Positions 1 through 64,000 of a stretch of 64,000 nucleotides of DNA are shown piece after piece. This stretch comes from Roseivirga misakiensis. Lineage in GTDB: Bacteria; Bacteroidota; Bacteroidia; Cytophagales; Cyclobacteriaceae. The DNA lies in the NCBI RefSeq assembly GCF_001747105.1, contig NZ_MDGQ01000005.1, positions 1,736,001 to 1,800,000 on the forward strand, written 5' to 3'. The position numbers and the translations under genes were made by a program. A model generated the notes under the pieces. That model was not told the DNA's origin. It was given only the letters and a program-made list of their open reading frames with translations, and searched no databases. Within the stretch, counting starts at the first letter, position 1, and each line of letters starts with the position of its first letter.

Positions 1-1112
1 ATTTGGACTGACTTACCAGTGTAACTGTTAAAATAAGGCATGGATATTTCTGCCAAACAAACGGCTAGCACAGTTGAGAATAAGGACATGGTGATGGACT
101 CCACTAAGAATTGTTGGACTAACTGGCTTCTGTAACCTCCTAGTACTTTTCTTACCCCAACTTCTTTAGCTCTTTTTGAAAATCTAGCCGTAGAGAGGTT
201 TGTGTAATTGACTACTGCAACTATTAATATGATCAAAGCAATAGCCGCATATAGGTTTACGTAGGCCCGCTCCCCTTTAGGTTTGAAATAAGATGTATTC
301 CAGTCAGATAGGTAAATCTCGTCCAATGGGACAAGCTTAATTATCACTTCCCCAGTATTAGGCGCGATAGCTTTCTCAATCTTATCCGCAATCAGTTGAA
401 CATCATTAATAGGTTGGTCAACCTTAATATAAGTTGGGAAACTACTGATATCCCATTTCGTTAAATCGATCTTATAGTTGAAAATCTTAAAAAACGTAAG
501 GTCTCTCACGTTATTAAATGAGATAAGGTAGTCGAGCGCTAAATGTGAATTTTTAGGCAAGTCTTTGAAAACTGCGCTAACGATAAAGTCTTTATAACCT
601 ACAATTTCAAATGTCTTACCGATCGCATTGGTAGCATTTCCAAAAACCTTATTGGCTGCTGATTCTGAAAGAATAATATCATTTTCTCTTAACTCAAATC
701 CTTCAGTTTCGGCATCCAAAAATTCGAAATCAAAGAAGTCGATGACGGTATTATCTACCGAATGTATCTTGGGTAAAATGAAATCATTTCCAACTGCCGA
801 TACCTCCAAATCTCCTCTTACCCCTATTCTAGCAAAAGACTCGATCTCCGGTATGGCCTCTTTGGCCAATGGTCCTAAAGGTGCCATAAGTCTGTCTGGC
901 CCATCACTCACTCCAACCGAGTCAGTCATATAAACCTGATAAATCAGGTCTTTATTCGGATTGGAAGCATCGTAATTATATTCATTGTTTACATAAACAA
1001 TCAGGACAATAAAGCACGCCATACCAATAGCTAGCCCAGTAATATTCACTATTGCATGAAGTCGATCTTTTCGAATGTGACGTAATGAGATTTTGATGAA
1101 GTTGTATAGCAT
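1..1112 (-). CDS. Double-FtsX ABC transporter permease, 3' end off window (permease 1)
   Basis: This is the N-terminal 370 residues of an inner-membrane permease of the MacB/FtsX type. The start ATG (complement of 1110-1112) gives MLYNFIKISLRHIRKDR, then a first membrane segment (about residues 20-42), a MacB_PCD-like periplasmic domain, and the start of the first FtsX block with the hallmark KRAKEVGVRKVLGG. The C-terminal half lies beyond base 1, so this is an edge cut rather than a broken gene. It follows permease 2 by 17 bases on the same strand and is probably the last visible gene of a five-permease operon. It most resembles permeases 6 and 7 of the array. The substrate is unknown; MacB-like proteins usually move lipoproteins, peptides or signals through mechanotransmission powered by a separate ATPase. 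Confidence 0.9.
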   Translation of the reverse strand, partial: MLYNFIKISLRHIRKDRLHAIVNITGLAIGMACFIVLIVYVNNEYNYDASNPNKDLIYQVYMTDSVGVSDGPDRLMAPLGPLAKEAIPEIESFARIGVRGDLEVSAVGNDFILPKIHSVDNTVIDFFDFEFLDAETEGFELRENDIILSESAANKVFGNATNAIGKTFEIVGYKDFIVSAVFKDLPKNSHLALDYLISFNNVRDLTFFKIFNYKIDLTKWDISSFPTYIKVDQPINDVQLIADKIEKAIAPNTGEVIIKLVPLDEIYLSDWNTSYFKPKGERAYVNLYAAIALIILIVAVVNYTNLSTARFSKRAKEVGVRKVLGGYRSQLVQQFLVESITMSLFSTVLAVCLAEISMPYFNSYTGKSVQ

Positions 1113-1129
1113 TTGACCTTGTTGTTTTA

Positions 1130-3496
1130 CTATTCGTTTCTCAATGAATTGATCGGGTTTGTTCTAGCCGCTCTGTAGGATATAAAGACCACGGTGAGCC
1201 ATGCTATGACTAGCGACATGGCCATTACTACTAAAATTTGTAGGGCAGAAAAGTTGACGTGATAGACAAACCCATTAAGCCACTGCCCCATTAAGTAGTA
1301 AGCAAATGGTGCCATAATAATCATTGCCAGTAATGGTAGAAGCAGTGATTTCATGGTAAAATTCACCAGTATGCTTTGAATACTAGCACCTAAAACTTTG
1401 CGTATACCGATCTCTTTGACACTTCTCTGCGCATTGATAGAGGTAAGACCAAACAAGCCAAGGCAGGATATAGCAATGGCGATCAGACCGAAAATTGTGG
1501 CTAGCTGTTGGATTAGCAGTTCACTCTGATACATCTGCTCGTGTTCTGCATCTAAAAACTCATACTCGAATACAAAACCAGGCATAAAATCGGCATATGT
1601 ATCCTCTAATTTCTTAAGCGCAGCTTTTTCTTGACCTGGAGCTATTTTAATTGTCACATAATCACTGTTATCGGCATAATTGACAATAATCAGTGGTTGA
1701 ATTTCTTCATAAACAGAAGCGATATGAAAATCTTTAATTACGCCTATGATCTTGGTATCGACGCCCCAAAATTGAACCGGCATACCAATAGGGTTTTCAA
1801 CATTCATCCCTCTAACAGTCGCCTCGTTCACCAAAACGCCTAAATTATCTGTTTCTATTTCTGACGAGAAGTCTCTACCAGCAACTACTTCTAGGTTCAT
1901 GGTTTTAACAAAATCCACTTCTGAGAAAAGCAGCCTAAAACTTGTTTTGTCTACTAACGGGTCCTTTCCCTCCCATTCAAAATTTCCTGTAGCCGAGCCT
2001 ATATTCAAAGGATTGCCTCCAACAAGAGTTGCTGAAGTAATACTCGGGCTTTTGAGCAATTCCGCCTTGAAGCTGTCATATCGTTTTAAGAGATCTCCGT
2101 GGTTGTAAAGCTTCACCACGCCTTCTTTATCAATATTGGCTTTACCATTGAGAATAAAGTCCACTTGATCGTTGACCACCCAAGTAGCAAAAATTAAGAA
2201 CCCAGCGATTGCGAATTGAAATACAACAAGACCTTTTCTAAAGGTTCTTCCAGTACCCGAAGTCCCTTTTACATCAATTTTACCTTTTAAGGCCTTCACT
2301 ACTTTAAAACCTGACAGTACCAATGCTGGATATATGCCCGATACTAACATAGTGAAGACGGCCAGACTGGCTAATATGAGTAGTAAATTTCCATCTAACC
2401 AATTGAGCGTTATCGCTTTACCCGTAAGATCATTAAATGGGCCTATAAGTACTTCTACCGACACGATGGATAGTAGAAATGCGATAAGTACGATTAAGCC
2501 TGATTCCGTCAAGAATTGCTTGACCAAAACGAGCCTTGAAGCGCCTGTCACCTTCCTTACCCCTACTTCTTTTACACGTTTAAATGCATCTGCAACCGAT
2601 AGGTTGATAAAGTTGATACAAGCGATGAAAACGATGAAAACGCCAATAATTCCTAGCAACCGAACGTATTCAATTCTTCCTCCGCTCTGAACACCATTTT
2701 CATAATCTCCTTTGAGGTAGATATCATCGAATGGCTTTAGAAATAGGGAAACACCGTCACCACCATTATTCTTTTTAATGAGATCGCTGATTTTATTGTT
2801 CACCACATTTTGGTCGGCATTTGGAGCTAGTTTTACATAAGTGCCGATGCCTGCATTGCCCCATTTCATGATCCAATCATTCTCCTTGACCCAGTGTTCC
2901 ATAGAAATGGCAAACCCAAACTCGAATCGACTATTCTTTGGCGGATCAGTTACAATTGCCCTGACGATAGCGTCTCGGCTATTATCAATTTTTACGATTT
3001 CACCGATAACATCTACCCTTTTGAAGAGCCGCATGGCCATACTTTCTGTAAGAAATATATCCCCACCAGTGGCTAAAGATTCCTCCTCAAGTTTTCCCTT
3101 AATGATCGGATAGTTAAAAACCTGGAAAAACTCCTCATCAGCCATAATACCAGTTTCTTTGATGCTGATGTTTCCTACTGTCAATTGATGAACTCTTTCA
3201 TCTACCCGAAGCGCTTTTTCCACTTCAGGGTAGTCACTGTCCAACACGTTTTTGATTTGCCCATTTTGATTCCAACCAGTGGATATTTCTCCATTGTTGT
3301 GCTGGTTGTTGGTCATAACGATGTGAATGAGCTCACTATCCTGATGGAACCCGTCGTAGTTCACTTCATCGTTAATCCATAGAAAAATCAGTAAGCTAGT
3401 GGTGAGACCGACCATTAACCCAAATACATTTATCAGCGTAAATTCACGCTTTTTCAAAAGGTTTCTGAAGGCTATTTTAAAGTTAGTTTTGAGCAT
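1130..3496 (-). CDS. Double-FtsX ABC transporter permease (permease 2)
   Basis: A 788-residue inner-membrane protein with the Bacteroidota ABC-permease layout: N-terminal membrane helix (about 20-42), MacB_PCD-like periplasmic domain, a three-helix FtsX block beginning near KRVKEVGVRKVTGAS, one more helix, a second periplasmic domain, and a C-terminal FtsX block with KEIGIRKVLGAS. It ends in NPINSLRNE, a tail shared by most of the array. There is no nucleotide-binding domain, so it needs a separate ATPase that is not in the window. Gaps of 17 and 4 bases to its neighbours indicate one transcript with permeases 1 and 3-5. Length is normal for the family and no frameshift is seen. The transported or transmitted substrate cannot be read from sequence. 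Confidence 0.93.
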   Translation of the reverse strand: MLKTNFKIAFRNLLKKREFTLINVFGLMVGLTTSLLIFLWINDEVNYDGFHQDSELIHIVMTNNQHNNGEISTGWNQNGQIKNVLDSDYPEVEKALRVDERVHQLTVGNISIKETGIMADEEFFQVFNYPIIKGKLEEESLATGGDIFLTESMAMRLFKRVDVIGEIVKIDNSRDAIVRAIVTDPPKNSRFEFGFAISMEHWVKENDWIMKWGNAGIGTYVKLAPNADQNVVNNKISDLIKKNNGGDGVSLFLKPFDDIYLKGDYENGVQSGGRIEYVRLLGIIGVFIVFIACINFINLSVADAFKRVKEVGVRKVTGASRLVLVKQFLTESGLIVLIAFLLSIVSVEVLIGPFNDLTGKAITLNWLDGNLLLILASLAVFTMLVSGIYPALVLSGFKVVKALKGKIDVKGTSGTGRTFRKGLVVFQFAIAGFLIFATWVVNDQVDFILNGKANIDKEGVVKLYNHGDLLKRYDSFKAELLKSPSITSATLVGGNPLNIGSATGNFEWEGKDPLVDKTSFRLLFSEVDFVKTMNLEVVAGRDFSSEIETDNLGVLVNEATVRGMNVENPIGMPVQFWGVDTKIIGVIKDFHIASVYEEIQPLIIVNYADNSDYVTIKIAPGQEKAALKKLEDTYADFMPGFVFEYEFLDAEHEQMYQSELLIQQLATIFGLIAIAISCLGLFGLTSINAQRSVKEIGIRKVLGASIQSILVNFTMKSLLLPLLAMIIMAPFAYYLMGQWLNGFVYHVNFSALQILVVMAMSLVIAWLTVVFISYRAARTNPINSLRNE

Positions 3497-3500
3497 TTTA

Positions 3501-5897
3501 CTATTCGTTTCTCAGTGAATTAACTGGGTTTGAATTGGCTGTTTTAAATGACTGAATGGAAATGGTAATGACTGCTATACCCAATGTGATGATCATAGGA
3601 ATAAGGAATAACATGACACCAATATTGATTTGATCGGCAAAATTTTCCAGCCAACTTTCCACTAAATAGTAAGCGATCGGGATAGTGAATACAAATGACA
3701 AGAGCACAAGCTTGGAGAAGCCTGAATTAAGCAAAAACACCAATTGTGACACTGAAGCGCCTAAAACTTTACGTACACCGATCTCTTTTTCACGCTGCTG
3801 AGCTGCTAAATGGGCTAAACCAAATAGACCTAGACAAGAGATGGCAATAGCTAATAAGGTAGAATAAGTAATTACTTGTTTCCATCGTTTCTCCTCCGCA
3901 AAAGTGTTTTTGTTTTCCTCTTCGATAAAAGCAAAACTCAAAGGCTGATAAGGATCTACTTTTCTCCATGCCTCCTCAACTGCTGATTTGATGTTTGACA
4001 AGTAATCAGGATTATACTTAATCGTAAGGTTTTGATAGTCATTATTTAATCCCGGCGAAAAGAATACCATCGGCATGACATTATTCTTCGCGGATGCATA
4101 TTTGTAATCTGGTATAACCCCGACGATTCGGGCGCGATCGGTTCCTCCGCCATCTCCAACAATCTGGCCTATTGCTTCATTCAGGTCGACATCGATTTCT
4201 TCCAAAAACCTTTCGTTTACCAAGACATTCTGCAATGTATCTTGCGTTCTACCGTAGTCATCGCCCGTATCTTTCAACCTTCGGCCTGCTAAAAGTGGAA
4301 CTTCAATCATGTCAAAATATGCGTCTTCGGCACTAGATGTTAAGGAAAAGAATTTATTACCAGCCAGGTCAAATTCAGAGCCGCTTCCATAACCCTTTGT
4401 CAATGCCATTTGCTCAATTTGAGGGTTTGACATCAATTCGTTCTTTAACAATTTGCCATTCTCGCCATTACCATTTAACGAGACTCTCACTTGATTTTTA
4501 TCGTTGTAGCCTAAATCGACTGTGAGCATATGTTTGATCTGGAGATTCATGGCAATTGTTCCAACTACCAGTATACCAGCCATAGTAAATTGCAGCAGAA
4601 CAAGTCCTTTGGAAACGTATCGTTTGCCTGCCAACTTGGCCTTACCATTGAGACTTGAAATGATAGGGAACCTTGAAATGGCAAATGACGGATAAGCTCC
4701 TGCCAGCAAGGCCGTAAAAATGACAAGCAAAAAGCATGAACCGATGAGTGTTGCATCACTCATTACGTTTCCAGCAAATTCTTTGTTGACCAAATTGCCA
4801 AATCCGTTCAGGAAGAATTCAGCCATAATGAGGCCCAATACAAAGGAGATAATAGACACATATACTGCTTCGCTTAAAAACTGAAAAGCGAGTTGTTTCT
4901 TTAGTGCACCGAGCACTTTTCTCACCCCGATTTCTTTGGCCCTTGGTAATGACCTAGCCACTGTGAGGTTTGCAAAATTGATACACGCCAAAACCAGTAT
5001 AACAATGGCAATGAGTGACAGTATATAGGAAGAATTTGGATCGTTGGCCGCTTTTATACCAGCGGACCCACTGTTAAACTCTTTACTTAAATGAATATCA
5101 GTGAAAGGTTGGAGCCCATTGACCACACTTCTCGCAAAGGCCTCATCTTCTCCTGGGTTAAGGCGTTCGCGGACTTCTTTGATTTTTTCGGCTACGGCTA
5201 CAGGGTCTGCCCCTGCTCTTAATTGTAGAATTGAAGTTGAGCCGATGCTTCCCCATGGTCGGGTAACAGGTCCTTGAAGTGCCTCATGCTTCTTCCAAGG
5301 GAATACAAACTCTAAGCGTAGCGATGAATTTGTAGGTATATCATTAATAACTGCATCAATAATGTATTTTTCTAACTGTCCTTGAAGTCTAATCGTCAAT
5401 TCCTCTCCCGCGACATCTACTCGACCAAAATACTTCTCCGCGTTTTCCTTGGTGATAACTACACGATTTAGTTCTTCTAAAACGCCATCTAGCGAACCAG
5501 ACAACACCTCGAAATCAAACATTTCAAAGACGCCTTGGTCACTAAAAACTACTCCAAACTGGCGAATAAAGTCTTCGCCTTTACGGACAATCGCAGCTGT
5601 GCCAGAGAACCTTGTGAAATTCTCAATCTCAGGAATCCGTTCGGCGAACTCCTTAGCTTCAATTTCACTAGTGGCTCCCATTTTCATGGTACTTCCACCA
5701 AACTCTAATTCAGAAGTGAGTCTGTATAATACATCTGATTTTGAATGATACTGATCAAATGTGACCTCATCTTTGACATACATGAGAATGAGCAAACAAC
5801 AGGCGATGCCCAATGCTAATCCTGTAATGTTAATGAAAGAATAGCCTTTGTGTCTGGCAAGATTTCTAAATGCGATTTTGACGTAGTTCTTTATCAT
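3501..5897 (-). CDS. Double-FtsX ABC transporter permease (permease 3)
   Basis: A 798-residue permease with two FtsX blocks separated by periplasmic domains. It opens MIKNYVKIAFRNLARHKGYS and carries RAKEIGVRKVLGALKKQ in the first FtsX block, KEIGVRKVLGASVSQ in the second, and a C-terminal NPVNSLRNE. The membrane helices after each motif are clear hydrophobic runs. It sits 4 bases upstream of permease 2 and 8 bases downstream of permease 4, so co-transcription is likely. It has no ATPase domain. The sequence differs clearly from its neighbours in the periplasmic domains while the FtsX motifs are conserved, the pattern expected if the array members share a mechanism but recognise different partners; that last point is inference. 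Confidence 0.93.
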   Translation of the reverse strand: MIKNYVKIAFRNLARHKGYSFINITGLALGIACCLLILMYVKDEVTFDQYHSKSDVLYRLTSELEFGGSTMKMGATSEIEAKEFAERIPEIENFTRFSGTAAIVRKGEDFIRQFGVVFSDQGVFEMFDFEVLSGSLDGVLEELNRVVITKENAEKYFGRVDVAGEELTIRLQGQLEKYIIDAVINDIPTNSSLRLEFVFPWKKHEALQGPVTRPWGSIGSTSILQLRAGADPVAVAEKIKEVRERLNPGEDEAFARSVVNGLQPFTDIHLSKEFNSGSAGIKAANDPNSSYILSLIAIVILVLACINFANLTVARSLPRAKEIGVRKVLGALKKQLAFQFLSEAVYVSIISFVLGLIMAEFFLNGFGNLVNKEFAGNVMSDATLIGSCFLLVIFTALLAGAYPSFAISRFPIISSLNGKAKLAGKRYVSKGLVLLQFTMAGILVVGTIAMNLQIKHMLTVDLGYNDKNQVRVSLNGNGENGKLLKNELMSNPQIEQMALTKGYGSGSEFDLAGNKFFSLTSSAEDAYFDMIEVPLLAGRRLKDTGDDYGRTQDTLQNVLVNERFLEEIDVDLNEAIGQIVGDGGGTDRARIVGVIPDYKYASAKNNVMPMVFFSPGLNNDYQNLTIKYNPDYLSNIKSAVEEAWRKVDPYQPLSFAFIEEENKNTFAEEKRWKQVITYSTLLAIAISCLGLFGLAHLAAQQREKEIGVRKVLGASVSQLVFLLNSGFSKLVLLSFVFTIPIAYYLVESWLENFADQINIGVMLFLIPMIITLGIAVITISIQSFKTANSNPVNSLRNE

Positions 5898-5905
5898 ATC
5901 TTCAA

Positions 5906-8266
5906 CTATTCGTTTCTTAATACATCCACAGGGTTCTTTTGAGCGTTTTTGTGACCATTCAATGAGAGCACAAAAACAGCTAGGAATAGCACAACAGCGC
6001 TAGAGGTAATGAAATAGGTAGTTAGACTTTCAACTCGGTAAGGGAAACCTTCCAACCAGCCAGATATCAGCTCATAGGTTACAGGAATAGATAGCAGCAG
6101 AGATATGAGCACTAAGCCTAGAAACCGACCATTAGATAATTTCAACAGGCTTAAATAATCGGCACCCAACACTTTTCTTATGCTCAATTCGCGCTCTCTA
6201 AATTGACTTTCAAAAGTGGCAATGGTAAACAATCCAAGAAAGGCGATGATTACTAGCATGGCCGTTAAACCATTGAAAATAGTCAGTAATGTTGCCTCCC
6301 TTTTAAATGCGTTTGCATAAAAAGTGGCCAATTCTGTCGTTTTAAGTGGCTTTTGAACGTTCTGATCTTTCCACAGCTGTTCCAGTTGTGCCATAACAAC
6401 ATCCTTCTCACCTGCCCTAAACTTGAATTGTAAGTTTCTTATTTCCTCTTTATTGATCGTTAAAATCACCGGGGAAATTTCAGATTTCACACTAGCTACA
6501 TGAAAATCCTTAACCACTCCGATAATCTCAAATCGATCAATCTTCTTACCGATAATGTCTTCTATCCCTACCGACTTATAGGCGGTTTCATTGATAATTG
6601 CTGCATTTTCGAGTCTAGATTCTGGAATATCGGCAAAGGTTTGACCCTTAATCAATTCCACTTCCATTACTTCATTAAAATTCAGATCAACTGGACTCGT
6701 ACGGAACAATGCCTGCGTTTCTTCCCCATCTTTGATCACTGGGAGAAACATTCCCATCATACTACTTGGCAATGAAGACCCTGTGACTGCCGAAATTTGA
6801 GGTATTCGCTCCAATTCAGACTTCAACTGTTCATAGCGCCGTCCAAATCCATTTTCATAGAGACCAATGCTAAAGACATTCTCAGTATTATAGCCTATAT
6901 CTTTGTTAATCATATATTTAGCCTGTCCTCTTATGATAAATGCACTTGAAAGTAGACCAGCACAAATCACAAATTGAAAACCCACAATAAGTTTTCTAAC
7001 CACCGATCGGTTCACATTAGGCAGGCTGCCTTTGAGTAAGCTAGATATATTAAATGAGGAGGAAACTAGTGCAGGATAAATGCCCGATATTAAAACGACT
7101 AGTGCTAAAGCTCCGAATGGTAACAAGAGTAGCTCAGGCTGTTTTATAAAGGAAAGATCTAATCTTTTACCTAGAATTTGATTTACATCTCCTAGACTCA
7201 ATTCCACGGCAATGATGGCAATAACCAAGGATATAATAGCAACTAGCGCTGTTTCGCCAATGGATAGTAAGATCAGCTTGGCCTTGCTAGCACCAAGTAC
7301 CTTTCTGATAGCCATATCTTTGGTTTGGGCAAAAGAACCAGCAATTTTTAGGTTCACGTAATTAAAACAAGCAACCAGAAAGAGTAATGCACCAACAATT
7401 GAAAAAATGTAGATGTACTTTCGATCACCTCCGAAAACGGGTCTCTCCCGTCCGTTAGCTCGACCATCTAGGTAGAGGTCACTAAATAAGTCGAACCCTA
7501 CAATCATAGGTTCATCGAAAGGTTGATTTCGTTGGTAAATTTCGTCTAGATCTTTCGTCAGGTCTTCAATTGAATAATTATCACGCATGAGAACGTAATT
7601 TTTACCCCATCCTAGCTGCCAGTTACCTTTATAACTTGAATAGGGATGCGCATTTAAATCTGCATAAATGATCAAATCAAAACGCAGGTGTGAATTGCTT
7701 GGAATTGGCTTCAATACACCAGATACACTATAAGTACCTTTATCTTTGAGGGTAATAAACTCACCGATTGGGTTTTCTTTACCAAAATGCTTTTCAGCCA
7801 ACTCAGCCGATATGATTATATCTTTCGGATCGTTCAGCGCATTTTTCTCGTCACCAATCTTTAGGTCAAAATCGAAAACATCGAAAAATGTAGGCTCAGC
7901 TGCATATATTTTTCGAGAGTCGAAAGTCTCCCCCTTTACTTCATAAGTCTTCAAAAAAGAGAAACTCTCAGTCACTACTTCTGCCAAGTTGACAACAGTC
8001 TCTACTCCTGGAATATCATTCAACAGGGCGTTATGTACTGCGAATGGCGGGCTTGTATAACTAAACCCATTGGCTACTTCTCTACCAAGCGATGGCAGGT
8101 AAATTCTATCTGAATTTTCATGCCATTTATCGTGTGTCAGTTCGTCCCTAACATAAAGCGAGGAAACTAGGAAACAGAACATCCCAAGCGATAGGCCAAG
8201 AACATTCACAAAGGTGAATAACCTATTGCGTTTGAGGGATTTAACTCCGTTGGTAAAGAACTTCAT
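5906..8266 (-). CDS. Double-FtsX ABC transporter permease (permease 4)
   Basis: A 786-residue permease of the same architecture: first helix near residues 19-42 (GLSLGMFCFLVSSLYV), periplasmic domain, FtsX block with KDMAIRKVLGASKAK, second periplasmic domain, FtsX block with RELSIRKVLGADYLS, and a C-terminal NPVDVLRNE. It is visibly closer to permease 5 than to the others: both begin with a KSL/SIKR stretch and share the DELTHD(K/N)WH motif after the first helix, as expected for a recent tandem duplication. Gaps are 8 bases to permease 3 and 12 bases to permease 5. No ATPase domain and no frame disruption are present. Substrate unknown. Confidence 0.93.
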   Translation of the reverse strand: MKFFTNGVKSLKRNRLFTFVNVLGLSLGMFCFLVSSLYVRDELTHDKWHENSDRIYLPSLGREVANGFSYTSPPFAVHNALLNDIPGVETVVNLAEVVTESFSFLKTYEVKGETFDSRKIYAAEPTFFDVFDFDLKIGDEKNALNDPKDIIISAELAEKHFGKENPIGEFITLKDKGTYSVSGVLKPIPSNSHLRFDLIIYADLNAHPYSSYKGNWQLGWGKNYVLMRDNYSIEDLTKDLDEIYQRNQPFDEPMIVGFDLFSDLYLDGRANGRERPVFGGDRKYIYIFSIVGALLFLVACFNYVNLKIAGSFAQTKDMAIRKVLGASKAKLILLSIGETALVAIISLVIAIIAVELSLGDVNQILGKRLDLSFIKQPELLLLPFGALALVVLISGIYPALVSSSFNISSLLKGSLPNVNRSVVRKLIVGFQFVICAGLLSSAFIIRGQAKYMINKDIGYNTENVFSIGLYENGFGRRYEQLKSELERIPQISAVTGSSLPSSMMGMFLPVIKDGEETQALFRTSPVDLNFNEVMEVELIKGQTFADIPESRLENAAIINETAYKSVGIEDIIGKKIDRFEIIGVVKDFHVASVKSEISPVILTINKEEIRNLQFKFRAGEKDVVMAQLEQLWKDQNVQKPLKTTELATFYANAFKREATLLTIFNGLTAMLVIIAFLGLFTIATFESQFRERELSIRKVLGADYLSLLKLSNGRFLGLVLISLLLSIPVTYELISGWLEGFPYRVESLTTYFITSSAVVLFLAVFVLSLNGHKNAQKNPVDVLRNE

Positions 8267-8278
8267 ATAGTTTTACTT

Positions 8279-10648
8279 TTAATCGTTTCTTAAAATGTTT
8301 GCTGGGTTCTTTTGAGTATTGAAATAACTGTAGGTTCCTAGAATAATCGCAGCAAGTATGATGACTGCACCAATGGAAACCAGAAAATACGGCACCAAAT
8401 TTTCTACCCGATATGGGAATGAAGCCAACCAGTTAGTGATAAGTGCATATGATACTGGAATAGAAACCAACACGGCTATCAAAATCAACCAGCTAAACTT
8501 TTTATTCAACACCCTGATTAGGCTGAAATAACTAGCGCCTAACACCTTACGAATGCTCATTTCCTTTTCCCTGAGTTGGTTTTCGAAGGTTGCCAAGGCA
8601 AATAAGCCTAGAAAAGCCACCATCATGAGAAGTCCAGTCAATAGATCAAATATGTTTACAAGGCTCTCTTCTTTGCCGTAAGAATCTGCAAAGTAGTCCT
8701 CTACCTCCTCCAATTCAATGGTCTGATCAGGAACAAGGCCTTTCAATGCGCTTTGGACTTGGGCTGTCACTGCGGCACGATTGCCTTCTTTAAATTTGAA
8801 CTGAAGATTTCTGATTTGCCCCATCTGATTATCGATCAGGATTGGACCAATCTTGCTTTTTCCAGAACGGTAATGAAAATCTTTAACAACTCCCGTGACC
8901 ACTTTCCCCTTCATAAGCTCTCTACCGATAGGGTCGCCCTCCCAGCCCAATTGCTTTAGAGCGGTTTCGTTGATAATTGAAGCGGCTTTTAATTCAGACT
9001 CGGTTAATCCATCAAAACCACTACCATGGATAAATTCTAGACCGAAAATCTCATTAAAATCGACATCGGCGGCTCCATAAAAGCAATTCAGGTTTACCTT
9101 TTCATCTCCATTTTCAACCTCCATCATGATTACGGAATTGAGGTTTGGAAGCGGAGAACCCGTAACCTTTTCTATTTGCGGTATTCTTTCTAACTCATTT
9201 CTGGCCTCCTCATACTTCTCGAAAAGTCCGGCACTTGTTAGGTTAAGGCTAAGAATATTTTCCTCGTTATAACCTAAATCCATATTCATCAAGTGCTTGG
9301 CTTGTCCCCTAATGACTAAAGCACTCGATAAGAGTCCAATACAAATTAGAAACTGAAAAACGATTAAGGCCTTTCTAAAAATTGCTTTGGTCGACTTGGG
9401 GTTTCTCCCCCTTAACACAGAAGACAAACTAAATGCTGAGGCTGTAAATGCCGGGTAAAGTCCAGAGATCAGCACGACAAACGCCAAAACGCTTAGCGGT
9501 ATCCAGAGCACCGAAGGTGATCCAATAAAGTCTAAGTCCAATTGTTTCTCTAGAAGCGAGTTAATTGAAGGCAGAGTGACTTCTACAGAAACTAGCGCAA
9601 TAACTAAGGAGAAAAGGGCTAAAAACAACGTTTCCCCCATTTGAAATAACACTAAACGTGTTCTACTAGCTCCAATAATCTTTCTTATGGCCACATCTTT
9701 TGATCGGGCAAATGATCGAGCTGTCGTTAAGTTGATATAGTTAAAACAAGCGACCAGTAGTAGTAAGCCACCAATTAAGGAGAAAATGTAGATGTATTTC
9801 ATTTGGCCGCCAAACATGGTACTGCTTGAACTTCTCATCGTGGCGCCGTTCATATATAAATCAGAGAAATTGTTGTAAATGTATTTCCCTAAAAGTTCTG
9901 AACTATCTCTAGCTGCCAACACACGTTTTGTATCTTCTAATAAGTTATCTGGGGAATAATCGGCACGTGCTAGAATGTAATTGAGTCCAGATCCAGTACG
10001 CCAATCGTTATAATTAAAATCGTAAGGAGCAGCATTTGGGTTGATAAGGGCTAAGAATTCAAATTGTAAATGAGAGTTTGAAGGAATTGCTTCAAGGACT
10101 CCACTAACCCGAAAAGTACCTTTGTCCGACACCTCCACAAACTCTCCGATTGGGTTTTGATTCGGAAAATGCTTTTGTGCCATTTCGGCGGATAAAATGA
10201 TCTCGTCCGTCGACGTTAAAACAGTTTCGGTATTTCCATATTTCAGGTCGAAATCGAATACTGAAAACAAAGAAGGCTGGGTGTAAAAGAAGGCTTTCGA
10301 TTTAAAATCCTCCTCTTTGATCGTATAATTAATAGTCTGTGCTAAACTGATATTAACCGCGTCAATAATTCCCGGCAAATCCTGCTTCATAGCATCGCCC
10401 AATTGAACGGGAGGAAACAGGTTAAAGGATTCACCTGTTCCACCGAAACTCATCTCAATCTTAGGCATGTAGATGTTATCTCGGTTCTGATGCCAGTTAT
10501 CGTGTGTTAATTCATCCTTGACATAAAGCGTCGTGATCAAGAAGCAGTACATACCAAGGGTCAACCCGATGATATTGACTGCAGCAAAGAACCTTTCCCT
10601 TTTGATGCTTTTAATTCCTGATTTATAAAATCGACCTAACCTGTTCAT
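8279..10648 (-). CDS. Double-FtsX ABC transporter permease (permease 5), first gene of its operon
   Basis: A 789-residue double-FtsX permease, closest in the window to permease 4. FtsX motifs are KDVAIRKIIGASRTR and KEMSIRKVLGASYFS, and the tail is NPANILRND. It is the promoter-proximal gene of the unit running down to permease 1. The 153 bases upstream hold a sigma-54-like promoter (10686-10703) only 38 bases before the ATG and a palindromic element further up, so transcription is probably controlled by the NtrC-type regulator encoded at 15843. Family knowledge places it in the inner membrane with two large periplasmic domains; the ATPase partner and substrate are not identifiable. Confidence 0.93.
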   Translation of the reverse strand: MNRLGRFYKSGIKSIKRERFFAAVNIIGLTLGMYCFLITTLYVKDELTHDNWHQNRDNIYMPKIEMSFGGTGESFNLFPPVQLGDAMKQDLPGIIDAVNISLAQTINYTIKEEDFKSKAFFYTQPSLFSVFDFDLKYGNTETVLTSTDEIILSAEMAQKHFPNQNPIGEFVEVSDKGTFRVSGVLEAIPSNSHLQFEFLALINPNAAPYDFNYNDWRTGSGLNYILARADYSPDNLLEDTKRVLAARDSSELLGKYIYNNFSDLYMNGATMRSSSSTMFGGQMKYIYIFSLIGGLLLLVACFNYINLTTARSFARSKDVAIRKIIGASRTRLVLFQMGETLFLALFSLVIALVSVEVTLPSINSLLEKQLDLDFIGSPSVLWIPLSVLAFVVLISGLYPAFTASAFSLSSVLRGRNPKSTKAIFRKALIVFQFLICIGLLSSALVIRGQAKHLMNMDLGYNEENILSLNLTSAGLFEKYEEARNELERIPQIEKVTGSPLPNLNSVIMMEVENGDEKVNLNCFYGAADVDFNEIFGLEFIHGSGFDGLTESELKAASIINETALKQLGWEGDPIGRELMKGKVVTGVVKDFHYRSGKSKIGPILIDNQMGQIRNLQFKFKEGNRAAVTAQVQSALKGLVPDQTIELEEVEDYFADSYGKEESLVNIFDLLTGLLMMVAFLGLFALATFENQLREKEMSIRKVLGASYFSLIRVLNKKFSWLILIAVLVSIPVSYALITNWLASFPYRVENLVPYFLVSIGAVIILAAIILGTYSYFNTQKNPANILRND

Positions 10649-10685
10649 GTTGTTGAGTTTTTCTTTGGGCTAATGCTGATTTTCA

Positions 10686-10703
10686 TTTCAAGCACCATAC
10701 CAA
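10686..10703 (-). promoter_or_regulatory. Sigma-54-like promoter for permease 5-1 operon
   Basis: Read on the minus strand the site is TTGGTATGGTGCTTGAAA. It fits the -24/-12 layout of sigma-54 promoters (TGG, then TTG eleven bases after the start of TGG). The C of the usual -12 GC pair is A, and two positions of the -24 box deviate. A nearly identical 18-mer (one base different) stands before permease 7. The -12 box ends 38 bases before the permease 5 ATG, leaving a short leader. The nearby NtrC-type activator supports the call. Confidence 0.68.
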
Positions 10704-10755
10704 AGTTAAAACCCTATTAATCAGGTGGTTAATAATATAATGATTAGACCATTTA

Positions 10756-10793
10756 TCCGCAGGCGAACTGTTGTGACCGCCAGCGGACGGTAA
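10756..10793. promoter_or_regulatory. Candidate enhancer (UAS) upstream of sigma-54-like promoter
   Basis: The block begins TCCGCAGGCGAACT and continues to ACCGCCAGCGGACGGTAA. The first part recurs as TCCGCAGACGAACT at 15741, and the second part recurs inverted as TTACCGTCCGCTGGCGG at 15755-15771. In both places TCCGCAG starts exactly 70 bases from the left edge of the sigma-54-like promoter. That distance is typical for binding sites of NtrC-family activators. The alternative is a dispersed REP-like palindrome; only a genome-wide count can separate the two. Confidence 0.5.
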
Positions 10794-10801
10794 CCCTTCT
10801 T

Positions 10802-13189
10802 CTATTCAGTTCTCAAGGAATTTATCGGGTTTGTGGTAGCCGATTTATAAGACTGAAAAGCCAGTATTGCCCAAACGATCACCAACAAGAAGATCAGTGG
10901 GGCAATCAGCGTTAAAGTGTTCAAGGAGATATGGAAAGCGAAAGTGGCAAGCCAATCGCTCATTACATAATAAACGACAGGTAAAGTAACCACAGCTACT
11001 AAGATCATTAGTCTAGTTACACTACTATTCAAAATCCAAATGATATGACTTACGCTAGCGCCCAAAATTTTTCTAATACCGATTTCTTTTATCCTCTGCT
11101 CAGCCATGAAAATAGATAGACCAAAAATCCCTAATCCGGCAACAAAAATGGCTAATAGACTAAAAATCGAGAATACATCCGAAAGCTTCTTTTCCTGAGC
11201 GTACTTTTCTGCAAAGTGATCATCCAAAAACTTGAATTCAAATGGGTAATCCTTTGAAAATGATTCAAAGGCGCCTTGAATATGACTAAGTGCAGCTTTC
11301 ACATCACCACCGTTTATTTTGATGTAAACATGGTTAAAGTCTTTTTCACTTACCAACATCGCTGCTGGCGCAATCACATTCTTGGCCGAACCATATAAAA
11401 AGTCATTGACAACTCCTGTAATCGAAGCACCGAATAGCTTTTGATCCAATGGCGAGTCCCACCCAAACTTTTCAACGGCGATCTCATTCACAAACATGGC
11501 AGACTTCCGTTGGCTATCTTCCATTTGATCGAATGGCACGCCAACCTTAACACCGATATCCATTGTTTTAAGGAAGTCCGACTCGACGGTCATGTAGCTG
11601 ATTGTTTGACTTTCCTCAAAGCCCTCTATATCAGCAAATAGGCTCATATTACCATTAAAAACAGAATAAGAAACGCCTGAAGCAGCCATGATTTCAGGGT
11701 TTTTAAGTAGCTGATCCTTAAAGATTGCATAGTTGTCTTTCAAGTTTTTGTCGTGTAATGGCACACCTAAAACTTGATCTTTATCAAAACCTAAGTCTAA
11801 ACTTTGCATGTAATTAAACTGACTGTAAACGATCGTGGTAACACCAATAAGCCCTAGGCAAACAAAGAATTGAAAGCCGACTAGAACCTTTCTAAAAGAC
11901 GCGCCACGGGTTCCTCCAGAAACACTTCCAGACAAGACTTGAATCGGGTTAAACTTTGAGAGGTAAAGCGAAGGATATATACCAGACAGTGCTCCTACAA
12001 TTAGAACAAAGGAAACCAATAAAAAATATGTCTCGATAGCTTCATAGGCTATTCCTAACTCCTTGCCAATAAAGGAATTAAGCGCAGGTAAGGATACTTC
12101 AGTAATACATATGGCTACCAACAATGATATCCCTGTCATAAACATGGACTCAATAAAAAACTGTGCCGCAATTTGAAAACGGTAACCGCCCACTGTTTTC
12201 CGAATACCGACTTCTTTAGCACGTTTAGCATGCCGTGCTGTGGCCATATTCATGTAGTTAATGACTGCCACACCAAGAATAATAAATGCAATGATCAAAT
12301 AAAGCTGTGCATTGGAGGCCTCTCCTTTCCTATCGAAATAGGCCTTGTTTAATTCTGAAAAGTAAACCTCATTAATTGGAACAAGCTTAACTAAATCTGA
12401 AGGTCTATGCGGTCGTATTGCTTCTTGAAGCTTTAAGGCGATTGTCTCTTTTTTGAAGCTCCCTTCTTTCAGTTTAACGTATAGTGGAAACGCTGAAACA
12501 ACACCCCAATCTTGAACTGAGGGTGTTTTACGACCTGACGAACCGATTAGATCGGGATTCATACCCATGGCCTTGTCTGCGTTTTCAAACGAAATCAAGT
12601 AATCGAAATCCAGATGTGAATTGTGTTTTAAGTCTTCGAAAACACCACTGACGATCAATCTTCCAAAATCCACTATTTCCACTTCTTTGTTGACAGCAGC
12701 TTGTACATCCCCAAAGAGCCTGATAGCTTCTTGTTTCGATATCACAAGGTTTTCCTTGGTGCTCAGCGCATCTTCCTTAGAACCCACCAGTAATGGAATT
12801 GAAAAGAAGTCGAAAACCTCAGCATCAGTGTAGTATATTCCGTCCACAGGGTACTTTTCGCCCTGCACAGTTTTGAGCACTTTATCACTCATTCTGCCAA
12901 AGCGAATGGTTTCCTTGATTTCAGGCACCATTTCTTCGAAAAGTGGACCAGTCGGTGCCATGGTCTGCATATAATACTCACTTCGCGTGCTAGAACTATC
13001 CTTTAAATAGACCTGAAATATGCGATCCTTATCGCTGTAGTGCTCATCAAAACTAAATTCGTTTTGAACAAAGAGTGTGAGCATAATAAAACAGGCCATC
13101 CCTACCGAAAGGCCTAAAATATTGATAAGACTATAAGACTTATTCTTCCAAAAGAATCTTAGGGTAGTTTTAGCGTAATTCTTGAGCAT
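10802..13189 (-). CDS. Double-FtsX ABC transporter permease (permease 6)
   Basis: A 795-residue permease if the ATG at 13187-13189 (MLKNYAKTTLRFFWKNKSYS) is used. The frame stays open upstream to 13252, but that longer start would run through a hairpin terminator and adds residues that no other array member has. FtsX motifs are KRAKEVGIRKTVGGYRF and KEIGIRKILGASVSH, and the tail is NPINSLRTE. It resembles permeases 7 and 1. Between it and permease 7 lies a hairpin followed by a T-rich run, so it may depend on read-through from permease 7. Downstream it is separated by 153 bases from permease 5. No ATPase domain. Confidence 0.92.
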   Translation of the reverse strand: MLKNYAKTTLRFFWKNKSYSLINILGLSVGMACFIMLTLFVQNEFSFDEHYSDKDRIFQVYLKDSSSTRSEYYMQTMAPTGPLFEEMVPEIKETIRFGRMSDKVLKTVQGEKYPVDGIYYTDAEVFDFFSIPLLVGSKEDALSTKENLVISKQEAIRLFGDVQAAVNKEVEIVDFGRLIVSGVFEDLKHNSHLDFDYLISFENADKAMGMNPDLIGSSGRKTPSVQDWGVVSAFPLYVKLKEGSFKKETIALKLQEAIRPHRPSDLVKLVPINEVYFSELNKAYFDRKGEASNAQLYLIIAFIILGVAVINYMNMATARHAKRAKEVGIRKTVGGYRFQIAAQFFIESMFMTGISLLVAICITEVSLPALNSFIGKELGIAYEAIETYFLLVSFVLIVGALSGIYPSLYLSKFNPIQVLSGSVSGGTRGASFRKVLVGFQFFVCLGLIGVTTIVYSQFNYMQSLDLGFDKDQVLGVPLHDKNLKDNYAIFKDQLLKNPEIMAASGVSYSVFNGNMSLFADIEGFEESQTISYMTVESDFLKTMDIGVKVGVPFDQMEDSQRKSAMFVNEIAVEKFGWDSPLDQKLFGASITGVVNDFLYGSAKNVIAPAAMLVSEKDFNHVYIKINGGDVKAALSHIQGAFESFSKDYPFEFKFLDDHFAEKYAQEKKLSDVFSIFSLLAIFVAGLGIFGLSIFMAEQRIKEIGIRKILGASVSHIIWILNSSVTRLMILVAVVTLPVVYYVMSDWLATFAFHISLNTLTLIAPLIFLLVIVWAILAFQSYKSATTNPINSLRTE

Positions 13190-13211
13190 GACCTTAGTTT
13201 GTTTTGTTTTT

Positions 13212-13264
13212 AAATTAAAAATAAACCATTCACAGTGTCGCGAAGATGCCACACCTGTGAATGG
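13212..13264 (-). terminator. Intrinsic terminator or attenuator between permeases 7 and 6
   Basis: On the minus strand a perfect 10-base inverted repeat (CCATTCACAG / CTGTGAATGG, 13226-13264), extendable by three pairs after a one-base bulge, is followed directly by TTTATTTTTAATTT. That is a classic Rho-independent layout, lying downstream of permease 7 and only about 36 bases before the permease 6 ATG. No second promoter is evident between hairpin and ATG, so it could set the ratio of the two products. Confidence 0.65.
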
Positions 13265-13286
13265 AGTTTGTGTGTGACTATTAGGA

Positions 13287-15647
13287 CTATTCTGCTCTTA
13301 AAGCATTGACTGGGTTAGCTTTAGCTGATTTGTAGGCCTGGTAGAGTAGTATACTCCATAGTACTGCTAGTAAAGTCAGTAATGGTAGTATAAAATGCAC
13401 CGGACTTAAGTCTATTCTAAAGGCAAAGTCTTCGAGCCAGCCACTTGTGAAATGAAATACCACAGGTATGACCAATAGTGCCACTAGGAGTACTAACACG
13501 GTTATTCCACTATTTAGCAACCAGACAACCTGTCCAATTTTAGCACCTAGCACTTTTCTAATGCCGATCTCTTTCACTCTAGACTCAGCAATGTAAATTG
13601 ATAAACCTAAGATGCCTAAGCCGGCAATAAAGATCGTCAGGACACTAAACAAACCGAAAACCTCTCCCAGCCGTTTCTCATCTTCGTATTTATCCGCAAA
13701 GACATCGTCAAGGAATTGATAGTCAAAAAGATATTCTGAATCGAAACTGACAAGTACCTTTTCTATATCGGCAAGTCCTTTCTTTATATTGTTACTCACT
13801 TTAATGTACAAGTAGCTATTAGCATCGCTGGTTTGCGTAATCACCACAGGCCTAATTTCTTCCTTGGCCGACTGATAGATAAAGTCTTTTACAACGCCAA
13901 CTACTTTATTGTTACCCAAAACAGTTTTACCAAGTGGGTCGTCAATTTTCATTTGTCTCACAAAGGCTTCATTGACCAAAACCGTTTTCTTTCTTTCACT
14001 TTCTGGCAAATCAGAAAATAGCTTTCCATCTGCAATCTTTACTTCGAGCAAATCCATTAAGCCAGATTCGACAATCATCAGAGAAGAATTAACCTTCTCT
14101 TTATCAACAGTAATGTTTAAGTTGACTGTTCCTCCACTTATTGGGCTAACATTTGCGGCTTTAATAAATTCAATATTTGGCGATTTAGCGATTTCGGTCT
14201 TGATACTTTTTACAGATTTCGACAACTGATCGCCTTTCAACTCCACTACCATCACTTGATCAGTAGTAATGCCTAAATCTAAGTTATTCATATACTGATA
14301 TTGTGAGTAGAGGATATAAGTTGCCGACATTAGTGATAAGCAAATGGCAAATTGAACCCCTACGAGCACCTTTCTGAATACACTTTTATCCTTCCCACCG
14401 TTCGATTGGGTGAGACTCTGTTTAGCGCTAAATCTAGAAAGGTAAAAAGCTGGATAAATTCCTGAAATAGTTCCTATAAGCAGTACAGTACCCACTAAAA
14501 AGAAATATGTTTGGATTGAACCAAAGTTAACGTCGATCAATTTGCCTGTGTACTCATTAAAATAAGGCATGGCTATTTCGGCAAATACTACCCCTATGAT
14601 CATTGCAAAAAAGGTGATAGTAATCGACTCCACTAAAAATTGAAATATTAACTGATTTCTGTGTCCGCCGATCGTTTTTCGTACCCCAACTTCTTTGGCT
14701 CTTTTCGAGAATCTGGCAGTAGAAAGGTTCATGTAGTTAACAATGGCAATAAGAAGTAAAACCATGCCAACGCTGATGAACAAATTCAACTCTTTACGAT
14801 CGCCAGCTGATTTAAAGAAGCCCTTATACCCTTCGTAAAGGTAAATATCATCTAATCGCACATATTCGACTTCTTTTTGACCTACATGAGGTTCAAAAAC
14901 CTTTTGAGTCTTTTGTGATAATAGATCAATATCTCTTTCTCCATCTAACATCACAAAAGTTGTAAAGGAACTTAATTCACCCCAATTCATTGGGTCTATA
15001 TCTATGGCAAATGGAGCTCCATAAAAGATTAGATCTTTAACCAAGTCAAAGGATACCAGGGAATTGAATTCCAAATGTGAATTTCCCGGCATATCCTTAT
15101 ACACCCCGATAACTTGAAGTTCATCTAAATCATCTGCTTTTATAGTCTTTCCTATGGCATCATTTACATCGCCATATAAGCGTAATGCTTCTGTTTCGGC
15201 CAAAAGTAGGTCACTTTTATTGAAAGTGTTTCTAGGTGCCTCGCCCGCAATGATTTCTATATCAAACATCTCAAATGCTGACGCATCAGTGAAATACAAA
15301 CCATCAAGTTTGAATGACTTGTCGTCCGTAACTATAGTGAGGTTAGGTCCACCGCCAAATCGTACAAACTTAGATACTTCAGGAACTTCTTCCATAATGG
15401 CTGGCCCCATAGGTGCTTCGGAAGCGTAGCTAAATGGACCGTTTACCAAACTACTATCGGCAAGGTATAATTGATAAATATCATCCTTGTTTGCATGAAA
15501 TTCATCGAAATTCGTTTCGCGATTAACAAAGAGTGCCAAGAGTATAAAACACCCCAACCCTAGCGATAATCCGAAGACGTTGATCAAAGAATATATCTTA
15601 TTACTGCTGAATTGTCTTATTGCGATTCTGAGAAAGTTCGTAAACAT
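13287..15647 (-). CDS. Double-FtsX ABC transporter permease (permease 7), first gene of its unit
   Basis: A 786-residue permease starting at the ATG 15645-15647 (MFTNFLRIAIRQFSSNK). The longer open frame to 15698 runs through the sigma-54-like promoter and is not used as the start. The order is first helix, periplasmic domain, FtsX block with KRAKEVGVRKTIGGHRN, second periplasmic domain, FtsX block with KEIGIRKVLGAKIGQ, and tail NPVNALRAE. It is closest to permeases 6 and 1. It is transcribed divergently from the NtrC-type regulator gene with a 195-base shared control region, so it is the most likely direct target of that regulator. No ATPase domain; substrate unknown. Confidence 0.93.
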   Translation of the reverse strand: MFTNFLRIAIRQFSSNKIYSLINVFGLSLGLGCFILLALFVNRETNFDEFHANKDDIYQLYLADSSLVNGPFSYASEAPMGPAIMEEVPEVSKFVRFGGGPNLTIVTDDKSFKLDGLYFTDASAFEMFDIEIIAGEAPRNTFNKSDLLLAETEALRLYGDVNDAIGKTIKADDLDELQVIGVYKDMPGNSHLEFNSLVSFDLVKDLIFYGAPFAIDIDPMNWGELSSFTTFVMLDGERDIDLLSQKTQKVFEPHVGQKEVEYVRLDDIYLYEGYKGFFKSAGDRKELNLFISVGMVLLLIAIVNYMNLSTARFSKRAKEVGVRKTIGGHRNQLIFQFLVESITITFFAMIIGVVFAEIAMPYFNEYTGKLIDVNFGSIQTYFFLVGTVLLIGTISGIYPAFYLSRFSAKQSLTQSNGGKDKSVFRKVLVGVQFAICLSLMSATYILYSQYQYMNNLDLGITTDQVMVVELKGDQLSKSVKSIKTEIAKSPNIEFIKAANVSPISGGTVNLNITVDKEKVNSSLMIVESGLMDLLEVKIADGKLFSDLPESERKKTVLVNEAFVRQMKIDDPLGKTVLGNNKVVGVVKDFIYQSAKEEIRPVVITQTSDANSYLYIKVSNNIKKGLADIEKVLVSFDSEYLFDYQFLDDVFADKYEDEKRLGEVFGLFSVLTIFIAGLGILGLSIYIAESRVKEIGIRKVLGAKIGQVVWLLNSGITVLVLLVALLVIPVVFHFTSGWLEDFAFRIDLSPVHFILPLLTLLAVLWSILLYQAYKSAKANPVNALRAE

Positions 15648-15670
15648 ATTTTTAAGATTTGACAAATCCT

Positions 15671-15688
15671 TTTCAAGCACCGTACCAA
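15671..15688 (-). promoter_or_regulatory. Sigma-54-like promoter for permease 7
   Basis: The minus-strand sequence TTGGTACGGTGCTTGAAA fits the sigma-54 -24/-12 pattern: TGG, AC and G of the -24 box, then TTG at the proper spacing, with A instead of C in the -12 GC pair. It lies 24 bases before the permease 7 ATG and differs by one base from the site before permease 5. The adjacent 13-mer TTAACCACCTGAT (15691-15703) occurs inverted near the other promoter at 10720-10732. Confidence 0.7.
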
Positions 15689-15740
15689 TTTTAACCACCT
15701 GATATACAGTGTTTTAAAATCATTCAATATACTTGCGCCA

Positions 15741-15775
15741 TCCGCAGACGAACTTTACCGTCCGCTGGCGGACGG
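15741..15775. promoter_or_regulatory. Candidate enhancer (UAS) with 18-base palindrome
   Basis: The site begins TCCGCAGACGAACT and ends in the perfect palindrome CCGTCCGCTGGCGGACGG (15758-15775; 8-base arms, TG centre). It lies in the divergent region between permease 7 and the NtrC-type regulator gene. TCCGCAG starts 70 bases from the left edge of the sigma-54-like promoter, as at the second copy (10756). It could serve both permease activation and autoregulation. A dispersed palindromic repeat is the alternative. Confidence 0.52.
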
Positions 15776-15842
15776 CTACATTTGTTTGTATATTCACCCT
15801 TATTCTAATTTGTATCAAAGTACAATTTAAGCATTCAATAAT

Positions 15843-17219
15843 ATGAACACAGGGCGCATTTTAGTAGTAGATGATAACGAGGATTTGCTCAAAGCCGCAA
15901 GGCTCTTCTTAAAACGACACTTTGGACAAATTGACTTGGAGAAAGATCCCACACTACTTCCCGATTTACTGAAAAATGAGAGTTACGATGTCATCTTATT
16001 AGACATGAACTTTACACAGGACGTAAACTCAGGTCAAGAGGGATTTCACTGGTTGGATAAAATACTCGAAATAGATCCTTCTGCGGTTGTCGTTCTAATT
16101 ACGGCATTTGGATCTGTAGATATGGCTGTAAGAGCCATCAAAGCTGGTGCTTCTGATTTCGTAATGAAACCCTGGGAAAATGAAAAACTATTGGCCACGC
16201 TCAATTCAGCCCTTCAATTAAAATCATCTAAAACCCAAATTCAGCAACTCAAAGATCAACAGGAGATTCTAAAAGCAGACCTCGACGAGAAATTCAAGGA
16301 CATTATTGGTCAATCTCCCAATATGATTCAAGTTTTTGATACGATTGACCGCGTGGCCGAAACGGATGCCAATGTTCTCGTATTGGGGGAAAATGGTACA
16401 GGAAAAGAGTTGATCGCCCGTGCCTTACATAGAAATTCTAAGCGTGCCGATAATCCTTTCATTAGTGTAGACTTGGGTGCCATTTCAGAAAGTTTATTTG
16501 AATCGGAGTTGTTTGGGCATGTAAAAGGATCTTTCACCGATGCTAAAACCGATCGGCCTGGTAGATTTGAAATTGCGAATGGAGGAACACTTTTCTTGGA
16601 CGAAATCGGAAACCTTACCCTCCCACTTCAAGCCAAGCTACTAACAGCCATTCAAAACAAAAGAATTAGCCGTGTCGGCTCAAATCGAATCATCGAAGTA
16701 GATATTAGACTGATTTGCGCCACTAATATGCCGCTGTACGACATGGTCCAGAATAGTGAATTCAGGCAGGATTTATTGTACAGGATTAATACTATTGAGC
16801 TGAGACTGCCGGCACTTCGTGAACGTGTTGAAGACATTCCTATACTTGCCGAGCATTATCTTAAACAGTACGCGAAGAAGTACAATAAGGACATCTATAA
16901 GTTCAGCGAAGCGGCTATAAAACGCCTAGAAAAGTACCAATGGCCAGGTAATGTCCGTGAGTTGCAACATGCGGTTGAGCGCGCTGTAATTATGAGTCGA
17001 GACAATGTGCTTCAACCTGAGGACTTCTTTTTCAATACCCCTCAACAACCGAAGGATAATAGCGATATTAGTCTAGAGCAATATAATTTGGAGGATGTAG
17101 AAAGAATCTTGATCAGAAAGGTTTTAGCTAAACATAATGGAAATGTTACGCATGCTGCTCAGGAATTGGGATTAACCAGATCATCGTTATACAGAAGATT
17201 AGAAAAATATGGGCTTTAA
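15843..17219 (+). CDS. Sigma-54-dependent two-component response regulator (NtrC family)
   Basis: A 458-residue cytoplasmic activator of RNA polymerase with sigma-54. The receiver domain spans about 1-125 with acidic D10/D11 and phospho-acceptor D54 (ILLDMNF). The AAA+ domain spans about 150-390 with Walker A GENGTGKE (183-189 region) and Walker B GGTLFLDEIGN (about 247-257). The sigma-54 contact loop reads GSFTDA (229-234) where the family consensus is GAFTGA. A Fis-type helix-turn-helix ends the protein (NVTHAAQELGLTRSSLYRRL). Its stop overlaps the kinase start by 11 bases, so the two form one unit. It stands divergently to the permease array, whose two units carry sigma-54-like promoters, and is their likely regulator; that link is inferred from position and sites. 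Confidence 0.95.
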   Translation: MNTGRILVVDDNEDLLKAARLFLKRHFGQIDLEKDPTLLPDLLKNESYDVILLDMNFTQDVNSGQEGFHWLDKILEIDPSAVVVLITAFGSVDMAVRAIKAGASDFVMKPWENEKLLATLNSALQLKSSKTQIQQLKDQQEILKADLDEKFKDIIGQSPNMIQVFDTIDRVAETDANVLVLGENGTGKELIARALHRNSKRADNPFISVDLGAISESLFESELFGHVKGSFTDAKTDRPGRFEIANGGTLFLDEIGNLTLPLQAKLLTAIQNKRISRVGSNRIIEVDIRLICATNMPLYDMVQNSEFRQDLLYRINTIELRLPALRERVEDIPILAEHYLKQYAKKYNKDIYKFSEAAIKRLEKYQWPGNVRELQHAVERAVIMSRDNVLQPEDFFFNTPQQPKDNSDISLEQYNLEDVERILIRKVLAKHNGNVTHAAQELGLTRSSLYRRLEKYGL

Positions 17220-18552
17220 TCGGTTTAGGCTTTTTGTTCTTTTACGCGTTATCGTGCTTTTTTTGACGGTAGCAGCCTTCGTTTACCTCATTTTCTTCGA
17301 TAAAAAATACGTCACTACAGTGGTGACTGGCTTCTTAATCATTTTCGAGCTATTCGAGCTATTCAACTACATCGAGAGTACCAATCAGAAGCTTACACGG
17401 TTTTTTGACGCCATTAAGTATAATGACTTTAACATGAGTTTCACTCATGACAATAAGCTCGGAAAGACATTCAAAGCACTAAACATTGCCTTTAAAGAAG
17501 TTATAGATGCTATTTTATTGGAGCGACAGAAGAGAGAAGAGTTTTTCCAAGAACTCCAAGTCGTCATTGACAATATAGCCTCGGGGATTATTTCCATTGA
17601 CCATGAAGGCCAAATAAAACTAATCAACCGATCGGCTATTGAACTACTTGGTTTAAGCCGATTGCGACATTCTAGGCAAATGACCGTGAAAGTAAGGGAA
17701 ATCGCAGAGATCATAGATGTGCTAAAAGACGGTTCTAGAGCGATTTACAAGTCTCCAGATGGCAGAGAACTAGCGATTTTTGAAACCTATTATAAACTTG
17801 GGCAAGATTCCTACAAACTCTTATCGATACAAGACATTAAAGCAGAATTACAGGCACGAGAGCTCGAGGCATGGCAAAATCTGACCAAAGTACTCAGACA
17901 TGAGATTATGAATTCTATCGCCCCTATTTCTTCTCTCACGGCTACTTTGACAGAGATTATTTCAGAAGATGTTAAAAAGGAAGAAACTAGAAATATTATT
18001 TCTCACGAAAGTCTCGAAGATGTAGAAGAAGGTTTGAAGACTATTTCTGGCAGATCGGATGGCCTGATCAACTTTATTAATGCCTATAGAGATTATACTA
18101 ATCTTCCTACGCCAAACAGGGTTGAGATTTCGGTCAATGATGTTGTGCAGAACACGGTAAACTTGATGAAATCTGATTTTAAAGAGGGTCAACTCAAAGT
18201 GAAGCTGCCAAAAGTGCCAGAATTCTTGATGCTCGACGAGCAATTAATAGAACAAGTTTTGATTAATTTGATAAAAAATGCTCGAGAGGCGGTAGAAAGT
18301 GTTGCCGATGGTTTGGTTGAAATTGAGGTTAAAATCACCAATCGCAAGACTTCGATCATCATTAAAGACAATGGACCTGGAATAGTAAAGGAAGCTCAGC
18401 AAAAGATTTTTATGCCATTCTACTCTACCAAAAACAGAGGTTCTGGCATTGGTCTAAGCTTATCCAAACAGCTCATGCAGCTTCACGACGGTGATATATT
18501 ACTTGAGAGTGAAATTGGCAAAGGCTCTAAGTTCATCCTGGTCTTTCATTAA
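17209..18552 (+). CDS. Membrane sensor histidine kinase, NtrY-like
   Basis: A 447-residue kinase, partner of the preceding regulator. Two membrane helices lie at about 8-30 and 35-55, with almost no periplasmic loop, so the signal is probably sensed in or near the membrane. A PAS-like region follows (about 115-210). The H-box is LRHEIMNSIAPISSLT with phospho-acceptor H231. The ATP domain has the N-box NLIKNAREAV, G1 box DNGPGI, and G2 box STKNRGSGIGLSLS. The start at 17209 overlaps the regulator by 11 bases, indicating translational coupling. Permease subunits often cooperate with such kinases in sensing envelope stress or peptides in other phyla; for this system that is only a suggestion. 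Confidence 0.93.
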   Translation: MGFNRFRLFVLLRVIVLFLTVAAFVYLIFFDKKYVTTVVTGFLIIFELFELFNYIESTNQKLTRFFDAIKYNDFNMSFTHDNKLGKTFKALNIAFKEVIDAILLERQKREEFFQELQVVIDNIASGIISIDHEGQIKLINRSAIELLGLSRLRHSRQMTVKVREIAEIIDVLKDGSRAIYKSPDGRELAIFETYYKLGQDSYKLLSIQDIKAELQARELEAWQNLTKVLRHEIMNSIAPISSLTATLTEIISEDVKKEETRNIISHESLEDVEEGLKTISGRSDGLINFINAYRDYTNLPTPNRVEISVNDVVQNTVNLMKSDFKEGQLKVKLPKVPEFLMLDEQLIEQVLINLIKNAREAVESVADGLVEIEVKITNRKTSIIIKDNGPGIVKEAQQKIFMPFYSTKNRGSGIGLSLSKQLMQLHDGDILLESEIGKGSKFILVFH

Positions 18553-18634
18553 TTTTTATTAGAACAAACGATAGAAGTAAAAACTAGGGTGGTATTCTTC
18601 CAGAATAGCGGCATTCCTTATAATTTGCTGACTG

Positions 18635-21553
18635 ATGAGTTTAAGCGACTTAAAAACATCCCTTTCAGGGGAATTATTCACTGACCAGACCACCCGTAAA
18701 CTTTACGCCACGGACGCCTCAGCCTATCGCGAGTTACCGCTTGCCGTAGCCATTCCTTCCAATAAAGAGGACTTAATTACCCTAGTGCACTATGCACGCA
18801 AAAACAAGACATCACTTATTCCAAGAACCGCGGGAACTAGCCTTGCCGGTCAAGTTGTGGGGAATGGTATCGTTGTAGATATCTCGAAACACTTTAATCA
18901 GATACTCGAGGTAAACGCTGATGAAGGTTATGCTTGGGTAGAGCCTGGTATCATTCGTGATGATTTAAATAAGCATTTAGCACCTTACGGTTTCTTCTTT
19001 GCTCCTGAAACATCTACCGCGAATAGAGCAATGATTGGTGGCATGATTGGTAATAACTCATGTGGCTCTAATTCTGTGACTTATGGCAGTACGAGAGAAC
19101 ATTTACTTGAAGTAAATACTATACTGGCAGATGGTAGCGAATCTTGGTTTGGCAACGTAGATTCCAATGCTTTTCTTGATCGTTGTAATGGCCTTTCCGT
19201 CAGTGGGGAATTACAGAATAACATCTACTTTGAAACGCGAGAAATTCTCCGGAATGAGGTCAATCAAAAAGAGATAATCGAGGGCTTCCCAAAGGCCGAT
19301 ATACCTAGAAGAAATACTGGTTATGCGTTGGATATGCTCTTGCGCCAAGTACCATTCTCCCCTTCAGGGTCGCCTTTCAATTTTTCTAGTTTAATCGCAG
19401 GTTCCGAGGGTACGTTATGTTTTGTAACGGCTGCGAAGATTAAACTGACACCACTACCTCCCGATAACAAAAGACTAGTCTGCATACATTCCGAGACTAT
19501 AGACGATAGTTTAAAAGCGAACCTTGTTGCCCTAAAATATGAACCATCGGCCTGTGAGCTCATGGACCACTACATTTTGGAGGCGACAAAACGAAACGCG
19601 ATGTACAATGCGTTGCGCTTTTTTGTACAAGGTGATCCGCAAGCGATACTTGTCGTTGAGTTGAATGGCGAAAACAGTGAGGAAGCCGATAAAAAAGTAG
19701 CAACACTCATAGATGACCTAAAAGCACAAGGGCGTGGATATGCCTACCCTGTCATTAAGGGCGCTAAAATCAAATCGGTCTGGAACCTTCGAAAAGCAGG
19801 CTTAGGGCTTTTGTCAAACATTCCTGGTGATGCCAAACCTGCACCTGTCATAGAAGATACAGCCGTTGACGTCGAAGATTTACCAGCTTATATCAAAGAA
19901 TTCAATGAAATTCTAGACAAACACGGTCTCTACTCGGTTCATTATGCTCATGCTGGCTCAGGAGAATTACACCTCCGCCCGATCATCAACCTAAAGACCG
20001 CTGAAGGTCAAAAGCAATTCCGGGTTATTGCTGAAGAAATCGCGACGCTGGTAAAAAAGTATAAAGGATCACTCTCTGGTGAACATGGTGATGGCAGACT
20101 GAGAGGAGAATTTATACCCCAAATGATCGGTGAGCATAACTACCAATTGGTCAAAAAAGTAAAGGAAATTTGGGACCCCGAAAATATCTTTAATCCGGGT
20201 AAAATCGTCGATACGCCTCCAATGGACACCTTTTTAAGGTATGAGAAGGATCAAGAGACTAAAGAATTTGATACAAAATTCGATTTTACACCTACTGACG
20301 GTATTCTGCGTACTGCCGAGCTATGCAATGGTTCTGGAGACTGTCGCAAGTCAGAACTAAGCGGTGGTACAATGTGCCCTAGTTACATGGCCACTAGAAA
20401 TGAGAAAGACACTACTCGAGCGCGAGCCAATATTCTTAGAGAAATCCTAACCCAATCCAACGAGGAAAATCCATTTGCGAATGATGAGATAAAGGAAGTT
20501 ATGGATCTGTGCCTTTCCTGTAAAGGCTGTAGTTCAGAATGTCCATCCAACGTGGATATGGCCAAATTAAAGGCCGAATGGCAATACCAATATTACCAGA
20601 AAAATGGTGTCCCAGTTAGGGCTAAGCGCATCGGAAACTTTTCTAAACAGATGAAGCTCGCCAGCAAAGTCCCATGGGCCTACAACTTCATTTTCGGCAA
20701 TGACTTCACAGGAAACTTGGCAAAATCAGTCGCTGGTTTTGCCAAAGAGCGAAGTATGCCAAAATTGTCAGAAAAGACGCTCAATCACTGGTTAACCAAA
20801 GATTTTAAACCGAATATTTCCGATAAAAAGGTCTACTTCTTCTGCGATGAATTCACCAATTACAATGATGCTGAAATCGGAGAAACGGCCGTAAGACTAT
20901 TGGATAAGCTAGGTTATCAAGTGATTTATGTGCCTCATGCCGATTCTGGTAGACCTCAATTATCTAAAGGCCTATTGGACGACGCGAAAAAACTGGCAGA
21001 GCAAAACATCGCCATATTCGATGAGCTATTGACAGCGGCCACACCTTTAGTTGGGGTTGAACCATCAGCAATACTGACTTTTAGAGATGAATACATTTCT
21101 TTAACGCGGGGTGAATTACAAGAAAAAGCGACTAGAATCGCTCAGCATGTCTTCACAATTGAGGAATTTTTGGCCAATGAATTTGATGCGGGTCGAATTT
21201 CAGCAGAAAGCTTTACTGAAAAATCACAATTGATTAAAGTGCATGGACACTGCCATCAAAAGTCACTTTCGTCGATGGTTCCGACTAAAAAGCTGTTATC
21301 CCTACCGAAAAACTTTAAGGTCCATATGATACCTTCAGGCTGTTGCGGCATGGCAGGTTCTTTTGGTTATGAAAAAGAGCATTATGAGGTCTCTATGAAA
21401 ATCGGAGAACTCGTTCTCTTCCCTACCGTTAGAAAACAACCTGAGGAAGTGCTAATTGCAGCGGCTGGTACAAGTTGTCGTCATCAGATCAAAGATGGAA
21501 CCGCCAGAACAGCCCTTCACCCAGTAGAAATACTTTGGAATTCATTGCGATGA
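18635..21553 (+). CDS. FAD-linked oxidase with C-terminal Fe-S and CCG domains (YdiJ-like 2-hydroxyacid dehydrogenase)
   Basis: A 972-residue flavoprotein. The N-terminal FAD-binding type 4 domain has RTAGTSLAGQVVG and GGMIGNNSCGSNS (about residues 60-150). The FAD-oxidase C-terminal fold extends to about 540. Then come two cysteine clusters for 4Fe-4S centres (near 563-580 and CLSCKGCSSECP near 624-636), and CCG-type motifs GHCHQKS and SGCCGMAG (near 870 and 900). This GlcD-GlcF-like fusion and length match E. coli YdiJ, which oxidises D-2-hydroxy acids such as D-2-hydroxyglutarate and passes electrons onward; D-lactate is an alternative substrate. It overlaps modA by 4 bases. Fe-S chemistry does not itself need molybdenum, so the link to the mod genes is unexplained. 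Confidence 0.9.
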   Translation: MSLSDLKTSLSGELFTDQTTRKLYATDASAYRELPLAVAIPSNKEDLITLVHYARKNKTSLIPRTAGTSLAGQVVGNGIVVDISKHFNQILEVNADEGYAWVEPGIIRDDLNKHLAPYGFFFAPETSTANRAMIGGMIGNNSCGSNSVTYGSTREHLLEVNTILADGSESWFGNVDSNAFLDRCNGLSVSGELQNNIYFETREILRNEVNQKEIIEGFPKADIPRRNTGYALDMLLRQVPFSPSGSPFNFSSLIAGSEGTLCFVTAAKIKLTPLPPDNKRLVCIHSETIDDSLKANLVALKYEPSACELMDHYILEATKRNAMYNALRFFVQGDPQAILVVELNGENSEEADKKVATLIDDLKAQGRGYAYPVIKGAKIKSVWNLRKAGLGLLSNIPGDAKPAPVIEDTAVDVEDLPAYIKEFNEILDKHGLYSVHYAHAGSGELHLRPIINLKTAEGQKQFRVIAEEIATLVKKYKGSLSGEHGDGRLRGEFIPQMIGEHNYQLVKKVKEIWDPENIFNPGKIVDTPPMDTFLRYEKDQETKEFDTKFDFTPTDGILRTAELCNGSGDCRKSELSGGTMCPSYMATRNEKDTTRARANILREILTQSNEENPFANDEIKEVMDLCLSCKGCSSECPSNVDMAKLKAEWQYQYYQKNGVPVRAKRIGNFSKQMKLASKVPWAYNFIFGNDFTGNLAKSVAGFAKERSMPKLSEKTLNHWLTKDFKPNISDKKVYFFCDEFTNYNDAEIGETAVRLLDKLGYQVIYVPHADSGRPQLSKGLLDDAKKLAEQNIAIFDELLTAATPLVGVEPSAILTFRDEYISLTRGELQEKATRIAQHVFTIEEFLANEFDAGRISAESFTEKSQLIKVHGHCHQKSLSSMVPTKKLLSLPKNFKVHMIPSGCCGMAGSFGYEKEHYEVSMKIGELVLFPTVRKQPEEVLIAAAGTSCRHQIKDGTARTALHPVEILWNSLR

Positions 21554-22305
21554 GACAAATCGGCTTAGTGCTTTTCTTGGCTATCACGGCATTATCTTGT
21601 TCGAAAGATACTGATCCAACGCTTCGTGTGGCTACTTCAGCCAACATGCAGTTTGCCATGGAGGCACTCGAAAAAGTCTTTGAAAAACAATCCGGTCACG
21701 AAATTGAGGTAATACTAGGTTCTTCTGGGAAACTCACATCACAAATTGTTGCTGGAGCGCCGTATGATTTATTCTTTTCAGCCGATACAAGGTTCCCCCA
21801 GAAACTTTTCGATGATGGTATTAGCGATCAAGCACCGAAGATCTATGCCTACGGAAAATTGGTTGTATGGTCAGCGCTGGACTCCGTACTCTCAAAAGAT
21901 CAGGAAGCTGAATTAAGGACGATGAAAATGGCACTAGCCAATCCAAAAACGGCACCTTACGGCCAAGCTGCCATAGAATATTTGACAGCCACCGGTGATA
22001 TCGATAAAATAAACGATCGCCTCGTTTTTGGAGAAAGCATTGCTCAAGTCAATCAATTTTTGCTCACAGGAGCCGTCAGACTGGGCTTTACATCCAAGTC
22101 TAGCATTTATGCCGAAGCTTTTCAAGGAAAAGGTCAATGGACCGAAATCCCTACCGAGATGTATGAGCCGTTGGCCCAATCCATGATTATTTTAGCGCAA
22201 CGAGAAGCGCTCGGTCAACAGGCACAGGAGTTTTATGATTTTGTCCTTTCTTCTAATGGACAGAAAATTTTGGATAACTTCGGTTATTCGACTGTCAACA
22301 ATTGA
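21550..22305 (+). CDS. modA: Molybdate-binding lipoprotein ModA
   Basis: A 251-residue substrate-binding protein of the molybdate ABC importer. The chosen ATG at 21550 overlaps the preceding stop (ATGA) and gives a clean lipoprotein signal, MRQIGLVLFLAITALSC, with the lipobox cysteine at 17; the longer open frame to 21475 would bury the signal. ModA hallmarks follow: ATSANMQFAMEAL, then ILGSSGKLTSQIVAGAPYDLFFSAD, and the later GQAAIEYL region. Family knowledge: it binds molybdate (or tungstate) and delivers it to ModBC. Here it would be membrane-anchored rather than freely periplasmic. It is followed by the Mop-domain gene with a 4-base overlap. Confidence 0.92.
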   Translation: MRQIGLVLFLAITALSCSKDTDPTLRVATSANMQFAMEALEKVFEKQSGHEIEVILGSSGKLTSQIVAGAPYDLFFSADTRFPQKLFDDGISDQAPKIYAYGKLVVWSALDSVLSKDQEAELRTMKMALANPKTAPYGQAAIEYLTATGDIDKINDRLVFGESIAQVNQFLLTGAVRLGFTSKSSIYAEAFQGKGQWTEIPTEMYEPLAQSMIILAQREALGQQAQEFYDFVLSSNGQKILDNFGYSTVNN

Positions 22306-22703
22306 ATACCCTAAAAGCCGAAATATCATCTATTAATACCAAAGGAAGTTTAAGTATTGTCACGCTTAAAGCTGCTGGTCAAGTCCTGACTTCCATGGTG
22401 ATCGATACTCCTGAAACTTCGGACATTTTGAAAGTAGGTAATGTGATTAACGCCTTGTTCAAAGAGACCGAAGTAATCATTGGCTTAAGTCAAGAACAAG
22501 CTCTAAGCGTTGAAAACAAGCTAAACGGGACGGTTCTATCTTTAGAAACCGATGAATTGCTCGCTCGTGTAGTGATTCAAATTGATACAGCGCTTATATC
22601 TTCCATTACCACCACTTCAGCCTTAAAAAAGCTTAATTTGGCCAAAGGAACGGCAGTATTTGCCATGATCAAGTCTAATGAAATCATGTTATCGGCGATA
22701 TGA
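22302..22703 (+). CDS. Di-Mop molybdate-binding protein (TTG start)
   Basis: A 133-residue protein made of two Mop/TOBE-like repeats. The first is about 1-66 (NTLKAEISSINTKGSLSIVT) and the second about 67-133 (VENKLNGTVLSLETDELLAR). Such molbindin-like proteins bind molybdate in oligomers and act as storage or buffering proteins, or as detached regulatory domains of ModC/ModE. The start must be TTG at 22302, overlapping the modA stop (TTGA), because the first ATG comes after the core strand of repeat 1. It overlaps modB by 4 bases. Its position between modA and modB is unusual, but the domain makes a molybdate role very likely. Confidence 0.8.
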   Translation: MNTLKAEISSINTKGSLSIVTLKAAGQVLTSMVIDTPETSDILKVGNVINALFKETEVIIGLSQEQALSVENKLNGTVLSLETDELLARVVIQIDTALISSITTTSALKKLNLAKGTAVFAMIKSNEIMLSAI

Positions 22704-23371
22704 ATTGGGAACCCATCATATTGACTTTAAGACTAGCCGCCGTCACTACAATACTCTTGCTGTTCATTTCTATACCGATCGCCAATTGGTTGGCTAACAC
22801 TAAGAGTAAGGCAAAACCGTTTATTGAAGCCGTTATCAGTATGCCTCTTGTGCTTCCTCCTACAGTATTAGGATTCTATTTATTGATCGCGTTTAGTCCA
22901 AACAATGGTTTTGGTGCCTGGCTTGATCAAACGCTCGGACTTAGCTTGATTTTCTCTTTTGAAGGACTCGTCATAGCTTCTCTGATTTACAGCTTACCAT
23001 TTATGGTCCACCCAATACAATCCGGTTTATCGAGCCTACCTCAATCTATTTCGGAAGCCTCATTTATGATCGGAAAATCTAAGTTACAAACCTTGATCCG
23101 CGTGCTTTTGCCCAATATCAAACCTTCGATTATTACAGGTATAACCCTTTCATTTGCGCATACGATGGGTGAGTTTGGTGTTGTGCTAATGATTGGAGGC
23201 AACATTCCAGGCCAAACGAAAGTAGCTTCCATTGCTATTTATGATGAAGTAGAGTCACTCAATTACAGCGCTGCCAACAACTATGCGCTTATCTTACTGA
23301 TTTTCTCCTTCCTGGTGCTTTTATCAGTCTATATGATCAACAATGGGGCACTTAAACGTTTTTGGAAATGA
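22700..23371 (+). CDS. modB: Molybdate ABC transporter permease ModB
   Basis: A 223-residue inner-membrane permease with about five to six hydrophobic helices. ModB hallmarks are visible: MPLVLPPTVLGFYLL (about 50-65), and the EAA loop region SEASFMIGKSKLQTLIRVLLPNIKPSI, followed by AHTMGEFGVVLMIGGNIPG. Length is normal. It forms the channel for molybdate with ModC as motor. It overlaps the Mop gene (ATGA at 22700-22703) and modC (ATGA at 23368-23371), so the whole operon is translationally coupled. Confidence 0.94.
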   Translation: MNWEPIILTLRLAAVTTILLLFISIPIANWLANTKSKAKPFIEAVISMPLVLPPTVLGFYLLIAFSPNNGFGAWLDQTLGLSLIFSFEGLVIASLIYSLPFMVHPIQSGLSSLPQSISEASFMIGKSKLQTLIRVLLPNIKPSIITGITLSFAHTMGEFGVVLMIGGNIPGQTKVASIAIYDEVESLNYSAANNYALILLIFSFLVLLSVYMINNGALKRFWK

Positions 23372-24243
23372 TAGACTTATCCATCCGTAAATCATTAGAA
23401 AGCAACGTTGGTAAGTTCAGCATTACAGCGGCAATTACATTGGCCAAAGGCACACTCACCGCAGTTCAGGGACGATCTGGGGCTGGAAAGACATCTTTAT
23501 TAAGGCTAATGTCGGGCTTAATTACGCCTGATCAAGGCCGTATATCTTGTAATGGCGTAGATTGGTTCAATTCGGAAAAACAGATTAACCTTTCAGTGCA
23601 AAAGAGAAATATCGGTTATGTTTCTCAAGATTATTCACTTTTCCCGAATATGACGGTTTTAGGGAACCTTGAGTTTGCTTTACCAAAAGGAGAAAGCAAG
23701 GCATATTTGAATGAATTGATTGAAATAATGGCCCTGGGAGACTTGCAGAACGTGAAACCCAAGTTCCTATCAGGCGGACAGCAGCAACGTGTTGCTTTGG
23801 CCAGAGCGCTTGCACAAAGACCCGCTCTACTCCTGCTAGATGAGCCCCTCTCCGCTTTAGACCCCGAAACTAGAAGGAACCTGCAATCGCATATCCTAGC
23901 GTTACATCAGACCTATAACCTCACTACGCTTATGGTGACACATGATACTGCCGAAACACTAAAATTGGCAGATCATGTATTAGTCATGGAAAACGGTGCG
24001 ATTATCAAAAGCGGTAAACCCACAGAAATTCTAGCAAACCAAGGGCTAAGTGGTAAATTTCAGTTTACAGGCGAAATAGTGGATATCCGACCTGAAGGCG
24101 TAGTTAGCATTGTATCGGTGCTTATTGGGAAAGATTTGGTGCGCGTGATATCAGAAAAGGAAGAGCTGAAGGACTTAACGATTGGAGACAAAGTTCTAGT
24201 CGCTTCTAAGGCCTTTAACCCTATTTTAAAGCGACTAGACTAA
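23368..24243 (+). CDS. modC: Molybdate ABC transporter ATP-binding protein ModC
   Basis: A 291-residue ATPase. The ATG at 23368 overlaps the modB stop and is preferred to the in-frame TTG two codons earlier. Walker A is GRSGAGKT (35-42), the signature is LSGGQQQR (134-141), Walker B is ALLLLDEP (153-160), and the switch histidine lies in MVTHDTAETL. The last 60 residues (from about QFTGEIVDIRPEG) form a single TOBE/Mop domain. It energises molybdate import. The gene ends 7 bases from the convergent lipoprotein gene at 24251, with no clear hairpin in between. Confidence 0.94.
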   Translation: MIDLSIRKSLESNVGKFSITAAITLAKGTLTAVQGRSGAGKTSLLRLMSGLITPDQGRISCNGVDWFNSEKQINLSVQKRNIGYVSQDYSLFPNMTVLGNLEFALPKGESKAYLNELIEIMALGDLQNVKPKFLSGGQQQRVALARALAQRPALLLLDEPLSALDPETRRNLQSHILALHQTYNLTTLMVTHDTAETLKLADHVLVMENGAIIKSGKPTEILANQGLSGKFQFTGEIVDIRPEGVVSIVSVLIGKDLVRVISEKEELKDLTIGDKVLVASKAFNPILKRLD

Positions 24244-24250
24244 TTTAGTT

Positions 24251-24634
24251 TTATTGATCCCCATCGCAGGAGTCCAAAATTTTAACAGGGTAAATCGGTT
24301 CAGGCATATTTGAAGGAATCGCTAAACAGACTATGCAATTGGCATGCTCCTCTGGTTCGGCAATCGTTATGAAGAAGCTGCCATCAAGCATCTCTGAAAG
24401 ATTATCATCACAAGAATCGAAAATGGCACCGATTACATTTGTGTAAACTTGACCATCAGTACTCGTCCAAGTACTTAGCTTTAGGTTTTCTCCACCACTA
24501 ATCACTTCCAATACAGCATTACCGCAAATGTGAGTGATTACTTGTACTTCAATACAATCAGGGCTAGCCTCATTCTCGCAAGATTGGAGGTAAAAAAATG
24601 TAACCACTAAAAGGGAAAGATAAATTCGTTTCAT
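24251..24634 (-). CDS. Small cysteine-containing lipoprotein, function unknown
   Basis: A 127-residue protein with a lipoprotein signal (MKRIYLSLLVVTFFYLQSC, lipobox cysteine at 19). The mature part contains seven further cysteines, among them those in SPDCIEV, HICGNAV, DSCDDN, NCIVCLA and LDSCDGD, so disulphides in the periplasm or on the surface are likely. No family is recognised. It lies convergent to modC and downstream of the terminator of the DUF6249-like gene, and so appears monocistronic. Confidence 0.75.
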   Translation of the reverse strand: MKRIYLSLLVVTFFYLQSCENEASPDCIEVQVITHICGNAVLEVISGGENLKLSTWTSTDGQVYTNVIGAIFDSCDDNLSEMLDGSFFITIAEPEEHANCIVCLAIPSNMPEPIYPVKILDSCDGDQ

Positions 24635-24690
24635 AGCATGTCGTTGTTCTATTTCTTTGACCCCAATCAGCTATGTAAGGTTGTAATGAA

Positions 24691-24728
24691 AATTAAAAAG
24701 CCATCAATCGGTATACGAAAGATGGCTT
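24691..24728 (-). terminator. Intrinsic terminator of the DUF6249-like gene
   Basis: On the minus strand the 8-base stem AAGCCATC / GATGGCTT with a 15-base loop is followed by TTTTTAATTTT. It lies 24 bases after the stop of the gene at 24752-25108 and just upstream of the lipoprotein gene. Confidence 0.7.
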
Positions 24729-24751
24729 CAAATTATTTACTTCAAAAGGTC

Positions 24752-25108
24752 TTACTGTTCCTTTTTAATCTCTTGCTTCATAAATATAAAGTAGATTAAA
24801 AAGCCTAGCGATGCAGCTGTAATTACGATTCCGTAGGCGGCCGTTGAATCATAATAATAATCCATAGAGTTAATGATAATCAATCCAATTCCACTAAAAA
24901 ATAAGATTAACCCCCATTTTAAGGATGTATAATAGTTTTCCTTAGCACCATCCTTTAACAACTCCATAGCCTCTTCATTAATCAGGCCCGCCTCAATCAT
25001 TCTTCTTCTTAAACGATAACTCGTGATTCCCTTTATAATGCCTATTGTTGTAAACCCTGTGAAGGCAAAAGTGATCAAAACAGTGAGTACAATATCAAAA
25101 CCTTCCAT
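24752..25108 (-). CDS. Small membrane protein, DUF6249-like
   Basis: A 118-residue protein with three predicted membrane segments (about 6-26, 63-82 and 88-108) and a basic cytoplasmic stretch YRLRRRMIEAGLINEEAM between the first two. This pattern matches small DUF6249-type membrane proteins of Bacteroidota that are often found beside ECF sigma-factor genes, as here: the sigma-factor gene starts divergently 153 bases away. A role in modulating the sigma factor or sensing the membrane is possible but not shown. It is followed by a clear terminator. Confidence 0.65.
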   Translation of the reverse strand: MEGFDIVLTVLITFAFTGFTTIGIIKGITSYRLRRRMIEAGLINEEAMELLKDGAKENYYTSLKWGLILFFSGIGLIIINSMDYYYDSTAAYGIVITAASLGFLIYFIFMKQEIKKEQ

Positions 25109-25261
25109 AATTCTGTTATTTAAAATTCATTTGCCTCATCAGACATCAGTGGTTTTAGGAATGTTGCAGTTTAAGTGAAAAAAGTTTTCGATCTTAATAT
25201 TTTTTAGAGTAATCAGGTTTTGCTGCAACATAAACCTGATGGATTTTGTCTAACGGCTCAA

Positions 25262-25822
25262 ATGGATGATCAGTCGCTGGTTAAAAGCGTTTTAAGGGGC
25301 AATGACCAGGCTTTCGAATTTTTAATTCGAAAGCATGAGAAGTTGGTGTTTCACATGATCCAAAAACTGACCACAAATCACGTCTTGGTTGAGGAACTCG
25401 CTCAGGATGTATTTATGAAGGTTTATGAGAAGCTGCCAGGGTTTCGTTTCAACAGTAAGTTGTCTACTTGGATTGCCACGATCGCCTACCGCCACACCAT
25501 CAATACCTTGAAGAAAGAGAATAAAATGACTTATCAAGACATGGAAGAGATAGATGAGGGTAATTTCTTTAAAGAATCTACTACACCAGAAGACTTATTG
25601 ACTGCTGCCAATACTTCGGCATTTGTTCAGAAACAGATAGAAAAATTACCAGCGCATTACAGAAACATACTTTACCTGTTCCATATCGAAGAAATGACTT
25701 ACCCAGAGATTGTTGAAATCACTGGAATGCCCGAAGGAACGGTCAAAAACTATCTTTTCAGGGCCCGAAAGTTACTCAAGGACCAATTATCTAAATTTGT
25801 AAATAAGGAGGAGTTACTATGA
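25262..25822 (+). CDS. RNA polymerase ECF-type sigma factor
   Basis: A 186-residue sigma-70-family factor. The ATG at 25262 (MDDQSLVKSVLRGNDQAF) is chosen over an upstream in-frame TTG because it begins exactly where family members begin. Region 2 covers about 18-85 (EELAQDVFMKVYEKLPGF, then FNSKLSTWIATIAYR). Region 4 covers about 125-180 with the helix-turn-helix MTYPEIVEITGMPEGTVKNY. There is no region 1 or 3. It overlaps the next gene by 4 bases, and that gene looks like a membrane anti-sigma partner. The target regulon is unknown. Confidence 0.92.
   Translation: MDDQSLVKSVLRGNDQAFEFLIRKHEKLVFHMIQKLTTNHVLVEELAQDVFMKVYEKLPGFRFNSKLSTWIATIAYRHTINTLKKENKMTYQDMEEIDEGNFFKESTTPEDLLTAANTSAFVQKQIEKLPAHYRNILYLFHIEEMTYPEIVEITGMPEGTVKNYLFRARKLLKDQLSKFVNKEELL
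25805..25811 (+). promoter_or_regulatory. Strong Shine-Dalgarno-like site before the putative anti-sigma gene
   Basis: AAGGAGG lies 7 bases before the ATG at 25819, inside the last codons of the sigma-factor gene. Perfect matches to the anti-SD are uncommon in Bacteroidota. It could also simply reflect the Lys-Glu-Glu codons it encodes. Confidence 0.4.
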
Positions 25823-26208
25823 AAAGTAAAAGAGGAATAAACGACCAATTAGACTTCGATCCATCTGAAGATAATCACTTGTACGAGGTTCTTTTCCAAC
25901 AAATTGAACAAGAAGAGGATATTTCCATCAACCCCAAATTCTCTGCTACCATCCTTGAACAACTCAAACGAAAGCGTAAAAAGGAGGCCCTTAGGGAGAA
26001 TATCTACTTTGGGTTAGCGATTGCTGGCGTTTTTGCTTTTGGGTTTACAGTACTACAAGTGATCTCTTCCTTTGGCGGAAATTCTAATACCTTTTTACCG
26101 AAAATAATCTTGCCTGCTACTGGCCTAGTTTCACTAATCGTAATTTTTCAATTAGTTGACCATAAGCTCTTAAAGAGAAAAAGGTTTAAAAGACACCTGG
26201 GTATTTAA
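25819..26208 (+). CDS. Putative membrane anti-sigma factor
   Basis: A 129-residue protein with a charged N-terminal region (about 1-58) that ends in a basic stretch KRKRKKEALREN, then two membrane segments (about 63-83 and 92-112) and a basic C-terminal tail. Its start codon overlaps the sigma-factor stop (ATGA). No classical zinc anti-sigma motif (HxxxCxxC) is visible, so the anti-sigma call rests on position and layout only. It overlaps the convergent oxygenase gene by 4 bases. Confidence 0.55.
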   Translation: MKSKRGINDQLDFDPSEDNHLYEVLFQQIEQEEDISINPKFSATILEQLKRKRKKEALRENIYFGLAIAGVFAFGFTVLQVISSFGGNSNTFLPKIILPATGLVSLIVIFQLVDHKLLKRKRFKRHLGI

Positions 26209-27233
26209 AGCTTTGTTTCTTTGAACCGCGTATAAGCCGCCGCATAAGAGTCTTGGGTATTGAAGAAATAATTTCTGAAACCAAGGAATAACTGATAAGG
26301 CTTAAAGACGGCCCTATCGAAGTCATTTATTTCCAGACCTATCATATTAGATATATAGTTTCCGATCAAAAAGTTCATAAAGGTTTTGACCTTACCCTCT
26401 AACGGCGAGTTTATCGTAGCGAATTCATAATACTTCAAAAGAGACATAGTCAGGGTTTTACCCGCTTCTGAATATCCGAATTGTCGCTGTCTAATTTTGC
26501 GTTCTAAAACCGCCGCCTCTCTGTTATTTTCGGGTAGTAAAAGCGGGTCTAAACCGAGTAATTCGCCTATTTTATTCCAATAATTAATATAACCGAAAGC
26601 GCTCTCAGCTGTCATCAGTTTACCGAGCTTACGTAATCCTCTGATTGTTAGCAGGGAAAAGGACAAATTTGTGCCTGCCATATCTTCTTGATTCACTGGT
26701 GCACCAAACTTCTTATTATCCCAAGTTTTGTCTTTGCTTACATACCATCTAGTGGCGGCGTGCATTAACCTTACCTTAAGAATACTCATTAAGGCCTTTC
26801 CTTCAGGCTTAAAAGCATTCTTGTGTGTAACATCAAAAACAAATTCTGCGGTATCGTTCAGTCGTTGTGCCGGGTTTTCAAGGATTCTATTTGACCTGAC
26901 GAGTACTTCTGCCCCATTTTTAGCGGCATAACAGTACGGCAAAGACATGAATCCAAGCAGTAGCATAATATCAGAGGCGAATTCATCAAAGAAAGCCTGC
27001 CCTTCTGCCAATACGCCTTCATCCAATTGATCGATTTGCTTTCGCATAGACGTTAAAAGATCAACAAGGGATTGATCTGCATTGGATGAGAGTTCATCTG
27101 TATTGTTCACTAGCCCTTGCAGCTGCTCTTGCAATAGTGCTTTCTTTTGAGGAAAGTATTGTTGGATGACTTTGTCGGCTAACTCATCTTGCTTAAAACG
27201 TAATGAGTCCAATATATCTTCTGAGTATTTCAT
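26205..27233 (-). CDS. Oxygenase MpaB-family / rubber oxygenase-like protein
   Basis: A 342-residue, mostly helical protein without a signal peptide. The central segment KVRLMHAATRWYV, followed by GAPVNQEDMAGTNLSFSLLTIRGLRKLG, matches the MpaB/latex-clearing-protein family (formerly DUF2236), heme-b enzymes that cleave or hydroxylate hydrophobic chains. The His in LMHAATR is a candidate heme ligand. The natural substrate of the bacterial cytoplasmic members is generally unknown. It is convergent with the putative anti-sigma gene (4-base overlap) and appears monocistronic. The 237 bases upstream are AT-rich, with no feature I can support. Confidence 0.75.
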   Translation of the reverse strand: MKYSEDILDSLRFKQDELADKVIQQYFPQKKALLQEQLQGLVNNTDELSSNADQSLVDLLTSMRKQIDQLDEGVLAEGQAFFDEFASDIMLLLGFMSLPYCYAAKNGAEVLVRSNRILENPAQRLNDTAEFVFDVTHKNAFKPEGKALMSILKVRLMHAATRWYVSKDKTWDNKKFGAPVNQEDMAGTNLSFSLLTIRGLRKLGKLMTAESAFGYINYWNKIGELLGLDPLLLPENNREAAVLERKIRQRQFGYSEAGKTLTMSLLKYYEFATINSPLEGKVKTFMNFLIGNYISNMIGLEINDFDRAVFKPYQLFLGFRNYFFNTQDSYAAAYTRFKETKL

Positions 27234-27470
27234 GTCTTGATGTCAATCGCCAACCTACTTACTTACACGTAGGAAGCTAAAATTAGGCTGGATTTGTATA
27301 GCTCAAAATATGAGCACACTCTTTTTATATGAATACAATAATCTATTAATCAATATTTTAAGTAAAATAATATGAAGTGATTATTTATACATGAATAAAA
27401 ACCATTTGTAGAAAGGTCTGATGTGGTACAAAACCAATTTACTATCTTATGCACCTAAATATTGATCATC

Positions 27471-28343
27471 ATGAAAACTATACTCCTAGCCTTTTGTTTG
27501 TTGCTTTTTGCTATTCCAAGCTTTGGTCAGGCACCGCCAGATACTGATATTTTCGTTTTCGACATGAAAGAAAAGAAGGGTAAAATCACACTTTCGAACG
27601 GAAAGAATGTGACGAACAGAAGTGGTTATGACAATCAACCTGTTTTCTTTGAGAACGATTATTTAATGTATTCCTCCCACATTGATGGTCAGAATGACAT
27701 TATGATCTTAGATCTTTATGAAAACAAACTGACCAACCTTACACAGACGAAGGAAAGCGAATACTCTCCATTTCCAATACCTGGATATGGTAGTTTTGGA
27801 ACCATTCGGGTAGAAGCAGATCAAACTCAACGCTTATGGATGTTTCAAATGGACGGCAAGAAATCACCTAAAGTGGTTTTCGAAGACCTAGCTCCTGTAG
27901 GATACTTTGCATGGAATAAGGACAACGACGTTTTAATGTTTGTTTTAGGGCGTCCAGCTACCCTTGTATTGGCCAATGCGAATGAAGTAGACGATAAAAT
28001 CATAACTAAAAATATTGGACGTACCATTAAACTTATTCCTGGTTCTAAAGACTTTGCCTTTGAACGTAGAGAAGAAAATGGCGATGTTGTCATTTACAGG
28101 TTAAATGATGAAACCAAGGCGTTTACAGAAGTGATTAAAAAGCCTTCTGGTGCGAGCGATTGGGCGATAACACAAGAAGGAACCTACATTACTAGTGCTG
28201 GAACTAAGCTTTGGATGTACAACCCGAAAAGTTCAGAAACATGGCAAGAAGTGATCGATTTGGGAAAACAAGCCGAAAAAGGCATCACCAGAATGGCTGT
28301 AAATGCTAAAAATAAGCGGCTGGCAGTAGTCATAAATAATTAG
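27471..28343 (+). CDS. Exported TolB-like beta-propeller protein
   Basis: A 290-residue protein with a signal peptide (MKTILLAFCLLLFAIPSFGQ). The ATG at 27471 is taken rather than the in-frame TTG 9 bases earlier. The mature part contains repeated propeller-like units such as YLMYSSHIDGQNDIMILDLYENKLTNLTQ, resembling WD40-like PD40/TolB blades. Such proteins are periplasmic or secreted scaffolds; no catalytic residues are seen. It is flanked by AT-rich gaps and is probably monocistronic. Its function is not known. Confidence 0.7.
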   Translation: MKTILLAFCLLLFAIPSFGQAPPDTDIFVFDMKEKKGKITLSNGKNVTNRSGYDNQPVFFENDYLMYSSHIDGQNDIMILDLYENKLTNLTQTKESEYSPFPIPGYGSFGTIRVEADQTQRLWMFQMDGKKSPKVVFEDLAPVGYFAWNKDNDVLMFVLGRPATLVLANANEVDDKIITKNIGRTIKLIPGSKDFAFERREENGDVVIYRLNDETKAFTEVIKKPSGASDWAITQEGTYITSAGTKLWMYNPKSSETWQEVIDLGKQAEKGITRMAVNAKNKRLAVVINN

Positions 28344-28480
28344 CATACCACTTAATTTCTAGAGCTACAGTATTTCAAAAAATTAGTTGGTTTTTTTGCT
28401 TCCATAAAGACCAAATTGTGATTTATACGTATTATTGTTGACTCAAAACGAATTCAATTTTTCAAGAATCAAACAACACT

Positions 28481-29536
28481 ATGTTCAAAACCTACACATT
28501 TCCAAGTGTATTTGAAGGAAACAACACAGATCTAAGGAATGTCTCTCCTGATCTAATCAACGGTCTAAAATTGTATCATAACGGCGATGGTTACGTTGTT
28601 GGAAACCTTGCCTTGACAGAAGGAGTTTCTCCTCACAGAAATATCAACAGTGCTCCTGACGAGCTAGATTATAACTTATTACTAAAATCAGGAATGTTGG
28701 TGGCCAACCAAAAATTGGGTAACCCATTGACAATTTCTACTGGTTTTCCTTTTTCCACTTTTCAATTATACAAAGAGACTGCCGCTAACTTGATCAATGC
28801 TCAGCATGTAGTAGAGTATGATGCAGCAACTTATGGAGGTGGCACGAGAAAAAATGTACAAATCGAAATTGATCACGTACAGATTATACCAGAAGTTATC
28901 AGTTGTGCTATCGCTTTAAGGAAAGGGCAGCATCAAGCGAATGGTAACTTTTTCGTGATTTCACTGGGTTATGGTACACTAGAGGGGCTATTGAGCACAG
29001 AAGGTGGTATTGTCCAAAGAACATCCCTTTCAACGTACGGTTTGCGATACGCTGTTAATTTGTTAGAGAAAGAACTAGCAAAGACTTACTACTTGGAGCT
29101 TAAAACTGAGCATCAAATTGATGCAGCTTTCCAAAAAGGCGTGATTTTCTTGAATAGAAAGCGAATTGATATCACAGAAATGCGAAATAAAGTCTTGAGA
29201 CAGTATTACGAAGATGTGATTTCACCAGCGATGAGAAAAGCATTTAATGACAATGACTTTACGATATCTCACGATATGTTCCTTGCCGGGGGTGGTGCTA
29301 TGTACCCACAGCTGGTAGACTGTTTCAAAACTGAATTTCAGGATATTTTGGAATTAGAAGTTGCACACGAACCTCAATCGTTAGCGAGCCGTGGTTATTG
29401 CATCAACTCAGCTCAGCTCAATGGCGGTGTTAAGAGTAGTGCAGTTGGTTTGGATATCGGAAACGCGACTACAATTGTATCGATTTTCGATGATCATAAT
29501 GGAAGCACTGAATCATCTATTCCATCGGCATACTAA
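28481..29536 (+). CDS. Actin-like ATPase (ParM/Alp type) with apparently circularly permuted phosphate-1 motif
   Basis: A 351-residue protein of the actin/ParM superfamily. In ParM order from residue 1: FPSVFEG and VSPDLINGL (5-29) correspond to the segment that normally follows the phosphate-1 hairpin. TISTGFPFSTFQLY (84-97) and IIPEVISCAIAL (135-146) match the ParM region with catalytic E148 (here E138). FVISLGYGTLEG (158-169) is phosphate-2, but its usual Asp is S161. FLAGGGAMYPQL (267-278) is the adenosine motif. After it, AVGLDIGNATTIVSIFDD (321-338) looks exactly like a phosphate-1 motif, which family members have at the N-terminus, and the protein ends IPSAY, echoing the N-terminal FPSVF. 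An in-frame stop about 14 codons upstream excludes a missing N-terminal copy. It overlaps the bactofilin gene by one base. Confidence 0.8.
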   Translation: MFKTYTFPSVFEGNNTDLRNVSPDLINGLKLYHNGDGYVVGNLALTEGVSPHRNINSAPDELDYNLLLKSGMLVANQKLGNPLTISTGFPFSTFQLYKETAANLINAQHVVEYDAATYGGGTRKNVQIEIDHVQIIPEVISCAIALRKGQHQANGNFFVISLGYGTLEGLLSTEGGIVQRTSLSTYGLRYAVNLLEKELAKTYYLELKTEHQIDAAFQKGVIFLNRKRIDITEMRNKVLRQYYEDVISPAMRKAFNDNDFTISHDMFLAGGGAMYPQLVDCFKTEFQDILELEVAHEPQSLASRGYCINSAQLNGGVKSSAVGLDIGNATTIVSIFDDHNGSTESSIPSAY

Positions 29537-30051
29537 TGAGCAAAAGAGATCAATCATCGGCTAATAACCCTTCTACCTACATTACGCAGGTTAGACACGG
29601 CTCTGTAATTTCGGGCAATATGAAATCCGAACATAGTATCCGCGTTGATGGCTATGTTACCGGTGACTTGGTGTCCGATGAGCGCATAATCATAGGAAAC
29701 CATGGTGAAATTGGCGGCAACTTAAGTGGCAACGAGATCACCATTGAAGGTTATGTGAATGGTGACGTTATTGCAAAGGGGCTTTTGCATTTATCGCAAT
29801 CGGCGCGCGTATATGGAAAAATATATGCCAAGCATATTTCTGTAGAAAATGGCGCCGAAATGAATGGGAAGATCAATGTTGGCCAAAAGATCGAAATGCC
29901 AGAACTCAATAGTAGCTCTCCGTCGAGGTCTAACAGACAAACTCAAACACCATCTCCTACTCCAACACAACGAAAAACAAATGTCTTTATCCCATCTAAA
30001 AACGTAGATGACGAAGGCAAAACAGATAATTATGGAAGTGTAGCCTGGTAA
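29536..30051 (+). CDS. Bactofilin (polymer-forming cytoskeletal protein)
   Basis: A 171-residue bactofilin. The DUF583 beta-helix core spans about 20-115, with the typical repeats GNMKSEHSIRVDGYVTGDL, NHGEIGGNLSGNEITIEGYV, and GDVIAKGLLHLSQSARVYGKI. The C-terminal tail (about 120-171) is rich in Ser, Pro, Thr and Gln and is probably disordered. Bactofilins self-assemble without nucleotide into membrane-associated filaments that guide cell-shape or wall enzymes. The ATG shares its A with the stop of the actin-like gene (TAATG), so the two are translationally coupled, suggesting one cytoskeletal module. A terminator overlaps its stop codon. Confidence 0.93.
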   Translation: MSKRDQSSANNPSTYITQVRHGSVISGNMKSEHSIRVDGYVTGDLVSDERIIIGNHGEIGGNLSGNEITIEGYVNGDVIAKGLLHLSQSARVYGKIYAKHISVENGAEMNGKINVGQKIEMPELNSSSPSRSNRQTQTPSPTPTQRKTNVFIPSKNVDDEGKTDNYGSVAW

Positions 30052-30063
30052 AACAGGCTTTTT
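30042..30063 (+). terminator. Intrinsic terminator overlapping the bactofilin stop
   Basis: The 6-base stem AGCCTG / CAGGCT with loop GTAAAA is followed by a T run. The TAA stop of bactofilin lies in the loop. This separates the cytoskeletal pair from tyrS. Confidence 0.65.
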
Positions 30064-30097
30064 CCCTTCCTACCTTTTACCCTAGCAAGGCATATTC

Positions 30098-30105
30098 TAT
30101 CTTTG
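30098..30105 (+). promoter_or_regulatory. Bacteroidota-type -7 box before tyrS
   Basis: TATCTTTG fits the TAnnTTTG -7 consensus of the Bacteroidota housekeeping sigma factor and lies 21 bases before the tyrS ATG. The matching -33 TTTG is not clear; TTTTA about 20 bases upstream is the best candidate. Confidence 0.5.
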
Positions 30106-30126
30106 CTGCCCAAATCTTACAAATTA

Positions 30127-31413
30127 ATGAATAACCCACTGGTTGAAGAATTGAATTGGCGTGGAATGATCCACGATATTATGCCAGGAACAGCTGAGCA
30201 ATTATCCAAAGAGATGACATCTGGCTACATTGGATTTGATCCTACGGCCGATTCGCTACACATAGGGAACTTAGTTCCAGTGATGCTTTTGGTGCATCTT
30301 CAGCGCGCAGGCCATAAGCCATTCGCACTTGTTGGTGGTGCCACCGGTATGGTAGGCGATCCATCTGGAAAATCTGCTGAACGTCAGTTGTTAGATGAAG
30401 ACGTTTTAAATAAAAACCTAGCCGGTCAAAAGGCGCAATTAGAGAAGTTCTTGGATTTTGATTGTGGCGAAAACTCTGCAGAAATCGTGAATAACTACGA
30501 TTGGTTCAAAGACTTTACATTTTTAGACTTTATCCGTGATGTGGGGAAACATATTACGGTGAACTATATGATGTCTAAAGATTCTGTAAAGAACCGGTTA
30601 GAGGGCGGCATGTCATTTACTGAATTCACCTATCAACTTGTTCAGGGATACGACTTTTACCACCTCTACCAAAACAAGAACTGTAAGATACAGATGGGTG
30701 GTTCTGATCAATGGGGAAACATTGTTACCGGTACCGAACTGATAAGAAGAAAAGCTCAAGGAGAAGCTTTTGCACTTACTGCGCCACTGATTAAGAAAGC
30801 AGACGGCTCTAAATTTGGTAAATCCGAAGGTGGAAACGTTTGGCTTGATAAAAACAGGACTTCGCCTTACAAATTCTATCAATATTGGCTTAATACTTCG
30901 GATGAAGACGCCAGCAATTTCATTAGAATTTTCACGCTGCTTGAAAAAGAAGCAATTGAGGCACTAGAAGCAGAGCATGCAGAGGCACCGCATATGCGGG
31001 TGATCCAAAAGGCTTTGGCTGAAGATGTTACTCGAAGGATACATTCAGAAGAAGACTTGCAAATGGCGATTAAAGCTTCTGGAATTCTCTTTGGTAAATC
31101 GACTACCGAAGATTTGGTATCGCTAGATGAGGCTACTTTACTTTCCGTTTTCGAAGGTGTACCACAAGTGACGATACAAGCTTCTGAACTTAGTGCCGCT
31201 GAGAACTATATCGATTTGCTTTCGATGACTACAAAGGAAGTCATCTTTAAATCAAAAGGTGAAGCTAGAAGAATGCTTCAAGGCGGAGGTGTTTCTATCA
31301 ACAAAGCCAAAATTGGAGATATGAATGCTAAGCCCGTTTTAGATTTGCTGCAAGGGAAATACTTTCTAGCGCAGAAAGGGAAAAAGAACTATTACCTAGT
31401 CACTGTCGAGTAA
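30127..31413 (+). CDS. tyrS: Tyrosyl-tRNA synthetase
   Basis: A 428-residue class I synthetase that charges tRNA-Tyr. The ATG at 30127 ([13 protein letters not shown]) is preferred: the frame opens earlier at 30103, but that would overlap the -7 box. The HIGH motif is HIGN (45-48), the tyrosine-binding region includes GGSDQWGNI (191-199), and the KMSKS motif is KFGKS (229-233), a common bacterial TyrRS variant. An S4-type RNA-binding domain ends the protein (about 360-428, [19 protein letters not shown]). Length is normal. A strong bidirectional terminator follows. Confidence 0.97.
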
Positions 31414-31433
31414 TTACAGTAGAGATAATAAGC

Positions 31434-31470
31434 AAAAGGGCAATGTATGCATCATACATTGCCCTTTTTT
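31434..31470. terminator. Bidirectional intrinsic terminator between tyrS and the DUF4249 gene
   Basis: A perfect 12-base stem GGGCAATGTATG / CATACATTGCCC with loop CAT (31438-31464) is flanked by AAAA on the left and TTTTTT on the right. It therefore works for tyrS on the plus strand and for the convergent DUF4249 gene on the minus strand. Confidence 0.88.
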
Positions 31471-31487
31471 ATTGAGTTAAAATACAT

Positions 31488-32345
31488 TTAGTCGTCACGC
31501 GGATCTTCGATCAAGATTTGTTCTCTCGACACCGCACTTACTTGAAAATAGCCCAATGCACCATTACTTAGATTATTTCTAGGGTCTGCTGGTGGCGGGC
31601 TAAACATACCACCATCATTATTTAGCAAATTGAAAAGATCGGAATAGAAAATGAAGGCCTCTTGCGTAAGACTGTACATTTCCACTTCCACCATTTCTCC
31701 AAGCTTATAAAACCCTGCTATCTCTAAATCATCAATCCTCTCTCCTAGCAAATCGTCATCTGAAAAATAGATATCGGTCGGAAAGTCTTTAACAATCTCT
31801 CCGTCGTTGTAAAACTTAAAAAGGTATTGATCTTTTCTATCTTGAGGCTCACTGGCATAAAACAAAACCTCATAGTAGCGACCTTCCTCCTCTGGTTCTT
31901 CTAATTCTTCAAAGTCGATGGTAACCGTTAAGGAGTCAATTGCCGTGACTGGTAATAACTCTTCAGCAGCCGTATACTGTTCACCATCTACTGCGACAGA
32001 CAAGCTGTAAGTAGTTCCAATTTGACCTTGAAATGGAGTAATTGGGTAATAAAAGCCCTCCTCTTCTGGTAAACCATTTGGGTTATGCACGAACGAATAT
32101 GTATTTCCATTTTCGTCCGAAACCGATACTGTCGCATCTTCAATTCGTTCAGCAGGACCATTAGTATAAAAATCTCGTGTTCTGGTCAGTTTCACGTAAT
32201 GTCCGTCTTGCTCATTGGTCACCAAGCCTTCAATTACCACGCGTTCTTCCAATTGGCCTAAGTCTAACTGAACTGTTTCCTCGCAACCAAATACCAGTAG
32301 TGCGACAAAAGCTAAAAGCGATATATATGTTCTTTTGAATTGCAT
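31488..32345 (-). CDS. DUF4249 outer-membrane lipoprotein
   Basis: A 285-residue lipoprotein (signal MQFKRTYISLLAFVALLVFGC, lipobox cysteine at 21). The start of the mature part, EETVQLDLGQLEERVVIEGLVTNE, followed by YVKLTRTRDFYT, is characteristic of the Bacteroidota DUF4249 family. These proteins are almost always encoded next to a TonB-dependent receptor and are thought to be surface partners of it. Here the receptor gene lies 9 bases upstream on the same strand. The ligand is not known. It ends in an acidic ILIEDPRDD. Confidence 0.88.
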   Translation of the reverse strand: MQFKRTYISLLAFVALLVFGCEETVQLDLGQLEERVVIEGLVTNEQDGHYVKLTRTRDFYTNGPAERIEDATVSVSDENGNTYSFVHNPNGLPEEEGFYYPITPFQGQIGTTYSLSVAVDGEQYTAAEELLPVTAIDSLTVTIDFEELEEPEEEGRYYEVLFYASEPQDRKDQYLFKFYNDGEIVKDFPTDIYFSDDDLLGERIDDLEIAGFYKLGEMVEVEMYSLTQEAFIFYSDLFNLLNNDGGMFSPPPADPRNNLSNGALGYFQVSAVSREQILIEDPRDD

Positions 32346-32354
32346 CTTTAAGTC

Positions 32355-34706
32355 TTAAAATTTGATATTGAATGTAACTGATGGAAGTATTGGGAATAGA
32401 TAGATCAACCTGGCCTCTTTTTCCGTTCCGTCGCCTATGACATTGTCATCGTCATCTAACCTAACCCTCGTGTAAATTGAAAAAGGATTTTTGCGACTGT
32501 AAACGTTGTATAAGGAGAAGACCCATGAAGTCTCATATTTCCGATCCTTATTCTTTTGAGGCACCAAAGTGGCACTCAAGTCGACTCTGTGGAAGTTAGG
32601 TAGCCTAAATCCATTTCTTTCCGTGATCACATCTGCAATCTGGCCATCGCTAAATTCATATGATCCAGACGGTAACGTGATCGGTCTTCCTGTTCCATAT
32701 GTGAATGAACCACCAAAAGTCCATTTATCACTGAAATCATATGTTCCTATAACATTCAGGTTGTGACGTCTATCATGGTTCGCCACAAAAGTTCTGTTTA
32801 AGTTAACGCCTTCCACATTTCTTGTGACTCTAGACAGTGTGTATGCTACAAAACCTGTAAGCTTCCCTTTGTTCTTTTGGAGCATTAATTCTAGCCCATA
32901 TGCTTCGGATGTTCCCTGACGAAATTCAGTTGAAAGGTCCTGATTAAAGAAAATTTGTGCGTTATCAGCAAAATCGGTTACGTTTTGAATATCCTTGTAA
33001 AACGATTCTACCGAGAACTCATATGCATTACCGCCGAAGTTCTTGAAATAACCGATTGCTACTTGATCGGCAGTTTGTGGCTTCAAATAGGTAGAACTCG
33101 GCGCCCAAGTATTGAATGGCAGTGGTACTGTTCCACTAGAAATCAAATGGGTATTTTGAACCATTCGATTGTAACTCGCCTTCAAGCTACTGTTATTATT
33201 TAATAGCAGTCTGGCTGAAAATCTCGGTTCAAGGTTTACATATGTTTTGATGTTTTCAAAGCTTCCATACTTCACCGAATCTATCCGTATCGGATTCACA
33301 TTATCCAGCTTATCGAAATAAGTGTAAACAGTGTTTTCACCTATATTTTGAAAAATTGAAAGCCGTGCACCGTATTCAAATGTTAGCTTTTCGCTGATTT
33401 GATGCTGAAGGCCAAAATAAGCCGCATGATCTAAAGCAAATTCTTCTTGAAGCTCTGTTTCTTTAAAAATTGACTCTTCAGATGGTACAATTTTGCCTGG
33501 AGCAAATTTCCTGTACGTCAAATGATATCCAAAATCTAGCGTCAGTTTGGGGTTAAAAAAGTAGTTCAAATCTTGCTTTAAACTGTATTCTTGAAGGTTT
33601 GAATCCCACTGGAAGCCGTCGGACTGTTCTGTAGAGCCTAAACCATAATCAAAGCTACTGGCTATGAAAGAGGTATTGGAAAACAAGCGATCGTTAAAGA
33701 GATGATTCCATCTAAATGTGGCGGTTCTATTACCCCAGTCAAATCCAAAGTTACCGTCAAAATTGAAATCATCTCGACCAGAATACAGCGCCAAGAAAAA
33801 GCGGTTCTTATTATTCGCCCGCCAGTTCACTTTGGCATTTACATCATAAAAATAGACTAGATTCTTCTGATTCGCTGCTCTTAAAGCTAAATCAACATAA
33901 GATCTACGAGCGGAAACGATGAAGGAGCTTTCCTCTTTCTTAATTGGTCCTTCGAGCATGACGCTACTGGCTAGCAATCCTATACCCGCTTCCCCGCCGA
34001 ACTCTTTATTGTTACCATCTTTGGTGCGTACTTCAAGAATTGAAGAAAGTCTACCACCAAAACGTGAAGGAATTCCACCTTTGTAAAGCTCCGAGTCTTT
34101 GATAACATCAGCGTTAAAAACTGAAAACAAGCCGAATAAATGCGATGGGTCATAAACGGGTGCCTCATCTATTAAAATCAGGTTTTGATCGGCACTACCG
34201 CCTCTTACAAAGAAACTGGAGGTTCCCTCTCCTGCTGAGACTACTCCTGGTAGCATCTGGATTGTTTTGATCACGTCAGGTTCGCCAAAAAGCGCAGGCA
34301 ACTTCTTCAATTGCTCAATATTTACCTCATTCCTACTCATTTGAATATTGGTAACATTGGCATCCTCACGTTCAGCTGTAACGACCACTTCGCTTAGTTC
34401 AACAGTTTCTTCTTCTAGATTAATGTTGAGCGATACGTCCTTATTAAGCTGAACTTTCTCTGACTTTCTTTGAAAACCGATATATCGGTATTCAATAGTG
34501 TAATTGCCCTCTGGCAACGTAATCGAATAGAACCCATAGGCGTTGGTGTTTACCCCTCCTCCGGTTTCTTTGATTAAAACCGTTACGCCAATGAGCTCCT
34601 CTCCTGAGCTGGCATCTCGAACGTAACCGTTAAGTGTGAATTTGTCTTGCGCCCTAGATTCGTTAAAAATAAATAGGACACACATTAAGCATATTAATAC
34701 TCGCAT
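32355..34706 (-). CDS. TonB-dependent outer-membrane receptor with CarboxypepD_reg domain
   Basis: A 783-residue receptor. After a signal peptide (cleavage near SRAQ) comes a carboxypeptidase-regulatory-like beta-sandwich (about 22-105; LNGYVRDASSGEELIGVTV). The plug follows (about 115-230), with LPALFGEPDVIKTIQMLPGV and FFVRGGSADQNLILIDEAPV, and then the 22-strand barrel up to the aromatic-terminated VTFNIKF. This is the short class of receptor paired with DUF4249 lipoproteins rather than the long SusC class. The ligand is unknown. The 143 bases upstream contain only AT-rich sequence and a small dyad. Confidence 0.92.
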   Translation of the reverse strand: MRVLICLMCVLFIFNESRAQDKFTLNGYVRDASSGEELIGVTVLIKETGGGVNTNAYGFYSITLPEGNYTIEYRYIGFQRKSEKVQLNKDVSLNINLEEETVELSEVVVTAEREDANVTNIQMSRNEVNIEQLKKLPALFGEPDVIKTIQMLPGVVSAGEGTSSFFVRGGSADQNLILIDEAPVYDPSHLFGLFSVFNADVIKDSELYKGGIPSRFGGRLSSILEVRTKDGNNKEFGGEAGIGLLASSVMLEGPIKKEESSFIVSARRSYVDLALRAANQKNLVYFYDVNAKVNWRANNKNRFFLALYSGRDDFNFDGNFGFDWGNRTATFRWNHLFNDRLFSNTSFIASSFDYGLGSTEQSDGFQWDSNLQEYSLKQDLNYFFNPKLTLDFGYHLTYRKFAPGKIVPSEESIFKETELQEEFALDHAAYFGLQHQISEKLTFEYGARLSIFQNIGENTVYTYFDKLDNVNPIRIDSVKYGSFENIKTYVNLEPRFSARLLLNNNSSLKASYNRMVQNTHLISSGTVPLPFNTWAPSSTYLKPQTADQVAIGYFKNFGGNAYEFSVESFYKDIQNVTDFADNAQIFFNQDLSTEFRQGTSEAYGLELMLQKNKGKLTGFVAYTLSRVTRNVEGVNLNRTFVANHDRRHNLNVIGTYDFSDKWTFGGSFTYGTGRPITLPSGSYEFSDGQIADVITERNGFRLPNFHRVDLSATLVPQKNKDRKYETSWVFSLYNVYSRKNPFSIYTRVRLDDDDNVIGDGTEKEARLIYLFPILPSVTFNIKF

Positions 34707-34849
34707 AGTGTTGTTGTGTGATTGAATTATCGGACTTTCCGATGACCTTTTCTGTTAGACGGGTGAAAAATTAGATACACGTATAACAGACTATAATATT
34801 TCTCTATTTAAGTCGATCGAAATGAAAAAAGGTTGTAGAATTCGTGAAA

Positions 34850-35638
34850 TTATTTCACCTCAGTGCTCAAAAGCTGTTGAATGACGGCCTCATCTTTTTG
34901 GTTCTCGAATATGTAATGTGTGGCCTCGTAGCCTAAATCGAATATCTCTTGGCCCATTTTTATATCAAAGGTACCGAAGGCGCGTAAGCCTTTGGGTTCG
35001 ATTAATAAATCACACATAGAGGCACTTTTTGCCACATTAGCACTAAGACTCACCATGGAAATTCTCTCAATCATTTTTTTGGTACCGCCTAGTTTCTCTT
35101 CTTTTAAAACAGGAGACGCATTCACCCCAATGACTACATCGCACGCCGATCTAATAGATTCTACGGGAAGGTTATTCACTATTCCGCCATCTACGTACAA
35201 ATCGCCATCAATTTTAATTGGGTCAAAAACGAAAGGAATACAGCACGAGGCCATCATTGGTTTTACGAGTTCTCCGCTCTCAAATACCTGAGGTCGTCCT
35301 GTATTTAAGTTAGTCGCTACAATTTTCAAAGGGATTTTAGTGGCCGAAAAGTCATCTTTTTTAAAGTGCCTTCTGAAGACATCCTCACTCCGACTCATGC
35401 TGAAGATTCCTTTCCAACTAAAGGCAGGCCAAACGATCTGAAAGAGGTTAGTCTTAGAAACTATTTTCATAATCTCAGCTGGTGCGAATCCATTGGCGTA
35501 GAATGCGCCTACTATTGAACCAGCACTTGTGCCAGCTATATAGTCTACAGTAATACCGAGCTCTTCTAAGGCTTTCAATACGCCTAAATGGGCAATTCCT
35601 CGTGCCCCACCTCCGGATAACGCTATACCAACTTTCAT
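34850..35638 (-). CDS. Patatin-like phospholipase
   Basis: A 262-residue serine lipase of the RssA/patatin family without a signal peptide. The oxyanion hole is GGGARG (9-14), the nucleophile elbow is GTSAGS with S38, and the catalytic Asp is in DGG (D150). It would hydrolyse phospholipids or lysophospholipids at the cytoplasmic side; the exact substrate is unknown. It is last in a probable four-gene unit (two DUF6090-like proteins, MBL-fold hydrolase, patatin), with a 34-base gap to the gene before it. Confidence 0.92.
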   Translation of the reverse strand: MKVGIALSGGGARGIAHLGVLKALEELGITVDYIAGTSAGSIVGAFYANGFAPAEIMKIVSKTNLFQIVWPAFSWKGIFSMSRSEDVFRRHFKKDDFSATKIPLKIVATNLNTGRPQVFESGELVKPMMASCCIPFVFDPIKIDGDLYVDGGIVNNLPVESIRSACDVVIGVNASPVLKEEKLGGTKKMIERISMVSLSANVAKSASMCDLLIEPKGLRAFGTFDIKMGQEIFDLGYEATHYIFENQKDEAVIQQLLSTEVK

Positions 35639-35672
35639 GCGTTTTATTTAACGTTCAAATGCAACTTTAAGA

Positions 35673-36521
35673 TCAAAGTATTTCGCTCAAAGGAAAGGTT
35701 CTGTCTAACCTTACTCCTTTCTCCGTCCTTTTTACAGTACAACATTCGTTGACCGCATCATGTTCGAGAAAAAGAATGTATTCATTATCGGCGGCTTCCT
35801 CTAAAAACTCGCCCTTCTCTTTTAGTGTAATCAGTGGCCTAGTATCATACCCCATTACATATGGCAAAGGAATATGTCCAACAGAAGGAAGCAAGTCAGC
35901 CATAAAAACTATCGTTTTCCCCTTATACTTAATTTTGGGTAGCATTTGCTTATCAGTATGACCATCTACGGTATGTATATCGAATTGTGCGAATGGAGAG
36001 GGCTTTTTAAAGTCAATAAATTCTAAATGACCACTTTCTTGAATCGGCAGTATGTTTTCTTTTAGGAAAGAGGCCTTTTCACGAGCATTTGGCTCCGTAG
36101 CCCATTTCCAATGGTCTTCATTCGACCAATACTTTGCATTTGGAAAATGTAGTGCTAAGCTATCTCGATTATCTCCAGAATAATCAACTCCACCGCCACA
36201 ATGATCGAAATGAAGGTGTGTCAAAAACATATCCGTCACATCGGACTTATCGAAACCAGCCGCGTTTAAAGAAGCATCAAGGGAGTCGTTACCATGAAGA
36301 TAATAATGACTAAAAAACTTGGCATCCTGTTTATTACCAATACCATTATCGATCAAAATAAGCCGATTACCATCTTCAATTAAAAGACAACGCATGGTCC
36401 ATGTGCACATATTTCGTTCATCGGCAGGATTTGTTCTCTCCCATAGCGATTTTGGCACCACACCAAACATGGCGCCGCCATCCAATTTGAAATTTCCTGT
36501 ATTTATAATGTGCAGATTCAT
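35673..36521 (-). CDS. Metallo-beta-lactamase-fold hydrolase
   Basis: A 282-residue MBL-fold enzyme without a signal peptide. The zinc motif is THLHFDHCGG (H102, H104, D106, H107), with later ligands in VDGHTDKQ and FMADLLPSVGHIP, and the C-terminal FLEHDAV supplying a His. The overall pattern resembles lactonase or N-acyl-homoserine-lactonase-like and other small-ester hydrolases (AttM/AiiA-like clade). The substrate cannot be fixed from sequence. It lies 8 bases after a DUF6090-like gene and upstream of the patatin gene. Confidence 0.88.
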   Translation of the reverse strand: MNLHIINTGNFKLDGGAMFGVVPKSLWERTNPADERNMCTWTMRCLLIEDGNRLILIDNGIGNKQDAKFFSHYYLHGNDSLDASLNAAGFDKSDVTDMFLTHLHFDHCGGGVDYSGDNRDSLALHFPNAKYWSNEDHWKWATEPNAREKASFLKENILPIQESGHLEFIDFKKPSPFAQFDIHTVDGHTDKQMLPKIKYKGKTIVFMADLLPSVGHIPLPYVMGYDTRPLITLKEKGEFLEEAADNEYILFLEHDAVNECCTVKRTEKGVRLDRTFPLSEIL

Positions 36522-36529
36522 TTGCCTAA

Positions 36530-37192
36530 TTATTCTAAGTATGCCTTTAGTCTAGGTACCAAAGTATTAATATCCTCTAGTGTACGACTGTAGATATCTA
36601 GTTTTTCTTCTTTCAAATCACGCCAGCGACCTAGCAGGTTTTGAAACTCTAAATCTTGAACAAACTTAGTATTCGGTGCCCGAGCAATAAAATAATCAGT
36701 GTTTTTAGTCAAATACGGATCCATATGCTCGTCAATATAATTCTGGCTGATTTCCAAAATTCTATCGGTTTGAAATGTTCTGATTCTGTAGAAAAAGCTA
36801 ATATCGCTCCTGACATCGAAGTCCGTGATTATATCCAGTTTCCCGCCGCTTTTAAGAATCTCATAGGTATTGCTATTGATAAGCCAATTATTTCGGTTCA
36901 TGAAATTACCGACATACCACTGTATTGAATCATTACCATAATCCTTATTACGGCAAATTTCCATAAATGCCTCCACCCTTTCTAGGTTCTCCTCAATATT
37001 GGCAATTTGATAAACAAAGGCCGCGCTATCGGATTCAAGGTCGTTGATCATGGTTCTGACGAATTCATCCCCCATGCTTATTTCTTTACTTCGCTCTCCC
37101 CAATTGCTTAACCAAAACGCAATCGTAATACCGATAATGACAATGAAAATTTCGAGTACAATGGCCAAAAATGAATCTCGCTTTAACTTCAT
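36530..37192 (-). CDS. Membrane-anchored protein, DUF6090-like (copy 2)
   Basis: A 220-residue protein with one N-terminal membrane helix (IVLEIFIVIIGITIAFWLSNW, about 10-30) and a long, probably helical periplasmic part. It ends in a coiled-coil-like stretch KEEKLDIYSRTLEDINTLVPRL. It is a paralogue of the gene one base upstream (shared (E/V)IxIVIIGIxIAFxLxxW helix and the DLExD segment). The pattern fits DUF6090, a Bacteroidota family of unknown function. It is in an operon with the MBL and patatin genes. Confidence 0.7.
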   Translation of the reverse strand: MKLKRDSFLAIVLEIFIVIIGITIAFWLSNWGERSKEISMGDEFVRTMINDLESDSAAFVYQIANIEENLERVEAFMEICRNKDYGNDSIQWYVGNFMNRNNWLINSNTYEILKSGGKLDIITDFDVRSDISFFYRIRTFQTDRILEISQNYIDEHMDPYLTKNTDYFIARAPNTKFVQDLEFQNLLGRWRDLKEEKLDIYSRTLEDINTLVPRLKAYLE

Positions 37193-37193
37193 A

Positions 37194-37865
37194 CTATTTT
37201 AAATTTTCAATTCTCACAATTAATGAATCACACTTGGCTATCATCTTTTGATAGGCCATTTGCCGACCGCTCAAAAGGTTATAATAACTACCCAGCAGGT
37301 TAAATGCTTTTTTGGTCTTTAAAGGCGCATCATCCAAGATACCATTTTCACTTTTATCCCTCGTAAATTCAATATTTGATATGATATAAGGCTGTATATG
37401 ATTATCTGATAAGTTTTGCACCACCCTATCGGCTCTTTCCAATTCCTTATATTCTACATTATATAAGTCGGACAAATCGGCGCGAAGCTCAAAATCTTGA
37501 ATTAGGTTTAAATCTCCCGAGTTAACCATTGAGGTATATGTCCCATTTTTTGGATAAAAATGAGTCGCTAAATATCCACTCGTCGCATGGTGGAACTTGT
37601 AAGATTCTAAAGGAGCGTTGGTTCCTATAAAGTAGAATACTTCACCAACGTAACGCAATACGGTATTGGTAGAATCGTAGATCAGCTGCAAATCTGTTCT
37701 ATCCTTTTCTAGGTCTGATTTGATCGAGTTCAGATAGTTTTGCTCTAGTTTTCTTTCCTTTTTCGAGTCAGACCACCCCTCTAATGTAAAGGCTATACTT
37801 ATGCCGATGATGACGACAATCAGTTCTATAAAGTGCTGTTTCCAGGAAATTTTTTGCTTGGCCAT
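37194..37865 (-). CDS. Membrane-anchored protein, DUF6090-like (copy 1)
   Basis: A 223-residue paralogue of the preceding-numbered gene: N-terminal membrane helix (ELIVVIIGISIAFTLEGW, about 13-30), then KKERKLEQNYLNSIKSDLEKD and a helical periplasmic domain. It is first in the four-gene unit. The accA terminator sits just upstream (37895-37929), so its own promoter must lie in or beside that hairpin. The function of the family is unknown. Tandem pairs suggest heteromeric action, which is inference. Confidence 0.7.
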   Translation of the reverse strand: MAKQKISWKQHFIELIVVIIGISIAFTLEGWSDSKKERKLEQNYLNSIKSDLEKDRTDLQLIYDSTNTVLRYVGEVFYFIGTNAPLESYKFHHATSGYLATHFYPKNGTYTSMVNSGDLNLIQDFELRADLSDLYNVEYKELERADRVVQNLSDNHIQPYIISNIEFTRDKSENGILDDAPLKTKKAFNLLGSYYNLLSGRQMAYQKMIAKCDSLIVRIENLK

Positions 37866-37894
37866 ATTTATAGTATCTGACGGAAATTAGCCAA

Positions 37895-37929
37895 AAACAA
37901 AAAGACCACAAAGCAAGGCTTCGTGGTCT
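37895..37929 (-). terminator. Intrinsic terminator of accA
   Basis: On the minus strand AGACCACGAAGC / GCTTTGTGGTCT (loop CTT, one G-U pair) is followed by TTTTGTTTTT. It is located 22 bases after the accA stop. Confidence 0.8.
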
Positions 37930-37950
37930 CTTATAACTGGGGTTAATTAT

Positions 37951-38892
37951 TTATTCTACTACTTCTCCCATATCAGAGAATTTATCAATTCTAGCATTGA
38001 TACGTTCTGCAGGAGACATGGCTGAAAGTGTATTTATTTCTGCCAAAATTCTATCTTTTAGAGTTTGATACATCCAATTCGGGTCGCGATGAGCGCCGCC
38101 TAGTGGTTCTTCGATGATACCATCAATTAGCCCGAAACTTTCCATATCAGTTGCAGTTAGCTTCAATGCCTCTGCAGCTTGTTCTTTATAATCCCAACTT
38201 CTCCATAGAATGGATGAGCATGACTCTGGCGATATTACGGAATACCAAGTATTCTCCATCATAAGCACTCTGTCTCCAATGGCAATGCCTAACGCACCAC
38301 CCGAAGCACCTTCACCGATAATGATGCAGATAACAGGAACTTTAAGCATAAACATCTCTTTGATGTTTCTAGCAATCGCCTCGCCCTGCCCTCTTTCCTC
38401 GGCTTCTAGGCCCGGATAAGCACCTGGAGTGTCAATTAAAGTAACGATCGGCCTGCCAAATTTCTCAGCCATTTTGAAGAGTCTCAAAGCTTTTCTGTAG
38501 CCCTCAGGGTTGGCCATTCCAAAGTTTCTCATTTGGCGCTGCTTGGTATTTCTACCTTTCTGCTGGCCCACGAACATCACCGATTGGCCATTTAGTGTAC
38601 CAAATCCTCCAACCATTGCTTTGTCATCTTTCACTGTTCTATCACCGTGAATTTCGACAAAGTCGTCTGTCATGTTGTAGATGTAATCGAGTGTGTAGGG
38701 TCTTTCCTCGTGTCTTGACAACTGCACTCGCTGCCAACGGGTAAGGTTCTTATAAGTATCAACTTTGAGCTTTTGAATCTTTGCCTCAAGTGCCTTTACA
38801 GCTTTTGAAACATCAACTTGACTGCTTTCGGCGAGTTGCTTCATCTCAGTCAGTTTACCTTCTAGCTCTATTATGGGTTGTTCAAATTCCAA
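37951..38892 (-). CDS. accA: Acetyl-CoA carboxylase carboxyltransferase subunit alpha
   Basis: A 313-residue cytoplasmic subunit of acetyl-CoA carboxylase, which transfers the carboxyl group from biotin to acetyl-CoA for fatty-acid synthesis. Family features: N-terminal helical segment [16 protein letters not shown], then [21 protein letters not shown], and the crotonase-fold core with [24 protein letters not shown] and [15 protein letters not shown]. Length matches the family. It is monocistronic, with a terminator after it and a likely -7 box (38921-38928) before it. Confidence 0.97.
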
Positions 38893-38920
38893 TGTCGTCC
38901 GTTCTTAATTGGTGAAGCTA

Positions 38921-38928
38921 CAAAACTA
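38921..38928 (-). promoter_or_regulatory. Bacteroidota-type -7 box before accA
   Basis: The minus-strand sequence TAGTTTTG fits TAnnTTTG and lies 28 bases before the accA ATG. A TTG at 38946-38948 stands 17 bases further upstream, slightly short of the usual 19-21 spacing. Confidence 0.4.
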
Positions 38929-39031
38929 AATATTAAACTGCTTTCCAACTTAATTTTTTACGATAAATGCCAGTACATCTTTTTTACCTATTTTCAGGAT
39001 TTGGTAGATTAGACTTATTGCGAGCAGTTTT

Positions 39032-40111
39032 ATGACGGAAATAGACAATTCCAACCTTCGTACGATAAAAAACATACTAATCCTCTTTGCGGCGATTTTG
39101 GTGATTGTGATTATAAAAACGCTATCAGGTCTACTAATCCCTCTCGCTTTCGCCCTTTTTGTGGGTATTTTACTCTCACCGATCATTGAATTCCTTGAGC
39201 GGAAAGGATGGCCTTATTCAGTTAGCATTACCGTAATTACCATTCTTACGCTAGGTTTTATCTTCTTAATCGGTCTTGTTGTTTTCGATACTGCTACCCA
39301 AATCGTCGCTGAAAAGGGAAAACTTCTTTCCCAAATGGAAACTCGTTTTGAAGTCATTTTAAGTCAAATTGAATTTATTCCGGGTGTTAAAGAGCTCGAA
39401 GCCGATGGTTTTACCAATGCGCTTAACCGCATAATTTCAAAAGATTTCATTATGAATACATCTGGAGTAGTCGCGGGTCAGCTAGGTACATTCACTTTTA
39501 ACTTTATACTGAGCGCAGTTTATCTAGTGGCCGTGCTGGGTAGTATTGTGAAGTATGAAATGTACATTAACTATCTAGAAGGTGACGATCAACATGGTAA
39601 AGAGCGACTCATTAATTCATTTGTGGAAGTGAAATCTTCTATTGTGAGCTACATGAAGGTTAAGTTCTTCACAAGTTTCTGTACCGGACTGTTCTTTGGT
39701 GTACTAAGCTGGATATTCGGCATTGACTTCGCCCTTTTCTGGGGATTTCTAGCCTTCTTACTCAACTTTATTCCAACGGTAGGTTCAATTGCCGCTACAA
39801 TTCCTCCGGTGCTATTAGGCCTAATTCAAATTGATAGTAGTGGCTCTTTTGTTTTATTTATTGCCTTACTGATCGCCACCCAGTTCGTTTGGGGAAACAT
39901 TATTGAGCCTTTATTAATGGGCTCTTCTGTAGCGCTAAATACGGTCACAGTTATTCTAGGGCTAGTTATATGGGGCTATATCTGGGGGATTTCAGGGATG
40001 CTCCTATCTGTACCACTCATTGTAATGGCTCGCGTGATTCTTGCACAAATTCCAGATGCAGACCTGTTGGTGAAACTCATGGGCAGAAGTAAACTTAAAG
40101 AAGCAGAGTAA
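39032..40111 (+). CDS. AI-2E-family membrane transporter
   Basis: A 359-residue inner-membrane protein with about seven to eight helices, typical of the AI-2E (TqsA/PerM/YdiK) family. Hallmarks are a paired N-terminal helix set (LILFAAILVIVIIKTLSGLL), the long amphipathic central part, PTVGSIAATIPPVLLGL, and the C-terminal GSSVALNTVTVILGLVIWGYIWGISGMLLSVPL. Members export autoinducer-2 or act as ion antiporters; which applies here is unknown. It is divergent from accA. ApbE follows after 12 bases. Confidence 0.9.
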   Translation: MTEIDNSNLRTIKNILILFAAILVIVIIKTLSGLLIPLAFALFVGILLSPIIEFLERKGWPYSVSITVITILTLGFIFLIGLVVFDTATQIVAEKGKLLSQMETRFEVILSQIEFIPGVKELEADGFTNALNRIISKDFIMNTSGVVAGQLGTFTFNFILSAVYLVAVLGSIVKYEMYINYLEGDDQHGKERLINSFVEVKSSIVSYMKVKFFTSFCTGLFFGVLSWIFGIDFALFWGFLAFLLNFIPTVGSIAATIPPVLLGLIQIDSSGSFVLFIALLIATQFVWGNIIEPLLMGSSVALNTVTVILGLVIWGYIWGISGMLLSVPLIVMARVILAQIPDADLLVKLMGRSKLKEAE

Positions 40112-40123
40112 GCCGACTTGGAC

Positions 40124-41020
40124 ATGAAATACTCCTATGAGCATAATGCCATGGCGACACAATTCACGCTCGTTGTTGCCAATGAAACGGAAGAATACGC
40201 CATAAACGCATCAAGGCAAGTTTTTGACTTGATTGACCGCTTAGAGCATCAATTGAGCCGTTTTATTCCTGACGGTGATATCGCGCGAATTAACCGCATG
40301 AAAGAAAACGAGCAAATGCCGCTCGACTTTGAGACCTGGGAGCTATTAAAAATGGCCATTGACGTGACGCTTAATACCGGTGGTGCTTTTGATATTGGCA
40401 TCGCCAAACACATGGAAATCTTTAGAGCTACTAAGTCAGGTATTTTAAATGAGTTTGAAATGACGACCGCTTTAGAACAGGTTCAGAAAGAAAAAGCAGC
40501 GTCAAGCGTTTATATCGATCCTGATAAACCGATGGCTTATTGCCTGCAACCTGGCGTCCAATTCGATTTAGGTGGTATTGGAAAAGGTTATGCCCTAGAC
40601 AAAGCGAAAGGGCTTTTGGACGAACTAGGTATCCATAACTTTTCTATTAGTGCAAGTGACAGTACAGTACTTCTCAATAATCAACCTGAGGTAGTATCGC
40701 ACTGGGACTATACGATCGCCAATTCTAAAGACAAAATGGACCTTGAACTGAGTAATGTGGCAGTTAGCGCATCAGGAACTTCTTTTCAAGGCAACCATAT
40801 ATTCGACCCAAGAACAGGTTTAAATGAATTGACATCTAATCATAAACGGCTGTGGGTAGCTGCCGAAACTGCTGTACACTCAGATGCTTATGCAACCGCT
40901 TTTTTCATCCTAAATGAGGCTGAAATGGAAGAAATCATAAAGTCAAGTGATAAAATTATCTGGGTGGCTTATACAAAGGATGGAAACCTAAAATTGCTTA
41001 CAAAAAATAATTTATCTTAG
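40124..41020 (+). CDS. ApbE-like FAD:protein FMN transferase without signal peptide
   Basis: A 298-residue protein of the ApbE family, which covalently attaches FMN to target proteins (Na+-NQR, RNF and others). The ATG at 40124 is preferred over an in-frame TTG. Recognisable parts are HQLSRFIPDGDIARIN, GGAFDIGI, FDLGGIGKGYALD (about 147-159), HIFDPRTG, and SDAYATAFFIL with the metal-binding Asp and Thr. The usual glycine-rich nucleotide loop reads SISASDSTV instead of the common GGD type. There is no lipobox or signal peptide, so it should be cytoplasmic, unlike typical ApbE. It sits in an apparent operon with the AI-2E protein and the oxidoreductase. Confidence 0.85.
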   Translation: MKYSYEHNAMATQFTLVVANETEEYAINASRQVFDLIDRLEHQLSRFIPDGDIARINRMKENEQMPLDFETWELLKMAIDVTLNTGGAFDIGIAKHMEIFRATKSGILNEFEMTTALEQVQKEKAASSVYIDPDKPMAYCLQPGVQFDLGGIGKGYALDKAKGLLDELGIHNFSISASDSTVLLNNQPEVVSHWDYTIANSKDKMDLELSNVAVSASGTSFQGNHIFDPRTGLNELTSNHKRLWVAAETAVHSDAYATAFFILNEAEMEEIIKSSDKIIWVAYTKDGNLKLLTKNNLS

Positions 41021-41058
41021 AAGACAAGAATTCAAAAACAACTCACTTTTTAAAAGGC

Positions 41059-42408
41059 ATGGAGAATACAGGAAGAAGAACGTTCATAAAAACCTCAGCG
41101 CTAGTCGGAGGTGGATTATTATTAGGAAACCCTTTTAACATTACGGCTAACCCATTCAAAGTCGCTGACAAGGTAAATATTGCTGTAGTAGGTTGTGGTG
41201 GTCGTGGTCGAGGCGTTATTTTCAGTAACATCCCTAAAATTCCGAGTGCAAACCTAGTTGCGGTTTGTGATATCGTTGAAAGCCGAAGAGAGCGTTCTAA
41301 AGATCGATTTAATAAGCAATACAATACAAAAGTGAAGGCTCACGAGGATTTCTATGAAATGCTCGAGAAAGAAAATTTAGATGCAGTTGTGCTAACCACA
41401 CCTGATTTCTGGCACATGAAACATGCCGTAGACGCCTTGAATGCAGGATTACATGTCTATTGTGAAAAGGCAATGTCTAATAACATTAAGGATGCTAGAA
41501 AAATGGCAGAAGCCATGAAAAGCACTGGTAAATTGCTCCAAATCGGTCGTCAAAGGCGATCAAATGACCGCTATAGATTTACCCATCAAATTCTATTGGA
41601 GCAAGAAAAGATGTTTGGTCGATTGACTCATGCGATTGGTCAATGGAACCGATCTGAAATATGGACTCAGCGCCCTAACAAAATGGATAAGCTGGACTTG
41701 AAAAAGCTTAAAAGGTTCGGTTTTAACACTGTAGACGAAGTTTATAACTGGAGAAACTATAAGGCGCTTGGTGGCGGTGTAGTTTCTGATTTGGGCTCAC
41801 ACCAGATAGATATTTTTAACTGGTTTTTTGGAGCTTTCCCACATACCGTTTATGCAGCTGGCAACAACTCATATTTCGGTTTAGAACAAGCTGATACCAT
41901 GGCCACCATATTGGAATATGATACACCGAATGGTCCAGCGATCGGTATTTACGAAAACATCTCTAACTCGAGAGCTGTAGGTGTTTACGAACGTTTCATT
42001 GGAGACGATGGTGCATTTATAATCTCTGAAGGCAAAGACAACAAGATTTATCGCGAATCTAAAGTAGCGGCTGAAAGCTGGAAAAAGTACATTGACAAAG
42101 GCTACATCGCTAACCTAGCGGATATGCAGCAATACAAAGAAAAAGAGTCAGGCGACTCTGGAATCAAGGAAACTGCGCCTCAGATCAGTTATGACATTAA
42201 GGACATGAATGATATGGACAAAGTTTACAATTTAGCTGCGCATACGGCCCACCTTTACAACTTTGTAGAGTCAGTAAGAGAAGAAGAAACTTTAAATTAT
42301 GACGCTGAAGAGTCTTATAAATCAGAAGTATGTATTTATAAAATACATGAAGCGATCAACAAAGGTGGACAGCGTATCAAAATCAGTCCAAAAGAGTATA
42401 AAATATAG
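41059..42408 (+). CDS. Tat-exported Gfo/Idh/MocA-family oxidoreductase
   Basis: A 449-residue NAD(P)-dependent oxidoreductase-like protein. The N-terminus GRRTFIKTSALVGGGLLLG is a twin-arginine signal, so it should be exported folded with its cofactor. The Rossmann motif is AVVGCGGRGRG (about 44-54), and the family signature EKAMSNNIKDARKMAEAM includes the usual E-K pair. The later GGGVVSDLGSHQIDIFNWFFG holds the catalytic His/Asp region. Related exported Bacteroidota proteins include GH109-like glycosidases that use a bound NAD, so a glycosidase-like reaction is possible. Substrate not determined. Confidence 0.88.
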   Translation: MENTGRRTFIKTSALVGGGLLLGNPFNITANPFKVADKVNIAVVGCGGRGRGVIFSNIPKIPSANLVAVCDIVESRRERSKDRFNKQYNTKVKAHEDFYEMLEKENLDAVVLTTPDFWHMKHAVDALNAGLHVYCEKAMSNNIKDARKMAEAMKSTGKLLQIGRQRRSNDRYRFTHQILLEQEKMFGRLTHAIGQWNRSEIWTQRPNKMDKLDLKKLKRFGFNTVDEVYNWRNYKALGGGVVSDLGSHQIDIFNWFFGAFPHTVYAAGNNSYFGLEQADTMATILEYDTPNGPAIGIYENISNSRAVGVYERFIGDDGAFIISEGKDNKIYRESKVAAESWKKYIDKGYIANLADMQQYKEKESGDSGIKETAPQISYDIKDMNDMDKVYNLAAHTAHLYNFVESVREEETLNYDAEESYKSEVCIYKIHEAINKGGQRIKISPKEYKI

Positions 42409-42430
42409 ATACTAACAAGAACTTTATACT

Positions 42431-42637
42431 ATGGGACCAGCAAGCGCTACTGTATTTTTTGTATTGTATGGAATCCCCGCAATTATCATTATCTCGGCTC
42501 TGATAAGTGTGCTAAAAAGTGAATTCAAAGTAGAGCAAAATAAGCTAATATGGGTGATAGTAGTCATTGTACTTCCAGTATTAGGAGCCTTACTCTATTT
42601 TGCTATTGGTCGCTCCCAAAGAATTCAACTTGAATAA
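42431..42637 (+). CDS. Small PLDc_N-type membrane protein (copy 1)
   Basis: A 68-residue protein with two membrane helices (about 6-24 and 38-58) and the PLD nuclease N-terminal-type signature NKLIWVIVVIVLPVLGALLY ending in FAIGRSQ. Such stand-alone PLDc_N proteins are common in Bacteroidota; their role is unknown. It shares (Q/S)QNKLIWVIVVI and the GRSQ end with the next gene 47 bases downstream. Confidence 0.85.
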   Translation: MGPASATVFFVLYGIPAIIIISALISVLKSEFKVEQNKLIWVIVVIVLPVLGALLYFAIGRSQRIQLE

Positions 42638-42684
42638 CTTGAGTGCCGTGAAAAATGACTTTCTAAAAATTTAAATATACGCCT

Positions 42685-42876
42685 ATGTTCTTTATGCTAA
42701 TGCTCTTGTACATCATCCCCTTTCTAATTGTATTAGCAGCATTGATCGACATTGTGAAAAATGAATTTGAACCAAGTCAAAATAAATTGATCTGGGTCAT
42801 AGTAGTCATTCTAATCCCTGTTTTGGGATCAATTCTCTACTTTTTTATTGGAAGAAGCCAGAAGGTAGGAAGTTAA
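42685..42876 (+). CDS. Small PLDc_N-type membrane protein (copy 2)
   Basis: A 63-residue paralogue of the preceding gene with two helices and the motif NKLIWVIVVILIPVLGSILY, ending FFIGRSQK. Tandem copies probably arose by duplication. No nuclease domain is attached. It begins MFFMLMLLYIIPFLIVLAALIDIVKNEF-like hydrophobic sequence at an ATG. Confidence 0.82.
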   Translation: MFFMLMLLYIIPFLIVLAALIDIVKNEFEPSQNKLIWVIVVILIPVLGSILYFFIGRSQKVGS

Positions 42877-42880
42877 AGAA

Positions 42881-42985
42881 TCAAACTTCCCAATCTTTTT
42901 TGTGGTCACTCACTTTCTTATTTGGAAGAATGAAAGGTGCTGCGATTGCAAAGATGAATAACGCGATTACGAGTAGAATAAACAT
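42881..42985 (-). CDS. Tiny single-helix membrane protein (34 aa), hypothetical
   Basis: A complete 35-codon frame on the minus strand, starting at the ATG complementary to 42983-42985 and stopping at 42881-42883. The product starts MFILLVIALFIFAIAAPFI, a clear membrane helix, and ends with the charged tail VSDHKKDWEV. The composition (helix plus short polar tail) looks like real small envelope proteins rather than chance, but there is no homology evidence. It is convergent with the PLDc_N pair and fills the otherwise empty gap before 43162. Confidence 0.5.
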   Translation of the reverse strand: MFILLVIALFIFAIAAPFILPNKKVSDHKKDWEV

Positions 42986-43161
42986 AGCCTTATTTATTTG
43001 TTGCGAAGATGCGAATTAGTTTAAAATAAGTAAAGTAAAGCACCTAGTATTTCTCAAACTTCTGCCCTCTTTTTTTTACGAGTTATTAGTATTCGTAGTA
43101 GGCTTAACAAAAACATAAAATACGCGTACCACCATTATTGGATATCTTGTGTCTCAACAAT

Positions 43162-44883
43162 ATGGTCATCCGATTTTTTCTAATTTTCGCCCTAATTATT
43201 ACTCCACTTTTATTAAAAAGTCAGGATAAAGTAATCACTTTTAGAGGACAGATTCTCGATTCAAAAACTAGTGATCCAATACCTTTCGCCAACCTACGTT
43301 TAAACAATTTTAATTACGGTACATCTACAAATCTTGAAGGAAGGTTTGAGCTAAAACTTACACGTGATCGTTTCAGTGGAGACAACTTGTTGAGCATTTC
43401 CTGTATAGGTTATAAAACCTTATTGCTGAAGTTATTAGGTGTAGATCCTTTAAGTTATCAGACAATTAAATTAGTACCAGATGAAAATGCACTAGACGAT
43501 GTGATTGTCAGGAGTAGTCGGGCGGCAAGAAGGGAGAATAATCAAGCCAAAACCATAGTAATGGATGCTATTTCGAGCATCCCCTCTAACCGTGCTAAAA
43601 GTAGTTACTTGGCCAAGACATTCTACCGACATTATTGTAAGGAAGGTGATGATTATGTAAGACTCACTGAAGCTGCTATTGACCTACGGCAGTTCAAAGG
43701 AAAAGGAACCTTTGTACAAATTCCAGAGCAACGGTTACAGTTTGGCCTACAGCAAATGAGAAGGAGTTTTGATTACACCAAGTTCGCCAAACTATCGCAC
43801 CCTCCTATCTCCTTAAATTTTTTGATTTCGAATGATCTTATGAATTATGAGTTCCACAATCCTATCAGGAGAAAACTCGATAGCTATCAGTTCATCATCG
43901 ACGACACAACTTCTTATGATAGCGAAGCCATAATTGTCATTGAATTTGAGCCCAAAGATGAGAAACAATTTAGCCTCAACTATTCTGGTAAACTCTACAT
44001 CAACTTAACTAATAAGGCCATTATCAGGGCTGACATTAAAGAAACACGAAGTTACTCAAATCGCTTAGACAGCATTTCTTCTGTGGTAGACAAGCAGGTC
44101 TTCTATCAAAAAATTGGATATCGATACTATCCGCAACGGATGATTTCGGATGTGGCCGCCACCCACTTTTCTGTCAATACGGAAGGAAAAATGACTAATC
44201 CTGTCATTCATCAATCCCATGTAGAACTTCTGGTGAATGACATTAAGACCAAATCAAAAGTCCAATTTTCAGCTGGTGAGCCTTCGGAAGAGGAATTGAG
44301 GAATATCAATTACGACTCGCTTTTCTGGAAAAGTTATACCGTACTAGAAGCTACTCCGCTAGAACAAAAAATCATTGATGATCTTTCGAAAAAGGTAAAA
44401 CTCAACAAACAGTTCGAGGCTATAAATCGACTAAAAGAGGGCGTTAAAACCATCGTTGAAAACACCAAATTTCAACAAGCATTGACCGACATGGAGGAAA
44501 TACCGGTTTATACCGTTTTGTGGGCTAAATGGAGTATTCCTAACTTCTATGATCTTATACCGTCTCCGTATTTAAGGAAAATGATCAAGAAAGGTAAAGT
44601 CAAATTACTCATGGTTTCCTTAGATGAAAATGAGCAGGATTGGTTAACTAATAGAGAGATTTATGGGTTTGACAAGCCTTACATAGCGCATAAACGTGTT
44701 CCATTGGGCTTTGGCGATGAGATTGTAATGGAGTTTTACAAATCGATAGTTCCCGACTTCTTAATGCTTAATAATTCGAGAGAAATAGTTGATCACTCTC
44801 CTCCTTTGCCATCTGAAATAGACGTGAAAGCGTATTATCAGTACCTCTTAAAGCATCAATCAGTCGAAACGCCTTCCAGATAG
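43162..44883 (+). CDS. CarboxypepD_reg-like domain protein, exported
   Basis: A 573-residue exported protein. The ATG at 43162 (MVIRFFLIFALIITPLLLKSQ) gives a good signal peptide; an upstream in-frame TTG does not. The N-terminal carboxypeptidase-regulatory-like domain spans about 22-105 (ITFRGQILDSKTSDPIPFANLRL, then LSISCIGYKTLLL). It is followed by a large region of beta character without recognised motifs, as in other Bacteroidota proteins of this layout (DUF5686-like or related). No barrel signature is obvious. It overlaps the convergent gene at 44860 by 24 bases. Confidence 0.72.
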   Translation: MVIRFFLIFALIITPLLLKSQDKVITFRGQILDSKTSDPIPFANLRLNNFNYGTSTNLEGRFELKLTRDRFSGDNLLSISCIGYKTLLLKLLGVDPLSYQTIKLVPDENALDDVIVRSSRAARRENNQAKTIVMDAISSIPSNRAKSSYLAKTFYRHYCKEGDDYVRLTEAAIDLRQFKGKGTFVQIPEQRLQFGLQQMRRSFDYTKFAKLSHPPISLNFLISNDLMNYEFHNPIRRKLDSYQFIIDDTTSYDSEAIIVIEFEPKDEKQFSLNYSGKLYINLTNKAIIRADIKETRSYSNRLDSISSVVDKQVFYQKIGYRYYPQRMISDVAATHFSVNTEGKMTNPVIHQSHVELLVNDIKTKSKVQFSAGEPSEEELRNINYDSLFWKSYTVLEATPLEQKIIDDLSKKVKLNKQFEAINRLKEGVKTIVENTKFQQALTDMEEIPVYTVLWAKWSIPNFYDLIPSPYLRKMIKKGKVKLLMVSLDENEQDWLTNREIYGFDKPYIAHKRVPLGFGDEIVMEFYKSIVPDFLMLNNSREIVDHSPPLPSEIDVKAYYQYLLKHQSVETPSR

Positions 44884-46359
44884 TTTCAAGAACTTGTTTG
44901 GTATATCAACTTCAGCCTCTAAATACTGATTATTGGTCCAATAAACCATTTGTACATCATTCGTGCTCTTCACAATCGTTGCGATTTGAGATTGGGTATT
45001 AAACTGCTTCAAACCACCTTCTGAGGCATAACAAAGAACCCCTTGCTTAAAATGCGTCGAACTTGCCACGGTTCCTCGATCCCTAAGGTCAAAATTAACT
45101 CCATAGTCTTTGACTATATTCATGCGTTCGTCCAGCATTACAATGGCGGTATGGCTATATGAAATACCTTCATTTACCGCTTTACCCAGACTTTGATCCA
45201 TAAAACGATACTGCAATTGATCGGTAGCAGATGCACGTTCCATTCTGCCTTCGAGATCTCTCGCTACGCCAGCGCCCAGACCTGTTTGTCTTCCAAACAC
45301 ATTCTGATCGATCTGATCTACTCTATCTCGAGCAATAATTTGCTTTTCAAATGCCGAACGATTCCTATATTCTGGTTTAAATACTTCAACCGCTACAGAC
45401 AAAACTCCCTGCCGATCGATCTGTAAATCATCAATAAAGAAGGATTTATTCGTAGACTTTAACTTGGCCATAGCGGCTGAATTAAACCCCTTTTCTTCAA
45501 TATTTTCTAGCTTTTTATAGTTACCCAAACCAGATAAGCTTTTTGTATTCACTTTCTTCAACTGGTGATTAACCTCGTTAATCTCCGCAAAAAACACACC
45601 GGCTAATTTATCCCGAGTCCCGATGCTATAAGTACCTGCTACATAGGCAGAATTACTGGTATAAACCGCTTTAACACTCTTAATTCTATCTTTTTCGAAG
45701 CCTCGGAGCATCTGGTTTTGTAGTACACTTCCATCTAAAGCCATAGATCGCCAGATGATCGCGTCTTCCCGATTGGATTCTATGAGTAGTAAAAAGTCAA
45801 ACCCCTTTGTGTTCTTGTTATAATTAATTTGCCCTGCATACTTCACCAGTCCAGGAGCTCCTACAGGGATAGTTTCAAATGTATTGTCGGGCTTTAGCTT
45901 AAAAATCGCCGGAAATCCATCAATTGAACCAGCCGCCCAAACATTATCGTAGTAGTAAGTAATTTCTTCTATAACTACAGGTTTGGAGAACTCGTATTTG
46001 AACCGCTCATAGTCTCCGAAATCTGAATTGGCTTTGATCAATTCATAACTTTTCCCTTTTGGATCCGCGAATAGGATAACTATACCTTGTGCTGTGATTT
46101 CTTGAAAAACAGGCGAATACCCACGTGAGAAAGGATAAACGTTTTCCCATTTTTTTTCTAATTGATCATTCAACCCTAAAAATGATAGCGCATAGTCACC
46201 ATTGCTCATTTGCTTCAGGTTTCTATTTAATAGCACTACGCCCATGGAATCTGCTGGGTAAACATTGTATTTACCCGATAAAGTCTTTGACACTTCATCT
46301 TGCGCCTTGAGACAGTTGAGACCAATTAACAAGAGCAGTAAACCCCACTGATATTTCAT
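44860..46359 (-). CDS. Exported protein of unknown function
   Basis: A 499-residue protein with a signal peptide from the ATG at 46357-46359 (MKYQWGLLLLLIGLNCLKAQ). The frame opens 7 codons earlier, but that start would dilute the signal. I do not recognise a family. The sequence has repeated beta-strand-like segments (for example YALSFLGLNDQLEKKWENVYPF), which suggest a propeller or other all-beta fold. Its 3' end overlaps the convergent CarboxypepD_reg gene by 24 bases. It is probably monocistronic. Confidence 0.6.
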   Translation of the reverse strand: MKYQWGLLLLLIGLNCLKAQDEVSKTLSGKYNVYPADSMGVVLLNRNLKQMSNGDYALSFLGLNDQLEKKWENVYPFSRGYSPVFQEITAQGIVILFADPKGKSYELIKANSDFGDYERFKYEFSKPVVIEEITYYYDNVWAAGSIDGFPAIFKLKPDNTFETIPVGAPGLVKYAGQINYNKNTKGFDFLLLIESNREDAIIWRSMALDGSVLQNQMLRGFEKDRIKSVKAVYTSNSAYVAGTYSIGTRDKLAGVFFAEINEVNHQLKKVNTKSLSGLGNYKKLENIEEKGFNSAAMAKLKSTNKSFFIDDLQIDRQGVLSVAVEVFKPEYRNRSAFEKQIIARDRVDQIDQNVFGRQTGLGAGVARDLEGRMERASATDQLQYRFMDQSLGKAVNEGISYSHTAIVMLDERMNIVKDYGVNFDLRDRGTVASSTHFKQGVLCYASEGGLKQFNTQSQIATIVKSTNDVQMVYWTNNQYLEAEVDIPNKFLKLSGRRFD

Positions 46360-46490
46360 ATAACACAGACTTTTGACCATAAATTTAGACTAATCCAACC
46401 CTTCCAAAGACAAACTTTCTATAAGCTTATGTTACGTTTTAGACACAGTCTTGTTCTCACAGGTTGTCTTCAATTCAGCTCACGAGTTTA

Positions 46491-47228
46491 TTATTTAAAC
46501 CAGCTTTTAGATGGATCAAATGGATTGAAGACATTTGGAGGAATTTTTAGGTTGGCATTTATATCTAGATAATTCTCTACTTGTAATAAACGCTCATTTA
46601 AGTAAAAGGTCACCTTTTGCTCTACCCAGCCTCCATTTACCCGCTTGTGATCGCTATACTGAACATCGAGAATCCTACCCTGCCCTACATCGCTAATCCT
46701 TCTGACCGTGAAATAGTGATCAGCATCAATCCAGAACTGTTTCGTTTTGAGATCGCCTTTTTTCGCACCTACCACATAAGCTTTTTTTCCGTTTAGCCGA
46801 TCTTCCCTAAAAACGGATGTGTCATAGCCATAAGTTTTAAGCTTTGCTTTGACTTCTACAGGACTCATAAAGTACATTCCCCCTTTAAAAAGTAAGAACT
46901 CTTGGGGCTCGATTCTCTGCGATTGCAAAGCATAATTCTGGAAGCGATAGGATGAGTCATTTCGGAAGATTACAAACCGTCCTTGGTCATTGTAATCAAT
47001 TCTAAAATGATCGGGGTAACTGACAGCCTCGTACCAAATAGCCGTATCCCTGATACTACCATTTTGGTTGTAGCGTATGGTTTCTTGCCGAAAAGTGAAT
47101 TCTTTAAACCAAGAACTCCGATTTTTCACTTGCATAGCATCTAGTAACTGATCCGTGCTTGTGATTTGAGCATGAGGAACAGCATTCATTGAAAGTGAAA
47201 GCGTGAGAAGTAACAGGAGCTTTTGCAT
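46491..47228 (-). CDS. Exported LolA-like-fold protein, function unknown
   Basis: A 245-residue protein with a signal peptide (cleavage near VPHAQ). The layout, EFTFRQETIRYNQNGSIRDTAIWYEAVSYPDHFRI, then LNGKKAYVVGAKKGDLKTKQFWIDADHYFTVR, and ILDVQYSDHKRVNGGWVEQKVTFY, resembles the half-barrel LolA/LppX-type outer-membrane lipoprotein-sorting fold. It lacks enough signature for a LolA assignment and probably binds a hydrophobic ligand. It is divergent from the amidase gene. Confidence 0.6.
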   Translation of the reverse strand: MQKLLLLLTLSLSMNAVPHAQITSTDQLLDAMQVKNRSSWFKEFTFRQETIRYNQNGSIRDTAIWYEAVSYPDHFRIDYNDQGRFVIFRNDSSYRFQNYALQSQRIEPQEFLLFKGGMYFMSPVEVKAKLKTYGYDTSVFREDRLNGKKAYVVGAKKGDLKTKQFWIDADHYFTVRRISDVGQGRILDVQYSDHKRVNGGWVEQKVTFYLNERLLQVENYLDINANLKIPPNVFNPFDPSKSWFK

Positions 47229-47326
47229 AGATTAAAGCTACTAAACTATCGGTAATCTATGATTCTGGTTGGCAGCAAAGTACCATTAGTACAAATCGTG
47301 GTCGCTTTACCTTAGAATTGTTGAAA

Positions 47327-48379
47327 ATGACCTTTCTTTTTAAGAAATTAAGCCCTGATTGCATCGGCAGCGAAGTGAAAAGAATTGTATTCCTATTTAT
47401 AATCTTTCAATCTCTCTGGATTCTAAATTCCAATGCCCAATCGACCCCAAAAACTGTCATCGCCGTATCTGGAGATGGAATCCACAAAATCTTAATTAAA
47501 CACGGTTTCGACCCCATCAAGTATTACAACGAGTTCATTCGACTGAACAAGAAAAATATTAGTCGATCCAATGGTCTCTTTATTGGGAAAAAGTATACGC
47601 TCCCTACAAAAGCTAAAAATGATAGCCCAGCGAAACCAAATAGTATTAACTATCCCCTATTTGGAAAGAAATATGAGAACGTGCCCATTGTGAGCACCGA
47701 CCTGAAGGGTGCCATTTATTATTTGATTTCAGGTCATGGAGGCCCAGATCCGGGTGCTGTGGCCAAAAGGAGTGGAAAAACCCTGGCAGAGGATGAATAC
47801 GCCTATGATGTGACATTAAGATTAGCCAGAGGGCTCTTGGCACGTGGTGCTCAAGTCTACCTAATCATAAAAGATGCAAATGACGGCATTAGGGACGAAT
47901 CGATTTTAAAGGTTGATTATGATGAAGTCAATTATCCAGATCAGAAAATCCCTAGAAACCAAAAATTGAGATTACGTCAACGGACTTTATCCGTCAACAA
48001 GCTTTTTGGCCAAAATGGAAAGGCATATCAAAGGTTGATCGTAACACATGTAGACAGTCGTGGACAGAAGGAAAACGTAGATGTGTTTTTCTACCATCAT
48101 AAAAATAGTAAGAAGGGTAAGAAACTGGCTGACGAGCTACAATCTACCTTTAAAAAGAAATATGAACAGTACCAGCCTAACCGAAAATATACGGGTACAG
48201 TAAGTAACCGTAGCAATTTGTATGTAATCAGGAATACGCTGCCACCGATGGTTTACATAGAACTAGGTAACTTAAAGAACACCAAAGACCAGAGAAGAAT
48301 CCTTAATTCAGAGAATCGGGAGGCGCTTGCTAATTGGATCACGGAAGGTCTATTGGCAGATTATAAGAAAGCGAATTAG
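47327..48379 (+). CDS. N-acetylmuramoyl-L-alanine amidase with LysM-like domain
   Basis: A 350-residue exported cell-wall hydrolase. The ATG at 47327 is chosen over an in-frame TTG. A signal anchor lies at about 20-37 (IVFLFIIFQSLWILNSNAQ). A LysM-like module follows at about 42-92 (TVIAVSGDGIHKILIKHG, ending LFIGKKYTLP). The Amidase_3 domain spans about 128-350 with zinc ligands in ISGHGGPDPGA, the glutamate of AEDEYAYDV, THVDS, and the catalytic Glu in VYIELGNL. It cleaves the bond between muramic acid and the stem peptide, acting in daughter-cell separation or remodelling. Confidence 0.88.
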   Translation: MTFLFKKLSPDCIGSEVKRIVFLFIIFQSLWILNSNAQSTPKTVIAVSGDGIHKILIKHGFDPIKYYNEFIRLNKKNISRSNGLFIGKKYTLPTKAKNDSPAKPNSINYPLFGKKYENVPIVSTDLKGAIYYLISGHGGPDPGAVAKRSGKTLAEDEYAYDVTLRLARGLLARGAQVYLIIKDANDGIRDESILKVDYDEVNYPDQKIPRNQKLRLRQRTLSVNKLFGQNGKAYQRLIVTHVDSRGQKENVDVFFYHHKNSKKGKKLADELQSTFKKKYEQYQPNRKYTGTVSNRSNLYVIRNTLPPMVYIELGNLKNTKDQRRILNSENREALANWITEGLLADYKKAN

Positions 48380-48477
48380 TACTTGGGCTACTGCCTACAT
48401 TCTCCCCTGCCAGCAGTTATTCAAATCACTTTTTGAATTGACTAATCTTTTAGTTAGTATAGAGCAAATTAAGCCTT

Positions 48478-49644
48478 ATGCGAAACATCTGTTCCTTGCT
48501 ATTCCTTTTAGGTGTTCTCAGTGCATGTAAGGATTCCAAACCCTCGGCCATTTCGCAAAAAGACCAAGGCCATAGGCTAGAAAGCTATCAATTAGACGTT
48601 GAGTCGAAGAAAGTTAGGTTTCACGAAACGATCGAAAAGGTAGAACTGATTAGACTGGAAGAGACTTCAACTTCTCTCCTTTCTAGAATAGAACAAGTTT
48701 ATTGGGATCAAGAAAAACTCATTATTCACAAAGGCGGAAGTAAGGACATCTTTATATTCGATGAATCGGGAAACTTCATTAACAAAATCAATAGATCTGG
48801 TAATGGACCAGAAGAATACGCAAGGATAGATGAATTATGGGTTAACGATGGTAGGCTATCAATCTACACTCGGTTTGTAGGTACAATAAAACAGTATAAC
48901 ATGAAGGGTGAATTTATTTCCTCCACCCGTATACCGACCATTTTCGCTGAAATGGGGCATTTGTTGCCTTATAAAGATGATTATGTCCTTGAAACGAATT
49001 TTAGTACTTCTATCGATTCATCACGCTTTAAGTGGTTAAAACTGGATAAGGATTTTAAGGTAACTGGTAAGTTTTTACCATTTAAACCTGTTATCAAAGA
49101 GGAGTTCCACCCTCACTATAGCAAAACCCATCCCTTGACAAAATATCAAAATAGCTTGCTACTATTCCGTTCCCATTCCGATACGATTTATCGGCTCACT
49201 GAAAATAAAATCGAACCTTTCGTTCATCTAGACTTTGGGGACGATTGGCACTGGAAAGGTCATGATCGACTTACTCATGACCTGTTCACCAAATTTGAAA
49301 CTGACCCAGTCCCTAAAGTATGGCAAATATTTGCACAGATTTCAGAGGATCGTATGTATATAAAAGCAATAGTGGGCATGTCGCATTGGGAGCACTTTTT
49401 GATCAATCGATCTGATTCCATAATAACCCGGTTAGATATTCGAAAAAACAGAGATGTTGAACTTGAAATGACTCCTTTACGGTGGAAGAACGATAAATTG
49501 GTTGTTTCGCTAGGCTCAACGGATGTGAGAGAGTTTTTGGCTGAATTGTCAGACGATCAAATAATCTATAAATCAGGGGCTACCCTTTCGGAAATTGAGG
49601 CTTCAGAAAATCCCGCTTTACTTCTTATAAACTTCAATAAATAA
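48478..49644 (+). CDS. 6-bladed beta-propeller lipoprotein (copy 1)
   Basis: A 388-residue lipoprotein (MRNICSLLFLLGVLSAC, lipobox cysteine at 17). Typical segments of the Bacteroidota 6-bladed propeller family are ESKKVRFHETIEKVELIRLEET near the start, then DIFIFDESGNFINKINRSGNGPEEY, where the G(N/G)GPEEY stretch is the family mark. Such proteins are common as tandem paralogues; their ligands are unknown. It lies 5 bases before copy 2, in one operon. Confidence 0.82.
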   Translation: MRNICSLLFLLGVLSACKDSKPSAISQKDQGHRLESYQLDVESKKVRFHETIEKVELIRLEETSTSLLSRIEQVYWDQEKLIIHKGGSKDIFIFDESGNFINKINRSGNGPEEYARIDELWVNDGRLSIYTRFVGTIKQYNMKGEFISSTRIPTIFAEMGHLLPYKDDYVLETNFSTSIDSSRFKWLKLDKDFKVTGKFLPFKPVIKEEFHPHYSKTHPLTKYQNSLLLFRSHSDTIYRLTENKIEPFVHLDFGDDWHWKGHDRLTHDLFTKFETDPVPKVWQIFAQISEDRMYIKAIVGMSHWEHFLINRSDSIITRLDIRKNRDVELEMTPLRWKNDKLVVSLGSTDVREFLAELSDDQIIYKSGATLSEIEASENPALLLINFNK

Positions 49645-49649
49645 GATCT

Positions 49650-50798
49650 ATGATATCAAGAAATAAAATACTCATTTTATTCACAGGCTTTGCATTCCTG
49701 CTTTCCTGCGAAAGGACCGAAAAAGAATCCGTCACTGAGCCAACAAACATTGATGAGTTTAGAAGCTACCCGTTAGATATTGATGTACCAAGCCGGAGCG
49801 GCTTCGATTTAATTGAAGGTATAGAAGTGTTAGGCCTTGAGGAAACCGATGAATCTTTATTGGAAGGCCTTATTGATGCTAGTTTTACGAATGGTCAGAT
49901 CATTTTCAAAAACGGCAGAAAGGAACAAGTATTCATTTATGATGAAAATGGCAAGTTCATATCAAAGATTGAGCAATCAGGAGGTGGCCCTGAAGAGTAT
50001 ACAACCATCAGGAACCTTTGGGTCAATAAGGATTTAATTCAGATATATGATGGGCGTCGGATTATAAGTTTTAATCTCGACGGCACTTTTGCAAGTGCTG
50101 CCACATTCAAAAACAGGGTTGCTCACGCACATAGTATAGAAAATGGGTATGTCGGTGATGTCAGCAGGTCTCCTGTCGATGGCGATTTAAATTATTACCT
50201 AGAACTTCTCAACAACAATCTTGAACGCGAAACTTTGGCCATTCCCTATGCGAAACTTAAGCAAACAAATATGTTTTGGTTGTTAACCCCATTTTCAAAA
50301 TATAACGATCATTTGGTCTATCAGCATACTAATGGCGATACGCTTTATAAGGTTCAGGCAAATGGAGTAAGCCCACTTTTGTCAATTGACCTTGGAGATA
50401 AATGGGTTTGGAAAGATTTAGCAGTTTATGACGACCTTAAACGGCAGAGTTTATTAAGAAGGGAAAACGGTGCCGTAAGTATGTTTTTCATGCGTGCTTC
50501 TGAGCAATTCATCTATGTGAACGCAATAAGAAGTGGTACCTTTTTAATCAATCGATCAACGGGTGACTATCAAAAAATCTCATTTGATAAGAAAGGTGAA
50601 GGTCGCTTCGGCCTTAGCTACATCAATTGGGTTGATGGAAAAATGGTTTACTGGATTAGCTCTGCTGATATTGGAGAATTCTTAAATGAGCTCGATCCTG
50701 AAAAAGTAAAATTCTTGGGCGGCAAAAACCTAGAGGCGATCGAGTCATCTGAAAACCCGGTTTTAATTTGGGTGGAATTCAAAACCGATCTCCAATAA
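49650..50798 (+). CDS. 6-bladed beta-propeller lipoprotein (copy 2)
   Basis: A 382-residue paralogue of the preceding gene, with lipoprotein signal MISRNKILILFTGFAFLLSC. It shares the strings IEGIEVLGLEETDESLL, VFIYDENGKFISKIEQSGGGPEEY, FLINRSTGDY, and an ending with (E)SSENPVL, equivalent to ASENPAL of copy 1. It probably arose by tandem duplication. A hairpin (50802-50828) and a strong bidirectional terminator follow. Confidence 0.82.
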   Translation: MISRNKILILFTGFAFLLSCERTEKESVTEPTNIDEFRSYPLDIDVPSRSGFDLIEGIEVLGLEETDESLLEGLIDASFTNGQIIFKNGRKEQVFIYDENGKFISKIEQSGGGPEEYTTIRNLWVNKDLIQIYDGRRIISFNLDGTFASAATFKNRVAHAHSIENGYVGDVSRSPVDGDLNYYLELLNNNLERETLAIPYAKLKQTNMFWLLTPFSKYNDHLVYQHTNGDTLYKVQANGVSPLLSIDLGDKWVWKDLAVYDDLKRQSLLRRENGAVSMFFMRASEQFIYVNAIRSGTFLINRSTGDYQKISFDKKGEGRFGLSYINWVDGKMVYWISSADIGEFLNELDPEKVKFLGGKNLEAIESSENPVLIWVEFKTDLQ

Positions 50799-50843
50799 TA
50801 ATTTAAGAGTCGGCAGGACACTCTTAAAATCCAAAAGCAATAA

Positions 50844-50875
50844 AAAACCCGCTGACCTATCGGAAAGCGGGTTTT
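50844..50875. terminator. Bidirectional intrinsic terminator between propeller lipoproteins and the GH65 operon
   Basis: AAAACCCGCT / AGCGGGTTTT form a 10-base stem with a 12-base loop. The A tract on one side and T tract on the other serve both converging units. A weaker 9-base stem (TTTAAGAGT / ACTCTTAAA, 50802-50828) lies directly before it on the plus strand. Confidence 0.82.
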
Positions 50876-50894
50876 ACAAGGTCTAATTCTATAC

Positions 50895-53195
50895 TTAGGC
50901 AATCGCTACAGTCACTTCTGCATTAGCCGCAATTGTTTGCTGATTATCATATATAAACAGTGCCAAATCCTCTTGTGAGTCATTCTTAATCGTCACATTG
51001 GTCTTAGTAGCCGAGATTTTAAGATTACGCTCTCTAAACTTGATTTTAAACGAGTAACCATCCCACTCATCTGGTAACGATGGGCTAAAATATAATTCTC
51101 CATTTCTAACTCTCATACCTGCAAAACCTTTAGCAAAGGCCATCCAAGTACCTGCCATTGATGTTGTATGGCAACCGTCTTCAGTATCGTTATTGTAATC
51201 ATCTAGGTCGAGACGAGCTGTACGAATATACATCTCGTATGCCTTTGCTTTTCTACCTAGTTTAGATGCCAAAATACCGTGCACACAAGGAGACAGCGAA
51301 GATTCATGGACCGTAAGAGGCTCATAGAAATCAAAATTTCTTTCGATAGTCTCCAAGTCGAATTCATCTTCAAATAAGTAAACTCCTTGCAGCGTATCGG
51401 CCTGTTTGATATAACAAGATCGGAGGATTCTGTCCCAAGACCATTTTTGGTTGATTGGTCTATCTCCAGGTGCCATATCATCAGTCTTGATCAATTCTTT
51501 GTCTAAGAACCCATCTTGCTGTAAGAACACACCCCGCTCCTCATCATATCCCAAATACATATTCTCTAAAATATGATTCCACTTAGCCGTTTCCTCCTCG
51601 GCTTTGAAGTTTATCTTATTGAGTAATGAAGCGAGTTTTGGGCTGTCCTTAAACTCTTCAAGACCCTCTAAAGTATATTTGAGCGTCCACAAAGCGATTT
51701 TACTGGTGTACCAGTTATTATTCACGTTGTTTTCATACTCATTTGGTCCTGTCACACCAAGCATTACGTATTGGTTCTTGGCTTTAGACCATTGCACTCT
51801 CTGCGCCCAAAATCGTGAGATAGCGATCAATACTTCAAGACCATAATCTACTAAGTACTCATTATCTCCATGATAGTTAATGTAATCAAATATGGCATAA
51901 GCAATGGCTCCATTTCTATGGATTTCTTCGAAGGTTATCTCCCATTCGTTGTGACACTCCTCACCATTCATGGTTACCATCGGGTACAAAGCAGCACCAT
52001 CGGTAAAGCCAAGTTTTTCGGCATTTTCGATTGCTCTACCCAAATGTTTGTAGCGGTACATCACAAGGTTTCTCGCTACCTCCTGATCTGAAGTGGCCAA
52101 GTAGAATGGTAAACAATAGGCTTCAGTATCCCAATAAGTACTTCCTCCATACTTCTCACCCGTAAAGCCTTTAGGCCCTATGTTCAAACGCTCATCCTTT
52201 CCAGTGTAAGTCTGGTTTAGTTGAAATATGTTGAAGCGGATACCTTGCTGAGAAGAAACATCTCCGTCAATGGTAATATCACTCATTTTCCAGTTTTCAG
52301 CCCAAGCAGCTTTCTGCTCATCCATTAGGGCGTCAAACCCTGTTTCCATCGCCTCAGCAACTTGATTGCCACAAGTTGTAGCCAAAGTATCCTTTTCAAA
52401 ATTCATTGAAGAGATATTCGCAGCATACTTATAGATGGTGAAACTCTTACCAGCAGTTACTTGTCCAGCTTCGGTTACCTCAACATACTTTTCTCTATCA
52501 TTTGTCGATCGGCCGTTACTAGACCATTCACCACCGATATTGAAACGCATACCTGTAGCCACCCAAAAGTCTGTTTTCTTGGTACTTGCTACGATATATG
52601 AAAAATCGGGATTTGCCTCTTTTTCCTGCTCAACCCAAAACTTCTCATCATAGTTGGAATCCGCATTAACTACATCAAAATCGACGTATGGTGTGATTTT
52701 AGTCTCTCCTGAAAAGTTGAGTGGTGTCACTTGATATGCAATAGCACCAATACGATTACGTACCATGCTGTTAAATCTGGTCGTGATCACTTCAACTGAT
52801 TTACCACTAGGTAAGGTAGCGGTGAATGCTCGCTGAAGATAGCCTTCCTTCATGTTTAGCTCTCTACGAAACTGAGAAACTTCTGCGGTATGCAAGTCTA
52901 AGGCTTCGCCGTCAAACTCGATGTTAATACCTATCCAATTCGCCGCATTCAATACTTTCGCAAAATACTCCGGGTATCCATTTTTCCACCACCCGACTCT
53001 CGTTTTGTCTGGATAGTAAACACCTGCCACATAGTTTCCTTGCAGGGTATCTCCTGAGTACTGCTCTTCGAAATTTGCACGTCCACCGAACATGCCATTT
53101 CCAATACTGAAAATACTCTCTGAAATTCTATTGTATTCAGGAACGAACCCTTCTTCGATTATCGACCAAGGGTCATGCTTGATGTAATTCTTCAT
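50895..53195 (-). CDS. GH65 glycoside phosphorylase, probably maltose phosphorylase
   Basis: A 766-residue cytoplasmic enzyme with the GH65 layout: N-terminal beta-sandwich (about 1-270), linker, (alpha/alpha)6 barrel (about 330-690), and C-terminal beta domain. The catalytic acid is E486 in GVTGPNEYENNVNNNWYT, the version seen in maltose phosphorylases; trehalose and kojibiose phosphorylases usually have TGPDEYH. The reaction would be alpha-glucobiose plus phosphate to glucose and beta-glucose-1-phosphate. The next enzyme, beta-phosphoglucomutase, is encoded just upstream with a 23-base overlap, which strongly supports the pathway. Other alpha-linked disaccharides (nigerose, kojibiose) cannot be excluded. 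Confidence 0.9.
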   Translation of the reverse strand: MKNYIKHDPWSIIEEGFVPEYNRISESIFSIGNGMFGGRANFEEQYSGDTLQGNYVAGVYYPDKTRVGWWKNGYPEYFAKVLNAANWIGINIEFDGEALDLHTAEVSQFRRELNMKEGYLQRAFTATLPSGKSVEVITTRFNSMVRNRIGAIAYQVTPLNFSGETKITPYVDFDVVNADSNYDEKFWVEQEKEANPDFSYIVASTKKTDFWVATGMRFNIGGEWSSNGRSTNDREKYVEVTEAGQVTAGKSFTIYKYAANISSMNFEKDTLATTCGNQVAEAMETGFDALMDEQKAAWAENWKMSDITIDGDVSSQQGIRFNIFQLNQTYTGKDERLNIGPKGFTGEKYGGSTYWDTEAYCLPFYLATSDQEVARNLVMYRYKHLGRAIENAEKLGFTDGAALYPMVTMNGEECHNEWEITFEEIHRNGAIAYAIFDYINYHGDNEYLVDYGLEVLIAISRFWAQRVQWSKAKNQYVMLGVTGPNEYENNVNNNWYTSKIALWTLKYTLEGLEEFKDSPKLASLLNKINFKAEEETAKWNHILENMYLGYDEERGVFLQQDGFLDKELIKTDDMAPGDRPINQKWSWDRILRSCYIKQADTLQGVYLFEDEFDLETIERNFDFYEPLTVHESSLSPCVHGILASKLGRKAKAYEMYIRTARLDLDDYNNDTEDGCHTTSMAGTWMAFAKGFAGMRVRNGELYFSPSLPDEWDGYSFKIKFRERNLKISATKTNVTIKNDSQEDLALFIYDNQQTIAANAEVTVAIA

Positions 53196-53850
53196 TACTG
53201 TATAATGCTTTTAAAAAATCTATATCTACGTTCGTTAAATCATTGACTACGATATCTGCTTCACTTAGCACATCTGGATGTCCTACGCCAATACATTTCA
53301 TACCACCAGATTTGGCTGCCTTTACGCCTGAGATCGCATCTTCGAGAACCACACATTCTTTTGGTTCAACGCCCAATTGTGCCGCTCCTTTAAGAAAAAC
53401 CTCTGGGTCTGGTTTCGAATTTGTGATTTGATTACCATCGACGATCACTTTGAAAACCTTTTCCAACCCAACACATTTTAGAATTGTTGGTGTGTTTTTA
53501 CTGGCCGAACCAATGGCAATGGCTATTCCGTTGGCCTTTAGTTTATCTATAAATTCCACTACGCCAGGGAGTATATCGGCTGGAGTCATGGAAGAGATGA
53601 TATCTACATAAATCGCATTCTTTTTCTCTGTGAATGCCTGAATCTCTTCATCCGTTTTCTCAATATTTCCAAGAGAGAGGATGTGTTTCATTGAATCGAA
53701 GCGGCTGACGCCTTTCAGATTCTCGTTTTCTTTTTCGTCAAATGCTACGCCTACCTCGTCGGCCATGGCCTTCCAGGCGGTGTAGTGTGCTGGAACAGTA
53801 TCTACTATGACACCATCCAGATCAAAGATGCATGCTTTGGGTGAATTCAT
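53173..53850 (-). CDS. pgmB: Beta-phosphoglucomutase
   Basis: A 225-residue HAD-superfamily enzyme converting beta-glucose-1-phosphate to glucose-6-phosphate. Motif I is FDLDGVIVDT with nucleophile D10 and acid/base D12; the beta-PGM cap includes LKGVSRFDSMKHIL. Motif II has IGSASKNTPTIL, and motif III has EDAISGVKAAKSGGMKCIGVG. Length is normal. It overlaps the GH65 gene by 23 bases and the PfkB gene by 4 bases (ATGA), so the three are translationally coupled. Confidence 0.94.
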   Translation of the reverse strand: MNSPKACIFDLDGVIVDTVPAHYTAWKAMADEVGVAFDEKENENLKGVSRFDSMKHILSLGNIEKTDEEIQAFTEKKNAIYVDIISSMTPADILPGVVEFIDKLKANGIAIAIGSASKNTPTILKCVGLEKVFKVIVDGNQITNSKPDPEVFLKGAAQLGVEPKECVVLEDAISGVKAAKSGGMKCIGVGHPDVLSEADIVVNDLTNVDIDFLKALYSNEELHQA

Positions 53851-54839
53851 TCAAAATTGGGGTAATGCCCTCGAATCATATCTTCTGTTTCTTCGAGAGA
53901 TTTAAAAACGTCAAACGTTGTGCCTTGTGTTCTTTGAGCGCCTAGCGCATTGGCATACATGGCTGATAGAATAAAGTTATCACCGCCATCCTTGAGTCCA
54001 TAAGCCAGTCCTCCGGCAAAAGAATCTCCGCAACCTGTGGTATCAATTACATTTTCCATGTAAATGGATGGAACAAACTCTTCCTTTAACTCGCCGTTCG
54101 GTTTTGTGAAAACTTTACAACCAGAAGCATCGGTGGTTATGATCAACGCTTTTGGTCCTCTATCGAGGATATAATCTGCCATCGGTCGTAGGTGATCCTG
54201 GCCAATATCATCTAAAAGATCTGTTAATTCGCTCTCAGCGTATTCATGCTTGTACCACGTACACCAAGATTCTTCAAGGTTCATTTTTAACACATCGATA
54301 TAAGGGAGCCAAAGGTCTCTTTCAACCCAAAACTTCTTATGCCGATCGCCACTAATGGTCATCGTATGTGTTGGTCCATGACCATCAAAAATGATGGTTC
54401 CACTACTATGTTCTTTTAAATATTTGAGTGTATCCAATACAATCTCATGGTCAGTGATCGGCACGAATACAAAAGCATCACAATCAATGAAAGGTGCTAA
54501 GTCCTTCGGCATTATCGGATTCATGAATGCTGTTTGCTTTTCTTCTCTAAAATTCTGATCGATAAAATTCAGTTTAATTACATCACCACTATCCGCCTCA
54601 TCGCTCACACCAGCTGTATTAATGGCCGGATATGGAGCAAAAATCTCAGCAACAGGTGGTGTATCAACTTTTCTAATATGTGATATCGGGTAAACCGTTC
54701 CTGAATCTTTTAAAAGTTGGGCTAAACCGATTACTGGATGGGTAATACAACCATATTTTTCAATCACTTCACCTTTATGTGTTGTGATATGATCCCTAGG
54801 AATGGGTCCAATGACAGCTACCTTGTAATGTTTACTCAT
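53847..54839 (-). CDS. PfkB-family carbohydrate kinase
   Basis: A 330-residue ribokinase-like kinase. The C-terminal signature is DTTGCGDSFAGG, with catalytic base D272 and the anion hole formed by G269-C270-G271. The N-terminal signature is degenerate. In this operon glucose released by the GH65 phosphorylase needs phosphorylation, so glucokinase-like activity is attractive, but PfkB substrates range over fructose, ribose, nucleosides and others. It is 1 base after the symporter gene and overlaps pgmB. Confidence 0.88.
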   Translation of the reverse strand: MSKHYKVAVIGPIPRDHITTHKGEVIEKYGCITHPVIGLAQLLKDSGTVYPISHIRKVDTPPVAEIFAPYPAINTAGVSDEADSGDVIKLNFIDQNFREEKQTAFMNPIMPKDLAPFIDCDAFVFVPITDHEIVLDTLKYLKEHSSGTIIFDGHGPTHTMTISGDRHKKFWVERDLWLPYIDVLKMNLEESWCTWYKHEYAESELTDLLDDIGQDHLRPMADYILDRGPKALIITTDASGCKVFTKPNGELKEEFVPSIYMENVIDTTGCGDSFAGGLAYGLKDGGDNFILSAMYANALGAQRTQGTTFDVFKSLEETEDMIRGHYPNFE

Positions 54840-54840
54840 A

Positions 54841-56439
54841 TTAACTGAAATATATCCACAGCGCTGCGATTATCGCAATTAGTATGATAGTTAGCAAAGT
54901 ATCTCCTCTCTTTTTCCCTGATTCCGTTTGCACTCCCCTTTCAAAGGTTATACCATCAGTTTGCTCTGCTGCTGGGGCAGGTGTCATCAGACTTACTACA
55001 ACCAACACTGCACTACAAACAACAAATAAGAAAATGGCGAAATGAAGGAAGTTAAAAGTCGCAAATTCAAGAACGACACCAGATAGTGAGCTTTGCATTT
55101 GCTCCAAAACGAATCTAAGCGTTCCTATGCCCAACCCTGTTAATAAGGCTGCCATGGCTCCTTGACCATTTAGTCTCTTAAAGAATATACCAAGTAAGAA
55201 TACTGCCGCAATTGGCGGTGATATATATCCTTGGACGCTTTGTAGGTAAACGAAAAGGGAGTCGCTTACATTCTCCATAAATGGAATCCATAACAAGCCG
55301 ATACCGACCATTATTATAGTGGCTATTTGGCCGATTACCACTAATTTTTTCTCTGGTGTTTCAGGCTTCCAACGCTTATAAACATCTATGGTGAAAATTG
55401 TAGAACATGAGTTGAATACTGAAGAAAGTGAGCTCATTAGAGCAGCTAATAAACCTGCTATTACCAGCCCTCTTAGGCCAGCGGGAACCATAGCTTTTAC
55501 CATCACAATAAGTGATTGATCATTGCTTTCTAAGGTCAACATCCCTTTCTGAGAGAGTGCATATGCTATGATACCAGGCACCACGAAAAGGAATAATGGT
55601 AACATTTTAAGGAAACCACCAAATATGGTCCCTTTACGCGCCTGCTCAATATTTCTTGCCGAAAGTACCCTTTGGACTATATACTGATCCGTACACCAGT
55701 ACCAAATACCCAAAATTGGCGCACCAAACAGAATTCCTGTCCATGGAAAATCTGGATGATCCATTGGTTGCCACATGTCGAAATAACTATCGCCTACTGT
55801 GGCTTGCAATTCGCCCCAACCGCCTAATGCTTGTAAGCCATAAACTGTAACCGCAATAGAGCCTCCAATGAGTACAAACATTTGAATCATGTCTGTATAA
55901 AGTACTGCCTTTAGCCCACCGAAGATTGTGTATACTCCAGTAGCGATGACTATAATTAAGGCTCCCGTCCAAAACTCTACGCCTATCGCCGTAAATACGA
56001 TCGCTCCGGCTGCAATAGTCACTGATATTTTGGTGAGGATGTAGGCAATGATTGAAACCCAAGTAAGGTAGGTTCTGGCACCTTTTGAATATCTTTTTTC
56101 AAGAAATTCCGGCATCGTGAAAACGCCACTTCTAACATAGAAAGGGACAAATACCCACCCGAGTAATAATAGCATAAAACCAGCCAATATCTCGAATTGG
56201 CCAACAGCAACACCTGAATCAGCTCCAGATCCGGCTAGTCCCACTAAGTGTTCTGAGCCAATATTTGAAGCAAAGAGCGAGGCACCTATAACAAACCAGC
56301 CAACGTTTTTACCACCAAGAAAATAATCTGAAGACGAAGAGTTGACTTTCTCTTTGATGGTAGCCCAAGCAGCTATACCAAACACAAGGAGAAAATAGCC
56401 AGCTATGATCACATAATCGAGGCTAATTAAATCTACCAT
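54841..56439 (-). CDS. Sodium/solute symporter (SSS family)
   Basis: A 532-residue inner-membrane symporter with about 13-14 helices, similar to SglT-type Na+/sugar transporters. Family features are DYVIIAGYFLLVFGIAAW (helix 0/1), SDYFLGGKNVGWFVIGASLFASNIGSEHLVGLAG (Na+/sugar site region), ILTKISVTIAAGAIVF, and WYWCTDQYIVQRVLSA, which is strongly typical of sugar-transporting members. It is likely the importer for the mono- or disaccharide used by the adjacent GH65/pgmB/PfkB enzymes. It lies 28 bases after a GH16 gene. Confidence 0.9.
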   Translation of the reverse strand: MVDLISLDYVIIAGYFLLVFGIAAWATIKEKVNSSSSDYFLGGKNVGWFVIGASLFASNIGSEHLVGLAGSGADSGVAVGQFEILAGFMLLLLGWVFVPFYVRSGVFTMPEFLEKRYSKGARTYLTWVSIIAYILTKISVTIAAGAIVFTAIGVEFWTGALIIVIATGVYTIFGGLKAVLYTDMIQMFVLIGGSIAVTVYGLQALGGWGELQATVGDSYFDMWQPMDHPDFPWTGILFGAPILGIWYWCTDQYIVQRVLSARNIEQARKGTIFGGFLKMLPLFLFVVPGIIAYALSQKGMLTLESNDQSLIVMVKAMVPAGLRGLVIAGLLAALMSSLSSVFNSCSTIFTIDVYKRWKPETPEKKLVVIGQIATIIMVGIGLLWIPFMENVSDSLFVYLQSVQGYISPPIAAVFLLGIFFKRLNGQGAMAALLTGLGIGTLRFVLEQMQSSLSGVVLEFATFNFLHFAIFLFVVCSAVLVVVSLMTPAPAAEQTDGITFERGVQTESGKKRGDTLLTIILIAIIAALWIYFS

Positions 56440-56467
56440 GAAAGAAATTTAAGGTTGAAAAAAATGC

Positions 56468-57283
56468 TTATTCAGAGTCGACCAGCTCGTATACACGAAC
56501 ATAATCAATTTCCATTCGGTTTGGAAAGATATCGTTTGCAATCCCATTCTTACCTCCCCAACTTCCACCAATGGCTACGTTAAGAATGAGGTAAAATGGG
56601 TGATCAAATGGCCAGTCATCAGCACCTTTTCCTGTATTATCAAAGGAGTGATATCGTTCCCCATCAATAAAAAAGTCAATACGGTTTCGGAACCATTCTA
56701 CGCTGTATACATGGAAGTTCTCATCGAAATCAGAAACCAATGTTGAGTCTCCTTTTTGCGTTCCATACATGTGATTAAAAGACTGAGTATGCACCGTGCC
56801 GTGTACCATTCCTGGGGCATAACCGACAGTTTCCATAATATCGATTTCACCACTTCTGGGCCATCCTCCATACTTATTTTCTCTTGGCAACATCCAGATG
56901 GCAGGCCAATTTCCTTTACCCCCCGGAATTTTTGCCCTTACTTCAAATCGACCATATTGCCAATCGGCTTTACCTTTTGTGACGAGTTTGGCTGAAGAAT
57001 AAGCACGATTACCTAAAGAATCGTTATGGGCTTCAATAATTAGCTTTCCGTCTTCTATTCTAACATTCCCAGGCCGATCGGAATAGTATTGAAGCTCGTT
57101 ATTGCCAAAACCACAAAGTTCTGGGCAACCGTCACCAACGTAAGCGGTCCATTTTGAGACATCCAATGTTTCACTATCGAATTCGTCTTGCCAAACAATT
57201 TCCCAACCCTTATTCGTACAAGACAGGCTAACAATCAGCAGGAAAAGTATCGAGGTATTTCTGATTAGGGATTTTGGTCTCAT
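56468..57283 (-). CDS. GH16 beta-glucanase lipoprotein (laminarinase-like)
   Basis: A 271-residue secreted lipoprotein (signal ending LIVSLSC, cysteine at 22). The GH16 beta-jelly roll covers about 27-267 with the catalytic core SGEIDIMETVG: nucleophile E146, D148, acid/base E151. The unbroken EIDIMExxG form and the substrate-cleft residues NGxW, HGTVH and FH(V)YSVEW fit GH16_3 laminarinases acting on beta-1,3(1,4)-glucans. No carbohydrate-binding module is present. It is next to the second GH16 gene (4-base gap). Confidence 0.92.
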   Translation of the reverse strand: MRPKSLIRNTSILFLLIVSLSCTNKGWEIVWQDEFDSETLDVSKWTAYVGDGCPELCGFGNNELQYYSDRPGNVRIEDGKLIIEAHNDSLGNRAYSSAKLVTKGKADWQYGRFEVRAKIPGGKGNWPAIWMLPRENKYGGWPRSGEIDIMETVGYAPGMVHGTVHTQSFNHMYGTQKGDSTLVSDFDENFHVYSVEWFRNRIDFFIDGERYHSFDNTGKGADDWPFDHPFYLILNVAIGGSWGGKNGIANDIFPNRMEIDYVRVYELVDSE

Positions 57284-57287
57284 TAAC

Positions 57288-58523
57288 TTAGTTCAATGCG
57301 TAAACTCGTACATAATCAACTATGAATTGCTGTGATTCGATTCTCGGATCAATAGCTCCACCCATACCGCCACCCATGGCAAGGTTCAAAATTAGATTCT
57401 GTGGCTTTGAAAATGGCCACTCCAATTCATCGCCAGTTTTATCATAAGTGTAATAGTGCTCGCCGTCCAAAAAGGCTTTAATACCCTCAGGCGTCCATTC
57501 AATGGTATAATTATGATATGTATTCGTCATATCCTCAATTTCAGTAACTGCTGTGATATGCGTTCCTTCTTTGAAGTAATAGGTTCTAGTATGACAGGAA
57601 GCGTGATTGATTCCTGCACCTGTTTCATCGTTTATCTCGCTTCCGACACATTCTAACACATCAATTTCACCGCAATAAGGCCATGATAATTCATCACGAT
57701 ACTCATCACCTAATAGCCAACCCGCTGCCCAAGTACCATCTTTAGCAGGTGCTTTAGCCCTAAATTCTATTTTTCCATAAAGAAAACTGACTTTTCCACG
57801 CGTTGTCAGACGAGCTGAAGTCCATTCTTGACCCATGTCGTTTTTTCGCGCCTCGATAATTAGATTTCCATCTTCGACACGTGCATTTTCACGGCGATTA
57901 TCGGTGTAATATTGTGGTTCATTATTTCCCCAACCCCAATTACCAACGTCATAAGTCCACTTAGTCTCGTCAGGCGCACCATCAACATCAAATTCATCAG
58001 ACCAAACTAATTCCCATTTTGAGCCACTTGTATTTTGAGTCATAGACTCTGTTGTATATTCATGGTCTCTCATTTTAGTAAAGTTGATTCTATCTACTTC
58101 AACACCATTTCCAGCCACATGAAGTTTAATGTTATGCTCACCTACATTCATAGGGCTCCCATCTTTGTGTACTCCGACAAAACCATCGCTAATCACCTGA
58201 ATTGCACCAGTGATATTATAAGTTCTACCGTCAGGGTTGTCATAGTAATCTTCTACCCAAACCGAACCTTCACCTTTGGCAACAACCTCTACTTTATATC
58301 GACCTACGCTCTCGACATTTACCTTAAAAGTGACCCAACCATCACCCGATTCATTTAAAAGGCCATCTTCTAACTTTTCAATGTTTCCGTTGGCTTCGAG
58401 AAAGTTCTCCGCTTCTACAACAAAAGTGGGGGTATCTTCATCGTAACTTGCTTCGTAGCTTGCTTGACAAGCCGAAATCAAAGCAAACACCATCAATAGC
58501 ATTATTGATTTTGTAGATTTCAT
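57288..58523 (-). CDS. GH16 beta-glucanase lipoprotein with CBM6/35-like module
   Basis: A 411-residue secreted lipoprotein (signal MKSTKSIMLLMVFALISAC, cysteine at 19). An N-terminal beta-sandwich (about 33-150: FVVEAENFLEANGNIEKLEDG, ending VEVDRINFTK) looks like a family 6 or 35 carbohydrate-binding module. The GH16 catalytic domain (about 168-411) has CGEIDVLECVG with E286, D288 and E291. It would bind and cut beta-1,3-glucan at the cell surface. It is preceded by the MFS porter gene (50-base gap). Confidence 0.91.
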   Translation of the reverse strand: MKSTKSIMLLMVFALISACQASYEASYDEDTPTFVVEAENFLEANGNIEKLEDGLLNESGDGWVTFKVNVESVGRYKVEVVAKGEGSVWVEDYYDNPDGRTYNITGAIQVISDGFVGVHKDGSPMNVGEHNIKLHVAGNGVEVDRINFTKMRDHEYTTESMTQNTSGSKWELVWSDEFDVDGAPDETKWTYDVGNWGWGNNEPQYYTDNRRENARVEDGNLIIEARKNDMGQEWTSARLTTRGKVSFLYGKIEFRAKAPAKDGTWAAGWLLGDEYRDELSWPYCGEIDVLECVGSEINDETGAGINHASCHTRTYYFKEGTHITAVTEIEDMTNTYHNYTIEWTPEGIKAFLDGEHYYTYDKTGDELEWPFSKPQNLILNLAMGGGMGGAIDPRIESQQFIVDYVRVYALN

Positions 58524-58573
58524 ACTAATATTTTTTTGATTAAGATTTAATCGGATTTGACGCTAATAGTCGT

Positions 58574-60136
58574 CTAATTTTTAATCAATATACTCTCCAA
58601 TTCTTCAAGGCTTTTCCCTTTTGTTTCTGGAACCTTCAAAATGATAAATATCAACCCTAACACGGCAAATACTCCATAAATCAAGAAAGTCATTGAACTA
58701 CCTAGGGTCGATAATTCCCAGGGAAAAACGGACTGCACTCCTGCACTCACCATCGAGTTTACAAAGCCTACGAAGGAGATGGCTATGGCCTTGATAGATA
58801 ATGGGAATAGCTCTGAGAAAAGTACCCACATAACTGGCCCTAATGATATGGCGAACGAGGCTATAAAGCCTAAAATCCCTACCAAGATCAATGTGGCATT
58901 CATATCAATAGCTGCAGTAATAAGCTCAGATTCGTAGATTTTAGCTTGCTCATCGCCCAAAGCACCTCTTAATGCTCTTTTGTAAACAACATCGTTTTCA
59001 AAGGTATTCCCCACTAAACCATCTAGCTGAGCTAATTCTATTTCAGCGGACAGGTTTTCTAGATTTTCTCTTTTTAGCTCATAAGTAGCATTGTTGAATG
59101 CATAAGCGATCAAGAACATGAACACCGCAATCCCCATGACACCAAAAGTTAGTAGTTTCTTTCGTCCAAGTTTGTCGATATAAATCATAGCGATGATCGT
59201 GAAAACAAGGTTTACCAAACCGACAATTATTGCCTGCCTAAAGGCCGCATCTGTGCCGCCTCCTGTTTGCTCAAAAATCATTGGGGCATAGAAGAAGACT
59301 GAATTAATTCCAGTGATTTGCTGTAGAATACCAATTACCAACCCAATCGTTAGCACTAAACCCATTGCGGGCTTGAATAATGCGCTCAGTGGAGCTTTTT
59401 GCTTTCCTTCATCTGAGGAAAGTGCCTCTTTCACTGCTTTTGCATCCGCGATGGCCTCCTCTTCACTTCTGAAAAGCTTCATAACTTGAAGGGCTTCATC
59501 ATGCTTTTCTTTCATTAATAACCATCTAGGGCTTCGCGGCACAGCATAAAGGCCGAAGAAATATAGAATGGCAGGCAAGGCTTCAAGTCCGAGCATCCAA
59601 CGCCAGTTGTGTTCTGAAATACCTAAGCTTTCCACCCAAGTAGCCTCAGAATCTCCCAATGATAGGATTAAATAATTAGTAAAAAATGCCAATGAAATAC
59701 CGATAACGATATTAAGCTGATTGAAGGAAACCATCGTTCCTCTAATCTTTGGTGGTGCTATCTCAGCAATATACATTGGTGCCAGTATCAAGGAGGCACC
59801 GACACCTATCCCTCCTAGCATTCTAAAGATCAAGAAAAGAATGAAGTTTGGCGCGAGAGCCGAACCGACTGCTGAGATAGTAAATATAATGGCACATGCT
59901 TTCAGAACTACCCTTCGTCCAAAGCGATCACTAATTGCTCCTGAAAAGAGCATCGCGACTGCAGCGACAAAAGTTAAAGACCCTACTGACAGTCCTAATT
60001 CGCCATCAGTCATATCAAATTCGATTTGAACAAATTTATTTACCCCTGAAATTACAGAGGCGTCGAATCCCATTAGTAAACCGCCTAAAGCGACAATGGC
60101 AGCGACTTTATAGGTAAATCCTGATTGACTTTTCAT
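58574..60136 (-). CDS. MFS sugar porter
   Basis: A 520-residue inner-membrane transporter of the sugar porter family (XylE/GlcP-like) with 12 helices. Signatures are the loop 2-3 motif DRFGRR, the RMLGGIGVGASLILAPMYIAEIAPPKIRGTMVS stretch typical of the family, QQITGINSVFFYAPMIFEQTG (sugar-binding helix 7), and the C-terminal PETKGKSLEELE. An enlarged loop lies near residues 350-400. It probably imports glucose or a small beta-glucan product. Together with the SSS symporter it gives the locus two uptake systems. Confidence 0.93.
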   Translation of the reverse strand: MKSQSGFTYKVAAIVALGGLLMGFDASVISGVNKFVQIEFDMTDGELGLSVGSLTFVAAVAMLFSGAISDRFGRRVVLKACAIIFTISAVGSALAPNFILFLIFRMLGGIGVGASLILAPMYIAEIAPPKIRGTMVSFNQLNIVIGISLAFFTNYLILSLGDSEATWVESLGISEHNWRWMLGLEALPAILYFFGLYAVPRSPRWLLMKEKHDEALQVMKLFRSEEEAIADAKAVKEALSSDEGKQKAPLSALFKPAMGLVLTIGLVIGILQQITGINSVFFYAPMIFEQTGGGTDAAFRQAIIVGLVNLVFTIIAMIYIDKLGRKKLLTFGVMGIAVFMFLIAYAFNNATYELKRENLENLSAEIELAQLDGLVGNTFENDVVYKRALRGALGDEQAKIYESELITAAIDMNATLILVGILGFIASFAISLGPVMWVLFSELFPLSIKAIAISFVGFVNSMVSAGVQSVFPWELSTLGSSMTFLIYGVFAVLGLIFIILKVPETKGKSLEELESILIKN

Positions 60137-60165
60137 AAGAAGAGGTTAAATAGAAAATTCGAGTC

Positions 60166-61026
60166 TTATTGAAAGACCCGAACGTAATCTACAATTAAAT
60201 ATTGGGGAAATGTAGTAGTGCTATTAGGGCTACCTGGCCAATTCCCTCCGACTGCTACATTGAATATAAAGAAAAAACTGTTCCTAAATTCATCTAGCTG
60301 AGCAGGTGTTGTATCGATCACGTGATACTGCACGTCATCCACTAGCCATCTGATTTGACCTGCATCCCACTCTATTGAAAATACATGGAATTGATCATGA
60401 AAGGTGCCAGATGATAAAGTAGTTTCTCCACCATAATTGGCATGTTGGCCATCATGCTGCCAATGAACAGTACCATGAACAGTGTTCTCGCGTCCGCTAC
60501 CACCGACCATTTCCATGATGTCGATTTCACCTGAAGCAGGCCAACCGACTGAAGTAAAGTTAGAGCCTAACATCCACAGTGCGGGCCAAATACCTTGACC
60601 TTCTGGTAAAGCAGCTCGAATATCTATTCGACCGTACCTGAAGCTTTGTTTGTTTTGAGTAACAATTCTAGAAGAAGTGTAATTACTCCCGTTCAACGAC
60701 TGTTCTTTCGCTTCGATTACCAAATGACCATCCTGTATGAAGGTATTCGAATTTGTGTAATACTGGAGTTCATTATTACCCCAACCATTAGATCCTGTTC
60801 CGATTTCATAAGTCCAATCGGTCAAGTTCAAACTGGACGCCTCAAATTCATCAGACCAAACTAGTGTTCTATTGGCATAGGAGTTTGGAGAGGTAAAGCC
60901 AGTGCTCGGAATTTCAATTCCATTATCATCAGGGCCATTATCAACAGGCCCGCCATCGTCTGAGTCTCCACACGCCACTACAAAAGATAACAGTAGCAGG
61001 AAGAAGATTTCTTTGGAATATCTCAT
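60166..61026 (-). CDS. GH16 beta-glucanase lipoprotein (third copy)
   Basis: A 286-residue lipoprotein starting at the ATG 61024-61026 (MRYSKEIFFLLLLSFVVAC); the frame is open 7 codons further, but that would lie in a terminator hairpin. A Gly/Pro/Asp-rich linker (about 20-42) separates the lipid anchor from the GH16 domain. The catalytic core is SGEIDIMEMVGG with E167, D169 and E172, and HGTVHWQHDG follows. It is 29 bases upstream of the MFS gene, and the terminator at 61038-61089 stands just before it. Confidence 0.92.
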   Translation of the reverse strand: MRYSKEIFFLLLLSFVVACGDSDDGGPVDNGPDDNGIEIPSTGFTSPNSYANRTLVWSDEFEASSLNLTDWTYEIGTGSNGWGNNELQYYTNSNTFIQDGHLVIEAKEQSLNGSNYTSSRIVTQNKQSFRYGRIDIRAALPEGQGIWPALWMLGSNFTSVGWPASGEIDIMEMVGGSGRENTVHGTVHWQHDGQHANYGGETTLSSGTFHDQFHVFSIEWDAGQIRWLVDDVQYHVIDTTPAQLDEFRNSFFFIFNVAVGGNWPGSPNSTTTFPQYLIVDYVRVFQ

Positions 61027-61037
61027 AGCCTTTATAT

Positions 61038-61089
61038 AAAAAAGCACCCGCCCTACACTATGAAGAACTTCACGGTGAGAGCGAGCACT
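61038..61089 (-). terminator. Long hairpin terminator/attenuator between surface lipoprotein and the GH16 operon
   Basis: On the minus strand an imperfect stem of about 20 pairs (inner GUGAAG / CUUCAU, outer GUGCUCGCUCUC paired through several G-U pairs with AGGGCGGGUGC) has a two-base apex as drawn and is followed at once by TTTTTT. It lies 17 bases after the lipoprotein stop and 12 bases before the GH16 ATG, so it may reduce read-through into the downstream enzyme genes. Confidence 0.72.
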
Positions 61090-61105
61090 AATTAAAAAGA
61101 GCGTC

Positions 61106-62002
61106 TTATTGCTTTCTTAGTAAGAAAGTCCAGTTTATACCGCCGTTATCAAATGCAACTCTAAGTTCCATGTCAGTGTCTGACACTGCGAATACTTCGT
61201 ATGTTACACTTGCTGGATAGTCAGTTGCGCCTAATTGATTACCTAGTTCACCAGTGTTAGTTACTTTAGGTAAACCAATGAACGCACCTTGACCATTTAC
61301 AGTCAACGTTGCACCATCGAATGAGTAATTGAATGATCCATCAACATATGGAGCTACTGGAGCACCACAAGCGTTTCCGCCGCCTGGCTGCCAAGTTTCT
61401 AACCAAGTGTTTCCACCCATTGCGATTGAGAAAGTACCATCATTGTTAAATGTCCAAACATCGTCGAATTGACATGCTCTTGCACCTGTAGCATCAGAGG
61501 CTGGTGTAGAGAACCATTGGAATGAACCAGCTGTTGGTCCTACTCTTAGTGCACCGTCAAGTGGAGCAAGAGTCCAAGATCCTGTAATGTCAGGAACTGC
61601 GCCTACAATAGAGAAAGTAGTTGAAGAAGTACCAGAGTTTCCGTTAGAGTCAACTGCTGTTACTGTTAAGGTATGATCACCTTCTAATAAACCATTGGCA
61701 GTAATTGTACCTGTCCAGTTGTCACCAGTGGGTGCTAAAGTACCATTAGCTACTTGTGCTCCACCAGCGTCAGTAATATTCCATGTTGCGCTAGCAAGAG
61801 AACTTACAGAACTACCTTCTGCACCGTCTCCTAATGTAATAGTAATTGAGAATGATTCTCCTTCTACTAAGCCGCTCATTGCGCCTAGTTCAACAGTTGG
61901 GTCGATGTCCACGACAGAGAAATCAGCATTTCCATTATCACATGCCGCTATACCTACTACAAGGGCGAGTGAAAGGAAGCCTAATAAAATTTTGTTTTTC
62001 AT
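61106..62002 (-). CDS. Surface lipoprotein with Ig-like and C-terminal beta domain (putative glycan-binding)
   Basis: A 298-residue lipoprotein (MKNKILLGFLSLALVVGIAAC, cysteine at 21). An Ig-like module (about 30-130: ATWNITDAGGAQVANGTLAP, then GDHTLTVTAVDSNGNSGTSS) is followed by a beta-rich domain (about 138-298) beginning PDITGSWTLAPLDGALRVGP, with Trp and two Cys (C180 region and GNACG). The layout resembles surface glycan-binding or SusE/F-like accessory proteins of utilisation loci, but no named family is certain. It is first in the locus and followed by a terminator, so it may be the most highly expressed gene. Confidence 0.65.
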   Translation of the reverse strand: MKNKILLGFLSLALVVGIAACDNGNADFSVVDIDPTVELGAMSGLVEGESFSITITLGDGAEGSSVSSLASATWNITDAGGAQVANGTLAPTGDNWTGTITANGLLEGDHTLTVTAVDSNGNSGTSSTTFSIVGAVPDITGSWTLAPLDGALRVGPTAGSFQWFSTPASDATGARACQFDDVWTFNNDGTFSIAMGGNTWLETWQPGGGNACGAPVAPYVDGSFNYSFDGATLTVNGQGAFIGLPKVTNTGELGNQLGATDYPASVTYEVFAVSDTDMELRVAFDNGGINWTFLLRKQ

Positions 62003-62232
62003 AGCGTTTTAATTTTTGCTTCAATGTCAATTACATTTTCCATGAGTGCAAAAAAACAACCACTACAAGAACTCATCATTCATAAAGATTTGAATACTAC
62101 AATAATACATCAAGTAGAGATATAAATAGGGATTAAGCTTATTTATGAGCATTTTTAGATTTCACAAAACATACAACTGAAATATTGTATACTACAACAA
62201 AGCACCTTCATACCTCTCGACTTCAGCGATTT
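62003..62232. other. Divergent intergenic region between surface lipoprotein and sensor regulator
   Basis: These 230 bases are AT-rich and hold no coding frame on either strand that I can support. They must contain the promoters of both the glycan-utilisation locus and the sensor gene, but I find no convincing TTTG/TAnnTTTG pair or operator repeat. Confidence 0.6.
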
Positions 62233-64000
62233 TTGATTCAAAGAATTATCGGTGTTACATTCCTTCTTTTAGGCTTACTTACTCAAAGTTACGGCCAGGT
62301 TAATACAGTTGAAGGCATCCCTTTCATTCAAAATTACGGACCAGACACTTACCTTGGTGGAATTCAAAATTGGTCTATCGTTCAACATCAGAACGGCTTA
62401 CTTTATGTTGCCAATAATCTAGGCTTATTAGAATATGACGGCCATAGTTGGAGAAATTACGCGGTTAAAAACAGAACCAAAGTCAGGAGTATCCATATCG
62501 CTGATGATGGGAGAATTTATGTTGGTTCTCAAAGAGACTTTGGTTATTTCTCCCCTGACCAACGTGGGCAATTATCTTATACATCTCTAGCTGATTCGCT
62601 AAGCAGCTCCTTAAGAGACTTCGATGAAACTTGGAAGATTTACGGCATGGGTGACAATGTTTACTTCTGTACGTTCAGCGAGATCTTCATTTATAATGGC
62701 TCTACGATTAAGGCTATCACCTCTGATTTCCCTTTAGAAATCTCCTTTCTGTTTGAAGGTGTATTACTCACACAGGAATGGGGCAAAGGATTGTCCAAGT
62801 TATCTAACAGTACTCTTGAGCTATTGGAGGGTGGTGCATTTTTCAAGGATAAGCGTATTTCGAATGTCTTTCGTTACAATGACGATCAATGGCTTATCAG
62901 TACCTTTTCTGAAGGACTTTTTACCTACAGCAATGGTGTTATAACACCGATGAAGGTTTCGAAATCCTTAGACTTATCGCAGCTGATCGTAAATTATGCA
63001 ACTAGGCTGAGTAGCGGTCTAATTGGGCTAGGTACACAAAATGGTGGCCTTATAGTAATTAATCAATCGGGTGAATTGATTTATCAGTTTGACCAGTCGA
63101 GCGGCTTAAAAGATAGAACAGTCAATTTCATTTATGAAGATTTACAAGGTAACCTTTGGCTCACTTTAAATAATGGAATTTCTAGAGTCGATTTAAACTC
63201 GGCTTTCAGCAGAATTGACGACCGATTTTCCTTAAGTGGTTCTGGCTATACTGCATTAAAAAGCGCTAGCGGCTTATTTTTAGGTACAAATAATGGTCTG
63301 TATCAGTTTAACTCGAAAACAGGAAAATACAATCTAGTACCCGGCACATCTGGTCAAGTATATTCAATTCAAGAAGTGAAAGACAGATTGTTTGTAGGAC
63401 ACCATAACGGACCAATGGAAATTGTAAACGGAAGAGCAAAACTTCTCTTTCCGGAAAAAGGTTCTTGGGTTTTCAAACCTCTTCCCTCCGACCCAGACAT
63501 TCTACTACAAGGCACATATTTGGGCATCAATAAATTCAATACTGAAACGAATCGATTTGATAAAATTCCTGGGTTCGAAGAATCTTCAAGAGTGATGGAA
63601 TTTGATGGAAATGACCTCTGGGTAACCCAGGGTTATAAGGGAGCCTTTAGGTTAAGCTTTTCGCCTGACGGAAATGAAATCCAAAACGTGAAGCTTTACA
63701 ATAGTGAAAACGGGTTTCCTTCTGACCTGTTGATTAATGTTTATAAAATCGACAATCAACTCATATTTACTTCAGACAGTGGATTTTATCAATTTGACGC
63801 TGCTACGGATCGATTTACTAGCCTAAAACCACTTGATGAACTTGTGGGTGCAGATGCTTCGATCGTGGATATGGAAGCCGATGATAAGGGCAATATTTAC
63901 TTTATTGAACGGAATAAACTCGGTGTATTAAAGCCTAAAGGTAATTTCAGCTACGAACTCACTACCAAGACTTTTAATAAAGTAAAGAACTTATGGAATG
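62233..64000 (+). CDS. Propeller-type sensor/regulator, N-terminal part (3' end off window)
   Basis: The frame is open from 62149 to the window end. The best start is TTG at 62233, giving the signal-like MIQRIIGVTFLLLGLLTQSYGQ; no in-frame ATG precedes it. The 589 visible residues contain repeated two-component-regulator propeller blades, such as LYVANNLGLLEYDGHSWRNY, RIYVGSQRDFGYFSPD, and the typical DLQGNLWLTLNNGISRVD. Family knowledge: such periplasmic sensors continue into a Y_Y_Y domain and then a LuxR-type or histidine-kinase output. It stands divergently to the GH16/GH65 locus and probably senses oligosaccharides from it. Confidence 0.82.
   Translation, partial: MIQRIIGVTFLLLGLLTQSYGQVNTVEGIPFIQNYGPDTYLGGIQNWSIVQHQNGLLYVANNLGLLEYDGHSWRNYAVKNRTKVRSIHIADDGRIYVGSQRDFGYFSPDQRGQLSYTSLADSLSSSLRDFDETWKIYGMGDNVYFCTFSEIFIYNGSTIKAITSDFPLEISFLFEGVLLTQEWGKGLSKLSNSTLELLEGGAFFKDKRISNVFRYNDDQWLISTFSEGLFTYSNGVITPMKVSKSLDLSQLIVNYATRLSSGLIGLGTQNGGLIVINQSGELIYQFDQSSGLKDRTVNFIYEDLQGNLWLTLNNGISRVDLNSAFSRIDDRFSLSGSGYTALKSASGLFLGTNNGLYQFNSKTGKYNLVPGTSGQVYSIQEVKDRLFVGHHNGPMEIVNGRAKLLFPEKGSWVFKPLPSDPDILLQGTYLGINKFNTETNRFDKIPGFEESSRVMEFDGNDLWVTQGYKGAFRLSFSPDGNEIQNVKLYNSENGFPSDLLINVYKIDNQLIFTSDSGFYQFDAATDRFTSLKPLDELVGADASIVDMEADDKGNIYFIERNKLGVLKPKGNFSYELTTKTFNKVKNLWN

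What the first reader, a model, noticed from the sequence alone, without database searches (positions are those of the whole stretch)
28481..29536. Apparently circularly permuted actin-like ATPase
All ParM/actin/MreB-type proteins start with the phosphate-1 strand hairpin. Here the protein starts directly with what follows that hairpin (FPSVFEG), proceeds through the ParM landmarks in normal order, including the conserved Glu (E138) and the adenosine motif AGGGAMYP. Only then, at residues 321-338, does it present AVGLDIGNATTIVSIFDD, a textbook phosphate-1 motif. The two ends, FPSVF (7-11) and IPSAY (347-351), look like the same element split by the permutation. An in-frame stop shortly before the ATG rules out a hidden N-terminal copy. 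The phosphate-2 Asp is replaced by Ser161. I know of no described circularly permuted actin filament protein; if real, subunit topology, polymerisation and nucleotide control could all differ.
Basis: partly seen in the sequence, partly recalled or inferred. Interest (0 to 1): 0.88.

Follow-up and report, generated by a model that had tools for sequence, protein, structure and literature searches.

The report
Circularly permuted actin beside a bactofilin
A family of bacterial actin-like proteins carries its first nucleotide-binding loop at the far end of the chain, a circular permutation that the searches made here did not find described for an actin, and it is usually encoded next to another filament protein, bactofilin.

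Summary
The 351-aa ORF 28481-29536 begins at the strand that normally follows the phosphate-1 hairpin (FPSVFE) and ends with that hairpin (AVGLDIGNATTIVSIF). All 65 loci read (window included; 59 distinct proteins, down to about 42% identity, 7 families of the phylum) have this order; tail residues G323, D325, G327, N328, T331 are invariant, 59 of 59. Moving the tail to the front extends matches to ParM/StbA-type families across the missing N-terminus: Pfam ALP_N starts at profile position 1 instead of 16-17 in 4 of 4 homologues tested, and profile-profile score rises from 163.9 to 179.5 (0 of 200 shuffled tails reach this). The best rotation lies at residues 310-321, exactly the tail. The permuted proteins form one clade beside ParM/StbA proteins. 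A bactofilin gene follows on the same strand in 25 of 31 regions; in the five cassette genomes checked it is an additional copy. Best reading: a chromosomal, circularly permuted ParM-type actin working with a dedicated bactofilin. Refuted detail: the 'IPSAY' echo is confined to the Roseivirga group. Not shown: structure (AlphaFold failed, pLDDT 39), ATPase, filaments, contact with bactofilin.

The parts
28481..29536 (+). circularly permuted ParM-type actin-like protein, 351 aa (stop included)
28499..28516 (+). FPSVFE (residues 7-12): strand that follows the phosphate-1 hairpin in ParM/StbA proteins; here the N-terminus
   Evidence: natural profile aligns from canonical position 21 on; four homologues match ALP_N from position 16-17 on
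28892..28894 (+). E138, candidate catalytic Glu, invariant
   Evidence: 59 of 59; aligned with Q of canonical IPQP
28961..28984 (+). SLGYGTLE (residues 161-168): phosphate-2 loop, Asp replaced by Ser
   Evidence: S56/G2/N1 of 59; aligned to DIGFGTSD
29285..29296 (+). AGGG (269-272), adenosine motif
   Evidence: GGG 59 of 59
29411..29440 (+). linker residues 311-320 joining the old C-terminus to the transplanted hairpin
   Evidence: alignment A1; variable across the family
29441..29485 (+). phosphate-1 hairpin AVGLDIGNATTIVSI (residues 321-335) at the C-terminus
   Evidence: D325/G327/N328/T331 59 of 59; pN/pS 0.10 in 16 Roseivirga-group sequences
29536..30051 (+). bactofilin; ATG overlaps the actin stop by one base (TAATG)
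   Evidence: PF04519 E=3e-23; overlap; same-strand downstream in 25 of 31 regions and 16 of 16 Roseivirga-group loci

Best explanation
The gene encodes a ParM/StbA-type actin-fold protein whose chain has been circularly permuted, most simply once in evolution. The old C-terminus is joined by a linker of about 10 residues to the phosphate-1 hairpin. The new N- and C-termini lie between the second and third strand of the fold. Inferred: the C-terminal hairpin folds back into the nucleotide cleft of the same molecule and supplies the phosphate-1 Asp (D325), so the protein still binds ATP and polymerises. Inferred: because the phosphate-2 Asp is Ser, hydrolysis is slow or altered, giving rather stable filaments or a switch. 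Inferred from a recurrent operon: the actin works with the dedicated bactofilin encoded next to it as a chromosomal, two-polymer cytoskeletal module, not as a plasmid segregation system. Shown: chain order, conservation, clade, gene linkage. Not shown: structure, ATPase, filaments, interaction.
For: Order conserved in 65 of 65 loci read. Tail residues invariant, 59 of 59. Of the rotations tried, the best are cuts at residues 310-321, aligned to canonical about 3-341 instead of 21-343 for the natural order; 0 of 200 column-shuffled tails reach 179.5 (max 170.4). ALP_N gains 7.0 to 12.8 bits over natural and starts at profile position 1, in 4 of 4 homologues tested; five shuffled-tail versions of the same four change the score by +1.5 to -1.2 bits and start at 15-17. 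phrog_691 gains 2.5, 7.7 and 4.4 bits over natural, and 1.6, 5.9 and 2.8 over one shuffled tail each. BiP aligns as query 316-338 to 18-40, 124-179 to 180-236 and 251-288 to 335-374. With a DnaK profile the best local match of the natural order is 319-341 to 2-24, E=0.0018. 59 permuted proteins form one clade beside 14 ParM/StbA proteins (supports as printed 0.76, and 1.0 for the joint clade). Bactofilin linked in 25 of 31 regions and in 16 of 16 Roseivirga-group loci; two paralogous actins in one genome each have their own bactofilin. A further bactofilin lies elsewhere in 5 of 5 cassette genomes checked.
Against: No confident structure model (pLDDT 39). The window protein itself has no ALP_N match; that test rests on homologues. 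Bit gains on phrog_691 are small. Each BiP segment alone is not significant (i-Evalues above 1). Rotation against one MreB sequence is uninformative (44 of 60 shuffles reach the observed score); against FtsA the tail raises the score slightly (26.4 against at most 25.5 in 60 shuffles) but lands at FtsA 206-293, not at its N-terminus. Six of 31 regions have no adjacent bactofilin. The phosphate-2 Asp is missing, so ATP hydrolysis is doubtful.
Confidence: 0.85

Rival explanations
1. Strand donation between subunits: the C-terminal hairpin does not close its own fold but completes the cleft of the neighbouring subunit in the filament, so polymerisation itself builds the nucleotide site.
For: Tail and body are separated by a variable, often Gly-rich linker; the tail is under purifying selection.
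Against: Linker is short (about 10 residues), and in actin folds both canonical termini lie in subdomain IA (recalled, not tested), so closure in cis is easy.
Confidence: 0.1
2. Non-polymerising pseudo-actin (compatible with the permutation): the fold is kept as an ATP-bound adaptor or scaffold for bactofilin, without filaments or hydrolysis.
For: Phosphate-2 Asp absent in 59 of 59; frequent neighbour is bactofilin, a nucleotide-independent polymer (property recalled).
Against: E138, phosphate-1 Asp and adenosine GGG are invariant, which suggests that nucleotide handling is kept.
Confidence: 0.3
3. Chance resemblance or annotation error: the N-terminal hairpin was missed and the tail merely resembles phosphate-1.
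For: The tail also aligns to the middle of FtsA.
Against: Upstream stops in all 65 loci read; invariance of the tail; 0 of 200 shuffles; ALP_N from position 1 only with the real tail.
Confidence: 0.02
4. Chromosomal remnant of a plasmid partition system still segregating DNA, as plasmid ParM does.
For: Nearest canonical relatives found are phage and plasmid ParM/StbA proteins.
Against: The window protein has no match in 72,556 plasmid or 50,697 phage records; the homologue L040 has none in plasmids and matches three phage records over 53-65% of its length, of which the two fetched are canonical. Three IMG/VR scans confirmed no relative. The downstream gene is usually bactofilin, not a ParR-like gene.
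Confidence: 0.08

Closest known systems
ParM/StbA (ALP) actin-like proteins of plasmids and phages, Pfam ALP_N PF17989, phrog_691
   Same: Near full-length profile match once rotated; ALP_N in 17 of 22 members; same adenosine motif; sister clade.
   Different: Phosphate-1 hairpin at the C-terminus; Ser for the phosphate-2 Asp; no relative found in the plasmid, phage or IMG/VR collections; usually bactofilin instead of ParR downstream.
FcmB of filamentous cyanobacteria (PMC12645912; abstract and section 6 read)
   Same: ParM-derived chromosomal actin turned to cell shape; weak NCBIfam match E=0.0013.
   Different: 17.7 bits against a cut-off of 300; partner FcmC is annotated as ParR; the terms permut and Bacteroid do not occur in its main text.
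MreB, FtsA and DnaK of the same genome (named by N-terminal motif and length)
   Same: Actin/Hsp70 fold family.
   Different: Separate genes with the motif at the N-terminus elsewhere in the genome.
Bactofilin with M23 peptidase
   Same: In three related regions the order is M23-type gene, permuted actin, TPR-type gene, bactofilin; Pfam named these two neighbours in one of the three, L074, the others cluster with them by BLAST.
   Different: Bactofilin itself needs no nucleotide (recalled); here it travels with an actin fold.

Membership tests
ParM/StbA-type actin-like ATPase | phosphate-1 hairpin DxGxxxT present | tested here: met
   present at the C-terminus, 59 of 59
ParM/StbA-type actin-like ATPase | phosphate-1 hairpin at the N-terminus | tested here: not met
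   0 of 65 loci read; 14 of 14 canonical relatives fetched have it
ParM/StbA-type actin-like ATPase | phosphate-2 Asp | tested here: not met
   S56/G2/N1
ParM/StbA-type actin-like ATPase | adenosine GG motif and catalytic Glu/Gln | tested here: met
   GGG and E138, 59 of 59
ParM/StbA-type actin-like ATPase | full-length similarity and common ancestry | tested here: met
   hhalign E 1.2e-24 after rotation; tree
ParM/StbA-type actin-like ATPase | ParR adaptor gene next door | tested here: not met
   bactofilin downstream in 25 of 31; in five of the six other regions Pfam scans of one or two neighbours found no ParR family, one of these neighbours having no Pfam match at all
ParM/StbA-type actin-like ATPase | ATP-dependent filaments | not testable with these tools
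   needs purified protein
circularly permuted actin fold | structure with the C-terminal hairpin in the phosphate-1 site | tested here: inconclusive
   AlphaFold mean pLDDT 39 with 17 closely related sequences
bactofilin (downstream gene) | PF04519 domain above cut-off | tested here: met
   82.4 bits against 27.9
FcmB | NCBIfam NF052678 above its cut-off | tested here: not met
   17.7 bits against 300

The most novel reading that the evidence does not exclude
A naturally circularly permuted actin family that forms, with a dedicated second bactofilin, a hybrid cytoskeleton in which a nucleotide-controlled actin polymer steers or assembles a nucleotide-independent bactofilin polymer. The relocated phosphate-1 hairpin would act as a C-terminal latch on the nucleotide, possibly donated between subunits.
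Probability: 0.35. Interest if true: 0.92.

Novelty: new variant of a known kind. Interest (0 to 1): 0.82.

Why it matters
I recall no described actin-fold polymer whose chain begins after the phosphate-1 hairpin. A permutation kept under purifying selection in several families of a phylum would show that the fold can survive being cut beside the nucleotide site, and gives a natural test of which parts of the chain polymerisation and nucleotide control depend on. A recurrent actin-bactofilin gene pair also suggests a direct link between two cytoskeletal systems usually studied apart.

Tried and rejected
Hidden N-terminal hairpin or frameshift: rejected, upstream stops in all 65 loci read. Split FPSVF/IPSAY element: rejected, not conserved outside the Roseivirga group. 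Mobile origin: the window protein has no match in plasmids or phages; three IMG/VR scans gave 24, 5 and 26 pattern matches, none confirmed as a relative; the L040 query found only distant phage proteins. A canonical sister inside the phylum: not found. The profile search (E up to 1e-5) gave 24 of 395 genomes, the same number of genomes and of genera as the single-protein search, and the same handles; apart from permuted members, the phrog_691 matches listed for 148 genomes (list truncated) start at profile position 139 or later and have lengths typical of DnaK, FtsA or MreB (those names are my reading of lengths, except for the DnaK and FtsA loci picked by motif). Other phyla were not surveyed, apart from the one pattern scan, which reaches close relatives only. 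Rotation against MreB and FtsA gave no support. The PDB search with the single protein gave no credible hit. PADLOC: nothing. Literature: ten searches; in what I saw of them none describes a circularly permuted actin. Passages of PMC1079889, PMC6403190 and PMC6669507 use the permutation terms for other things; the held first part of PMC7203096 does not contain the term and the rest could not be read; PMC6695626 and the other listed papers were seen only as listings.

Full report
WHAT IS THERE. The ORF at 28481-29536 (+) is 351 codons with an ATG start, and an in-frame TGA lies 39 nt upstream. Its stop overlaps the ATG of a 171-aa bactofilin (29536-30051; PF04519, 82.4 bits against a cut-off of 27.9) by one base, and tyrosyl-tRNA synthetase follows at 30103. 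The window lies in a 4.4-Mb genome; of the 16 closest public loci found, 13 bear Roseivirga in the record title, the best at 90% identity. The genome holds one copy of the gene, plus separate MreB, FtsA-like and DnaK-like genes, named by N-terminal motif and length.

HOMOLOGUES. Besides those 16 loci, whole-genome searches found matches in 9 of 291 genomes of the order, 27 of 196 of the family (one of these, L067, is not confirmed by the family HMM) and 24 of 395 of the phylum, the last in 11 of 170 genera and 7 numbered families (the samples overlap). A profile search of 395 genomes of the phylum returned the same 24 handles, so within the sample the family is sharply bounded. I read 65 of 67 loci (left out: L047, a contig-edge fragment, and L067); the window's own is among them and some loci are the same gene fetched twice, which leaves 59 distinct proteins. 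In all 65 the protein begins with (F/Y/I/L)PS(V/I) at 5-13 residues from the start, the G of GxDxGN lies 15-32 residues from the C-terminus, and the frame is closed upstream. Among 59 distinct sequences the tail residues G323, D325, G327, N328 and T331, the candidate catalytic E138 and the adenosine GGG are invariant; position 161, the place of the phosphate-2 Asp, is Ser in 56, Gly in 2 and Asn in 1.

IS IT A CIRCULAR PERMUTATION? (1) Pfam ALP_N: four natural homologues match from profile position 16-17; with the tail moved to the front they match from position 1, with gains of 12.8, 7.0, 8.2 and 8.7 bits. Shuffled tails of the same four (five versions) score 36.0 and 35.4, 53.2, 40.6 and 35.8 bits, against 47.3, 59.6, 47.9 and 45.7 with the real tail, and start at 15-17. 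The window protein itself has no ALP_N match; 17 of 22 members of alignment A1 have one. (2) phrog_691: for three members, the window protein among them, the match extends to profile position 6-7, with gains of 2.5, 7.7 and 4.4 bits over natural, and 1.6, 5.9 and 2.8 over one shuffled tail each; these gains are modest. (3) Profile-profile: against 14 canonical ParM/StbA proteins from phages and plasmids the natural family aligns 3-311 to canonical 21-343, score 163.9. Of the 24 rotations listed, those cut at 310, 315, 318, 320 and 321 score best (179.5-179.6), aligned to canonical about 3-342. With 200 column-shuffled tails the mean is 163.7, the maximum 170.4, and none reaches the observed. 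(4) Hsp70: HMMER places query 316-338 on the N-terminus of BiP (18-40) and two other segments on later parts in order, although no segment is significant alone. With a profile of nine DnaK sequences the best local match of the natural order is query 319-341 to DnaK 2-24, E=0.0018; after rotation the score exceeds 60 of 60 shuffles. Not in support: for one MreB sequence 44 of 60 shuffles reach the observed score; with 18 FtsA sequences the real tail scores above all 60 shuffles but lands at FtsA 206-293, which may reflect the likeness of phosphate-1 and phosphate-2 loops (recalled). AlphaFold with the 17 permitted, closely related sequences gave a useless model (mean pLDDT 39).

EVOLUTION. In a FastTree phylogeny of the body without the hairpin, the 59 permuted proteins form one group beside the 14 ParM/StbA proteins, apart from MreB, FtsA and DnaK; the supports printed are 0.76 and 1.0 (labels may shift on rerooting). 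One permutation event is the simplest reading. Tail residues 321-335 evolve under purifying selection (pN/pS 0.10; residues 1-20 0.04, body 0.13, linker 0.13, last 16 residues 0.32; 16 sequences, L019 left out for its extra codon). The 'IPSAY' ending is confined to the Roseivirga group and is not part of the conserved design.

NEIGHBOURHOOD. In 31 regions (the window plus 30 of the 50 other places found, chosen by me to span genera) a bactofilin gene lies downstream on the same strand in 25; in three of these a TPR-type gene lies between. The 16 loci all have it as well (some are the same genomes). The bactofilin model was built from 18 of these neighbours; Pfam independently confirms the window's and those of G581, G355, G398 and both copies in G432. 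Six regions lack it: four of genus g201, one each of g166 and g5. In 98 genomes of the order, 77 have a bactofilin; only the window's genome has two over the cut-off, and none of the other 97 is among the nine with the permuted actin. Of ten actin-bearing genomes, the six without an adjacent bactofilin have one bactofilin, elsewhere; three with a cassette have two; and G432 with two cassettes has three genes (its further match is a second stretch in one reading frame). The window's genome has two. So in the five cassette genomes checked the adjacent bactofilin is additional. The two paralogous actins of G432 are 60% identical and their bactofilins about 32% over 151 residues. In three related regions an M23-type gene lies upstream (Pfam scan of one), as I recall for bactofilins elsewhere.

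HOW IT PROBABLY WORKS. Shown: order of elements, conservation, ancestry, gene linkage. Inferred: the C-terminal hairpin returns through a short linker to its normal place in subdomain IA, where canonical N- and C-termini lie close together (recalled), giving an ordinary nucleotide cleft with D325 and E138. Inferred: loss of the phosphate-2 Asp slows or changes hydrolysis. Inferred: the protein polymerises or at least binds ATP, and acts with its bactofilin in organising the envelope or cell shape, as FcmB, another ParM-derived chromosomal actin, does for cell shape in cyanobacteria with a different partner (PMC12645912; abstract and section 6 read). Where the linked bactofilin is absent the actin must do without it or use the genome's other one.

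KNOWN OR NEW. The domains are known (ALP_N in homologues, MreB-like_C just below its cut-off). In what I saw of ten literature searches nothing describes a circularly permuted actin-fold filament protein, and no title or abstract start listed describes this gene pair; the library holds only open-licence papers and most listed papers were seen as listings, so this is not proof. Verdict: a new variant of the ParM-type actin family, with a changed chain order and, usually, a dedicated bactofilin.

Noticed in passing
window 1130-15698 (-): Six consecutive paralogous genes of 786-816 aa (26-46% identical in the pairs listed), MacB/FtsX-type permeases where scanned (two of six), next to a sigma-54 response regulator at 15843-17219.
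   Followed up: partly
window 26205-27233 (-): MpaB/rubber-oxygenase-like catalytic domain protein (PF09995, E=4.4e-14).
   Followed up: no
G432 and G476 (loci L032, L033, L048, L049): Two genomes of genus g213 carry two diverged permuted actins each; in G432 each has its own bactofilin.
   Followed up: partly
L074, L079, L080: Permuted actin lies between an M23-type gene and a TPR-type gene plus bactofilin in three related regions (Pfam names from L074 only). A gene of the M23 cluster also lies beyond the bactofilin in L090, on the other strand.
   Followed up: partly
L072:2808-6527 (+): A 1239-aa protein of pentapeptide repeats directly upstream of a permuted actin that lacks an adjacent bactofilin.
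   Followed up: no
genus g201 (L071, L081, L095, L096): The four g201 regions read lack the linked bactofilin; these genomes have only one bactofilin, elsewhere, so the actin can exist without the dedicated partner.
   Followed up: partly
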